A stretch of 64,000 nt of DNA from Limnoperna fortunei (lineage: Eukaryota; Mollusca; Bivalvia; Mytilida; Modiolidae), in NCBI GenBank assembly GCA_944474755.1, contig OX104114.1, positions 24,885,220 to 24,949,219 on the forward strand, in the 5' to 3' direction. The notes under the pieces were generated by a model that ran no database searches, was not told the origin of the DNA, and saw only the letters and a program-made list of their open reading frames with translations. The position numbers and the translations under genes are program-made. How positions within the stretch are numbered: position 1 is the stretch's first letter; every line of letters begins with the position of its first letter. Positions 1-64,000 of this stretch are shown piece by piece.

Positions 1-372
1 ATTCTATTTCGATGATTGATAATCACATAATTATTATGTAGTTATTATAAAAGAAGAAAAACGTGTCGTTTTTAAATGAAAAATTAGAAGAATGCATTTG
101 AAAACAAATAAACAAGAAAACGAATTAAAAATGATAGGTACTTTAGAAAATGATGGTTAACGATACACAATGTAGCACGTTGCGGTTATCAACAAGCCGC
201 ATATTGGTTTGAACACAATAATTTTTCATTTTTCGATGCGACATTATTGTTTACTTGAAAAGACAGTCATCAAACAAATTCTTAATTAAAATTAGATTGT
301 TCTTCGCTTTTATTATAAAAAATTGATTCAACACATAGTGCTAAGGAAAAATAACAAAATACTTCAAAACCA

Positions 373-445
373 GTCATTAAGTAACTCGACGGGTGTCTAA
401 TTAGAGCCTGCCTCTAATTAGACACCCGTCGAATTACTTATTGTC
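373..445. repeat. Near-perfect inverted repeat (hairpin) at a retroelement end
   Basis: Arms 373-406 and 412-445 pair at 31 of 34 positions around a 5-base spacer; the inner 26 pair at 25 of 26. The right arm is the tail of the minus-strand reverse-transcriptase remnant next to it. The core (CGACGGGTGTCTAATTAGAG) recurs in degraded form at 3449-3468, beside the second copy, so this is probably a conserved 3' terminal hairpin or two fused tails of that element family. Confidence 0.85.
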
Positions 446-1720
446 ATGTCTAGGGAAAAGTCAAATCCAGGAATAGGAATCACTACCTATGACTCAGCAA
501 ACATGTCAGATCGTATTTGAGACACTGATTTCCCATAACGATCAATTAAGTCATGGTGACGACCATAGAACTTCTGGAGAGATAACATCAACCTAGGTGC
601 AACAAACCCTTGTTTGAGTAGTTTAGCAGTCAACAGCAGGGATCGGTCTAGAAAATCGGAATACCCATCGCAGGATCTGGAATAACGTATAAGTTGTGAA
701 ATGTACACACCATACGCTGGAGCTGCTGGAATGTTGCTGTCGATGAACGGGAAGTTGACAATTGGAAAGTTGAAGTCATCACGTTTGTCGTAGTCTAGTT
801 TGTAGTTTTCCTGAGTCTATTTCTAGAAGTAGGTCTAAGTAAGAGGCTGAGCTTATTGTATTGGTGGTGTCTTTAATTTCAAGCTCGCTAGGGTAAATTG
901 AATGTAAATAGTCACCAAATTTAGGATTGTTGAGGGACAAAACATCATCAATATAGCGGAATGTTAAATTAAAGGTCTGAGCCAATGTCTTTTCTTTCTT
1001 CTTAAGCAGGCCTTCTAGAAACTCAGCCTCATAAGAGTACAAAAACAGGCCGGCGAGGAGAGGAGCACAATAAGTACCCATTGGAATACCAACAGTCTGT
1101 TGAAAAACATGTCCTCCAAACATGACGAATATGTTGTCAATCAGAAAATCTAACATATGACAGATTTGGTCTTCAGTATATTTAGTAGTAGATTTAGAGT
1201 CATTAATGACGAAGTAAGTTCTGTCATGACTAATTACTAGGTATTTGTATCGTCTCCGTTTTTCTTGAAAAAGCAGCGTTTTATAAGATCTTTAAGCCTA
1301 GTTTTAAGCTGGATATGAGGGATGGCCGTATAGAGTGTCGAAAAATCAAATGTTTTAATGCTGTTACAATGGGAAGAGATCCAGACCTCAAAGTCTCTAT
1401 CAGGTCTTTTGAATTTTTTAATATCCACATTTCATTTATTCCACTCCTGGAGTAAAAAGTGTCGCTATATTTTTGAAGCCCCGTTTTTACTGTTGTTAAA
1501 ATAGTGGTCAGGAGTTGCGATAGTGTTTTGGTAGTACATTTAGACGATCCTGCTATAAAACGCTGTTTGTATGGACTTTTGTGGAGTTTTGGTATCCAAT
1601 ACAATAAGGGGAGATCACAATCTTCGACTTTGATTTTGAGACCAAAGGATGCCAATATCGATTTGTGATTTTCAATAATCTCCTCTTTTGAAAGCGCAGT
1701 AAATGTGTAAGTTAACTAGA
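446..1720 (-). mobile_element. Penelope-like reverse transcriptase remnant, decayed
   Basis: Minus-strand translation in several frames gives a recognisable metazoan reverse transcriptase. From 5' to 3' it shows LYWIPKLHKSPYKQRFIAGS (about 1540-1620), KTFDFSTLYTAIPH (about 1320-1360), the palm motif IPMGTYCAPLLAGLFLYSYE, the catalytic box FRYIDDVLSLNN near 950, and the C-terminal block GVYISQLIRYSRSC with FYGRHHDLIDRYG. The order and spacing match the Penelope-like family common in molluscs and cnidarians; I see no GIY-YIG endonuclease. Frame changes near 1430 and 1200-1280 and stop codons show it is dead. The N-terminal half is missing above about 1720. A second, shorter copy lies at 3017-3700 on the opposite strand. 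Exact clade assignment is from memory of the family. Confidence 0.85.
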
Positions 1721-2322
1721 TTTATGTACAGCTTGGTAGGAGGGCGTCAATGGCTATCGGGATTTCTCAACCAAAGAAAATATAATATTTGTAGAGCAAC
1801 TACATTTTCGAGGGTTGAGAAATACTCATAGCGACCGCATATCAAAGTCAAAAAATGTTTTATCACATGAATTGTGTGCTACAAACGCATACATCAACTT
1901 GATAAAAAACAACCAATTACTAAAGATCAATATTGGATGTTCGCTTGACCGCATGTGAAGCGGAACTGTGAAACGGAGCTGGCAAAATAACCATATTCTA
2001 ATGCAATTTTTGTTATGTTCGGATTTCAAATAATCCCATTGTAGTTTTCAGACAGAACAAAAAAAACCCGCGAAATTCTCAGATTCATAAACGATATTGG
2101 CTTAAATATTAATGTATACTTAAAAACCTCATCCATGGATGTGATTTTTTCATGTTTTACTATAAAGAACTGTAATATAATAAACAAAGAATGTATTTTT
2201 AAAGAAATTAATGGGTTTTTTTAAAATAAAAAAGGCATTTATCGTGGAAACTTTGGATTTTGTAATAAATAACATAAATGCTGAATTTTGATAACGTACA
2301 CATATACTTTAACAAATTTCAG

Positions 2323-2551
2323 ATGGTGCATAAAAGAGAAATAATGAAAAAAGATATACCCATGCATTTGAAAATTGCATTTAGCTACATTGACCAGAAC
2401 AATGATGGACATATAACTGCAAATGAGTTTGCCGACTATTGTTGTACTACTAATTCCCAGTATGTGCTAACTTATAACCAGTGGAAAGACGCATTTGTCC
2501 AGGTTATGGGAATGATAGATACCAACGGAAATTCACAGCTAGAAATAAATG
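2323..2551 (+). CDS. Orphan internal exon with two EF-hands
   Basis: The acceptor TTTCAG ends at 2322 and a GTTTGT donor starts at 2552. The reading frame is open and encodes about 76 residues. Two calcium-binding loops are visible: DQNNDGHITANE, a canonical 12-residue loop, and DTNGNSQLEIN followed by a split codon beginning with G. A next exon starting GA/AG would supply the glutamate required at loop position 12, which supports the donor call. The exon starts in phase 0 and ends in phase 1. It belongs to the calmodulin-type EF-hand superfamily; the protein cannot be named. No partner exons were recognised within several kilobases, and retroelement fragments lie on both sides, so it is either part of a long-intron gene or a stranded fragment. 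Confidence 0.6.
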
Positions 2552-3016
2552 GTTTGTATAGACCGTCGATTCTTGCACTATAAATGTCATAAGGGAAACC
2601 ACTTCTTGTCTGTTATAGGCCTGGGATTGGTTTTGAATACCTTGTTTCTGAATATGTTTACTTTCTAAAAATATTCCATAACGCGCGTCTTAATAGGACC
2701 ATTTAAAGTTGTGTACGATAATGAATTTTCCCCGTCCACATACATATTAGTTGGTCCCTTTCGAAAAGAAGACAACTGCCTAGAGAGGAAACTGTTTAAG
2801 CCATAACCATATATTCTTATACTATTATATTCTTTTTGATTACAGAGTTCCAAGCTTTTGCAGAAAGAGGAGGCATTTAATCCGAAGATTTAGATACATT
2901 ACTGGACCAATTCCTTTGATAGATGATTGCAATTTCTTGTTTTTGTTCAGATCCCTGTTATGAAACCTGCCTGTACGTTGAAATAAATATTGATAGCATT
3001 GTTTTTGTTCTCTTAT

Positions 3017-3700
3017 AAGGCTGAATTCCTAGAAGGTCCACTGAAGAAGAAAAAAAGCCACATGACTATACCTTTCATTTCACATTTAATTTTTACAAAC
3101 TAGACTCTACGACAAACGTGATGACTTCAACTTTCCAATTGTAAACTTCCCCTTGATCGATGGCAACATTTCAGCAGCTCTAGCGTATGGTGTGTACATT
3201 TCACAACTTATACGTTTAGACCGATTGGTATTACAATTTTCTAGACCCCTCATTGTTGTTGCCTACTAAACGTTTGTTGTACCTAGGTTGATGTTATCTC
3301 TCCAGGAGTTCTATTGTCGTCACTATGACTTAATTGATCGTTATGGGAAATCAAACTCTCAACGATTATAGGATATTTTCGCTGAGTAATAGGTCTTTCC
3401 TATTCCTAGATTTGACATTTTCATAGACATGACAATGAGTAAAATCGACGGGTGATAATTAGAGGCAGACACTGCTTACTCGTCCGGAGCACCTGAGTGC
3501 GCCCGTGGTTTTTATTGGGTTCGGGTTACTAACTTCTGTTTGTTGTAATTTTGATTTTTGTTATTTTGTTGTATATGTTTGTCTATATTCGGATTTGTAT
3601 TTGTCCCTTGACTTTCGATTATTGTTGTTCGGTCGGTTTCCCTATCTATTTTTCCTACTTGCTACAATGCATAGCATCCACCAGTGCTGAATATTAATTA
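3017..3700 (+). mobile_element. Second Penelope-like remnant with 3' tail, plus strand
   Basis: Plus-strand fragments read KAEFLEG, then after an internal deletion RLYDKRDDFNFPIVNFPL, AYGVYISQLIRL and EFYCRHYDLIDRYGKS. These correspond to the same C-terminal blocks as the minus-strand copy at 446-1720. A tail follows with the CGACGGGTG...AATTAGAG motif (3449-3468), then TTACTCGTCCGGAGCACCTGAG-type sequence and a T-rich stretch typical of the 3' non-coding end. Frameshifts and stops make it inactive. Confidence 0.75.
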
Positions 3701-5640
3701 TTACCGCACTTTTCGACACTACATGCATCAAATAACAGGACCTTTATTTTACCTTCACCAACCAAACAATGTTTGTGTTGCGCTAGATTTAACTTCATGT
3801 TTTATGTCGGGAACGAAAACCCCTCCAAAGACACAAGATGACAAGTTTGAGAAAAGAGGACCAGACCTTTACCAAAAATTTACAAGTTGTTTACGATCAC
3901 TGTCCGTTTAATTGAAAATCATCGAAGAATGGACCGTTTATGATTTGTACAATTTGTCTGAAGGTTTTATGTCCAAAATCGACAACTGTATTATCTTCCT
4001 TGCAAAAGTTCTACCTAGTTGACCATAACTAAAGTCATTCATGCCAAGAGAGTTAAGAATTGTTGATTTTCTGACGTTTATTTTTTCTTTTGCTTAGCTA
4101 TTTTTGCATTGGATTCTCTTGAGTACATCTACTTCAGATTCATTTCTTTTTTGTACTGTTAATTAAGAAATTGAAAATTATTGGCACCAACCAAAAACAG
4201 TTACCTTATGGGAATCTAAAGTTACATTATTTCAGAGATAAGGAACACGTTTTATATATTAATAACAAAATCAGAAGATTGTATATGCAAAAGAAAAATA
4301 ACTACGTTCCATTTTGTAACACAAGTAAGCTAGTAATTCGTAATATCAGTCGGCTGAAAAATTAATAGATATACATGATTTACAAATAATAATATATATA
4401 AATCTATTCATGTATTCAGAGTCATAAACTTTACTAAGAATTGATGGTGTAAATAGTAATGACACGAGTGCGAAGAAAACCTAATTAGGGTATCATTACA
4501 AAGAGCTTTTGGCGAACCACAACAAAACTTTCATGTTTGTTTTAAAGCGTCTTTTAAATTTTTTCAATTGATTTCCGAAAATGTTTAACAATAAGTAGAT
4601 CAAAATAAACACAAGCTAAATTTATTTCAATTAAATTTTGTTATTTGTCACTTTAAACATTTTCAACAGTTCCTCGAAAGGATAGTTTTCTTCATATGTA
4701 GCAGTAAGCACAAATACAAATAAATACATTTTAAAATAAAAACATGGCAGAAAACTTGCAAAAATGGAACTTCTGGGTAGTAAATCTAAGTTCACCGACA
4801 CGCCGTGATAAAACCCTCAAGTTGTAAGTATGTTGTTTATTGGGGAATTTTTTATAATACGAGAACACAACTTGTATTCGTGTATGCCTTCATTATTAAG
4901 TCATCAACACGCTTGGTTTGATTTGTATCTTGTTGAAGAAGCACACTTGTTTGATTAATTTATTACTATACTGTTTTGATTTATACGTCGGTATAGTTAC
5001 ACTATTGTTTTGGTTTGTAAATTGCTATAGTCACACACTTAGTAACCCTTTATAAAATTCCCACGAGCATACTTTGCGATATAAAAAAGTTTTATCCATT
5101 TTCAGTCTGTATAATGCATTTCTATATTAAATAAAAAGTTCAGCAATGACCGGGAGAGTCCTTCTGACTATTATTTATTAGGATCTTAATCAGCTTGCAA
5201 AAGTTAGAGATCTTAATCATTACATATACCTGTGACTGCAAGATAAAGATAGCACTTGTTGTAATTTAAACTAATCAATGCATTTGGTAACAAGTTTTTT
5301 ATTGGTAATTTCATTTTCAGAATTATACTGATATAACGGTATGACTATCGTTACTATACAAATGCCTTCATATTTGAGTTAAAATTACCGGATCAAAAAA
5401 GAACTTAAAAAGGTCGAGAAATTGTCTTGGTGTTAACTCCCCAAAAGATCATGATAAGATTGTATACTAGTAAATTAAACAACATCTCTCTCTGTGCACT
5501 TTCTAAAGAAAAAATACCAACCTGATAGTCTTTATACGAAGAAACTTTGTCAAAACACAATTCTATTAAGAAAAACTAAACATTTTGCAGCAATAGTTAT
5601 AGATGTAAGCAAAATTGTAAAAACGTGCAAGTGTTCATAT
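3701..5640. other. AT-rich stretch, no gene recognised
   Basis: Only short open frames without recognisable motifs or paired splice signals are seen. Nothing supports a gene, RNA or mobile element here. Confidence 0.6.
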
Positions 5641-5644
5641 TCTT

Positions 5645-7070
5645 TCAAATAACATTTTCGCTTATGTCGTAATATTTCTTAAGATTTTCCATGTATTCAG
5701 GAAATCTTGCACATATAAGCTCATTAAGATTGTCAACACGGGATCTATCTATCTTTACTTGCCCTTTGAACACCTCACCTGAGCTGTAATATTTTTCAAG
5801 TAAAACTCGCACTGAAGCTTTGAATCTATCAAATCGAGGAAGAATTTTCGATTGGAAGTTTCTTTTCTTGGAACACGAGTCATCTGTTAACAAATTTTCG
5901 GACGCATCAATTGCCATATGCCACATTTTAAGCCATAAAAGTGCGTACATTTCAAGCTCCCCAATTCGTTTTTCTTCATCGTTTAATTCAAAGTGCCAAT
6001 TAAAACAAGGCACTTCGAGAAGACAGCCCCAAGTGTTTAAATCTCTTGCGAAAAAACAGGGCATATGTATACTGAAAAAACCGTTTTTCAAATATTTAAG
6101 AATGTCTAGAATGCAACTGTCGTAGTGCCTTGGATTTGAACATTTACCGTCTGGAGTATCACCATAAACATGAAACATAAGAGCAGTCTTCAGCATGTAC
6201 GACGACAAATTCATACATTTTCCTGGATAGTTAATTTCTCCAATGAGTAAAGACTTCAAGACCATGTATCCTTCTTTGTGTTTCTGGTCTATATTTTTCA
6301 TGGTTTCCAGTTCCAAAGCCGCAACATGCTGGATCAGGAAAGTGTTTTATATGGCACGATTTAGCTACAACATGACGCCCTGATTGCAGCAAATGCTGCT
6401 TAAATTTAAATGGAAACTGAGAATTTGAAAGAACACTGCCAATGTTGGGATGCTCAATAGCTAACATTAAATCTACCCCAATATTTATTGTTTTTATATG
6501 GACAAGACCTGGCGACTTATCCTCTGGTGGGTTGAAATTTTCCTTATTTTGAAGTTCCAACTTGTGTTGTAGTTTAGAAGGCAAACACATTGTAATGGTT
6601 CCCTTTGGTGTTTTCGCAGAAAATGACTTTGCTTGTAACAGTAAGTGTAACGTTTTCCAAAAATCGTAAACCATCTTTGAAGGCTCTCCAAGATATTCTG
6701 TGCTCCTTTCTAAATATTTACTCTAGATTGACATATTATTAAAGATTTTAACTTTAGGATACCATGGAGTACATCCGGAAGTTAACTCTACACTGCCTGG
6801 CTGAGAAAGATTTTCCAGAACGATCATAAAATCAAATTCGTCTGGCGATCCCACTTTAGCTTTTTCGTAGTAACTGCCTGTCGGTATAACTTTGGATACT
6901 TTAAATAACGGAATTGTGGTTCCGATCTCTTGAAGAATATCATATACGATTGATTTGACGCCGTCTCCTATGAATCCTACCTCCTCTCGGTCCTCGCTAA
7001 ATTTACATCTTGTTTTATAAACATAATCGAAAAAGTCGCTCCGATGCATGACTTGTTTTTCTGTAAAACA
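5645..7070 (-). pseudogene. cGAS/Mab-21-like nucleotidyltransferase (cGLR), broken exon
   Basis: Mab-21/cGAS-like receptors are cytosolic nucleotidyltransferases; active members sense nucleic acid and make cyclic dinucleotides. The minus-strand frame has the GS motif (PTGSYYEKAKV, near 6880), the first catalytic pair (DEFDFMIVLE, E-x-D, near 6830) and the third acidic residue (VDLMLAIE, near 6470). The catalytic triad is therefore present. The C-terminal Mab-21 helices follow (CILDILKYLKNGFF, HMPCFFARDLNTWG). A splice acceptor (TTTTACAG) lies at 7071-7072, so an upstream exon is expected but not seen. Two lesions break it: an in-frame TAG at 6723-6725, and a frameshift near 6316-6335 where the frame of KHFPDPACC gives way to the frame of LELETMKNIDQKHK. 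No cGAS-type zinc ribbon is evident. Either it is a recent pseudogene or both lesions are assembly errors; the two frames are otherwise well preserved. Confidence 0.85.
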
Positions 7071-7902
7071 ATAAAAAATAAACAAGTTATCTCTTTTTCA
7101 TAGTTTTACAATTCAACAGATTTTATTGATAAAAAATGTCTGTATATGAACTCCAAATACCAAACGAATATAACAAGACAAAACAAGAAATAACATATAT
7201 ACTATGCAAAGAAGTTCAAGCATACTCGTACATCCAACACTGACAGTTGAGAAAAAAGAATTTTCAAGTAAATAAATATCACAATGTAGATTTATTTATT
7301 TATGGTTTTGATTTAATTGAAATTAACAAATATTCATAATTTTCATTATAATGTTAAAAAAGAAAAAGATACATTCTTTCAATCCTATTATTTATTATCC
7401 TAAAGCATTATACAATTTTAGTTTATAAGATACTAAAAAAGAAAACATAATCTAAAGAACATTTATTGTGAGCAAAATAGCCAAAAAGAAGAAACAAAGA
7501 AAAGAAAAATGAAATTAGAGATATGAATTAGCAAATTTGCAGTGTAGCAGCAAGAATAAACAATATACAACTATTTGGTTAAACAGGAGTAGAGTGCTAA
7601 ACAGTACAAGTTAAGCTTTTCTAAAAAGCTAACCGTCTCTTAGCTGCATTACAAATTTTATGAATTTAAGTATCTGGTTTTTTTTTAATTTATATGTAAG
7701 ATAGGTAAACAATGTACATGTCCCTTGTAAGGACATTGTTTACGCTAACCTATTATCCAATGGTGCTTGAGAGATTTAAATGCCTGTCGTCACTTCACAC
7801 GTGCTTTTAAAAAAATAATTAAACACATGTTGACTCCCTAAACAACAATGTTCAAAATTAGCGGTAAAATATGTTTTGTTAAATTTGCATCAATATCAGA
7901 AC

Positions 7903-8206
7903 GAAAATAAAGATACAGAACATATAATTTTTTTTTTCCTAACCCAAACAGCTTTAAAAAGTAGGGAGATTTTGGTACAATGCTTACCTTTTAATTGTTC
8001 ACTGACCAATGCATTGAATGAAATAGAAGTCAATATGTGGAACGTAACATTACTACACTAAAATGCTGATTAAGGAAAATAGAGTTATAGAACATATAAT
8101 TTTTTTCCAAAACAGCTTTACAAAGTAGGGAGATTTTGCTACAATGTTTACCTTTAGTTATAATTGTTCACTGACCAATGCACTGAATGAAATAGAAGTC
8201 AATATA
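7903..8206. repeat. Imperfect direct duplication, about 170-bp offset
   Basis: The block from 7903 to about 8042 (AGATACAGAACATATAATTT... to GAATGAAATAGAAGTCAATAT) recurs from 8075 to 8206 with small gaps and substitutions. It is a local tandem duplication in otherwise featureless sequence (7100-8380), where no gene is recognised. Confidence 0.8.
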
Positions 8207-8386
8207 TGAAAATACTGATTACAACCCCGATTCGACATAAGAATATATCGAAATTTCAGTACACATACTAGTGCGATCCTGATGTAAACCAATGAAATGA
8301 GAAAAATATTTATAGATTTAGTCAACCACCCAATCAAGTAACAGAGAGTCATTTACTCCGAAAACTGATCGTCATTTGACTATGTA

Positions 8387-8410
8387 TACCGTCTCCCATG
8401 GGAGACGGTA
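8387..8410. repeat. Perfect 24-bp palindrome
   Basis: The sequence is perfectly self-complementary around the centre CCCATGGG, flanked by TACCGTCT and AGACGGTA. No adjacent gene explains it. It may be a collapsed remnant of a mobile-element end or a protein dyad site. Confidence 0.8.
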
Positions 8411-9739
8411 ATCAAGTACATTACAAGGAAGTATTCATTAAATGTCTTTGTGTTGTTAATATAATTTAAACCGATAATTAAGTTTTGTATTGTCGTCTGA
8501 AAAAAAAATACAGGTTCTCCAATCTAATTAAAATGAAATCCTTCCTGATAAAGCTTGTACTGCCATAAACTTGTATTATCTGTACAGGATGTTTATTGAA
8601 CAGCTTATTCCTTAAAACTTGAATTTTGACTATTTTTTTGCCTGAGAAAAATGGGGATATTTTTGTAATTATCTTTTACATAAATACTTTATAAATGTTT
8701 ATCACAAAGTTCATTACCACATTTTCAATTCAAGAAAATTCAATTGCAGTAAGTTTTTTTTCTAAAGACAGTATTGTGTTTGCCAAATACTCTTAAAGTT
8801 TTTTTTAATTTAATTATTAAAATATTTACATCTAAATTAAACATGTTACAAATTTCTGAGATATAATTAAACCATAAAAATACCACACATCCCTGTCCCT
8901 TGTCTGAACCACGTGGTCTGCACTCCGCCATGTTAAAAATTGTAAAATGAGCTAATTTCGAATGAAATGGGAAGTATGAAGATCAAAAATTAAAGTGTTA
9001 AAAATGTGAAAATTAAAGACATCAATTTGTCTACTATTTGTATATATGTGCAAAACTATGTTTATACGAACTGTATTTATGCAATTTACGTCAGAAGTGA
9101 AGCACAATTGACTATTTCCCATTGAAACAATGTAACCAGAAGGCAGAAAATAAGGCTTTTTTTCAAACAAAATGGGAAGTATTTTGCAAGTAATTTAAAC
9201 TGATAAAATTCATATCATTCGATAGATAAGAGACTGTAGAACTGGGAACAATGTGCAAAACATATATATTTTATTTATTAAACAAGATATCGGCGTTTTT
9301 TTAAATCGTCCCATTGATTTTCTATGGAGTGAAAAATCCAATATGGCTGACAAAAATACGTCACAGAAGTCACGTGATGTCGCTAATAGTTGTATATGCC
9401 AACTTCTGCCTTTAGCCTTTTTCTATTGTCGCCACTTGTTTCAAGGGATTTCCGTGCTGGTCATATTCTGGTAACTTTAAATCATGTGATTTGAAGGACC
9501 AACCTAATCGTTGTTTTCGGGAATTTTAGCGGTTGTTTTACTTATTAGTTATTCAAAATTTATTCACGCATCTCAATTTATCACAGTGAATTCAATAGTA
9601 CAAACCAACTGCGGAAATATTGTAACATAAAGGGTTAAAACTAAATTTTTACTGTAACTTGGTTTGACGTTCAGAAAGTGTAAATCAAGATTTTGATTCG
9701 GATGAAATCAAAGAAATAAGTTATTCTTGTCATACTTTA

Positions 9740-9970
9740 CTGTCATTTAACATGGGTGGGCATTATATTCGTGAATGTTTTGCCGCAAGCGATAGAGTCG
9801 AGTACGGGCAGGTGTTATTCAAAATTAAAATTCTAATGCTCTGTCATTGTGGAAAAGTTGAGACATCAATCCACTACCTATTAAACTGCCCACTCTTCAT
9901 TAGCAAAATCGTCAACAATTTACCCGTTCAAACGCTAATATATGGCTCACCTACGACGGCGTATTCGTGA
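9740..9970 (+). mobile_element. 3' end of a LINE, zinc-knuckle fragment
   Basis: The short plus-strand frame carries CHCGKVETSIHYLLNCPLF. This C-x-C-G...E-x(3)-H-x(4)-C-P pattern closes many molluscan non-LTR retrotransposon ORF2 proteins. A stop at 9968 ends it. The reverse transcriptase is absent upstream, so this is a 5'-truncated, decayed insertion. The same motif type (CSCGTASETVEHYFMSC) closes the LINE at 28.2-29.7 kb. Confidence 0.6.
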
Positions 9971-10439
9971 TTATATCATAAAATAGAAGCTTCGTGTCGT
10001 TTCAAAGTATATAAAACCAGTTTTTGTTAATTAACTTACCTGTAGTGTGTTTCAACATAGGTTACCTGTATCACTAAAAATGTGATTAGTCACCCAAAAC
10101 TAAAAAAGGTAACGGTTGCGTAGAATATTACAGGTGATCTTTAATTTAATAACAAGAAATGCAATGACTCACAAACTATATACGACATATCCAGTTACGT
10201 TCAAATACAATGGTATGTCTTGTAATAATTCGGTTTTTGCATCTTGTGTCTTTAGCATGTTGTTCCCGATATTCATATATTACATATTTTTAAATTTGGA
10301 CATAATATTTGCTTCGTTTGTTTGTAGTTTAACGCTATTTTCGTCAATTTTAAGCTATACCACGACGTCCATGTGTTATTGAGCGGGAAACCTTATCAAC
10401 AATTATTTTGGCGTTGCAGAATAATAGGTTCTTTCATAC

Positions 10440-10600
10440 GTTTTGGGTCCATAACAACGTTAACGTTCTTGTTTCTGGCGTTTTGATTGGATGACGCAGC
10501 AAGTACAGATGTGTGCGCGTGAGCCCATCTGTAATGGTTCATCTGTACCAGAAATCGGCCATTTACAGAAGAATACGTTATTAATATTCAATATTCGTAC
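10440..10600 (+). repeat. Dispersed repeat shared with 46.1 kb
   Basis: The segment CGTTTTGATTGGATGACGCA, AGCAAGTACAGATG and CATCTGTACCAGAAATCGG matches the reverse complement of 46085-46190 over about 100 bases. Two well-separated, oppositely oriented copies indicate a mobile, non-coding family (MITE or SINE type). Confidence 0.75.
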
Positions 10601-11106
10601 AGTGGCAGAAAATATATAATTTATTTGTACGAGCTTTAGAAACAGGTAGAAATGCGAGGCTCTGCCGAGTGATAGCCTAACGTCACAAACAAATATCGTA
10701 TTCGACAACACGTCGTAAACCAGAACAAATTGCTAAATATCGCTAGAAGCGAGGACAAGGGTACCAGGAGACTATTCGACACTGCAGAATAAAGCAAAAA
10801 TTTATTCGGCTACCTTTATTGTACAGCAAATTTAACGGTTGCAGGGTAAAAAAGAATGTGTGTGCGTCATTTTGAAGAAACAATATATTTAAAATATTGC
10901 AATTATTAATTAACTTACTTGTAGTATATGTGTCAACCTATGTTACATACATCATAAAAATAATTATAATCCAGTCGCACAAAACTAAATAAGTATTTAA
11001 TTTCTACCGACAAATTCTTGGAATCACCTGTCGAAGATAACATAGAAACTCACGGGTGACATATTTCCCAAATAATGACAAGAAATGATATAACCCATGA
11101 ATACTA

Positions 11107-12482
11107 TACACCTCGCCATAAGTTAAACAACACCCTATTATTTTCCAGGATTAAGATTTTATATATTTTAATATTTTTTTAAGAAATGACAATTTATTGA
11201 ACATTAATGACAAATGAAACATACAAACAACATGTTTACAGTGGCTTTACTTATTGTTTGATAAAAAAATGTTCAAAGAAAAGAGATAAAAAAACAGTGC
11301 AAAAATATAACTTTCATTGGTCAAAAATAAGTTTGATTGCATACTTCAATTTCATGAACTTAAAGTAAACAAATCATCACAGGTCAACGTTCAGGAAAAG
11401 AAAAGTCACTTTGAAATGTGTTACAGTAAACGCAAAAATACTCAGTAAGCCGTGTAACCACCACGCTTCCGGTACAGTTCAATAACTCTCCTCAAGATGT
11501 TGACTAAACGACGAAGTGAAGCATGTGGTAAATTACGTAGTTCTTGGAGATTTTGACAACCAGGTGCTCTGTTATTGATTTTACGGTCAATGATATCCCA
11601 CAAATGTTCAATTGGATTCATATCGGGTGACATGGATGGCCATGAAAGATGCTCAACAGCTTCCCTTTCGATAACATCACGTACAATTGCCGCTCGGTGA
11701 GGTCTTGCGTTGTCATCCATAAAGATGGGTATGTTACCAAGTGCATAATTGTCAAAATGTGGCACAATAATAGCGTTAATGACGTCATTTCGATATTTCT
11801 GCCGTCATTGTCCCATCAACCACATACTAGTATTCATTCAGTTTACGGTCGTATGAAAAGCCTCCCCACGCTGTTACACCACCACTGCCAAACGCTGTAG
11901 TGCCTAGGATGTTGTTCTGATGTAAGTATTGCCACGTTTCTCCAAACGCGCATGCGCCCATCAATATCCAATCGTCACAGTGATATCTTGCAGTGCCAAA
12001 TGGTTGGGGTTTGGCTACACGAACGAGTGCTCTATCCTCCCTTTCAGATGTTTTTGGTGGTAAACCTGACCTAGGACGTTCCATCATCTTGATGACGTTT
12101 CAGTAGCCGAGATACAATACTAAAGTGAATGCCAAAGTGTTGTGCTATCCGACGCAAGCTCTCCACTATTACGCATTCCAACGATCTGCCACTTCTCAGC
12201 TTCACTTAATTTCCGTCTAGGCATTGTAAAAAAGTAAAGATGAAGTCGGAAAAAGACCAGGATATGAACACTAAATCGTTAAGGAAAACAAGGCTTTGAG
12301 GCGTGCTCGACTACCGTATGACAAACTGATTTTTAAAGATTTACCTGAGAAATTAATTAAAGTAAGTTTCTCGTGCTCGAATGATGTCTTTAGTACATCA
12401 ATAACACATTGTTAATATTCATTCAGATTTTTGAAATTATAAAACAAAATTGTAGGTGTTGCTTAACTTTTGGCGAGGTGTA
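11107..12482 (-). mobile_element. Tc1/mariner-type element, inactive
   Basis: The terminal inverted repeats are 11107-11134 and its mirror ending at 12482. Each begins TACACCTCGCCA, with about 26 of 28 positions matching. Both ends are flanked by TA (11105-11106 and 12483-12484), the Tc1/mariner target duplication. The internal minus-strand transposase is degraded. The element spans 1,376 bp, close to the usual size for the superfamily. Confidence 0.9.
11442..12224 (-). pseudogene. Tc1-like transposase, frameshifted and deleted
   Basis: This is a DDE transposase remnant inside the element at 11107-12482. It starts at an ATG at 12222-12224 with a helix-turn-helix N-terminus (MPRRKLSEAEKWQIVGMRNS). 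The frame breaks near 12150, and the later part gives SGLPPKTSEREDRALVRVA and GGVTAWGGF. The C-terminal catalytic half is well preserved: MDDNARPHRA, then WPSMSPDMNPIEHLWD, with 34 residues between the second D and the E (D34E). The segment that should hold the first catalytic Asp is shortened or lost, so the enzyme cannot be functional. It ends RKRGGYTAY, typical of Tc1-like proteins. Confidence 0.9.
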
Positions 12483-12639
12483 TATTTAGTTACAGGTTTA
12501 AATATCATTGTTAACTCGTTTAAGTTCACATGTGTGCCAGTTGTATGCATTTTTGTTGTCACTGACGTGTTACATTCATGCACATGCTAAATATTTAGCA
12601 ATTTTTGATATAACTAATAATAACCTGTTAGCTATTGCT

Positions 12640-12725
12640 CACTCGGTATACCCCCGATTGCGGACGGAAGGACGGACAGGGTAAACCAGTATACTCCTCT
12701 TCTTCGAAGCGGTGGTATATAAATT
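12640..12725 (+). repeat. Dispersed repeat tail (GGACGGACAGGGTAAACC type)
   Basis: The string GGAAGGACGGACAGGGTAAA and the following CTCCTCTTCTTCGAAGCGG recur at 42080-42135 with CTCCTCTTCTTCAAGCGGGG, and in weaker form at 49425-49450. It marks the end of an unidentified molluscan mobile element. Confidence 0.6.
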
Positions 12726-12729
12726 CCTG

Positions 12730-15050
12730 TTTTGAATATGTAAACATTTTAATTAATTTCAAACGTTATTCTCATTGAGTGTAGACAAGCCTTTTCGTGG
12801 TCTTTTGTCCGAAAATAGGGTATTTTTAAAGGACTGAATTTCTGATCAACATAGGATATAATAGTAAAAATTTAACAATTTACTAGTATCAGGAAATTAT
12901 AAGGGTTTTTTACTTTTATACCCACTCTACTAACAATACTAAGGAAATACATACATATTCTGGTGATAAATATATAGATGGTATACGTAATTTACTCAAG
13001 TAGTACTGCACTACAGTATACTATTTCGAAAAAACAAGACAGCTTAGATGCAACTTCATCAACCAAAATTGTAGAACGTGGTTAACTCTAAATCTCTGGC
13101 GTAGATCTTTAAAAGTTGGCTTGGTATCCTTTTGCTAAAGTAAAGCACGTGACTAGAAACATAAGTTATAAAAAGAAGTACTTTTTTTGGTAGAAAGTAA
13201 TAAATTTTATCACATCTAAAGGTACGTGAATTAACTATTTTCTCTAGTATTTTTACTGGAGTGGAACACAAACTTGAAGTTCACAGGTCACCAGGATGAC
13301 AACTGGTATTCCAATATCTTTTATAGTGCAATGTGGATATCAAGGTAATCGAGAAGAAGATTAAAGCAGTAAAGTGAATGGCTTTTTGGGTCATTCGAAG
13401 ATTAGTTTGATTCTGAGACATTAACGCTTTACTCAAAACGTCTTGTGCACATTCCTAACTGAAGCAACATCCGTTGTGAACTCTTGTCCACTTGTTGATA
13501 TACATTTTGATGTAAAATTTGTATGTGTACTAGGTATCGTCTCTTCGTTATTGACAGAGAAGAGAGACGCTCGCAAAGTTTACCGTTAAAACAAGAATTC
13601 GTTCATTAAATCGGCAATCAGTTGCAGACTGGATGGAGACATGAAATTTCCAGGGTTACAAAATCTTCGCAATTCATCGATATAGTTGAAACACAAGACT
13701 TATTGAACATGTTTTTCCAGAAATCGACAACCTTGTTCATGTTTGTGGATGATATAAAAAAAGACAGACTGTCTCTCCTTGTTTGTCTAAGTAGATACAT
13801 TTAATTCTAGAAAGTTTTTGAGTAGACTTAAATGTTTGATAGACAAGTTAATGGTCAAATAGAAAAGGCACAGGTATTTCATTTTAAATGTAACTGCCGC
13901 TTTTGGGTGATATTTTTTATCAAAAGCAGGGAGCTCCGTTTACAAAGGATACTTTTTGTATTGTATTTGTATGTAAAACAGTTTTGATTATAAATTTGAC
14001 TACTGACTTTGAACTGGGCAATCATACTTCTCCTGTACTTACCTGTAGTGTTTTACATCACATACTGTTACTTTTTATTAGTACTTACAAAAATTGACAA
14101 TTGTCTATTTTTTTGTTAAACGATATATAAGGAGAATGAATAATCGTCATATTTAGTGAAATTTTCTGCAAACATTTTTCTGTAACGATTAAATTGGACG
14201 TTAAATGTCAGTGCCAGTTTTCGATTAAATTTATTTGAACATGCACTGTTCATTATTATTGATACTATCTGCTAAGTTGCTAGCGGTTGAATATTTGATA
14301 ACTACATTTATAGATACAAGAAATCAACGGTTATTATTGTAATATAAAATATCTATCCTATGGTATTTGTCTGACAACTTATAAATTATTTAGACCCAAC
14401 AAATGTGGCGATCGTCCTATCAATATCTATATGCATTGTTTTATATAGTTTCAGTGACGTGTATCGAACGTAGCAAAATCGATTCATACAAAAATGTGCG
14501 TTCGGTCATTACCTTTACAAACAAAATGAACTACAAAACGAAACATTCACTTCTCATAGTCTTCTAGGTCAAAGCTACGAAAATCTACTCAAAATATCAT
14601 TGGAATGATGCCGAATACTTTATAAAAGACTGTCATGTTACAAAAGAACCTTCTGGCTATATGTGTTGCACTAGATAGATTAATAAATTTATAAATAAAA
14701 TAAGTCGATAAACATATATCACGTTTGATCTATTTCTTGGGTAAAAGACTCACGAAATACCCATGGCAGTTAACATTTCGTACCAAGGTCATCCAAGGTA
14801 AATGTCCGCTATACCCGTATAGATATATAAAATGTGAATGGACTGGTTGTTTGCTTTAAGTTCAGTGAGTAATATTATAACTATATTAAAAACGAGAACC
14901 AGTTACTAAAGAATAAATTAATTGAAAGGAAATTGGATGGACCAGTGGCGACAGGGAAAGACAATTTTGCCTGTTGTCAGCCGTTCCGTATTGCAACTTG
15001 ACAAAACTCCTACGAGAGAGTATGTAATCTGAAAAAATGGAACGCACTAT
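12730..15050. other. AT-rich spacer, no gene recognised
   Basis: Only short open frames without motifs. A short block near 14940-15030 (CCGTATTGCAACTTGACAAA, CTACGAGAGAG) resembles part of the dispersed repeat at 30.9-31.4 kb and 55.0 kb and abuts the 39-bp satellite. Confidence 0.55.
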
Positions 15051-15052
15051 TG

Positions 15053-18000
15053 AAGGAGGACGGGATTCATGTGGTTGGGAGATCAGTATTGATGGAGGAC
15101 GGGATTCATGTGGGTGGGAGATCAGTATTGATGGAGGACGGGATTCATGTGGTTAGGAGATCAGTATTGACGGAGGACGGGATTCATGTGGGTGGAAGAT
15201 CAGTATTGATGGAGGACGGGATTCATGTGGTTGGGAGATCAGTATTGATGGAGGACGGGATTCATGTGGTTTGGAGATCAGTATTGACGGAGGACGTGAT
15301 TCATGTGGTTTGGAAATCAGTATTGATGGAGGACGGGATTCATGTGGGTGGGAGATCAGTATTGATGGAGGACGGGATTCATGTGGTTGGGAGATCAGTA
15401 TTGACGGGGGACGGGATTCATGTGGTTGGGAGATCAGTATTGATGGAGGACGGGATTCATGTGGTTGGGAGATCAGTATTGATGGAGGACGGAATTCATG
15501 TGGTTGGGAGATCAGTATTGACGGAGGACGGGATTCATGTGGTTGGGAGATCAGTATTGACGGAGGACGGGATTCATGTGGGTGGGAGATCAGTATTGAT
15601 GGAGGACGGGATTAATGTGGGTGGGAGATCAGTATTGATGGAGGACGTGATTCATGTGGGTGGGAGATCAGTATTGATGGAGGACGGGATTCATGTGGGT
15701 GGGAGATCAGTATTGATGGAGGACGGGATTCATGTGGGTGGGAGATCAGTATTGATGGAGGACGGGATTCATGTGGGTGGGAGATCAGTATTGATGGAGG
15801 ACGGGATTCATGTGGTTGGGAAATCAGTATTGATGGAGGACGGGATTCATGTGGTTTGGAAATCAGTATTGATGGAGGACGGGATTCATGTGGGTTGGAG
15901 ATCAGTATTGATGGAGGACGGGATTCATGTGGTTGGGAGATCAGTATTGATGGAGGACGGGATTCATGTGGGTGGGAGATCAGTATTGACGGAGGACGGG
16001 ATTCATGTGGGTGGGAGATCAGTATTGATGGAGGACGGGATTCATGTGGGTGGGAGATCAGTATTGACGGAGGACGTGATTCATGTGGTTTGGAAATCAG
16101 TATTGATAGAGGACGGGATTCATGTGGGTGGGAGATCAGTATTGACGGAGGACGTGATTCATGTGGTTTGGAAATCAGTATTGATGGAGGACGGGATTCA
16201 TGTGGGTGGAAGATCAGTATTGATGGAGGACGGGATTCATGTGGTTGGGAGATCAGTATTGATGGAGGACGGGATTCATGTGGTTTGGAGATCAGTATTG
16301 ACGGAGGACGTGATTCATGTGGTTTGGAAATCAGTATTGATGGAGGACGGGATTCATGTGGGTGGGAGATCAGTATTGATGGAGGACGGGATTCATGTGG
16401 TTGGGAGATCAGTATTCACGGGGGACGGGATTCATGTGGTTGGGAGATCAGTATTGATGGAGGACGGGATTCATGTGGTTGGGAGATCAGTATTGATGGA
16501 GGACGGAATTCATGTGGTTGGGAGATCAGTATTGACGGAGGACGGGATTCATGTGGTTGGGAGATCAGTATTGACGGAGGACGGGATTCATGTGGGTGGG
16601 AGATCAGTATTGATGGAGGACGGGATTAATGTGGGTGGGAGATCAGTATTGATGGAGGACGTGATTCATGTGGGTGGGAGATCAGTATTGATGGAGGACG
16701 GGATTCATGTGGGTGGGAGATCAGTATTGATGGAGGACGGGATTCATGTGGGTGGGAGATCAGTATTGATGGAGGACGGGATTCATGTGGGTGGGAGATC
16801 AGTATTGATGGAGGACGGGATTCATGTGGTTGGGAAATCAGTATTGATGGAGGACGGGATTCATGTGGTTTGGAAATCAGTATTGATGGAGGACGGGATT
16901 CATGTGGGTTGGAGATCAGTATTGATGGAGGACGGGATTCATGTGGTTGGGAGATCAGTATTGATGGAGGACGGGATTCATGTGGGTGGGAGATCAGTAT
17001 TGACGGAGGACGGGATTCATGTGGGTGGGAGATCAGTATTGATGGAGGACGGGATTCATGTGGGTGGGAGATCAGTATTGACGGAGGACGTGATTCATGT
17101 GGTTTGGAAATCAGTATTGATGGAGGACGGGATTCATGTGGGTGGGAGATCAGTATTGACGGAGGACGTGATTCATGTGGTTTGGAAATCAGTATTGATG
17201 GAGGACGGGATTCATGTGGGTGGGAGATCAGTATTGACGGAGGACGTGATTCATGTGGTTTGGAAATCAGTATTGATGGAGGACGGGATTCATGTGGTTG
17301 GGAGATCAGTATTGATGGAGGACGGGATTCATGTGGTTGGGAGATCAGTATTGATGGAGGACGGGATTCATGTGGTTGGGAGATCAGTATTGACGGAGGA
17401 CGGGATTCATGTGGTTGGGAGATCAGTATTTATGGAGGACGGGATTCATGTGGTTGGGAGATCAGTATTGATGGAGGACGGGATTCATGTGGGTGGGAGA
17501 CCAGTATTGATGGAGGACGGGATTCATGTGGTTGGGAGATCAGTATTGATGGAGGACGGGATTCATGTGGGTGGAAGATCAGTATTGATGGAGGACGGGA
17601 TTCAAGTGGGTGGGAGATCAGTATTGATGGAGGACGGGATTCATGTGGGTGGGAGATCAGTATTGATGGAGGACGGGATTCATGTGGGTGGGAGATCAGT
17701 ATTGATGGAGGACGGGATTCATGTGGGTGGGAGATCAGTATTGATGGAGGACTGGATTCATGTGGTTGGGAGATCAGTATTGATGGAGGACGGGATTCAT
17801 GTGGGTGGGAGACCAGTATTGATGGAGGACGGGATTCATGTGGGTGGGAGATCAGTATTGATGGAGGACGGGATTCATGTGGTTGGGAAATCAGTATTGA
17901 TGGAGGACGGGATTCATGTGGGTGGGAGATCAGTATTGATGGAGGACGGGATTCATGTGGGTGGGAGATCAGTATTGATGGAGGACGGGATTCATGTGGG

Positions 18001-20582
18001 TGGGAGATCAGTATTGATGGAGGACGGGATTCATGTGGTTGGGAAATCAGTATTGACGGAGGACGGGATTCATGTGGTGGGAGATCAGTATTGATGGAGG
18101 ACGGGATTAATGTGGGTGGGAGATCAGTATTGATGGAGGACGGGATTCATGTGGTTTGGAAATCAGTATTGATGGAGGACGGGATTCATGTGGGTGGGAG
18201 ATCAGTATTGATGGAGGACGGGATTCATGTGGTTTGGAAATCAGTATTGACGGAGGACGGTATTCATGTGGTTTGGAAATCAGTATTGATGGAGGACGGG
18301 ATTCATGTGGTTTGGAAATCAGTATTGATGGAGGACGGGATTCATGTGGTTGGGAGGTCAGTATTGATGGAGGACGGGATTCATGTGGGTGGGAGATCAG
18401 TATTGATGGAGGACGGGATTCATGTGGTGGGAGATCAGTATTGATGGAGGACGGGATTCATGTGGGTGTGAAATCAGTATTGATGGAGGACGGGATTCAT
18501 GTGGGTGGGAGATCAGTATTGATGGTGGACGGGATTCATGTGGTTGGGAGATCAGTATTGATGGAAGACGGGATTAATGTGGGTGGGAGATCAGTATTGA
18601 TGGAGGACGGGATTCATGTGGGTGGGAGATCAGTATTGATGGAGGACTGGATTCATGTGGGTGGGAGATCAGTATTGATGGTGGACGGGAGTCATGTGGT
18701 TGGGAGATCAGTATTGATGGAGGACGGGATTCATGTGGGTGGGAGATCAGTATTTATGGAGGACGGGATTCATGTGGGTGGGAGATCAGTATTGATGGAG
18801 GATGGGATTCATGTCGTTGGGAGATCAGTTTTGATGGAGGACGGGATTCATGTCGTTGGGAGATCAGTATTGACGGAGGACGGGATTCATGTGGGTGGGA
18901 GATCAGTGTTGATGGAGGACGGGATTCATGTGGGTGGGAGATCAGTATTGACGGAGGACGGGATTCATGTGGGTGGAAGATCAGTATTGATGGAGGACGG
19001 GATTCATGTGGTTAGGAGATCAGCATTGACGGAGGACGGGATTCATGTGGGTGGAAGATCAGTATTGATGGAGGACGGGATTCATGTGGTTGGGAGATCA
19101 GTATTGATGGAGGACGGGATTCATGTGGTTTGGAGATCAGTATTGACGGAGGACGTGATTCATGTGGTTTGGAAATCAGTATTGATGGAGGACGGGATTC
19201 ATGTGGGTGGGAGATCAGTATTGATGGAGGACGGGATTCATGTGGTTGGGAGATCAGTATTGACGGGGGACGGGATTCATGTGGTTGGGAGATCAGTATT
19301 GATGGAGGACGGGACTCATGTGGCTGGGAGATCAGTATTGATGGAGGACGGGATTCATGTGGTTGGGAGATCAGTATTGACGGAGGACGGGATTCATGTG
19401 GTTGGGAGATCAGTATTGACGGAGGACGGGATTCATGTGGGTGGGAGATCAGTATTGATGGAGGACGGGATTAATGTGGGTGGGAGATCAGTATTGATGG
19501 AGGACGTGATTCATGTGGGTGGGAGATCAGTATTGATGGAGGACGGGATTCATGTGGGTGGGAGATCAGTATTGATGGAGGACGGGATTCATGTGGGTGG
19601 GAGATCAGTATTGATGGAGGACGGGATTCATGTGGGTGGGAGATCAGTATTGATGGAGGACGGGATTCATGTGGTTGGGAAATCAGTATTGATGGAGGAC
19701 GGGATTCATGTGGTTTGGAAATCAGTATTGATGGAGGACGGGATTCATGTGGGTGGGAGATCAGTATTGATGGAGGACGGGATTCATGTGGTTGGGAGAT
19801 CAGTATTGATGGAGGACGGGATTCATGTGGGTGGGAGATCAGTATTGACGGAGGACGGGATTCATGTGGGTGGGAGATCAGTATTGATGGAGGACGGGAT
19901 TCATGTGGGTGGGAGATCAGTATTGACGGAGGACGTGATTCATGTGGTTTGGAAATCAGTATTGATGGAGGACGGGATTCATGTGGGTGGGAGATCAGTA
20001 TTGACGGAGGACATGATTCATGTGGTTTGGAAATCAGTATTGATGGAGGACGGGATTCATGTGGGTGGGAGATCAGTATTGACGGAGGACGTGATTCATG
20101 TGGTTTGGAAATCAGTATTGATGGAGGACGGGATTCATGTGGTTGGGAGATCAGTATTGATGGAGGACGGGATTCATGTGGTTGGGAGATCAGTATTGAT
20201 GGAGGACGGGATTCATGTGGTTGGGAGATCAGTATTGATGGAGGACGGGATTCATGTGGTTGGGAGATCAGTATTGACGGAGGACGGGATTCATGTGGTT
20301 GGGAGATCAGTATTTATGGAGGACGGGATTCATGTGGTTGGGAGATCAGTATTGACGGAGGACGGGATTCATGTGGTTGGGAGATCAGTATTGACGGAGG
20401 ACGGGATTCATGTGGTTGGGAGATCAGTATTGATGGAGGACGGGATTCATGTGGTTGGGAGATCAGTATTGATGGAGGACGGGATTCATGTGGTTGGGAG
20501 ATCAGTATTGACGGAGGACGGGATTCATGTGGTTGGGAGATCAGTATTGACGGAGGACGGGATTCATGTGGTTAGGAGATCA
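15053..20582 (+). repeat. 39-bp satellite array with higher-order structure
   Basis: About 142 head-to-tail copies of a 39-bp unit (TGATGGAGGACGGGATTCAT followed by GTGGGTGGGAGATCAGTAT). Monomers differ at a few diagnostic positions: GTGGTT/GTGGGT, GAT/GAC, GGAAAT/GGAGAT. These variants recur in blocks: the stretch beginning near 15271 is repeated 1,014 bp later (26 monomers) and again near 19130. Single-base deletions at about 18079 and 18428 shift the register. Because 39 is divisible by three and the consensus lacks stops in two forward frames, long frames with a 13-residue period arise automatically. No splice sites, start context or domain supports a protein. The plus strand is strongly G-rich (GGAGG, GGG, GGG). 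Confidence 0.97.
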
Positions 20583-20759
20583 CACTTTGCTACCTCTTTT
20601 ATTTAATTTTCAAAACATCACAATTCATTTAGACGAGCGGTCTAAAAGGCCTGTTTTAAACAACCAACTGATCATACCAAGCCCTATTATGAGCTGTATT
20701 TTTGATACTACATACGGTAGTGCTTCTAAATACCATTGAGTTATACTGTTTAGTTTAGC

Positions 20760-21515
20760 TAAGGGTAGAAGGCGGTGGCTCATGCGCCAATTAAATAGCA
20801 TAAGTAGCAGATATATCATACGATTGTTTCGCTGGGTGGCCTATGCCACGATGTTTGCGTCTTTAACGAAATTGTTCTATTTTAGTATGTTTTCCTGTAC
20901 ACCTGGTACTTTCTTCTAGAGACCCGTTAAGCGCAAGTATCGGACATGTTGGCACTCTGCGGAACCGTTTTTTCTTCGACATGGCGGACAAATAAATAGA
21001 AAATTCAACAATAAAAAGAAAAAAAACTAAAACTCTATGAAAGTTAATGTTTATTTCTAAACCTCAAAATTCAACGTTGTGAGTAGCAAAGGTCCTAATA
21101 AACCTCTGACCAAATGTTCGCCTTTGTGATTGAACAACAATTAAACGTTGTAGTGGCAACATCATAAACAAATGTGACAAAATTGAAAGATGGAAGTTTT
21201 TTTTGTACAGGGCATTAAAACAACAACAATACAAAAAATTAAATAAATTTTACACAAATTATTAAAATTGACATTACCTCCTTTCCACATCTATTATCAC
21301 TTTATCATATCTTGTGAATCATGATAATCAATTTGTTCAATTACAGGGTGTTAAAAAGGCGGTGGGTAATGGGTCAATCAAGTAGAATTTCGAACGTTTG
21401 TTTCGCCAAGTTACCCTTAACACAAGGCTTGCGTTCTTTGTCAACTTTGTCAATTTTAGTATATTATCCTTTGAACACCTGCTGCTTTCGGCGAGTACCC
21501 CCAAAACATAGCTTG
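20760..21515 (+). repeat. Two related copies of an unidentified repeat
   Basis: Copy one (about 20765-20945) and copy two (about 21350-21515) share GGCGGTGG, TTGTTTCGC, TTTTAGTAT and ACACCTG..CTTTC in the same order and orientation at roughly 75% identity by eye. No coding potential or family name is recognised. Confidence 0.55.
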
Positions 21516-22029
21516 TCGGTGCACGGTTTGATGCTTATCTTATTTAAAGCAAAAATTAAGATGCCTACCAAACAACGTTTTGATGCTCGTTAAAAATAAT
21601 TAAGACGTTCAAATGTTCCTCCCATCCGTAATATGATGAAACATTAAGTGTACATTTATTTCCTAGTAATGTATCTTAATCACAGCTACAAGGAACATGT
21701 CAACATAATTTGACTCAAATAACATGTAGAGAAGGGTCATTTTTAACATGAAGGTCAAAGTGACGTATATCTATAACACGGAGATTATAAGTTTTATAAC
21801 ATGGTATACAAAATAAAATGGTTTAATTTAATATTTTTTAAATAAAATATTGATTCATGTTAAATAATAATATATATTCTGGACAAAATTTTCCGTATGT
21901 GCAGATTTAAAAGCTCAAAATATAAAATATATTATATGTAACAAAAGCTTTATATATTATATTATATCATTTCAAAGTTTAAAACTATGGAGCCTCGCTG
22001 CACAAAAAATTAAATGAATCGATTAATTG

Positions 22030-22395
22030 ATTGTTGATTTCTTCAAGTCCAATGAACATTAATTAAGCTACATTCATGATGAGAACAGGTTAATAAACAA
22101 TAAATCAATTTTGGAGTTTAACGACCTGTCCGTAAAATTTTGGCTTTATTAAGATAAAAACATAAGTTAACGAACAAAAAATAGTGTAGGGTAATGCAAG
22201 TAACCAATGGTAAATGTTGTCTTTTGTAACGACTCTTATGAGTCTACTTTTTCTAATATCTGCAAAGGGTTCTTTAACATGCTAAGATGTTGTATCGGCA
22301 AACTACTTGGTAATTCGTCTGTCCTATAATACCAAGAGAACGTCGCAATTACAGGACATCTATCTGTCGCCTGCGGACGAGCCAGGTAATCAGTT
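22030..22395 (+). repeat. Bivalve dispersed repeat, copy 1
   Basis: Starts near GATTGTTGATTTCTTCAAGT, passes GAACAGGTTAATAAACAATA and TGAGTCTACTTTTTCTAATA, and ends near CCTGCGGACGAGCC. The same block order is seen at 30905-31370 (plus) and, reversed, at 58340-58615. It is non-coding and its family is unknown to me. Confidence 0.6.
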
Positions 22396-22399
22396 CCGA

Positions 22400-25170
22400 A
22401 TATTTAAGACGATGTCACATCGACAAATAAACAGTCAGTCAGTACTTTGTACAAGTAATTGACCAAATAACAAACATAAAACGTTGATTTATCGTGAGCG
22501 ACACAGGAATACAATAACTCTTTTTTATTAATCTTAATATTTTGTAGAATGATCAAAGCAGAGAAAAATATGTAGTTATAAAATAATTCCATGATGAAGG
22601 ACTTGTATTGCAATTTATTAAATTATTTTGTTTTGCATTCAATTTTGCATGCAGATCCTTAAAATATGTCTCCGTAAAAACAATACTTATTTATTTGTAT
22701 AAGAAAAAGGAATGTCAACTAATTATGCAGTTTTTACATTTTGCATTATCTTAAAATATAATGGAGAAAAGAATTTAAAGCGAGCTTTTTTTGAAATACT
22801 TTTAATACCTTACTTGCTTTAAGAACAAGTCCAATACCTCTACTAATTTGTTCATTACTAAGTACAGCACGTGCCTCTGTGTACTGTTTGGTCAAATGCC
22901 AAGCACGCCAGATATATTAAGAAAGCTCTGACATTTGAAATCATTAAAATCTTTACTAGTCAAAATTAAACTCTTGCATGTGTCAGGAAAGTCCATAAAA
23001 CTAAAAATATTCATGCATGTAATCTTTCAAGTTCAATTAGAAATATATACAAAATTTTAAGTGGCACTACCCCATACTTTTCTTATACAAATCAGCACTG
23101 CATTTATCTTTTAATTTTCTCTACAGTGAAGATTATTTTTTTAATTTTAGCTAATACGATTTAGGATTCCACATGGTGTCCACGCTAAAAGCCAAAATGG
23201 TAAAATTTAGGTAACGATATAAAGGTCCTACTGTACCTTAATATTGCAACATTAATATCCCTTTGTCTGTAGTTTCAAACGATGCACATTTGATAATTAT
23301 AAAAAAAGATCACTTACAGAGGTCTTGTTTGAAGTCCAATCAGCAAATAACCAACAATCGTGTAAAGAACCTGTTATTCTGCAATCTTTTAACAATCCAT
23401 AAGGATTGTAATTTCAGAAAAGACATTGTAAATTTCAGCTAAACATGAACAAGATTTGCAAATGAAGGCCGTGAGATTTGTTTGTTCACACCAAAAACAA
23501 TTATTTGTACGAAACCTTATATACATCATTATCATTTGTATCAAGTTACAAAACATTCAAACTTTTAATTTCAGAGAAGATGATTTGCTTTTAATTTCGG
23601 ATGATCAGAAACAAGGATTTCCAATGACGGTAACCTTTAATGCCCGACCACGACTAAGTGAAAATTCCGAAACGAATATTTTAGAAACCTCTAGTGTGGC
23701 ACTGTTCCAATCCAAAGATTTATTTCATTACGACATGTGGACCCGGTGGAGAAATGTTGAAAGTTTACCCGACGGAAGGACGGACACAAAGTGATAATAA
23801 TACCAGTCTAGGTGGCTGACAACGAAGGGCCCCACGTTGGAGTTTCGAGTCAGAAAGAAAAAGAAAAACAGACAAAGGACTATGGCGAGTAATGTGTTAT
23901 TAGAACGTCTAACCCCATTTAAAATGAATACTTCTTTTTCACTACAAAAAGCTAATATCCCTCTCTACCTAACATAACCATACCTTTTCGCCCATTGGTC
24001 TTTCAATTATCCCAGAGTTATTTAAATTTATTTTGTGTGTGATCAACCTGTTTTCCTTCTTAATACCATTAAAATATTGCTTGGACGTTCAGCCGCCGTT
24101 TACTATATAATTATATAAAGGATGCAACACGCATTGACACTAAGTGCATTCATTGGTTTTCTAATGTACCAATATATTGTTAATACACTGTATTTATCAA
24201 TGTGCTTGACACATTACAGAACATATATCAAATAGTGGGGGGTACTCAAGGTAGTTAGTAATCTTCTATTCTAATATGACGTCCTTCAAATGTGTATAAA
24301 AGAAACCTCTCCATTAGGCAATATATTTTGACCTCTTCTTCATTAAAAATACGACAGAACTATATTATTTATTGTTAGTTTCGACTTGCAAAGCTTCATC
24401 CAACATCATAATAAAAAAAACTGTTTTCACAACATATTTGTACATTTGAAATACGTCATTTTCAAGATATAATCGCTGTCGTTGAATAGGTAGAAATTGC
24501 GATCACGTGATTTTATAAAAATTTTAGGCACTTTCCATATCTAATAAAACATGTTACAGCTGATTTACATGAGTCATTTCTATCGTTAACAAATAACACC
24601 TGGATACTTGATCTTTGATCAATACATGAATGGTTTTTAAACATGAATCTTACGGCGTAGTAGTGAAGCTGTTTCAAGAAGAAAGTTTTCCGCGCTTCAT
24701 GCAATGCAAGCCTATGTGTAAGACGTATAAATAGCTGCTAAGTTTAATATTGGTCATTAAAGGATCTTCAGTGGCACATGCTGCACTTCACGCTAGGATG
24801 TCAGACGAAAAATTAATGTTCCACGTTATTACAGCACCTCAGCAAACATCCAGACATCCTGCTTTTGGAACTGCCCGCTTTAGTGACTAGTTCAACTTTT
24901 TATTTTCGTATGCTACAAAAGGAGCTTTTGTCAGGCACTGATTCCTAAGCACATCCAAATTGAGAACTGAAGCAATTGTTATAACCTTGAGAGGCGACGG
25001 AAATCAGGTTCAATTCACATTTAATTCAGTAATTCTGAAATCCTATCAGAACTACAGAAGTTACAGTCCAGAATACCTGCTGAAGGTTTTATATCTCAAA
25101 ATATAATGTCCAATCGTCTTGCTAAAATTAACCAGCGTAATAAGTTACTTAAATAAGGTTAATTGATAAA
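22400..25170. other. Gene-poor stretch with one possible exon
   Basis: Mostly featureless AT-rich DNA. An acceptor-like tract (CTTTTAATTTCAG ending near 23572) opens a 72-residue frame beginning REDDLLLISDDQKQGF and ending at a GGACGGACA repeat (23795). No family, donor or neighbouring exon was recognised, so it is not called as a gene. Confidence 0.4.
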
Positions 25171-25179
25171 TTGTTTCCA

Positions 25180-28000
25180 TGTTGTTTCACAGTAAGGGAA
25201 TATGAGAGCGATGACATTGCTTCGGATTCGGAAGATGAAAAACGGCTACGACAAGCTGAAACCGGGATCCCTGTTTCATGAAGGAGAAGAAAAACAGAGC
25301 TAAACCTATATTCGAAACCCACATCAGCTGCTACCGTTACGAGACCAACTTCTGAAACGTCTCAGTATTCTAGTTTTCCTCAGTTCCAGTAGCCTTTTCA
25401 CTGGAGCCGTCTCTGCAAGGCGACCCCTAAGACAGCAACAATCAGAGGAACAAAGTAAAATTTTAGATTTAGTATTTAGAGTGTCATATACTAGTAACTT
25501 ACTCATTGAGCATGGATGTTTTCTTTGAGCACGCAAGAAATTGCAAAAACGTTGATTTTTCTAAAACGGCTTAATGGGTTAAATATAGTTTTAAAAGAAT
25601 ATAGATTTTTGGAGGCATATGGGGGCAATTAAATTTATTTTAGATACTATTAATAATTGCTATTTAATCCATTTTAGCCTTAGTCCGCCTCCAATAGAAC
25701 ATAGTTATAGTGTAGATTAAACTGTTTAATGACCTATGAGACAATGGATGCATTTATGGACTTCCTTTTCAGTCATTTGTTGTAAATTCCTTTAGTGTAG
25801 CTGTTAAAAAATCGGAGGGAAAGAGAGAATAATTTTAGATTTAAGTAAAATAAATAAAATACAAAGTCAAAATTTAAGTTCGAAGACAGGAGAATTGCCG
25901 GTCAATATTTTTAAAAAGATTTTTTTTTGTAAAATTCAACTTGACAAGTGAGTATTTTCATATTGATATTTACGCGCAACAACACACATATCTTGTTTTT
26001 TCATGGAAACGAAAATTTTACCGCTTTTCAGGATTAGCTTTTGGTCTGGCTTCAGCTTCTTACATTTTTAACAAAATGTTTGAGATTTATTGTAAAGTAC
26101 TGGTGAACGAACGGGGTAAGCATAGTTTTTGTATTTAGACCACGGTCTAGATCTAGGTGATAGCTATTATACTTGTCGAATAAATTCTGAATCTATGAAG
26201 AATACTATGACAAAAGCAGTTTTTTATATATTAACAATGACATTTTTGAACCTGTTCAGCGCTAAGAATGATTAGGATTAGTATGGACAAATTACTTACT
26301 CTAACCATTACTGACCATCGTATTAAAGACGCTCATAAAACGTAAGACTTTTTATTGGAAAATTTCCTCGCGATACTTGTTAAGGAACGCGATGGAAAAA
26401 ACTTTATGCATAGTGTAAAAAGTATCGACTTACTTTTAAAAAGCATCGGCTTGCTGTATTAGAGATATTTTTCCCGAAATTATAGTTTATTAAGATGACA
26501 GCAATGTAGAGGCTGCTGCCTATACTGTAGAGATTAACAAAAAGTTTTTTTCATTAAGCACGTGATTCACATAAACAGAAAACAACGGAAGCCGTAAGGG
26601 GACATCAAAAATAAGATTTTTTTTTTTAATTCGTTATCTCGATAAAACAGTCTATCGTTATCTCGAGAAAACGATACTTTTATATCGTGATCTCAATATA
26701 AAGTTTCGTTATCTCGAGAAAACGAAATTGTTATATCGAGATCTCGGTAAAACAATGAATTGTTATCTCGAGAAAACGATATCGTTATATCGTGATCTCG
26801 AGAAAACGATATTGTTATATCGTGATCTCGAGAAAACGATACTGTTATCTAGAGAAAACGATATTGATATCTCGAGAAAACGATATTGTTATATCGTGAT
26901 CTCAATATAAAATGTATATTTATCTCGAGAAAACGATACTGTTATCTCGAGAAAACGATATTGTTAAATCGTCATCTCGAAAAAACAAGTGTATCGTTAT
27001 CTCGAGAAAACGATCTGGTATTGTTATATTGAGATCTCGATAAAAATAGATCGTTATCTCGAGAAAGCAATATACAACAATATAACGAAATCTTTATATT
27101 GAGATCACGATATAACAGTATCGTTTTCTCGAGATAACGATAGACTGTTTTATCGAGATCTCGATATAACAATTTTGTTTTATCGTGATAACGAATTAAA
27201 AAAAAAATTCTTATTGTTGATGTCCCTTTACGGCTTCCGTAGAAAACTGAGTTCGTGGCGGTCGAGAAATAAGAGCAATACAGCTAGCTCTGTGTGCTTT
27301 ATAATCTGTATTTAAAACTAGAACAGAATAGTACAATAAAAAAAAAATTATTAAGCAAAACTACATGCGGATTGTCCAAAAGGGCAGCACAAAAATGCAT
27401 TTACAGAATCTCGCATACAACATTTTAAAAATATGTTTAAGCTTAGGAATAAGTCCGTTCCTTTTCAGTCTGGATTCCTAAATTCAAAAATATTAAAGCG
27501 GATTTTATTTCAAATATTATTGACTGTGATGACTGCGAAGCATCGTATGATTTCTTTTCATTTATGGAGAAATTATGTGGTACTTTTAACAATTCTAAAT
27601 TGCATCGGTTTAATTCCAAAGTGTGGAATCCTGGTGAGTAGACAATTTTGAATGTAGAAAAGATAATAACTGACTTGCTCCACCGATAAATCTCATTACT
27701 AAAACTATGAACCATTTAGTATTATGCCGAGCAAAAAGAACTCTAATAATTCCTAAATGGCCTTTTCGTACTGTAATATTTCATCGAAATATGTTTAAAC
27801 ATATTTATTGTTTAAACAGAAGACGGATCAGGCACAAATTATAGCAATTTAGAATCGCCTTCTCTGTAAATGTATCCTATAAATGTATTTTACAATCAAC
27901 TATGACAAAGATCAGAAATGGATATAAACATGACGTAAAAAATTCATATGAACATTCAACTGGGTGGTACAGTTCACATAGTACAGTCTTTCACGAAGTA
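25180..28000 (+). mobile_element. DIRS-like retroelement remnant
   Basis: Decayed plus-strand coding runs through several frames. It has an acidic and basic gag-like part (REYESDDIASDSEDEKRLRQ, near 25200). An RT entry block reads NGCIYGLPF and SVAVKKSEGKR (near 25740-25820). The core is HIDIYAQQHTYLVFSW with RFSGLAFGLASASYIFNKM (25960-26080), the arrangement of DIRS-type reverse transcriptases (SGYHHIDI...YLGFSW...LPFGLASAPYIFTK). Later RNase H-like pieces (YDFFSFMEKL, near 27540; LIIPKWPF-like, near 27750) continue beyond a MITE inserted at 26585-27240. Multiple stops and frameshifts show it is dead. No tyrosine recombinase segment was recognised. Confidence 0.7.
26585..27240. mobile_element. 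656-bp palindromic MITE with TATCTCGAGA repeats
   Basis: The ends are long inverted repeats of about 60 bp, starting ACGGAAGCCGTAA at 26585 and mirrored to 27240, followed by A/T homopolymer and TTCGTTATC. An 8-bp flanking duplication, AGAAAACA (26577-26584) versus AGAAAACT (27241-27248), indicates transposition; 8 bp suggests a hAT-type mobiliser. The interior is built from many copies of a short palindromic word (GTTATCTCGAGAAAACGATA) in both orientations, so much of the element can fold on itself. It is non-coding and inserted in the DIRS-like remnant. Confidence 0.9.
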
Positions 28001-28239
28001 TTTAGGAAGAAAAACAAAAAACAGAAACAAAGGGCCGGAAAAGGAGGGAGGTCGAAAATTGATGCAACTCCGTTTTACATTTAAAGTTTAAGTTGTTGTG
28101 AGTCGTCCGGTTCCTTTGATATATATTACTGAACATGCTGAAATATTAAGCAGTTGTTTTTATAGCTGTCAGTAACTATGTCATTTTACAGTGTATTACA
28201 ATTAAAACGAAAATTAAACAATAGTGAATTTGTTTCTAA

Positions 28240-29720
28240 TTTAAGTCTAGGTATATGGTAGTTTCTGCAGGACATAAAGTAGTGTTCTACAGTTTCAGAA
28301 GCAGTACCACATGAACATATCGAACTTTTAATAAGCTTGGCTCTAAATAGGTCAGTGAACTGCATTTTTGGCGCAGTCTAGTATGAAGAATGTTTATATA
28401 TCTGTTCCCATTGAAGTAATAGGCCGGTGGTTTTTTGTAGTGGCAATATCTTGCCCTCAATGAACACTTGAAAATGTTTAGTTACGGAGAATTTCGTATA
28501 GATATGTCGAGATCATTGCAAAGTTTACGTGTAGCTCGGAAGAAAGATGCTGGAATAAAGTAAGACGTGTTAATGGAACAGAGTAATTTTCTACTACTAC
28601 GTAAATTGTAAATGGTGGTTTCAGCGACAGTTGGCGGCATCAGATCAACTAGGTATTCTGGAAATTGACCATGGGCAATATTATAGAAAAAGACAAGATT
28701 TTCCGTTCCCGTCTACTCGCAATGTGCTCCCATCCAGTCTCTTGAAAATGAAGTCTGCACTGGTATACATAGTGAGTCCATTGATAACTCTCCCAGCTTG
28801 ACAGTTGTCCGACAGCTCGCATGAATATTCTAGAATTAGAAGAATATAATGTGAGATAAATCAGCTCTAAGTATTTTCGATTTTACTGAAATATACGCTT
28901 GCGAAAAACGTTTAACTTCTTTGAAGCTTTATCAATAATTCTATTGATGTGTACAGTTCATTTGCCATCGGAACTGAATATTAAACCCAGGTGTTTGTGA
29001 GAGACAACTGGGTCAGTGCGAAAGTTAGAACTGAAATGCTGAATACCATCATATCAGTTTTTTCTGGGTTTAGTTTGACTAACCAATTTTAGATATTTTC
29101 TTAATCAAAATTGACCATATTGACAAGAGTTTGTTAATTGCAAGCAGTATGCCTCTCTGAAGTGTCGTCGGCCAATAGTCGACAGTCCTAATATTTCATC
29201 AGCAATATCATTAACATATACAAGGAAAATGTGAGGACCAAGCACTAATCCCTGGGGTACACCAGTTTTTAAGTAGCCAAGATCAGATATGCCATGTTTC
29301 AGAACAACTTGTTGTCTTTCTTCTAAATAGGACCATCTTAGCAGGGTTCCATTTATACCATAATTCTCTAGTTTAAAAACAAGACCTTTGATCCACACAC
29401 TCTGTCCAGACTCTATCACAGAAAGTTACAGCTGTGTTGTGCCTATAATTTAAGGCTAATAACATTTCGTAATATTTTTCGACAAGTTAATGGCTAGTAG
29501 AATGTCCTGGCATGAATCCAGACTAAATTTAAACAGAAGGGAGTTCGAAAATAAATGGTTATAAATATATTATATAAACAATATTCTCTAAAACTTTGCT
29601 CATGCAGCATAATAATGCAACTGGTCTGTAATTAGACATAAGAGATAACGTGATTTTCGGAACAGATTTATCCAAATCGGATATATTGGATGTGAGCCTG
29701 TGTATGTCGTGGTAGATAAC
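28240..29720 (-). mobile_element. LINE (Jockey/CR1-like) ORF2 fragment, decayed
   Basis: Minus-strand reverse transcriptase in broken frames shows SNYRPVALLCCMSKVLENIV (near 29640), SGFMPGHSTS (near 29510), VWIKGLVFKLENYGINGTLL (29330-29400), RQQVVLKHG and TGVPQGLVLGPHIFLVYVND (29210-29270). The YADD-type catalytic box is lost at a gap. The C-terminal part gives YLVDLMPP, YNLRSS and the zinc motif CSCGTASETVEHYFMSC near 28300. The order matches a non-LTR ORF2. It has no endonuclease domain upstream and many lesions. Confidence 0.85.
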
Positions 29721-30904
29721 TTTTTTCTACTTATAATCTATTTTGTTAAGGCCGAATCTGTATTTCGGCCAGGCCGGTTTTTATTGAGAGCGAAGATGTA
29801 AAAAAACTAATATAAATATTTTTTTTGTATTTATAAAATTACATGTACGTTTTTCAGACGTCTTAAACTTTTCTATCTGGTACCACATAGAATAAGCACA
29901 GTCTGATTACTTGAAAGTTCTATTTCATTCATCTATATGAATCAAGACATTCAAAATTGAAAATCGATGAAGCTTTAACGCTGTAAAATGGGTTCATAAG
30001 CCTGCCAATTTTCCGATCCCAGCAGTTCATTTCTTTGTAAATCAGTTCGAGAAGGCTCAAGCGGTAACATTTAAAACGAAATTGGGCGCATTAAAAAGGA
30101 CAATAAAAAACGAAACATGTGCTGTGTTGTACCGGGGTGCAAAGCCCACACTAAACATTAATTTATGGAAGGGAGCCTAGTTTTATGCCTTTCACACGAT
30201 TTTAAAAGATGGTTCGCTGAGGAAAATGCCCCAACTCAAATAACTTGATACTACAAATCACGTGATACGATGCATTTAACTACCTTTCTTGCGTATTGTG
30301 CAACATTTTTCACCTACATCCAGCCGCCGTCTGAGCCATGCGTTTTTTTTGCTGTCCCAGATATTTCTCCAGGGTGCAAGATGTCATGGCACGAAGGATT
30401 CAATTTTGCCGTTTTTTTGTTCTGAAAAATAAAATCAATCATTGTATGTACCTGTTGGTTCTTTTTGCTATTTCCTTCAGTAAATCTATGGTGAAAAGCA
30501 AATAAAAGTAGGTAATTGGCTCTGCATTGTTACGAACAACAGGAATACCTCAAAAAGTCGCTCGTCTCTCCGATTCTGGCGGGAATGCTCTCATCCAAAC
30601 TGAAGCCATTGCTAAATGTACTCCAACAGCCGGATGAAGTGGATTTCAAGTCAAAACTTGCCCATAGACATACATAGTAGTAAAAAGCAAATAATTTATT
30701 TTTACTATAATATAAAGTGTAAAACATCTTTAAATGAAAATCGGTCGAAATCGGCCATTTGGCAGTGAAAGGTAACGTCAATCGACCCATTGCCAGTGAA
30801 ATGTAACGTCAATCGGCCCGAATATGTCTAGTGGCAGTCTAAGGTTTAATGCACATTTTTCGCCCTTTGTTAAATTCGGTCTGATGTATTTTTTATCACA
30901 CAGA

Positions 30905-31370
30905 TTGATTGATTGGATTTTTGCTTAACGTCAAGTGAGCAGTATGTCAGCTATATTCAGGACGAGAACAAGTTAACAAACAATCAATCAACTGAAAAAG
31001 GGGGTGGTATGGGACACAGAAACAAAATTTAGACTGCCACTGGAAAAAGTATGGAGTTTGGGTAGGGGCAGAAAATTTAGCCTTTTGTAGAGGCTACAAT
31101 GAGCCTACACTTTTTCGAAATCTACAGAAATGGTCTTTATCGTGCAAGGAGCGTGCACTCTGCAAACACGTTACCCGCGGTCCGCGGCCAGGCTTTCCGT
31201 ATTATTACCTGACAACCCCCTAACGAAAGGGTCTCCCCTATCCGCCATCCGGGGACGCGCTGGGCTGCTCTGTGAGTCGAGCACTGGGAACCCTCCTAGT
31301 ATGGTCCGGAAGGTCATATGGTAGTATATGGACCGGTCAGTCACCCAAAACAAAATATAAGGGCCAAAGC
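30905..31370 (+). repeat. Bivalve dispersed repeat, copy 2 (fullest)
   Basis: Begins GATTGATTGATTGG and contains ATATTCAGGACGAGAACAAG, GTAGAGGCTACAATGAGCCT, CCGTATTATTACCTGACAAC, CCGCCATCCGGGGACGCGCT and AACCCTCCTAGTATGG. Parts recur at 22030-22395, 32325-32575, 54990-55170 and 58340-58615, so this is an abundant interspersed family. Two short open frames inside (31130-31353) are by-products of the repeat. Confidence 0.75.
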
Positions 31371-32170
31371 TAAGATGAGTTCACTTGTAGTTAGCTTGAG
31401 TTTACACATAGATTTGATCATTTCATTTAGCGATTTAAACTCAGCATAGTTGATAATGTCAAACGAATTAACAGCTACTATATGACGGCAAATTCCACTT
31501 CATATTGACAAAAGAGAAGTTGTAAAGTTTACCTTTCCTATTTCGGATTTCTGCATAGAAATTTCTCAGTCGAAATATTCAATTAACTTTTTGTCAAATC
31601 TTCCTGTACCCTTGTTTCTTTAGGTCAGTCCTGAAAGTGTTGGAGTTTTTTTTGTGTTTAAACTATTAAAGAATCTTTGGTATTCAAAACTGTCTTCATT
31701 TCATCCTCGTTCAAAGACGCAAATCTTTGACTCATCTTTCACCAGACTGTGCAGACGACATATTTCTGTACTATGTATAGAATAAATTCGTGCCAAAACC
31801 GGTCTACTGCGGAATCCGGATTTTTAGTATCAAAACGAGGTCTGTCCATATACTCCGGCCGGTCTATACACGAGCATGTGGTCCGTTTAAGCTTACTAAA
31901 AATGAATGAATATTAATCTTAAAAGTATAATATGTACCTGTATATGTAGACTGTAGTTTTGTGTATGTTTTTTACACTGATAAGTTTATGTTTCTTGTTA
32001 ATTGATATATACTAATATATTTTTTTACGTATAAACTGGAGCGAGGGCGTTAAATAAATATTTGATCATCCGGGTTAACAAAAACATATTGCTCCAAGTA
32101 ATATTTTTGCCATGTCAAAAGATTAAGCACAAATTTGTGATTGAATGATGTGTCATGCACAACGATACTC

Positions 32171-32204
32171 TATAAAAAGATCATCCCAGTAGTATCTGAT
32201 CAGT
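32171..32204 (+). promoter_or_regulatory. TATA box and Inr of the putative lectin gene
   Basis: TATAAAAA starts at 32171 and an Inr-like TCAGT (32200-32204) lies 31 bases downstream, the canonical core-promoter spacing. A short 5' leader follows, then an ATG at 32235 with A at -3. Confidence 0.55.
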
Positions 32205-32234
32205 CAATCAACCCAAATTTCTAAAACCACGACA

Positions 32235-32252
32235 ATGACTAAAACATATCAG
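32235..32252 (+). CDS. Putative first coding exon of the C-type lectin gene
   Basis: ATG followed by codons for TKTYQ ends at a strong GTATGT donor (32253). The exon is phase 0 and joins in frame to the exon at 54407 (ICCVVFIGTLASSCHCF), completing a convincing secretion signal peptide: short polar start, hydrophobic core, small residues before the cleavage region. A TATA/Inr promoter lies just upstream. The two exons lie 719 and 283 bp outside the ends of the giant transposon, so removing the transposon would leave an ordinary intron of about 1 kb. The alternative is the ATG at 54392, which lies inside the acceptor tract of the 54407 exon. Confidence 0.55.
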
Positions 32253-32324
32253 GTATGTTTACTAATTTTTGACATTATTGTTTGTTTACCTTATTAAATA
32301 AGAAGGTTAATTACATACAAGCGA

Positions 32325-32575
32325 TTGATTTAATGCCTTGCTTTGCCTAAAGTGCACCTAGCAGTATTGGACGTTACAAAATAACAAACAATAAATCAAA
32401 TTGGAAACTAGCCGAATAAAATTGTAATTGATTCTTGAAATGTACAAAAGTGTTAATGTGGAACTTTCCGAACACTTTACTCACTTTGGTCAGCGGTGAG
32501 TCTTTCTGCAGTAACCTTCCCCTCCCTATCCTCCATCGGCAGACTCACGTTAAAACTCATTATAGCCACTAGTAA
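32325..32575 (+). repeat. Bivalve dispersed repeat, degraded copy
   Basis: Contains TTACAAAATAACAAACAATA, then CAGCGGTGAGTCTTTCTGCA and CCTCCCTATCCTCCATCGGC, in the block order of the 30.9-kb copy. It lies in lectin intron 1. Confidence 0.5.
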
Positions 32576-32971
32576 ATGTTTTCACCACCTCATTTAAATA
32601 TTTCAGATATATCAAATCAAGAGTTAGGTTTGAAAATATTAACAATTGTCTGCACTTTTGTATACTGGGACCATATTCGGAGGGGTCGACAGATCCCCTA
32701 AGTACGTCCCAAGCTGACGTGTTAAGACAGTTCCACTTTTATATTATTTCAGAGGTAAACACAAGAAGGCTCATTTAGCCGCTGCAAGAGGCTGTTTGCC
32801 AACTTGTTCCCGTTCTAAATATATAACTAAAATACTGCTCACTGAGCATCAATCAATCAATCTTTGTCTGCATTACTTTTGTATTCCTTTAAGTACTTTC
32901 TACTTTGTTTTATAAATTACACCACATCATTCACTGTTTTCCTAAGAGTAATCCGATATGAATGGCAGTTA

Positions 32972-33200
32972 CACAGCAAAAATAGCTACGGACGTTTAAC
33001 GGATGTGTAACTAAACATCCGTAAAACGTCCGTTTACCATATGTTTTACGTTCAAAACGGAAACATCCGTAAACCATCAGTACTGAAAACGTCCGTTTTA
33101 CATCCGTTTCATTAACGGACGTAAAGCCCAACGTCCGTAAAATGTCTGTAGATTAAACAGACGTAAATCAGACGTAAAACATCCGTAATACGGATGATGA
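32972..33200. repeat. Left terminal and subterminal repeat region
   Basis: After the 24-bp terminal repeat, at least eleven copies of ACGGATG, ACGGACG or their complements (CATCCGT, CGTCCGT), usually followed by T/A runs, crowd into about 215 bp in both orientations. Such arrays are the binding sites of the TnpA-type protein in plant CACTA elements; that role here is inferred. Confidence 0.88.
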
Positions 33201-33483
33201 TTAAAAATAAATTGGGCATTTGTATAATAGATAAAAAACACAATAAATGAACTTGAATACATCATAATTTATTAAAGGCAAGTATTCAGTCAATATAAAG
33301 ATAAGAAAACTTATCAAATTTATCTTAAATTAATGATTTTAAATTTTATATATATCACATTATATATAAATGTTCATATATTTATATAACAAGAACATTT
33401 TCTTGAATCATCAACTTCAAAAACATACATAATTGAAAAAAAAGTTTAATGGAAACAGAAAACAAAATACTATCATCCATTCA

Positions 33484-35850
33484 ATGAGTACAATGTGCCA
33501 CTTCTCTGATTCACCAAGTACTTTATGACATTACTCTGTTCATCGAGTACACTATGACATTACTATGATTCACCAAGTACACTTTGAAATTACTCTGATT
33601 CACCAAGTACACTTTGACATTACTCTGATTCACTGAGTACACTATGGCATTAACCTGTTCACCTAGTACACAATGTCATTACTTTGATTCACTAAGTACA
33701 CTTTGACATTAATCTGATTCACCTAGTATATATGACATTACTATAATTCACTGAGTACATTGACATTACTTAGATTCACCAAGTACATTATAACATTACT
33801 CTGATTCACCTAGTACACTATGACATTAATCTGTTCACCAAGTACACTATGTCATTACTTTGATTCACTAAGTACACTTTGACATTAATCTGATTCACAT
33901 AGTATATATGACATTACTATAATTCACTGAGTACAGTGACATTACTGAGATTCACCAAGTACACTTTGACATTAATCTGATTCACCTAGTACAATATGAC
34001 ATTACTATAATTCACTTAGTACAGTGACATTACTATGATTCACCAAGTATACTATGACATTAACCTGCTCACCCAATACACTATGACAGTACTCAGATTC
34101 ACCAAGTACACTTTGACTTTACTCTGATTCACCAAGTACACTATGGCATTAACCTGATTCACCAAGAACACTATGACATTACTCTACTTTACTGAGTACA
34201 TTATGACATTACTCTGATTCACCAAGTACACTATGACATTACTCTGATTCACCAAGTACACTATGACATTACTCTGATTCACCAAGTACACTATGACATC
34301 ACTCTGCTTTGCTGAGTACACTATGACATTTCTCTGATTCACCAAGTACACTATGACATTTCTCTGATTCACCAAGTACACAATGACATTACTCTGATTC
34401 ACCAAGTACACTATGACATTACTCTACTTCACTGAGTACACTATGACATTACTCTGATTCACCAAGTACACTATGACATTACTCTGATTCACAGAGTACA
34501 CTCGGACATTTCCCTGATTCACAGAGTATACTATGACATTAACCTGCTCACCCAGTACACTGACATTAATATGATTCACCTAGTACAATATGACATTACT
34601 ATAATTCACTGAGTACAGTGACATTACTCTGATTCACCAAGTACACTATGACATTACTCTGATTCACCAAGTACACTATGACATTACTCTACTGAGTACA
34701 CTATGACATTACTCTGATTCACCAAGTACACTATGACATTACTCTGATTCACCAAGTACACTATGACATTACTCTGATTCACAGAGTACACTATGACATT
34801 ACTCTACTTCACCAAGTACACTATGACATTACTCTACTTTACTGAGTACACTATGACATTACTCTACTTCACCAAGTACACTATGACATTACTCTGATTC
34901 ACAGAGTACACTATGACATTACTCTACTTCACCAAGTACACTATGACATTACTCTACTTCACCAAGTACACTATGACATTACTCTGATTCACAGAGTACA
35001 CTATGACATTAATCTGATTTACTGAGTACACTTTGACATTAATCTGATTTAACGTGTACACTATGTCATTACTCTGATTAACTGTGTACACTCACATTAC
35101 TCTGATTTACACTGTGTACACTATGACATTACTCTGATTAACTGTGTACACTCACATTACTCTGATTTACACTGTGTACACTATGTCATTACTCTGATTC
35201 ACATAGTACACTGTGACATTAATCTAATTCACCAAGTACACTATGACACTACTCTGATTCACTGTGACATTAATCTGATTCACAAAGTACACTATGACAT
35301 TACTCAGAATCACTGTGTAAATGAATTCACCGAGTACACTATGACACTACTCTGATTCACTGTGACATTAATCTGATTTAATGTATACAATATGACATTA
35401 ATCTGTTTTACTGAGTATACTGTGACATTAATCTGATTCACAAAGTACACTATGACATTACTCAGAATCACTGTGTAAATGAATTCACCAAGTACACTAT
35501 GATACTACTCTGATTCACCGATTACACTTTGACATCACTGATTCACTGTGACATTAATCTGATTTAATGTATACAATATGACATTACTCTGTTTTACTGA
35601 GTATACTGTGACATTAATCTGATTTAATGTATACAATATGACATTACTCTGTTTTACTGAGTATACTGTGACATTAATCTGATTTAATGTATACAATATG
35701 ACATTACTCTGTTTTACTGAGTATACTATGACATTAATCTGATTCACTGAGTACACTACAACATTAATCTGTCATATTAAACAACATATGACATTATTGT
35801 AAACCACTGAGCACATTATAAAATTAACTCTGATTCACTGAACATACCAT
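33484..35850. repeat. 30-bp minisatellite within the giant transposon
   Basis: About 79 tandem copies of a 30-bp unit (consensus GATTCACCAAGTACACTATG followed by ACATTACTCT). The centre (34.2-35.0 kb) is most homogeneous and the edges are diverged, with shortened units and ATAATTCACTG variants. Open frames on the minus strand (34184-34411, 35535-35756) are periodic artefacts. It lies between the left subterminal region and the transposase 3' end. Confidence 0.95.
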
Positions 35851-36023
35851 TATGTAAATTATACATCATTATCAGAAACTGAAAGGTCGTCAATTCATTA
35901 AGCACATTATTACAGTCTGATCAATTACATACCAAATGTTTAGGCCTAGGTGTAAAGACAACAAAGTAATGGCCAGGACAAGCTTTGAAAAGAAAAATTA
36001 TCTTAAAGATCAAGGTCAAATAT

Positions 36024-39000
36024 TTAAAGATAAAACTGGTTGACAATGTACTGATTAACTAACAGATTATGTTTTAAATGAGTAGACTTCTTTAAAACAT
36101 TCTCTTGCTCAACTTTATCTGATGAAATAGCCTCAACAATTCTACATTTGGCAGCAGAGCAATTATGTACTACACTAATTTTTTCTAAATTTTTAGATGG
36201 CACTATCGTGGTTGTTGCTGACTTTTCGAGGACTTGACAACCCATAACCTTTTTATTGAGAATGTTGGTCTTCCATAGCACCACAACCTCTAAGTGAGCA
36301 CCTCTCTTTGGTATAATAACAAGTCCTTCTTTAAAGACACCAATAAATTCCTGAAAAAAAGTATTCATAAATTACTAAATCATTCAAGTTAAGCCTGTAA
36401 AAAATTGATGGAAAGTGTTTCATATCATGATGGCCATGAACAAGGGATCATTTAACATTTTTGACCCCACTAAGACTTTTAAAGAGATCAAGAAGTTGAC
36501 ATCTGAAGAAAAAATAACGCTACTTTTCGCCTTTATGTGCAGTTACTCTTAAAAGTGGAATCGGACAACTTTGACTAAAAATAAACTTTTCTAGAATAGA
36601 GCTTTTGATTATGAAGATATAATAGTCTTGAGTTAACTGCCATTAAATGTGCTGTAATAAAACATAGGGATTAATCATACTGAGGAACATGTCATTTGTA
36701 GCCAGTTTGTCCCAAATTATTCTTGCGTAGTTTAAATTGGTTGAAGGCGAGAACATTTTTTTACAGACATCTTATATCATACTAAAACATTGAGGTAAAT
36801 ATCAAACAATATCCATGAAATGTTTAAAAAGAAAAGCTTAAACAAAGTTTAATACCCACCACACCAAAAACTGGAAGTTGGGTTTAAAATAATCCATAGG
36901 AACATGACTAAAACTTAAATCCACAAGGTTATAAAAACATAAAAATAAACCAAGACTTTTGTTACCTGCTTTTCAGAATCTAAATAGGAAACCCATTCTC
37001 CAGAATGTATAAGAATGCCACTCTCTGCTCTTACACCAGAGCCTCGCATTAGCTTGTATTGATCAAAGTGATGATCTTCAATGTTTAAAGTAAGAAGTGC
37101 TTGTAGAAGAAAATCATCTGTTGGATTTTCTACAACAATTTTCTTCTTCTGGTCCCTTTTAAATAATGAGATGGTTCCTGGTCTCTGTTTAGTTGAGTCT
37201 ATATGAGTGTCAGCACCAAGAAAATTGAGTACTGGTGACTGCAATCCTAACCTGATGACTGCAGAAGTTGCCTGACACCTGCAATTAGGAAGAAAAAAAT
37301 AACAAGCATTCCATAAAGTTCAAGTAAATAAAGTCTGGTATTTCTTTGAAATTCAAAAACAAATGCTAGAAAAGTAAATTAATATTGTTACATTTAAAAT
37401 AAGAGTAGCTTTCCATATGGTTGTAACAAGAACTGACTGAAATTATGGTAAAGTATTACAAAATTGATTTAGCAGACTGACGCAAAAACAAAATAGGAGG
37501 TGCACAATGACATTATCTGCTAATAATTTAATTTGCTTTGTAAGCTGAAATCTGATTGGTTAATTTAAATTGAGCATTCCATATTATAAGAAATAACTTA
37601 TGTGACCTTTGACCTATTCTTACACCGTTAAAATTCAAATAGTTCCATGATGTCATCAACGTTTTTACTATAAAAATTGTTAAAATTTATTGTTAAAATT
37701 AAATTATAAGGAATATTTCAAATTTCTGAACAGGTTATACAATATAATACAGTTTGAAGTTTATTAGGCGTAAACAGACCCAAATCATATTATAGCACTT
37801 AACCCGTTCATAATTTTGAAGTATTCCTTAAATGATTGTGGGAAGGTTTGGTTAAAATCAAATGAACAGTTGCGGATACAAAAGTGGGACTATGGATGGA
37901 TGGTTGATAAAAAAACAGGGGAGACTTTCTGTGAGCTATTCTTAACATTTGATACACCCTGCTACTAATAAGACAGCAAACTAGTATACTGCCTCTCACA
38001 TTTTTTTTAGCAGATGCCAAAACAAAACAGGATGCCTAACAGTATGTGTGCAAATGATTCAGGGAAAGTTTGGTTAAAATCAAGTGAACAATTTGGGAGG
38101 AGTTATGGATACAAAGTGTCAACCCACCTTTTTTTAGTAAATCTCAATTATGGTTCAGTGTAACAATTTGTTTAAGTGGACTGGTGCAAAAACAAGAGGG
38201 GGCCTGTATCGCACACCTGAAATCAAATAACATGTTAAACATTTGTCCCATACATACATAGATGTATCTGTAATGAAATTGGTTGCAAACAATCTTCAAA
38301 CAAAAAAGTCAAAACAGCATACCAATTATTGTCTTGTTCAAAATATCCACCACTGATAACATGCATACAAAGATATTGCTTGGCAAATTTTATGCATGTG
38401 TCCCTACTTCTGGCTTTCTGGTTTTGAAGAAATATCATGTTCCTGATAGCTCCATGATTTTTTTCAAAAGCATCTTCAGCAAATGCTTTAGGTGGGCCAT
38501 GCCTTTGAATATCCTCAACCTGTAGAATAAAACATTAGTACAACTAATAACGATAATTTTAAAAATGTTTACCTTAAATTTATCAGCTTTAAGGTTAAAA
38601 GTTAAAATTTAGGAAAAACATACGGACTTATAAGGTCAAGTAAAATTGAATACTGTTTCTTAGCACTGCTGCCATGAAAATCTTGCAGATGAAGACAGTT
38701 TATTTCAAGTCCAGTAAACTAACTTACCCTCCTGAAAATAAAAGACTGAAATTTGTGATTTGTTTCAATGAAACTCTTGGTAAAAAATAGATACAAAGGA
38801 CACTAAACTACTGGGCCAAATTTTACTGCCTTTATAATCCTATGTTAGTTTTGTGATTTGTAAGATTAATGACAAAATTTAAATTTTATTCTCGAAATGT
38901 AGCAAATATAAAATTCTAACTTCGATCTATTTATACAAAATTAAAACAAAATATACATCTCTCGGTTTGTCCGAATACCATTGTACCTTGCGACGCAGAC

Positions 39001-42000
39001 AAACATTTGTACACAACATTAGACCCCATTACAAACAAAAATGGCTGACTTCCTATGGAAAATCGATTTATCAATATGAAACTTTAGCCTCATTTAAAAT
39101 GGCGTTTAACTGTGGAAAATAATTGTTGATTTCAAAAACTGTGTAATATGAGATCTACAAAAGGACCATAAACCCGACCAAACGTGGTAAGCAGTATTCC
39201 ATTTTGTCGGGCAAAACCCGTCTGACTGACAGGATAAAGTTTACTATAAGTATGAACTTACTATATGCAGCAGAAGATGTGTTTTGGCTTTTTTTCTTAG
39301 CTCAGGTGCATATTCGTAGACTAATTGGTGGTAATCACGGATCAATTCTCTTATATCTTCAATATTCTGGTCTGTATATGCTGATCTATTTAGAAGCTTC
39401 TGAATCTTTAAGAATAAAAACATTAAATTAAACTGAAAAAAATTAATATGTATTTAAAATAATTTATAAATAAATAAACACAAGTCTAATTATCTCCCCT
39501 GAAAGATATCCAAATTAAATTTAATTCCCTCATGCAAATTTACATGCGATGTCCATCCTTAGTGAGATGTTATCACTTAGATTTAACAATCTAAAATCAA
39601 TCCTTTGTAAAGTTCTTGTCCATAAAATCTACAGCTTTATAACTTACAGATGCAAGACATGCAACCATTTTTACAAGGGGTCTTGGAACATCAGCAAACA
39701 GCATGTTGAATGTGGCTACCTGCAACTGAAAACAAAAATCTAGATTCAAATAAAAATCTTTATGAGCTTGAAGAATTTAAATAAGGTTACAACACAACTG
39801 TAATTACTAGGGATGGCCAAGGTTAACCGTTAACAGATTAATCATCAGAAGGAAGGAATATCAAATAGCAAAAATGCTAACAGGTTAATCATGAGTTTTC
39901 GGAAAGATTTAGTTTTTCGTTGTTTGTGTTTTCAGCCCAACTTTTACATATCAAAGTACATGTGTCTAGGCTCCTTTGGCCAAGACAAAGTACAGTGTTT
40001 ACAATTATTTCAATTAAGATATTACTAACAACATCTAATTGGAAAACAATGTGCATGTAAATCATTTTTAGACCAGCATCAAGGAAGCTATTACTGGACA
40101 GAAATCCCATCTGCTAGTCTGAGTGTTCTAGGATTTTAACTTTCCTTGAAAGTTTTTTGCCTAAAAATCACTTTTCCACAATATAAGTGAGATATACAAG
40201 TTTCTTCTATTCCACTTTCCCTTGGTCAAACTTCACTTACCATCGCCGATGTGAGATGGCAATGGTCATGCAGTCAGAAAGGGCAAACTGACACTTTTTT
40301 TCAGGATGCCTGGCAACATAACAATATTTTTTTTAACTTACATAGTCTTTGAAATCTTTTCCTTGCCTGCTATCAATGTATTTGAAGAAATTTTGAAAAC
40401 GACTCTCTGGGCAAACATATTGAAGATGAATATCCATTTTTCTCACTAAGCTCTCATTGCAATGGTTAACTATGAACTTAACTAAGTGTTTCGCTAGTCC
40501 CAGTGGTATCAGATGTAACATACCAACTGGTATATCTCTATAAATATAACAAAAACATAAACTTGTTTTAACCTATGAGGGATAATTGTTGATATTTCTA
40601 AAATGATATATTCCTCCACCAAAGGTCCTTTATATTAAATTTTCTTTAAGCAATTATTTAAAAATAAACAAAAATTTTTTTTAACTTTTTAATTTTTACT
40701 AGGAAGCTTTCATCAAGGTATGAACATTGTCGTTTCACTTATATTATGAGTATTAAATCTTATATTTAATATATGAGATTCAATATCAGAGTAAGTTAGT
40801 GCAGGCTTAAATGAATTTGTGAGTTTTATCAGTTAACTGACTGTCTTGTGAGCATTCAACTGTCCTCCTTCAAATTCTAAAATTACAGACAGGGTATGTT
40901 GACTGTTACCTAAAGTAACAAATTGACATTAGGAATGAATACTTGTCCACTTAATTATCAGATATTATTTTTGGACAAATGATACTTGCTTATGTGGATC
41001 CAATATATCCCAAATGACATTTCTGTGCTCCTTCACTCCTTTTTTCTTACGCAACTTCTTTTTATCTTTTTCACTAGATCTTAAGTTGATTCTCTGAATT
41101 TGAAGTTGGGTCTCCCTTGGTGTCCTGTTTTGAGCAATAGTCATAAAATGATCACTATCGGCCTGAAAACAAAAACATGAAATTTTTTCTTTTGTTCACA
41201 TATTTTCAAATGGAAAAATAAATTAAAGTTTTTAAACTTTATTCTTTGATGTCGAAGACCTTGTTTTTTTCCAATTTCAGCTAACTGACCAAAAGGGTCA
41301 TGTGAACTATTATAATCAGTTGATTTGGCATCTGTTGTACTTTAATTTTTCTTTAAAAAATTTCTTCTCAGAAACCTCGGAAAGGATTGTATTAAAATTT
41401 TGCACACATCATCTTTGATATGTCCTCTACCAAGTTTTGAGAAATCTGGTACTTATGGATGAAAGAATATAGGTGATTTAGTTGAACAATTAAACTTTTC
41501 TGTTCTTCATAGTATGGTTTATTTGAGGAATATTTCAAATTTTGGAACATGTTAAAGAGTATAACATGTTACAAGATTTGAAATATTATAATTCAATTTT
41601 GAAGCCAATATTTTAATAAATAGAGTAAGAAACACTGAATATTTGATGGAACTTTTGAATTGTAATGGCGTATAAATACGTCATGTGACCAATGTTGGTT
41701 ATACAGTACAGTAGTCCCCCTCTTATACCTTCGCCAGCTACCACCCGCTTTATCCGGCCAAAACCCTGATGCATTAAGTGTTTCTAACATGAATTTCCCT
41801 CTTGCGAACGACCACCCCTCAAACGCGACCAGCGACCACGTTTTTTTTTGACACAACAACGTTAATTCCCAACTTGTATAACCTGGGTTTTTTACTTTTA
41901 ATCAGCTAAACAGACTACCTCTAAAATTCAGATTAAAAAAGAAACCTGTGAACTACTGTTCACTAAGTAAACCCTTGCTATTCACATCAATGAATTGACT

Positions 42001-45000
42001 AAGTTGGTAAGGTAAACAGGAAGTAGAAGTGATTATTAGTTGCTAAGAAAACTGTAAAAAAGTCATGTTGCTGATGTACAGACGGACAGGGAGGGGTAAA
42101 CCAGAATACCTCCTCTTCTTCAAGCGGGGTATAATTTATACAACACATATCTAGCATTTTTGGCAGAACAATTATACCTACATAGCATTTTGGACAGTAT
42201 TTTGTCGACGCTGCTCCTAAGTGGTTGCAACAGTATGACAGCATTGCATAATCTGCTACAATAATGTCAACACACGATTTCACAACACATCTTGCCTTAC
42301 TCATTGCATCAAAACTTTCAATTCCATCACTACAAAAGGAAATAAAAGAAATAAGTACATGTGCAAAGCAAAGGACAAATATCCTCCTAAATAAATTTTA
42401 ACTTCAATCCTTATCCTTTGAAACTCTAAAATACCAAATTTCTTGGAAATCGATATACTATGACAAGAAGTTGCAGCCATTTTGAAAATAGCTTCTCGTG
42501 TAACTGCAGACATAAAATACGGATCCTAAAATTCACTTGACAAACTAAGTTTGTAACATTCTGCCAAAAGTGATGACTATTTGATACAAATATCTTCTCT
42601 GATTATTATTCTTATACATGTAATAATATATTTACGGTTGCATTTTCTTGATATCTTCATTTACAATAGCTGCTATATCCATTATATCTGCTTTCTCGGT
42701 AGCACCAACAAACTGAACACTGCCCTGTTTTTGCATTTCTGATAAAGGAAGACCTAAAACATACATCAATTAAATAAATTATCTGTTCTAAATAGAAATA
42801 ATGGAGTGAGCTCACAAAAGAATACCCTATGTTTTAACTTATGAGGGTTTATATATGGTGTGTTAATAATTGAAACATGTTATGCACAGCTTTTCTGACC
42901 AACCTGATTACTGTTCAGTGTTCTGCGTGTTAAGAACCTTTAGTATAATCAAACACTTCCTTTATCTCAAATTATTTTTTTAATTTTCATAAATGTTGTT
43001 TTAAGGCAAATATAGAGTGGAAACATGTTTCTGAAAACAGAGCATCAAATTGATTTGGCAATAAGCTCCTTCCAACATGTTTTGTTTTGTGTATACCGGT
43101 AATCTCCATTTTGTTTACATTTTACAGATTGATACTATTGTCAAGTCTTCTACATAATAAACATCTTTGCATCTCTTCCACTTAAAACTTGAAAAAAATA
43201 ACAGCTATATATGAAATTGTGTTGGGAAATTCAACCTGAACTAAAGTTATTGCAGTGAAACCAAAGTGTCTACAAAAGAGAACAACTGCAATGACGACAA
43301 CAACAACATCCTAATACCAGCATACAATCCCAAACTCTGGCACAATAAGTTAGGGCAATATCAATCCAACTTAAAATTTTACATAGTGGAATTTTTCCAC
43401 TTGTACATTTTTTATGCATACCAGATAACTGCATCTGTACACAGTGTAATGCCATCCATTTTTTGCTCTTCAATGCTGAGGTGTCATCTAAAAAAAGCTT
43501 GATTGGCAATGTGACAACTGGAAGCTGGTTGTTGCGACATGTACTTTCAAACTCTAATTCAGCCCACCTTCTTCCATTTGCTGGATGTTCTAGTGTTGCA
43601 CATGCATCCTTCGGGCTCCTAAGTAAATGAAATATATAATGTTCATATAGAATCAGCAGTAGCAATCTTGATACACCAGTCATCATTAAAAGTCTCTAAA
43701 TAGATTACATAAATATAATTTTACGTGTTTTTGATTGGTCTAAAACCAACTTTCAGGTCATGATGAATCGTAACAGTACTAAAATTACACAAAATCAGGC
43801 TTTTAAACTGGTCAAAACCAGGTCAGTATTGGATTTCACTTGACTACTGTGCAGCGGAATTCAATATTGACCTGGAATTTACCAATTGAGTCTGTTTTTC
43901 ATAACTGTTCCAACATAATTAAAAATTTCAATCTTAGTAGTCATTAAATCAGATAAGAATAAAATAATTGACTTTTTATACTCTTGTTAATATTTAAAAT
44001 GCGATGAAACTTTTCAGGATTATCAGCCAATCAATACATGTATCAAAATGCAGTATTAACAGAAAATATTATGGGTAATCAGCATTACAACAATTACAAA
44101 ATGTAAGCACTCTGTTGTTCTGATGAAGGAAGATGGTGATTATATTCATTATTATTTAGTCTTTTAATGGCAACAACAACAGGCCCATAACAAAATACAA
44201 CAGCATTTTTTGCAGTAGTAAAAAAATGAGATTTATCAACAGTTAGAACTAATTTAACATAAACATACAAACAAAAAACCACAAATTTACCTCAAAAGCT
44301 TTTTTGATACATTTGGATTTGCAATTGAAAGCTTTAAGATCTCTGATGGCTTCATTATCCAGACAGGTATATTATCATCTGAATTACCCTTAAAAATGTA
44401 ATTTGTTAAAACTTCTTAACTTCTATCTGTAACAGCATATTGTAATTTTTATACATTGTAAGCTGAAAGGTAATTGAAATCTTCATGGGCAATGAAAAAA
44501 GTATTATGAAAGCATGTGAATATTTGAAACCCACTATTTCATTTGAATTGCATTTACATGCACCCAGCCTGTAAGATTGCTAATGTGATCTCCATATGCA
44601 TATGGTTTGTTGTTTTGTTTCTCCCCTATCGCATGTATTGATTTTTTACCAATTATATGATACTGTTCAAAATTTAAAAAAGGTAAATACAACAAGGACA
44701 TTGCCGAGCGGTGCATCTCCATCCGGCAACAAGTTGACAGGATGTAATTTACTGACCTTGACCATAGATGTAAGACATTGAAATTTAATATGCTTAGAGA
44801 CCTTTTCACTAAGTACATAACAAGTTTAGTGAAAATTCTTCAAACGATGTTGACTCTATATTCACAAGAAAATGTTACAAACCCTGGTGTTACAATATTC
44901 CCTTGCAACTTCATTGGCAAGGTTATAATAATTTATAATTGAGCTACATGTACATGTATGAAATTGCTTACAATGTACTTAATTTTGCCATTTAAATGGT

Positions 45001-46905
45001 GGTAAGTTCTATATGGAATAGCTGATTTACATGTGGTGACCTTTTATTGCACAAATAATACAGGGATTAAGCCATAAACATGATAAAGTCATAAATTGCA
45101 TTGAAGTCTACACTCGTTAATTGGCTTGGAGCTATAGATATTTAGCATATAAGTTTTCAAGACAACAATATTGCATAGATTTGTATAATTGTTTTAAAGT
45201 ACAATGTACTCAGATTAATTTTTTTATGATTGCTATTAAGTTGCAATAGCTGAAGAAAATGTCAAGTGAAGAAATAGTCCAGGAAAATTTTAGATAATGG
45301 AAAATTACTCATGTGAGTGACAAGCACTAGCTACATCACTGCTTAAAATTAAGATGGTTTGTTTGTTTGAATGGTGTTTTAAAGCCACTATCAGCAATTT
45401 TTCAGCTATATTGTGGCATCCAGTTTTACTAGTAATTTGGGGAGGAAGCCGGAGTACCCAGAGAGAACCCAGGACCTGCTGTAGGAAAACTGGCAATCCT
45501 TGTCAATTAAGATTGGAGTTTAAATTAAGATGAGAACCTTATATACAATTCATATAGTGTATGTACCTTAGTTATTAAATTTTCCCAGCTATAGCTTCCA
45601 AACTTCTTCTCTTTCAGTTTTTTTAATGATGGCAAATCATGAACTCCTAGTTCTTTTAACATGTAGAGAACAAATGATACTACCCCATCACTCTGAAAAA
45701 AAGGAATTGAAGAAAATTATTGACATGCAACTTAAATACATAAATAATGACTTCAAATTACTGAAAAATGTTTTTCATTGTAATTTAGAAGAGTATTTCA
45801 AAGTAGTTTTCTCTGGCATATTATTTTAAGTTGAAGATGCTTTTCCTCTAATGACTAAGGTAAAATTCTTGTCAGAGATTTCTTTCAGAGTAGATTTGGT
45901 GGGAAATGTCTCACTATGTTTTCTCACTTGTGGTGAAAACTATTTTTCCCATACCAGCCGAGTGGTGGTTACATTAGGCAAGAATTAAAGAACTTATAAT
46001 TACAAGTAATATACATGTACAAGTATGTATATTGTATACAATATAGGGTACCTACATAAACTGTATACTAGGTGTGTAACGATACAATGTACACTTCTTC
46101 TGCAAATGTCCGATATCTGGTACAGATGAGCTCACGTGCAAACATCTGTACTTGCTTTGTCATCCAATCAAAACACCATAAACAATAACATTGTTATCGT
46201 AGCATAACAATGTTCTAGTTTGGCATTATTGTTTCCAGTGTTCTGATTGGATGTCAAGAGACAATGGAGTCTAAAACAATGCAGAGTCTTGAGGATATAC
46301 ATGTAACAATGTGAAAGTTTTACCCAAGACCACAATGTCTTAGAATAAAATTCAAAGATAAAACGTCAGGTGGAGTGCTCCGAAGATGGAGGAATTTACG
46401 TGAGAACAGGGGCAAGTAATGGACCTTGTTAATATATAAATGATCTCGTCTTGTGCCTGTGGATTCTAGTATATCATATTTATGTGTAAATCCTTACCAG
46501 TAGAAAAAAAATGCTTACCACTGGGTGCGTTGATGAATTCATGAAAATGTACAGAAGCATCTCTGCCTTGGACGTAAATGGATGCCATTCACACGAATCA
46601 GTCCCATAATTGTCTTCTGATGAATTGTTCACGTCTTCCTCACTCTCGTCGCTGCTTGTGTTGTTGCTGCCATCGTTGTAGTCGTGACCCGTAGAGAAAT
46701 TTTGTTGATAGTAATCCTGCCACTGCCGGCACTGCAGGTCGTCTAACTTGGCACCCTCGCCACATTCCTCTTGTACATTCAATGGAGTCTCTTCGCTTTT
46801 TAGAAAAACAATAGTCTTGTGCTGTTTTGATACAAGATGCCGATCAAGATTCCTTTGTCGGTCAGTAACAAAATCACACGGATCGCATTTAAATCTTGCA
46901 GACAT
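36024..46905 (-). CDS. Plavaka/KDZ-like (CACTA-related) transposase, 13 exons, intact
   Basis: RNase H-fold transposase, 833 residues. Exons (minus): 46905-46519, 45692-45567, 44388-44291, 43618-43422, 42753-42636, 42329-42182, 41162-40990, 40537-40342, 39725-39648, 39405-39262, 38519-38323, 37278-36966, 36350-36024. All phases join and the sum is 2,502 bases. An N-terminal C2H2 finger spans residues 7-29 (FKCDPCDF, HLVSKQHK), then a Ser/Asp/Glu-rich linker. Catalytic-domain landmarks are LFLDDTS..SKKW (D248/D249), VADYAML (D335) with CNHLGAASTKYCPKC (342-357), DPHKDIPVGMLHLIPLGLAK (about 413-432), KTHLLLHI (548-555) and FEKNHGAIRN (E574), a likely D-D-E triad. The C-terminus has HNCSAAKC. 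The start is the first in-frame ATG (46905). Intron 7 uses a GC donor. The gene is divergent from the accessory gene, 164 bp away. The family call is from remembered motifs. Confidence 0.85.
41706..41870. repeat. Possible pogo/Tigger-like MITE fragment
   Basis: CAGTAGTCCCCCTCTTATAC with following TTTATCCGGCC and GCGACCACG blocks resembles pogo/Tigger-type terminal sequence. It lies in intron 6 of the transposase gene. A second dispersed-repeat tail (GACGGACAGGGAGGGGTAAA) follows at 42080-42135. No matching opposite terminus was found. Confidence 0.35.
45358..45525 (-). repeat. SINE fragment with Nin-like central domain
   Basis: Read on the minus strand, it carries GGTTCTCTCTGGGTACTCCG, GGCTTCCTCC and ends AAAGCCACTATC-type sequence, the same blocks as the fuller SINE at 55835-56096. 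The tRNA-like head is missing. It is inserted in intron 2 of the transposase gene. Confidence 0.65.
46085..46260. repeat. Head-to-head inverted repeat, family of 10.4 kb
   Basis: Left arm 46159-46197 (GTCATCCAATCAAAACACC...) and right arm 46204-46255 (...TTCTGATTGGATGTC) are inverted around a 6-base centre (46198-46203) with a perfect inner stem (AACATTGTTAT/ATAACAATGTT). The right arm has a 9-12-base insertion. The left half extends to 46085 and matches 10440-10600 in reverse. It lies in intron 1 of the transposase gene. Confidence 0.75.
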
Positions 46906-47069
46906 TTTACGCAGACATTCTTCGTGATGTGTACGCTCGGGTTTTTCGGACACGTAGGTAGTGCTATACAATAAAGAGAGTGTTTCGAAAGAATTGGAAT
47001 GACGTCACTACAGACGACATTTGACAGAACTGTTGTCCAGTGTTGAAAATTGTCAATCAGATAAAAGAA
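46906..47069. promoter_or_regulatory. Bidirectional promoter of the giant transposon, with CRE
   Basis: Only 164 bases separate the two divergent start codons. A perfect palindromic CRE/ATF site TGACGTCA lies at 47000-47007, near the middle. No clear TATA box faces either gene (ACAATAAAGAG at 46969-46979 is weak). The sharing of one element by both genes is inferred from position. Confidence 0.6.
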
Positions 47070-50000
47070 ATGGATGCATTTGATGTAAGAATATTGGTAG
47101 AAGGAATCGTTTAAAAGTGTTTAAGCTAACAATTTATTGTGCAAGCTCTGCATTTGATTTTGAATAGGTCATATCTCAAATTAACAAAAGATATTATTAT
47201 AGAAAAATATGTGTGATTAGGTACCAACCAAAACGTTTGGGGTAGGGGGATGGGCTGATTTTAGGCTATGCATTTTTTCTTCCTTTCAGAAATTTTTATT
47301 TTATTTTTAGTCAACGATAAAAAAATATATTTCTTCCAAAATTTTAAATAGATTCATAAATTATGGTAGTGGAACTAGAGGTAGATCATTTTTTCTTTTC
47401 TTTTCTCAAAATTCAGGATCCAAAAATTTTTTAGGCAAAAAAAAACATAGCCCCCCCCCATAAAGTTAAATTGTCTGTCCCTTACATATATATTTTTTAA
47501 AGTGTCCTAAGCTACATACCTTAAACCAGGGATAGTCTATACTATAAATTGTCCCTGCTTAAACTTAAAAAAAAAAAATGAATTCAATGAGACTTTACTG
47601 TTGAGAGCTAAATTGAGGTATGATAAAGCTAGACGAGACTTGTGTTTATTTCTTTAATTCAATTTGCAGGAATCCCAAAATACTCAGTCCCAGGATTTGT
47701 TTGAACCAGTCTTGGTTAATTCAAACAACACACTGCCAGAGGAAAGACCACTAACCCTATCTGATATAAGTTAGTATTGCTGCAATAACTGGAAATAAAA
47801 CTGTGTGTATATTGTTTAGATAGTTAGTTAGGTGAAAGGAAATCATGAGGATACCCACTGCAAAATTTCCAATAGAACGTAAGCCATTACACAGTTAAAC
47901 GCTCATACCAGCAGGGCTTTATATATGTGTGCACACACAAAAAAATTATAAAAGAACAAACATCAAATGTAATGGTAGCCTTTTTATGTCTTATTTCCTT
48001 TGTCATATTAGAATCAATATTATTCATATTACACTGTGGTTTTAAGTGCATTTAATAATAACATACATTTTTATTTATTTTACACATTGCCATAATTTAG
48101 GGAAAATATTCAACAAGAGGCCCCAGCGGGCAGGTATCACTCGCCTGAAATTTTTGTCAAACACTGCTACAAGAAGTCAAATGACAATTTCAAACCCACA
48201 AGACTTTTGTAATTTAAAATTCTGATAGCCAGTGTTATCCCCATGGTGCTATTTTCTTGTACAGTAGGATGTATGAAGGCCATGTTGGAATAACTTTAAG
48301 AAAATTGGTTCCATCTATATTTCTATGGTGCTATGTGAAAATTTTGGGAAGAACACTTGCAACTAGATATCAAGTAGGCTGTAGGGGACAATGGAATGCT
48401 CCTGTGCAAAAACAATTCTTACTGTGAATTTATAATTTGTTATATTTTTAGTGCACAAATTAAACAGCATGGACAAAAAAATTGAAACCATGCAGGCAGA
48501 AATTAAACAGCTGAAGGACCAACAGCACAGCAATGTGTTTCATATTGACACTTGTTCATTTAAGGTAACTTTTAAACAATACAGGTTTTATGTATAAATT
48601 ATCTCATAAAGTTAAAAATTCCATTGAATGTAGAATTGATTTAAGTCTAATGTATAATTAGTGAAGTCTGAAGACGTTTAGAAAAAAATTTCAGTCATAT
48701 TGTATGGTTGTTGAATATTCAGGTAATTTAAATCAAATGTGTCACCCAAATTGTAGAACCTAATATTGCTAACATTATTATAATGGTATTGCACATGTGC
48801 CATAGCATGCAAAAACAATAAACTATCGAGTGCATTTCTATTTACAGAAGAGGCTGAACACAAGCCTAAAATTGAGGTTTAGCCGAAAACTTTGGCTGGA
48901 ACCATCAGTAGATGTTGAATTCAAGGTAAATGTTTAAGTACTATATTCTACATGTTTTAAGTACTTTTACAATGTATAAGGGTTCAGGATTTAATATTTG
49001 GGTTTTTTCTTATATCTTTATTATGCTTGCTTTAATGTTCAGCTAATTGTTTTACATGTACATGTAAACTCCACTTGGACATTTTGGTTTAAGTTACCAG
49101 ATGACCTCTTATAAAAGTTATTGCACGTTAAGGTTATAAGTTGCATGTTTTTTTTTCATTTTGCCTTAGTCTTAGAAAATGAAAACCAACAAAGATAGGA
49201 GAAAGCATATGTTCAGCTAGGTATCATTAAGTTTGTCTATGAAGTCAGGTGAGCTATGCAGGCTCCTGGGAGCCTCTTGTTTTAATCAATCAAAAAGAGT
49301 CATACTTTAAAAACCAAAAAATTGGTATTTGTTGAAAAATACATGCTTTAGTTTGTCAATATATATTTTACCAGTTTCATTAAATCAATGACAGCATGTT
49401 TTAGTTGGTGTACAAAGTGTGGACGATGGACGGACAGTGGTATACCATAATACATCCCATTGTAAATGATGGGGCATTACCTTATATGTATTGTATTTTT
49501 TTCCTTTATGTTTAGGAAGAAGTGAACATCTTCATCAAGCAAGAGGGCTTTGCAAAGGACCCATCTGTTTACAAACAGGTGTTGTCCTTTGCAAGCTCAA
49601 AGTTTTCTGACTTCAGAAATCAATTGAGGAGAAAAGTATGTATGATTTTACTTGTATAAAAAAGAAAGGATAAGCCTTGCATCATGTTGTTGGTAATAGG
49701 CGAATTGTGCAAAGTATCAGCCATTGAATTCCAAAGCCTATTTTAATTTTTTTTTAAATGAGGACATATAGCTGTTACTTGGAATGAACAAAGCTAATAA
49801 CATACTATTGCTTCTGAATTCAGCATATCGGTCATAAGATCATGAATCTTTTTATACTGATATATCATGGAAAGTTGGTCTTTTTCCAGACAACGTAGGT
49901 TACTGTGACTCACATTTTGCTTCTATTTATCATGTTTATATGTTCCACTATGTTAGGAACTATATCTGTATAAATTCAAACTGTAGATTTATTGCCTGTT

Positions 50001-53000
50001 TAATTAATTTCCGAGTCAACAAACCTGCACTGTCTTTTATTAAACATATTTTAAAAACAATAAAATAATTGATATTTATTGTGTGCAGTGAAAGATTTTA
50101 ATGCAAACTGAACTGAACTTTTATATGGGGCATTGAGGTAGAAGCCTGCACTATTCATGTGACCAAAATATTAAAAAGTTACAAATGAAAGGCTTCCTCA
50201 TCTCATGATGTGAAATGTACAAGTTGATTTTATTTGCCAATGCAAAATTGAATTATTTATATTTTACAAGATATCTATATTAATTTCTTAAGAATTGTCT
50301 TAAAAGTGTAGAATTGACTGACCATAGAATTTTTAATAACATGTCAAAATAGACTTGCTAGCCTAAATATAAATTGACATTTTTTCCAAAAAAGAACTGT
50401 TTGATATGCTTGTATACAGAAATAAATAATTTTACCTATTTTCACATTTTTCTGTGTTCTGTAGATATTTAAAGAACTGAAAGAGGGAAAGAGGGATCTA
50501 CAGAGTCTCTCCATCGAGGAGTTTACTACTCTATTGATGGAGAATTTTGTGAAAGATTCGGGGGAATTGAGTGCCAATGATGCACAAAGAGTCCATCTTT
50601 GTCTCTTACTTGTAAGTTATTGTCTAATTTTTACTGATAAACATGTATGGTAAAAACAAAAAAATCATTGTTGAAAGACCATTCAGAAAGTAGACCAAAC
50701 AAAGACATTTAAATTAAGATGGTCTTGTCATGGTTCAGAAGTTTCAGAGAAACTGCCTTGAAACTTATTGAATAAAATTATTCAAACTTAGTTATTTGAA
50801 GGCAGAATGTGAAGTTATTCAAAACATGCATTTAATGTCAAGTTGAAAGAATTGGAAAGTGCGGCTGTCCTACAAAATTCTGAAAAATTGCATGTTAAAA
50901 GACCTTACTTAATTATGTTGAAAAAAATAAAGAAAAATTGGGGTAGCAGGGCTTGTTTTCATCTTAAAGTACTCTAAAATAGGTGATATTTGGCACAGTT
51001 TAAACTGTGTGTGATAGTGAAAAAAAAAAGAATTTGAAAAACTGATTTTTCTACAAAAGCTTTTTTATCTAAAAAAAAATTGACCATTTTTTTTTGCAAA
51101 TTCTTACATTGTCATCCTGATAACTTATATAAAGCATGATGTCATAGTGAAGTTTAACTTCAACGAAATGAATTCTTTAAACTTGACCAATAATATAAGT
51201 TTTATTTGCTTACAGTATGCAAATAGTTTATTATCAACTACAAACTAGAAATACCAATAGCACTCCCACAAAGGATACCCATTAATAATCAGATAATCTC
51301 CCCTGAATGATATTTGACGGTCATTACTTGAATAAAATGTATTGGTGTCAAAATCATTCAGGGGAGATTATCTTATTGATCTGAATTTCCTTTTGTGTTG
51401 GTACCGGAGTAAATTAACCTCTGTGAGAAACTGTCATCATCAAAGCTAACTATCCAGGTAAATGACAAAACATTTTCAATTCACAAAATAGCAATACAAT
51501 TTGGGTACTCATGTAATGTTAGGTAAATGTTTTTGTTACTGTTAAATTTAAATTTTACGTCGGAGCTTGAAATACAATATGGTTAATTTCGTAACTATAT
51601 TCCCTCCCAACTGTTGTAAGGATTTATGGGTATGTTTAGAATAATCTTCACATTTCCTCATTTTGATGTTGATTTTTTTACATATTTTCACAGAATTTGA
51701 AAGAATTATTGTTCTTATACTATAATTTAAAGCCAATTGTCATTTTTTAATACATTGTACCCAAATTCTAAAAATTATTATTTAAATATGACTTCTAAGG
51801 ATGAATCATTTGCTTTGATAAGCCATGGATTTTTCTTGATTTTAGACCAGATTCAGTACTTAGTAAGCCAAGTTTTTCAATGCAATTTGTTTCATGAATG
51901 ATACATAATAATTTCTCTTACAAATCTCTATGGGGAAAACATTTCACACATTTAAGATTTAAAATTTATTTTATTTTGCAGAGATCATTCTTATACAAAG
52001 GCAAGTTGCTGTTCCCAACGTCTTCATGCCCAGCAGATTTTTGGGAACAGTTTAAAGTGTTTTATGAACAAAGTGTTGACAAAATTAAACAGGGGGCAGA
52101 AAAATGGCAAACCCTACTTGAACTTGACAAGAAAAGGGTGCAGAAAAGAAGAGAGGTTTTAGGTATGTACTGTTTTTGTTCAAAAGAAAAATGCAAATTT
52201 CTTTTAACGTAAGCAAGAAATTCACTGGCACCTGAATCCCAAATTAACACAATTAAGTCAAAAACTGAAATGGATCTGAAATTTATTTCATCTTCTGAAA
52301 ATTTATCTGCCTAGATACTCTATTCAAAAGTCTAAAAATACAATTCAAAACAATACATCCTTCCTACTAACATTTTGCATAAAACTGTTTTCAATAAAAC
52401 ATATCAATACAAAGATTTCACAAACATGTAGAAATACACATTTTATGTTTTTCACTAATTGTACCTCTTGTACACTTGTAGTTGTCAACAAAATACAATA
52501 GTTAAAAGATATATAATGAATAGTCTTAAGTTGGGTTATATTTACAAAAAATGAAATGATCAGTGTTTATAGTCAGCTTAAGGTTAATCTGAAATAACTC
52601 CTATTAGGAGTCATGCAAATTTTAGCAAAGTTCTGCAGTTGATTTCTAAAAAATATGTAAGTGTGAAATTGATCATAAGTAACGAATTCATAATGTCAAT
52701 TTGATTGTTTTTCACACACTTACCATTAATTTTACAATTATTTTTTTCCCATTGCTGTTTATGTATGTTGATCATTATAAATGTAATGACATCCAGAGTT
52801 CTCTTGAACTGTAGAATACACTTTTAAAAAAAAGCAGATTCTTCTTAATTGTTCATTTCCTTGACAAATAAATTGTTAATTTCAAATTATCTTCACGTAA
52901 TTTTCACATGAAATGAGCTTCACCTGAGTTTAAAGTGAATTTTATGTGAACTTCACACCAAATTCATGTGAAATGAACATCATGAATATGAAATTTTTAA

Positions 53001-53585
53001 CAAGGGAGGTAATTTTGACTAAAAATACTATTTTTAGCACATTTTGATCAGTCTTTTCCCAATGAACAAAAATTTAACTCAGAGACCCCTATTTTGCATT
53101 CATTCACTAAATTGTATACCAACTGCATGACGTTACATAACAAATTCAGAAAATTTCATTGCACAGAATTTGTGTAATATTATCTCTGTACATGTATAAT
53201 CTATTAGACAATTTAAAATTTCAGAGATCAACCCCGAGAAAAAAGCTCAACCCCTATTTGTTATTTTGAATTATGATTACTTGTATAAAAAAAAACTAAC
53301 TTTATGGTGAATTTAAAGAAAATTCATTGACAAATTATAGTGAAAGTGTCCTGCATCCCATAAACATGATTTTCATCGGATTGATTGTTTTGCACCAAGT
53401 TCATGTGAAGCCCAACACATAAATCAGCTGCTCATTTTGGGTGAAAATCATGTTTAATTCAAGTGAAGATAATTTTGATTATACAGTGTAGGCTAGTTAA
53501 ATTAGATGTATTGGTTCATAACATAAAAAAAAATTTTGTATGATACTATAGTTTTTGTTTGTTTTTTTCAGGGACAGAGAACTGA
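47070..53585 (+). CDS. Accessory protein of the giant transposon, 8 exons, intact
   Basis: A 255-residue protein of unrecognised family. Exons: 47070-47084, 47670-47769, 48452-48564, 48848-48925, 49516-49635, 50465-50611, 51982-52162, 53572-53585 (stop). The total is 768 bases; every intron is GT-AG and every phase joins. An acidic/polar N-terminus is followed by a predicted coiled coil (about residues 37-62: HKLNSMDKKIETMQAEIKQL). Next is a basic segment (SFKKRLNTSLKLRFSRKLW), a helical middle with FASSKFSDFRNQLRRKIFKE, and a basic C-terminal tail (ELDKKRVQKRREVLG). Position, divergent orientation and basic, oligomerising character suggest a TnpA-like partner binding the subterminal repeats. 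That role is inference; no known DNA-binding fold is recognised. ATTAAA at 53673 may be the polyadenylation signal. Confidence 0.8.
48112..49281. repeat. Oppositely oriented AACAAGAGGC repeat copies
   Basis: AACAAGAGGCCCCAGCGGGC at about 48112 and its inverted relative GCTCCTGGGAGCCTCTTGTT at about 49262-49281 bracket exons 3 and 4 of the accessory gene. A related tail is at 38190-38220 (CAAGAGGGGGCCTGTATCGC). They look like independent insertions of a dispersed bivalve repeat, not ends of one element. Confidence 0.45.
51292..51372. repeat. Perfect 20-bp inverted repeat, MITE-like
   Basis: GATAATCTCCCCTGAATGAT (51292-51311) is exactly mirrored at 51353-51372 across 41 bases. Weaker symmetry extends to about 51270 and 51400. 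A similar terminus (AATTATCTCCCCTGAAAGAT) occurs at 39487-39506. It is probably a tiny MITE in intron 6 of the accessory gene. Confidence 0.75.
52882..53478. mobile_element. MITE-like element with inverted ends
   Basis: The left end TTCAAATTATCTTCACGTAA with TTTTCACATGAAATGAGC is mirrored at about 53435-53478 (GCTCATTTTGGGTGAAAATC, AAGTGAAGATAATTTTGA). It is non-coding, about 600 bp, and lies in intron 7 of the accessory gene. No clear target duplication was identified. Confidence 0.55.
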
Positions 53586-53879
53586 AGGACAGTGTGGAAG
53601 GACCGTGTGCAATCCATGAACATTCATTCTCTTTTTTTGGACATTTACTTTTGTATTCTTTTATATAGTTACATTAAATAATTGTAACTGTCACTTTTCT
53701 TATTTCATTTTTCTTACTTAGAGCTTCATAATGCATTTTTGGTCTGAAAATAATGGTCTGAAGGTTCACTATATGATTATATTTTTTAAGACAAGTTAAA
53801 AGATATGGAGGAATGTTTATAACATATTTCCCTTTCATAATAACAATATATAAAAACAGAAGAGGAGTTTATTAATGGT

Positions 53880-54123
53880 AAGCCCTTTACATCTGTAAAA
53901 CGGCTGGATAATACATCCGTAAAACGGCCGCATTGCACATTACAATTACCATCCGTTAAACGTACGTAATACGGACAGTTACGGAAAGATTACGTACGTT
54001 TTACGGATGTACCTGCCATCCGTAAAACATCCGTGGTGCTAAACATCCGTAAAACGGATGTAAAAAACGGACGTTTTACATAAGGAAAACGGATGATTTA
54101 CGTCCGTAGCAATTTTTGCTGTG
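53880..54123. repeat. Right terminal and subterminal repeat region
   Basis: About twelve ACGGATG/CATCCGT/ACGTCCGT motifs in both orientations, ending in the terminal repeat at 54123. It mirrors the composition of 32972-33200, but the motif order is not a simple inverted copy. Confidence 0.88.
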
Positions 54124-54406
54124 TACCGTAATTAAACCTGACAAACCGCCTTATTCCGGCATCCCTATCGCCTGCCATCAGCTTTCAGAACCGTTCCATC
54201 CATTTTTCTGGAGTAAACACGGTCTCAATTTATTTGCATACTTAAAAATTGTTAAATGATAATCAGTCATGTTTTAAATAAAAATTAAAACTTATTTCTA
54301 TTACTCAAATTAAGACTATATTCTTGCATTACTAGGGGTGTAGCATCAGTAATATTATGAATAACGTTATTTTCAAAATTCTCTTATATACATGTTTTCT
54401 CTACAG

Positions 54407-57400
54407 ATTTGCTGTGTGGTATTTATCGGAACACTCGCTAGTAGCTGTCACTGTTTTATACCACCCCAACAGATTTTAACGTTACCGCAGCAACCACCAA
54501 CGGGACAAGATGTTGTATTGGTCCAGAATAACATTGGAGGTAATCTGACTGTGTGTAATATAATAGTTCTAACATACAGATTAAACGATCGATTGAATTA
54601 AAAACTTTAATAGAGAACGAGAACATTTAAAGAACAATATATTAAAGGGGAAACATGAAGCCTAATGAGTATATAATTTTGAATGCCGCTGTAATAAAGG
54701 GAGTCCTCTCGTTTTACCAACCTAAGGCCTAATGATTTAAAAGACTAATCATATTAAAACTTGAAATAAGATAAATAAGATATGCATTTATATTGGTATT
54801 GATGCAAGCTTTAACTAACACAACAAAAAAGGAGAATCATCGACCTCGTATCTTATCTCTGATCTTTTAGCAAATGCGACGTGAAAAGTTCAAGATGTAT
54901 CTGTTGAAAATGAATTGTTGCTGCCCAATAAAGCATAGAAGATCCTAGACTTTTGTAGGAATAATTGAGTAATGCGTAAGGGTGGAAAAATTAGCGTCTA
55001 GTAGCGGCTACAAACGAACCTTCTGTTATCGACATCTACCGTCTGCGGTCAAGCTCTTCGTATTATAACCATGACAGCCTCCCTACGAGAGGACCCCCAT
55101 CCGCCACCTGGATACGCGCTGGGCAGCTTATTCGGGCGAGCATTAAAAACCCTCCCAGTATGTTTCCAATTTGAAATAAGTAAAATTGAACACAAAACAT
55201 TAAAAGGTTAATTACAGAGGAGAAAAATTAAAACGGTCGTTAGAAAAAGGTATGATTATATAATTATAAATTTTCGGCTTATTGAAGGCACAACAAACGG
55301 TGTAAATGGTCTGTTTGCTCTTCCATTATTAATACCATTACTGACGTCTTCTGTTATGATGATGCCGACAATGGGGCCCGATGAATCGATGATGCCGCTT
55401 ATACAAGCATTGATGATGCCCCCTCAACAACCTGTCACGATAGCAACTACACCTTCCCCTCTGTCACAAACAACCCGTAAGTATTTCTTATAATATTTCC
55501 AACAACAATCATTATCAGACAATTACAACCACGTGCACAGCATTGAATCCGTCGAAATTTAATCCCAAGCATTACAGAAAACAATTACAAGTCACTTAAC
55601 TATTTTATTGATTGAAAAGTCGCTGCATATCCAGCGAGCAGTATTGTAGCTTGAAATAAATTTCAGGTAGGAATAGGATAGACTAATTAGCATAAATGGC
55701 TGACTGCCATTGGAAAGTAAGGAGGATTTGGTTGGCTTTTGTGTGCATCTGCAATGCGCCATCCACAAATGTGGTCTTTAACGTCACCAACAAAATATAC
55801 TATTCAGAAAACTTATACTGAATTCTTAATATTGTTTGTTTGTTCAAATGGTACTTAACGCCACTTTCAGCAATTTTTCAGCTATATCATGGCGTCCAGT
55901 TTTTATTGGAGATGAAGACGGAGTACCCGGAGAAAACCCCGACGTTCGGTAGGAAACTGACTGGTTATCTTTGACAATTAAGATAGTAGTCGAGTACACC
56001 CTACCCGCAGTGAGACTCGAACCCGCAACCTCAGTGTTGACAGATCACATGATCAATAGTAGACGAACTACCTTAACCACTCGGTCACCGAGGACCCTTA
56101 AAAACTTAATACAAAATATTTACTTTACGTAATTAGGATATTGGACATGTTGTTAATAATTTTGTAATTTCACGTTAACTCTACATTGTCTTGTTCGTCC
56201 GCACGTTCGTAACAACAATTTCTGTCGCAGTTTTCTAAGCAACTATAAGATGCAGGCGCTTATTGCTTAAGCTTTTTGTACAATAATGTGTATTGCGAGT
56301 TTATGCTCCTTGGTCATCTACTTCCTGTTTACCTAATACTTTTTGTGAAGTAAAGATATTACAATTCGAACACAGGAATTAATTTTTTTAAAACTCATTT
56401 GCAATATCAAGAAATTATCAGAATAATTCAATATCAGAAACTTGATCGAGGGTACAAATACTAATTCATAGAAATAAGAAAAGTATGCTTAGTTATAAAT
56501 AGAAAAAAGTGTCGCGACATATCACTGTGATACTTGGTATCATTAATCAGTCATACTTGCAGATAACTAGATAACCATGTGAAACCTATCTATTTTTAGT
56601 TACGGAGTTATCTGCCCAAACACTGTAAACCCTTGTTAGCTGATAAGTTCAGACGGTTAACCTCTAACAAATGATATACATATCTGAGCAGTATAACAGT
56701 TTACAGAATACTAAATTTACCTTAAGTTCACTATTAGTGACAACCTTATTTTCACAAAATACCATGTCTTCGCTAAAACATATCTGACCGGCGCACCAAG
56801 TTTAAAGTCCAATAAAATTGTTTTGTAAAGTTTACAAAATGACCTTTCATATAAAGCTAGTTTCAGTTGTCAGACGGAAAGAAACAGGTGGTAGTCTGTG
56901 AATTTTTTTCATGCAAAAAACTATAATAATTGATTGAAATCAATAATTCTGGATTATTTTCACTAATATATTTGTATCTCATATAAACTTAATTTTAAAC
57001 AGGTTCATTCAGAATAACAATTTTTATGCAAACTGAAAGTATAACTACTTTGGTCCTTTAAGCACTACTTTCGACTACGGCATCAATTGATTGGCTATTT
57101 AGTAAAGGGTAACCAGTAACCGTAATTGATTCGCACAATTTGATGTCTACAAAATGTCGGTTGACCTATGGCAATGAATTAACATGCTAATTTTTTTAAT
57201 TAACTTTCTGTTTACGTATTTTTGACCCGAAAAGTGTCGCAACTTGTAAACCTTTTTTTGTCGAAAACCATACGTCCTAGAGACTTGGGACTACCACCAA
57301 CAATCCTAAGTAACATATTTTGCAAATAAAAGTGTCAAGGTTAAAAGTCAATGTCAGAGGTCACTTTGTGACTTGCAAGCCCAAAGTCTCAAAAACCATG

Positions 57401-60400
57401 AAAGATAGAAGAAGACAATAAATTGAAAACTCCTCTCATCGAGGCCTTCATTTGGTTATTGAAACCGAAACTGTTTGATGAACGGTTTTCGTGTTATGGC
57501 TCTTGATGCGTTTCAGTTTATCGGTTTTTATTTTATACAATGTAACTTTAAAATCGTAAGAGGTAATATAGTAGTGATCAATAGTACAAGAGCTTCGATT
57601 TGAGCCTAAGGTCAAAATTCATAGGTCAAGGTCATACCATAACATGTGACCGTTATAAAAAGCCGTTTGCAACCATATATTTAGAACCCGGCTGATGTAC
57701 TTTTCTGAAATATTTCATTTTACAAACCGTAAGTGACATTTTCCCCTAGCAATGGACATATAAGTCCTTATCACCATCTATTGTTTGACTCGGGACCACA
57801 TGCTTTACTCACATACTTTTTTTTCATGACTGAAAGTGACAATTAGTGCTTAGCAACAGACAAAATGTCAATAGCAACCAAAAATTGTCTGACTTCAGAC
57901 CATAACGCGGAAAGAACAAAATGCCTTTTATCATACATTATCTTTTTTTCTTTTCTCTCCAGCTTGTTTGCAACGCCAGTGCAGAGCCCCTTATGTCCAG
58001 GTTCAGAACAAGTGTTACAAGTACATATCCACAGGGACCGTTAACTTTTGGGGAGTTGCACATGTAAGTAATTTAAAAACATACAATTTATTGCCTTTTG
58101 AAGCCATAGTTTTTTTCGCTTTCAGACGCGGTTACTGAATTGAATTTTCAGTCAAAGGCAAAGTCCCCCTGGAAGCTCTGAAGAGATGGATAAGATGGTG
58201 AAATTCATCATTTATTCCAATCGGAGAGAAAGATAAGCATTGAATTTTATTAAAATTCTCGTCTACTACGAATTTGATCCTTATGTTTACTACGGAACAA
58301 ATTGTTTATTTTATTAAAATTCTCATCTACTAGGAATTTGATCTTATGGGTCATTTTAGATAGTGTTTGGACGGGTATTTTTTTGCACGATAAATGCACT
58401 TTTTTTGTCGATTTCGGAGAGGCTCGTTGTAGCCCCTACAAAAAACTAAATTATCTGTTCCTACAAAATACTCCATACTTTTCCTGGAGTAGGCAAAACT
58501 GTGTTCCCTTCGGTTATTCCCTTTACCTGTTTAATCGTTGTTTGGTTTCTTGTTCCAATCCTGAATATTCCTCGCCGGACCTTAAACAAACAATCAATCA
58601 GTCAATCAAAGACGCATTTCCTGTCGTTACTTTGTAAATTAAATATCTATATCCCTATGAAACAAGTTTGGAATTTGAATTGTTAAACTAAAAGTAAAAA
58701 TTGTGAAACAAATATTCATCATTGAAAAGATAGACTCACATACGACTTGTTTAAACCAGAACAAATTAGCCTAAACATTTGCCAAATACTTCTTCGCTGA
58801 AAATTACCATCCAGATTTTCAGCGGGTAAATTTCCAATCAAAACATTTAGACTATAATAAAACTTTTTCTTTAAAAGACTTGAAACTTCAATAAGTAAGC
58901 ACATGCTACAGTATACAGCCCAGATGAAATCGATTATCACTCCTCAAATGTCTTCTCTACAATACCTTCTTAATCTTCGGAACAATATTAAGAAAACGGG
59001 AATGTTGGCCACCGTTTTTTTTGGCTTTCCCAACTTCAGGAAAAGACTACTCAAAAGCGTCGAAATACTCACAAATTGCGTTTGCTGTTAAACCATGCCA
59101 AGGATGATCATGTGGTGTATTTTAGAAACGCATTTGCCAAAAATGAACATATTGTGTCAGTCTTTATCGGCTTGGAAGGGCGCTTACAACACAACATAGA
59201 AATGTGGCATTTTAAAAACATTTTTAATATGGAGTTAAAGGTAAATGTCATATCATTTTCGACTAATAGAGAATTGTTAGTTCGGGTATATTAAGCACTA
59301 GTGGATCATTTTGAATCGAAAATGTGTATTCCACATAGTATAAGTGACATGTTTTGAGAGTACTACGTTCCTTGCGCGAAAATCCTCCTTTTGTAGATAT
59401 CGAAAAATGTGGGCTTATTATACATACAAAAGACAGATTGTAGCTAAAGTATTGCTCAGTGGACATTAAGCAAACATTTCATCAACCAATCTTCAATGGA
59501 GCATACTTTTTGTCACTTTATTCAGTATTAAAATTTAAAGTCAAGATTTTTTTAATGAAAAAGATTACATTGACGGTTCTTTATTCATGTTATTAATGAA
59601 AAACTCTTAATAACAGTGAACGTTATCTTTAATATTAAGTATGTTGAAACAGAGTAGAAAAATAGGAACTGGAAAATGGTTTTAAATTCGCCACTGTATT
59701 GGCATGCACATTTGTAATACATGGAAAATCGATCCCAACGCCGAACTTATTTTATACAACAATTATGTTAATATGTTTTAAGAGGCCATTGTTATATTTG
59801 ATATTTGACTTCAAACCTATCTTTCTTCCACATATTAAAACAATAAGAGCCTTAAAGGACTCATATTATCAAAGTTGTATTGAGCACTGACTGATGTGCT
59901 GAGTGTGTGTTTGCTAAGTTTATTTAGATTGATGGTTCGATCAAAGTTGGATTTTGACTGTACATATTTTATGGTTAAGCTGGAAAGTCATATGTCAATA
60001 TCCTTAATACAAGAAAATAGGGATTGTGGGTATGTCTTAAACGTTTAGAAACAAATATGTGCAAATGTTTTTTAAGCCGGTAGGCTTTTATTGTATGATA
60101 GAAAAATTAGACTCGCTCTGCCATATGCAACACGTTAAAAGCTTTTCCTTCTTATCTTGCCATGACCCTGTTTTCACACTTTATGAAAATATATTTTCGA
60201 AAAACACCCAAACAAAATTCATCCATTGGGCTACGAATTAAGCTTCATTTGATAATGCGAAATTCCACATAATTACCAATGGTTAAACCCAAACCGCTAC
60301 TTATTAATGAAACCATAAAAAGTTCGACACAATTTAAGACCTATAATAATTGAACAATATATCTGGAAAAAATCGTACTTCCCTGACCATTGTGCAATTT

Positions 60401-63400
60401 TAATGGACGAATCGAAGGACGACGAGTTGCATCAGTCGTTCTTTTCGGAAAGCGAATTGAAACTCGATGTCCGCTTCTGCGATCTTTAATATCATTGATT
60501 TAAAAGCTTAAGCTATTATATTGCATTTAAAATTATTGTTTTGTCAGACGAGAGTAAATTAATTATCTGCTCATATTCTTTGTCAAGGTCGTGTCTTTTG
60601 GCTATTTCAGTTTATAAATTGTTGACAACATTGAGAAAAGAGGTTGTACTTTTCTGTATTAATGCTATGTTTTATGTTTTGTTTGAATGGCGTTAAACGC
60701 TACTTTCAGCTATTTCCGGAGGAAGCCGAAGTACCAGGAGAAAACCCCCGACCTTCGCAAAATGTTGTTTTTATCCATAAACAGTCATGGATTTAGGAGG
60801 CAAGGAGGGCATTAAATGTCAATTCTTATACCAACTTGTTGATAACTGTCGCTGTTAATTTATAGTTGTTTAAAGAAATGAATTTATAAAAGCAAAAAAA
60901 TACAATTATATTATTATGATTTTTTTATGGTCTTATGAATTATTTAACTAACTGCTCTTATTAATTTTTGTAGTTTTAATGTTGTGTATTATTTTTATAT
61001 GTATATATCATATCCTCATATTATTGTATGAGATCACCTTTTCATTTGTTCAGTCTACGTTCTCGTCTACATTGTTGTCATTGGTTTTTTTTAACAACTT
61101 TTCATTTCTTAAATATAGATGAAATATTGATTACTAGACATTAAGTAACACATAATCAATCAATTAAATCAACTAAATGATAGAAGAAAGTTTATATTTT
61201 CACTGTTAACGGCTTAAAAACATTCAGATTGTGACGAAATTAGCACAATTTTAAAGAAAAGAATACCTGTAACCGAACAAGGTTTGTTAAAAAGGGGAAA
61301 CTCTTCTATAGTAAAATACAAAATTATTTGGTTCCTGTTATGTATATGAATCTAAGGAGATTGCGTATGCAAGTTATATTTAATACATTGACTTTTTTTA
61401 TTGCGGAAACTAGTCAAACTTTAATGTCCGTTTTCATAACAGACCACTTTCTCCTTGAAACATTTTTTTTGGAAACTTAACTTTGATTGGATTTAAAAAT
61501 TGTTATTAATGTATACTCACTCAAAAAAGAAACGCAGCATCGGATAAATTTTTTAAAATCATTTTTTTGCAGACAAATAACCTATACATATTCAAATATA
61601 TATATACAAGATCATTATTACACCTTAATTAAATGTTTCCAGGTGAAAGCATTTCAGTTCATCCACCCGTGAACGACTGTGGTCGAAATTTGGAACACAC
61701 TATGAATTACGCATTGCTAAAAACAGGGTCAACTTTCACGTGGAACTCATGGGTATTTTTTTTTAACTCAGACAATCGATATAAAACCCCGCTATTTCTC
61801 TTCTTGACTGCATTAGTAAAATAAAAAAATTCTGATGAGGTGACGCTATGCCAAGGTTAGATGCTGCTTCCCGGAATATCGCTATCAGTCGAATCGAGGC
61901 CATGCAGGGAATCACAGAATGCTGTTGCCAGAACTTACAATGTTCATCATAGCACGATTTCACGCATTTGGAGACGATACCAGCAGCTTGGTACTACGAC
62001 AGACCGATTACGTTCAAGGCGTCCACGTGTTACAACTTGGGCTCAGGACCGTTACATTAGATTATTCCATCTACGGAACAGGACTATTTCTGCAACAGAA
62101 ACAGCTGTAAACGACCCTGGCTTGTGCCGTATATCACCACAGACTACGCAATCGGTTCTGCTCTCATGGATTGCGGGCAAAAAGACCTTACGTCGGAACA
62201 ATACTGAGACGCCAACACCGCCGAGCAAAGGTTAGATGGTACTACCGTTCGTGTATGGAATTTACAGAAGTGGAAAAGAGTGTGGTTCAGCGATGAGTAA
62301 TGTTTTCTGCTTGAAAAGCGAGATGTTCGCATACGAGTGTACAGGCGCCGAAATGAACGTTTTGTGCAAAACTGTGTTTTAGAAAGAGACAATTTTGGTG
62401 GAGGCAGTGGGCCGCTATCTCACACGTCAGGAACATACAGCTGATAAATATCCAAGGCAATCCTAACGCTGTTAGGTATAGAGACGAAATTATACGGCCG
62501 AATTTAATGCCCGTGATTGACATTCAAAGAGAACTTTTTAAACACGACAATGCCCGACCACATACAGCACGTGTAAAAGTAGATTTTTTGGAGCATCAGA
62601 ATCTCAGTGTGATCCATTGGCCATCACGATCTCCGGATTTTAACCCAATTGAACATGATCGGCGCCAACGACAACCAACGCCGGAAAATCTGCAACAATT
62701 AGAGCCGGCACTTCAATATGAGTGGCAAATTATACCGCGTGTTTGCACTCAACCTTTAATTGAATCCATGCCAAGAAGAATAAGGGCTTTGTTACAACCA
62801 AATGGTGGGAACAACAGATACTGACATTTTTTGCGTGGCTTATTGACAATATGCGACAAAATGTTATATTCCATGATAAAAGAACTCATGAACAAGAAGT
62901 GTGCCAATTTTTACATTTCTGTAACAATTATTTATATAATAAATTGTTTAAATAATATATGAAGTAAAATTCCCATTTTTGTATGTTGCGTTTCGTTTTT
63001 AAGTGAGAATATTTTATTTAAGTTAAGATGCATGGCTGAAGGTGCTTTCCTATGGGAACCAACAACCCAAGCAGAGTATAATGCCGTTAGAAATCAGTTT
63101 AGTATAGGTGAGTGATATTATTCTTAAGAAATGGCTTCCTTCGTCTCCGGGTACTCTGGCTTCCAAGACTAACATAAACTGAAACAGAAACATTGCTGAA
63201 AGTGGTGTTAAACCACAATAAGCTAATCAAGCATCAGAAGGATTTGGTTTAATTCTAAGGCAAATACGAAGATGTGAAAGACAAAACTGTTTTGTAAATT
63301 TATATTTGATAAATGCAGATAAACAAATTCTGTCGGAGTAGATCGTTCTCAGTTGCGAAACTTTAAAACGCGATACAAGCCTCATACGCCAAAAGATCAA

Positions 63401-63896
63401 AACTTGTTTACATCAAATAACCTGTTTAGACATTTCAAATATTCCTTAAGTATTGGTGAACAATCGAATACTGAAATGCATACATATCATTTAATTCCCT
63501 TTATGTTCTATGTATATTATAATAAAAACTATTAAGAGTTTATCAGTAAAATATTTTATTATTTTAGCTGATTAGAGAGACAGAAGCGAAGAAATACCAA
63601 AAAGGGCTACCGATACTCTTAGTCTAGAAATCTAATACAAAACCACACAACAACAAAAGCAAACCAAAACAATACACAAACTAAAGCCAGCTATACGAAC
63701 TCTAGAAAATTAAAGAGAACTTAACAGGCTGCGGAAGAGTAAGAAGTTCTGTAAAGAACTATTAAATAATCAAGTTGTAACTATTTTATTGCAGCTGCAG
63801 CAACACGCGTTTGGACAGGTGCCAATGACATAGTAAATGACGGAGATGTGCGATTCCAAGGCTCGAATAAAGTATTTGGCCCACCATTCGGTATGG
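54407..63896 (+). CDS. C-type lectin gene, 5 recognised exons, 3' end beyond window
   Basis: Secreted carbohydrate-binding-type protein. Exons: 54407-54539, 55288-55476, 57963-58063, 63023-63107, 63795-63896, all GT-AG. Phases join without a break and the last exon ends in phase 1, so the gene continues past 64000. The first exon supplies the hydrophobic core of the signal peptide (ICCVVFIGTLASSC). The next two encode a Pro/Gln/Met-rich linker (MMMPTMGP, ALMMPPQQP). The lectin domain starts at CLQRQCRAPYVQVQNKCYKY, continues NFWGVAHLRCMAEGAFLWEP and reaches VWTGANDIVNDGDVRFQ, matching the C-type lectin fold up to the WIG-like core. The carbohydrate-site loop (EPN/QPD, WND) would be in missing exons. 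The probable first exon is 32235-32252. Intron 4 contains a Tc1-like element ending 13 bp before the 63023 exon. Confidence 0.8.
54990..55170 (+). repeat. Bivalve dispersed repeat, partial copy
   Basis: Shares CCGCCACCTGGATACGCGCT, GGGCAGC, CGGGCGAGCATTAAAAACCC and TCCCAGTATG with the 30.9-kb copy. It lies in lectin intron 2 (54540-55287). Confidence 0.65.
55835..56096 (-). mobile_element. tRNA-derived SINE with Nin-like domain, near full length
   Basis: Read on the minus strand it starts CCTCGGTGACCGAG, has an RNA polymerase III A box (TGGTTAAGGTAG, 56079-56068) and a B box (GGGTTCGAGTC, 56024-56014). Then comes the conserved central part GGGGTTTTCTCCGGGTACTC, CGTCTTCATCTCC and ATAAAAACTGGACGCCA, and the tail GAAAGTGGCGTTAAGTACC. 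The central part resembles the Nin conserved SINE domain known across metazoans. It lies in lectin intron 3 (55477-57962). Fragments of the same family are at 45358-45525, 60670-60765 and 63145-63225. Confidence 0.8.
56100..57960. other. Lectin intron 3, remainder
   Basis: AT-rich sequence with no recognised gene. Runs such as AAGGTCAAAATTCATAGGTC are typical of dispersed non-coding bivalve sequence. Confidence 0.5.
58340..58615 (-). repeat. Bivalve dispersed repeat, reverse copy
   Basis: The reverse complement contains GATTGACTGATTGATTG, ATATTCAGGATTGGAACAAG and GGGGCTACAACGAGCCTC, matching the block order at 30905-31370. The open frames at 58302-58686 are part of this repeat. It lies in lectin intron 4. 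Confidence 0.65.
58640..61510. other. Lectin intron 4, remainder, with SINE fragment
   Basis: No gene recognised. A short Nin-type SINE fragment lies at about 60670-60765 (GTTTGAATGGCGTTAAACGC, GGAGGAAGCCGAAGTACC, GGAGAAAACCCCCGAC), minus orientation. Other open frames are short and motif-free. Confidence 0.5.
61514..63009 (+). mobile_element. Tc1-like element, inactive, in lectin intron 4
   Basis: The left end TACTCACTCAAAAAAGAAAC and the inverted right end (TTCTCACTTAAAAACGAAAC in reverse) match over about 26 bp with few differences. TA flanks both ends (61512-61513, 63010-63011). Length is 1,496 bp. The internal plus-strand transposase is broken. The right terminus sits 13 bp upstream of a lectin exon. 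Confidence 0.88.
61848..62824 (+). pseudogene. Tc1-like transposase, multiple frameshifts
   Basis: Starts MPRLDAASRNIAISRIEAMQ at 61848. The frame then shifts repeatedly, giving SQNAVARTYNVHHSTISRIW, RRPRVTTWAQDRYIRLFHLR, WFSDE (the first catalytic Asp) and RRRNERFVQNCV. The final 105-residue frame (62507-62824) carries FKHDNARPHTARVKVDFLEH and WPSRSPDFNPIEHD, with the second Asp and Glu of a D34E triad; the usual LWD after NPIEH is damaged. It ends LLQPNGGNNRY. All three catalytic residues survive in pieces, but the frameshifts preclude activity. Confidence 0.9.
63145..63225 (+). repeat. Nin-type SINE fragment
   Basis: CTTCGTCTCCGGGTACTCTG, GGCTTCC, then ATTGCTGAAAGTGGTGTTAA. It is the central and tail part of the SINE family at 55835-56096, in plus orientation, inside the intron between the last two lectin exons. 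Confidence 0.6.
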
Positions 63897-64000
63897 GTAT
63901 GTATACTGGTATCCATTTAACCAATGTGTTCTGAAAAGATGTGTGCTGTAAGGAGTATAATTAGACTTAAATAGAACTTCAGAACATGCACAATCTACAT

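Follow-up and report, generated by a model that had tools for sequence, protein, structure and literature searches.

A complete-looking 21-kb CACTA-like element with two divergent genes and a distinct CpG profile in Limnoperna fortunei

Results

A 21-kb element with inverted-repeat ends and two divergent genes

In the stretch of Limnoperna fortunei DNA analyzed here (64,000 nucleotides, hereafter the window), positions 32972-54123 form an element of ~21 kb with inverted-repeat ends, motif clusters, and two divergent genes. We consider it probable, at roughly 0.78, that this is a cut-and-paste DNA transposon of the CACTA/EnSpm-Plavaka group (the CMCT clade of Kojima), of autonomous type and complete in structure, as judged from its sequence. 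An earlier, sequence-only reading had described a complete-looking two-gene CACTA-like transposon at this place, and that description finds support in the ends and the subterminal clusters, in the uninterrupted genes, and in the CpG borders. What the analysis newly adds is the CpG profile of the element.

The ends carry terminal inverted repeats and motif clusters

The features at the two ends are as follows.

32970..32971, no strand: left TA, putative target-site duplication (from the sequence)
32972..32995, + strand: left terminal inverted repeat (TIR), begins CACAGC (end-to-end comparison, pattern search)
32972..33221, no strand: left subterminal cluster, 10 exact ACRTCCGT/ACGGAYGT sites, CpG observed/expected 2.28
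53874..54123, no strand: right subterminal cluster, 7 exact ACRTCCGT/ACGGAYGT sites, CpG observed/expected 1.98
54100..54123, - strand: right TIR (end-to-end comparison, pattern search)
54124..54125, no strand: right TA, putative target-site duplication (from the sequence)

The 24-bp TIRs reported earlier are present with one mismatch (23/24 identical, or 25/26 when the adjoining TA is included). When the 26-bp TIR-plus-TA pattern, with W at the mismatch, was searched with up to 3 mismatches, it occurred in the window at these two places only and was absent from 100 shuffles. Taken as a bare long-range inverted repeat, with tandem arrays masked, the pair ranked 10 in the window with a score tied with that of the 9th; the TIR alone is therefore not unique, and the case depends on its coinciding with the other features. 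At both junctions TA lies outside CA..TG, and a 3-bp duplication is excluded because the flanks differ (TTA vs TAC). The TA dinucleotides of the sequence-only reading are present, but their duplication is putative, since TIRs starting with TA would look alike. A single-TA empty site would be expected to read gaatggcagt-TA-ccgtaattaaacc.

Exact ACRTCCGT/ACGGAYGT sites numbered 18 in the window, with 10 in the left 250 bp, 7 in the right 250 bp, and 1 elsewhere, so the claim of subterminal clusters at both ends held for 17 of the 18 sites, as the repeated subterminal motifs of CACTA/EnSpm elements would have it. With up to one mismatch, 25 of the 48 sites in the window fell inside the two 250-bp ends (500 bp), and the first site lay at position 17 from either terminus.

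The CMCT clade is described as having C(2)C and H(3-4)H between the second D and the last E, CA..TG termini, and a target-site duplication of 2-5 bp (PMC12730594). The termini CACAGC..GCTGTG agree both with CA..TG and with the CAC..GTG of CACTA/EnSpm elements, and TA is seen on both sides as a putative duplication. KDZ (Kyakuja-Dileera-Zisupton) elements have duplications of 7-8 bp (Kyakuja 7, Dileera 8; PMC12730594), while the borders here have only TA in common.

Gene 1 encodes a predicted CMCT-clade transposase

The gene models used below are these.

36024..46905, - strand: gene 1, predicted transposase, 833 codons, 13 exons (hand-curated model, profile matches)
46905-46519, 45692-45567, 44388-44291, 43618-43422, 42753-42636, 42329-42182, 41162-40990, - strand: gene 1 exons 1-7
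40537-40342, 39725-39648, 39405-39262, 38519-38323, 37278-36966, 36350-36024, - strand: gene 1 exons 8-13
47070..53585, + strand: gene 2, 255 codons, 8 exons, no known family (hand model, gene-finder control)
47070-47084, 47670-47769, 48452-48564, 48848-48925, 49516-49635, 50465-50611, 51982-52162, 53572-53585, + strand: gene 2 exons

Gene 1 was curated by hand from reading frames, splice signals, and runs of an automatic gene finder, which gave only 5 exons in its first run and, with looser splice limits, most of the exons together with spurious micro-exons. The model has no internal stops, and its 12 introns comprise 11 of the GT-AG and one of the GC-AG type. A 102-codon frame at 41596-41901 on the minus strand was dropped as an extra exon because the gene 1 frame continues without it and Pfam, searched up to E 10, returned nothing for it. 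The hand model of gene 2 is likewise free of internal stops, and all 7 of its introns are GT-AG. Every splice junction of both genes had been called intact; judged from the sequence, the signals are canonical throughout, except for the single GC-AG intron.

Among transposase families, the best Pfam match of the 833-aa protein was Plavaka (whole protein, E 6.6e-5, 22.7 bits; core, E 1.8e-5, 24.6 bits), although neither the whole protein nor the core reached the curated cut-off of 26.3 bits. The tnp2 family (Transposase_21) matched the core only, and weakly (E 0.0051, 16.5 bits vs a cut-off of 28.6; profile positions 3-193 of 213), and was not listed for the whole protein in Pfam up to E 1. A C2H2 finger was also found (Pfam E 8.2e-6); the Pfam matches of the proteins stay under the curated cut-offs. 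By eye, we assigned D335, C354-x2-C357, H550-x3-H554, and E570/E574, with D248/D249 upstream, which puts C(2)C and H(3)H in the order typical of the CMCT clade. From these features, the protein is predicted to be a transposase of the CACTA/Plavaka type (CMCT clade) that carries a C2H2 finger. The label Plavaka given earlier fits the best transposase match, but that score is below the cut-off, tnp2 is a weak match too, and the ends fit neither Plavaka type. The accompanying label KDZ-like is outdated, as Plavaka has been shifted from KDZ to the CACTA/EnSpm side (Kojima 2025, PMC12730594).

A PDB sequence search with protein 1 up to E 1 returned only two antibody chains (E 0.5 and 0.66). In a collection of viral contigs, which is poorly suited to the question and says little, no relatives were found of protein 1 (1 pattern stretch, unconfirmed) or of protein 2 (19 pattern stretches, 0 confirmed), and the TIR pattern had no match.

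Gene 2 encodes a 255-aa protein without a convincing family match

A gene finder supplied with the codon preferences of gene 1 alone recovered gene 2 with a score of 100.5, compared to 90.6 for the hand model; 40 shuffles reached no more than 34.8, and 10 control runs gave 14.5-59.1. Its version has 9 exons. Exons 1-4 and 6 coincide with the hand model, as do the start points of exons 5, 7, and 8; the two versions disagree on where exons 5 and 7 stop and on the 3' end. The hand model is least secure in its short last exon. This exon and a poly(A)-type signal stop just short of the right cluster.

The 255-aa protein had no convincing family match in Pfam, NCBIfam, or PDB (by sequence; none up to E 1). 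A Pfam match to Slx4 (E 0.0012) was put down to chance, being below the cut-off with no single stretch that passes, as were seven further, weaker Pfam matches and the best NCBIfam match (E 0.0071, 15.6 bits vs a cut-off of 281). We regard the protein as a candidate for the part that TnpA/TNP1 plays in plant CACTA elements; that it binds DNA is our conjecture.

CpG depletion ends at the motif clusters and spares a putative promoter

The ratio of observed to expected CpG was 0.27 in the body of the element, compared to 0.91-0.95 in the flanks; the ends reached 2.0-2.3 and the putative shared promoter region 1.03, and exons 2-13 of gene 1 had 0.21. Two segments stand out.

33201..53900, no strand: CpG-depleted segment (blind scan; 158 CpG observed, 515.2 expected)
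46519..47069, no strand: CpG-retaining island, putative shared promoter (gene 1 exon 1 plus the 164-bp space between the start codons)

The depleted segment from the blind scan had an LLR of 120.7, a value that none of 200 block shuffles approached (maximum 29.4), and its edges are the inner edges of the two motif clusters. We read the CpG loss in the body as a likely trace of long-term germline methylation. The putative promoter holds TGACGTCA at 47000. Since 46400-47300 has no ACRTCCGT/ACGGAYGT site, even with one mismatch, the motif does not explain the promoter CpGs, and we rejected it as the reason for their retention. At the ends, 33 of the 41 CpGs lie inside motif sites, so constraint on the motif explains them as well as protection does.

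A tandem array lies within the element, downstream of gene 1.

33504..35841, no strand: tandem array, unit ~30 bp

Repeats of two families in the introns of the element recur elsewhere in the window, outside the element. Rfam (gathering scores) and ARAGORN gave no match over the whole window.

Discussion

A complete-looking element with defined ends, clusters, an open transposase, and a second gene would offer a direct test of whether the CACTA elements of animals work with two proteins, like those of plants. Furthermore, the CpG footprint is legible from sequence alone, marks the borders of the element independently of repeats, and gives a testable claim on its life with host DNA methylation; transposon targeting in invertebrates with mosaic methylation is named an open question in the available text of PMC11292947.

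In the mechanism that we propose, the transposase would cut at the CA..TG ends and insert at TA, with the ACRTCCGT clusters as putative binding sites that pull the ends together; their readers could be the C2H2 finger of the transposase, the 255-aa protein, or both. One common promoter would drive both genes. The body would have been methylated in the germline over a long time with the promoter spared, and the ends may have retained their CpGs via protection or via selection on the motif. More speculatively, and on balance improbably, protein 2 might be an element-encoded end-binding and anti-silencing factor (a TnpA- or VANC-like role, without a known relative) that binds the CpG-containing clusters and keeps the ends methylation-free, letting the element live on as an expressed gene pair that is methylated yet still mobile.

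That gene 2 is instead a passenger, a captured or neighboring host gene with no role in transposition, seems doubtful to us but deserves weight: protein 2 has no detected similarity to a known transposon protein (Pfam, NCBIfam, PDB by sequence), and the plant second protein, as the available parts of PMC1636069 and PMC2613891 describe it, comes from one spliced unit and not from a divergent gene. However, gene 2 shares with the transposase gene both a CpG-depleted body and the start region, and its end, including the poly(A)-type signal, directly precedes the right cluster. It is rather unlikely that both genes are an old insertion that now serves the host, with ordinary invertebrate gene-body methylation and the ends as relics. 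Such a domesticated pair would account for two open genes and for CpG-poor exons 2-13 (0.21) beside a promoter region that is not (1.03), as in expressed, body-methylated invertebrate genes (PMC11292947, available text), but nothing would then maintain the TIRs (23/24) and the 17 exact end motif sites, and the depletion extends beyond the gene ends up to the inner cluster edges. With a TIR of merely 24 bp, the argument from age is weak.

The sharp CpG step at the borders could also have come from a foreign, CpG-poor donor by horizontal transfer, and not from methylation in the present lineage. We think this very unlikely, as the intron repeats also found outside the element in the window suggest that it has resided in this genome or a close one, and copies inside the element are poorer in CpG than those outside (1 vs 7 and 2 vs 6; two repeat families, small numbers). 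The donor would also need an exempt promoter region and exempt ends. A complete CACTA-like transposon is our preferred reading.

Compared to known systems, fungal Plavaka provides the closest Pfam transposase model and the same CMCT motifs (PMC12730594), but its termini are TGT..ACA (A) or CATCA..TGATG (B) (Kojima 2025, PMC12730594), whereas those here are CACAGC..GCTGTG. ESTA elements (EnSpm-like, with TA duplications, from rust fungi) are alike in the CMCT clade and in TA at the borders; compared by description, the reported ESTA families encode a TET/JBP dioxygenase (PMC12730594), whereas the L. fortunei proteins have no such Pfam match. According to the portions of PMC1636069 at hand, SmTRC1 and animal TRC elements are likewise CACTA-related, with 2-bp duplications, and SmTRC1 further resembles the present element in a region of tandem repeats close to one of its ends and yields a smaller second protein through splicing; in contrast to the L. 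fortunei element, TRC TIRs start with CCC, and SmTRC1 is ~4.7 kb with one transcription unit. VANC of the Arabidopsis VANDAL elements, an element-encoded protein that strips silencing marks at repeated noncoding motifs, serves as an analogy only (PMC10398659, in the part available).

Among plant CACTA elements there are some that reach a similar size and have subterminal repeats to which a second protein binds (PMC2613891, available portion). As far as the accessible text of three reports goes (PMC2613891, PMC4219821, PMC1636069), the plant CACTA/EnSpm elements (En/Spm, Tam1, and soybean Tgmt*, 20.5 kb, and TgmR*, 13 kb) are alike in their CAC..GTG ends, their size of up to ~20 kb, and subterminal motifs repeated in both orientations. 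They differ in the 3-bp duplications of Tgmt* and TgmR* (TA here), in a second protein that arises by alternative splicing of one unit (two divergent genes here), and in tnp2, a weak match only in the L. fortunei transposase (E 0.0051). The subterminal repeats of TgmR* are reported to be less methylated in the mutable line, and the plant elements combine a tnp2-type transposase with a second protein for the ends, of which candidate protein 2 may be the L. fortunei counterpart.

Terminal repeats and subterminal motifs

The candidate transposon, written with the adjoining TA, has the left end TA-CACAGCAAAAATAGCTACGGACGT and, read on the other strand, the right end TA-CACAGCAAAAATTGCTACGGACGT.

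32972-54123: element, 21,152 bp, two genes, CACTA-like ends

Its terminal inverted repeats (TIRs) matched at 23/24 positions, or 25/26 with the TA counted, bearing out the sequence-only reading, which had claimed 24-bp TIRs with TA on both sides of this interval. Flank identity at the junctions was TA and nothing further (left TTA, right TAC). The TIR pattern, allowing up to 3 mismatches, was matched in the window at the two element ends only, and 0 times in 100 shuffles. The pair ranked just 10th by score, level with the 9th, among the window's long-range inverted repeats (tandem arrays masked), and an inverted repeat of such length is therefore weak proof by itself.

The subterminal clusters claimed for both ends were likewise found. 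The motif ACRTCCGT (complement ACGGAYGT) occurred exactly 18 times in the 64-kb window, with 17 of the 18 sites in the two 250-bp ends (10 in 32972-33221, 7 in 53874-54123); the remaining site was at 13467. Of the 48 window matches with at most one mismatch, 25 fell inside the 500 bp of ends, a density 138 times that elsewhere. At both ends, the first site lay at position 17 from the terminus, within the TIR, while the remaining sites were in both orientations, at positions unequal between the ends. We conclude that the element is a real, complete-looking transposon of an already known kind. Two of its features merit follow-up, i.e., the divergent second gene and a CpG footprint, the latter being an addition to the earlier finding.

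CpG depletion inside the element

The observed/expected CpG ratio was 0.91 in the left flank (tandem and hairpin arrays left out) and 0.95 in the right. It reached 2.28 and 1.98 in the left and right 250-bp ends but was 0.34 for the body (ends and a 30-bp array left out). For 33222-53873, it was 0.30 including the array and 0.27 without the promoter island, and TpG and CpA were raised in the body (1.32 and 1.27 versus 1.11-1.13). A scan blind to the element returned 33201-53900 as the most depleted single segment (log-likelihood ratio 120.7), with 158 CpGs observed against 515.2 expected, compared to 1235 against 1289.0 in the rest of the window; when 500-bp blocks were shuffled 200 times and scanned on a grid coarser than that for the real sequence, the ratio never exceeded 29.4. 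The interval 46519-47069, comprising exon 1 of gene 1 (the transposase gene) and the 164 bp that separate the starts of the two genes, had a CpG ratio of 1.03, versus 0.27 in the remaining body; for gene 1, the ratio was 0.91 in exon 1 and 0.21 in exons 2-13 pooled.

Dispersed repeats were shared by gene 1 introns and the flanks (~78% identical).

45349-45519 with 55826-55990
46095-46192 with 10573-10462

Repeats with copies on both sides of the element border repeated the contrast, with 1 CpG inside versus 7 outside in one pair and 2 versus 6 in another. These 13 outer CpGs corresponded in the inner copies to CpG (3), TG or CA (6) and other dinucleotides (4). A third pair, overlapping the first, had 1 CpG inside versus 3 outside, both lost ones reading GG, and a fourth had none in either copy. 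The CpG-depleted body with CpG-rich ends and promoter was used as independent evidence for the element borders.

Germline deamination of methylated CpG, in a body long methylated except at its promoter, would give this pattern; in molluscs such as oyster, methylation has been described as mosaic, lying on the bodies of expressed genes and on some young TEs in genes (PMC11292947). Since 33 of the 41 end CpGs sit in motif sites (up to one mismatch), motif constraint accounts for them equally well as protection does. The near-matching TIRs, over their 24 bp, are a weak hint that much of the depletion predates the last insertion.

The two genes

Intact multi-exon genes had also been claimed, and both models had canonical splice signals, with one GC-AG intron.

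Gene 1, minus strand, 5' to 3' (automatic gene-finder runs, then hand curation): 46905-46519, 45692-45567, 44388-44291, 43618-43422, 42753-42636, 42329-42182, 41162-40990, 40537-40342, 39725-39648, 39405-39262, 38519-38323, 37278-36966, 36350-36024
Gene 2, plus strand (hand model): 47070-47084, 47670-47769, 48452-48564, 48848-48925, 49516-49635, 50465-50611, 51982-52162, 53572-53585

Gene 1 has 833 codons, no internal stops and 11 GT-AG introns, the intron after 40990 being GC-AG. Against Pfam, the full-length transposase matched a C2H2 finger (E 8.2e-6, 25.7 bits versus a cut-off of 27) and Plavaka (E 6.6e-5, 22.7 bits versus 26.3), and its core (449 aa, exon 3 to exon 11) matched Plavaka (E 1.8e-5, 24.6 bits) and tnp2 (E 0.0051, 16.5 bits versus 28.6, profile positions 3-193 of 213). 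The motif order, assigned by eye (D248/D249 upstream, then D335, C354-x2-C357, H550-x3-H554 and E570/E574), agrees with the definition that Kojima 2025 gives of CMCT, the transposase clade holding CACTA/EnSpm and Plavaka, in which C(2)C and H(3-4)H stand between the second D and the last E (PMC12730594).

In one gene 1 intron, a 102-codon open frame (41596-41901, minus strand), with no Pfam match, overlaps a CpG-richer patch (41669-41860); this could be a nested insertion of more recent date.

Gene 2 has 255 codons, with every intron GT-AG. From exon 7 to the right cluster, no acceptor other than its own at 53572 scores above 5 (simple scoring matrix). The stop is followed 87 bases later by an A[A/T]TAAA signal. 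A gene finder run on 46950-53900, with codon preferences taken from gene 1 alone, gave a best model of 9 exons scoring 100.5, versus 90.6 for the hand model. Exons 1-4 and 6 were identical, and exons 5, 7 and 8 shared their starts; the models disagreed on where exons 5 and 7 end and on the 3' end of the gene. The opposite strand scored 15.5. Ten control runs on both strands of 5 flank places gave 14.5-59.1, the top one being on the strand with reverse-transcriptase-like and Mab-21-like frames, and none of 40 shuffles exceeded 34.8. Gene 2 is taken as a real coding gene, with a doubtful 3' end.

One of two window copies of TGACGTCA, which we take to be CRE-like, lies at 47000 between the gene starts. 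An imperfect palindrome in a gene 2 intron (51287-51377) resembles a small hairpin insertion.

Surrounding sequence

Open frames at 54365-54601 and 55212-55493 (plus strand) start ~240 bp past the right end. The former gives the impression of a signal peptide and the start of a secreted protein, with no match in Pfam; the element may have inserted upstream of a host gene. Other features lie further out.

487-1715, minus: reverse-transcriptase-like frame (RVT_1 E 0.011 at 779-1291, under cut-off)
5645-7097, minus: Mab-21-like frame (Mab-21_C E 0.00092 at 5645-6346, under cut-off)
11442-12099, minus: Tc1/mariner-like piece (DDE_3 E 5e-11 at 11442-11804)
15048-20582: tandem array, 39-bp unit, 142 copies, 94% matches, in which frames stay open, among them one of 1030 codons (15002-18094, plus)
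26585-27240: long, very CpG-rich hairpin, arms near-identical (67/68 and 61/65), tandem repeats between them
61861-62824, plus: Tc1/mariner-like piece (DDE_3 E 2.2e-6 at 62357-62824, slightly under cut-off)

Proposed mechanism and comparison with known elements

Judging from its ends and class, the transposase would cut at CA..TG and join to TA. By analogy, the end clusters would be bound by a protein helping to bring the ends together; in En/Spm, TnpA has been reported to bind subterminal repeats (PMC1636069, PMC2613891). Here, the binding protein could be the transposase, via its own C2H2 finger, the product of gene 2, or both, and the data favour none of these.

No account of this element appeared in the titles or abstract openings among the literature matches listed, and it is quite possible that Repbase already has an entry for the family. 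EnSpm copies have been counted in bivalve genomes, e.g., 2,744 in Mercenaria (PMC8905726), so this kind of transposon is not new to such animals.

The element had been called Plavaka/KDZ-like. The Plavaka part held in part, Plavaka being the best transposase match in Pfam, below its cut-off. The KDZ part is out of date, as Kojima 2025 transfers Plavaka from KDZ to CMCT (PMC12730594). Unlike Plavaka, whose termini are given there as TGT..ACA or CATCA..TGATG, the element has neither type of end. Because the motif order fits CMCT and the ends differ from Plavaka's, we file it as a putative CMCT element with CACTA-like ends and a Plavaka-related transposase, not as Plavaka itself. Inside it lies a tandem array of a ~30-bp unit (33504-35841; 61 copies in 33504-35313), and SmTRC1 is likewise described with a tandem-repeat region. 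As in plant CACTA elements, where the subterminal motifs are repeated, in both orientations and asymmetric between the ends (PMC2613891, PMC4219821), its motifs are repeated in both orientations and unequally placed. In En/Spm and Tgmt*, both proteins are reported to come from a single alternatively spliced unit (PMC1636069, PMC2613891), whereas this element carries two head-to-head genes.
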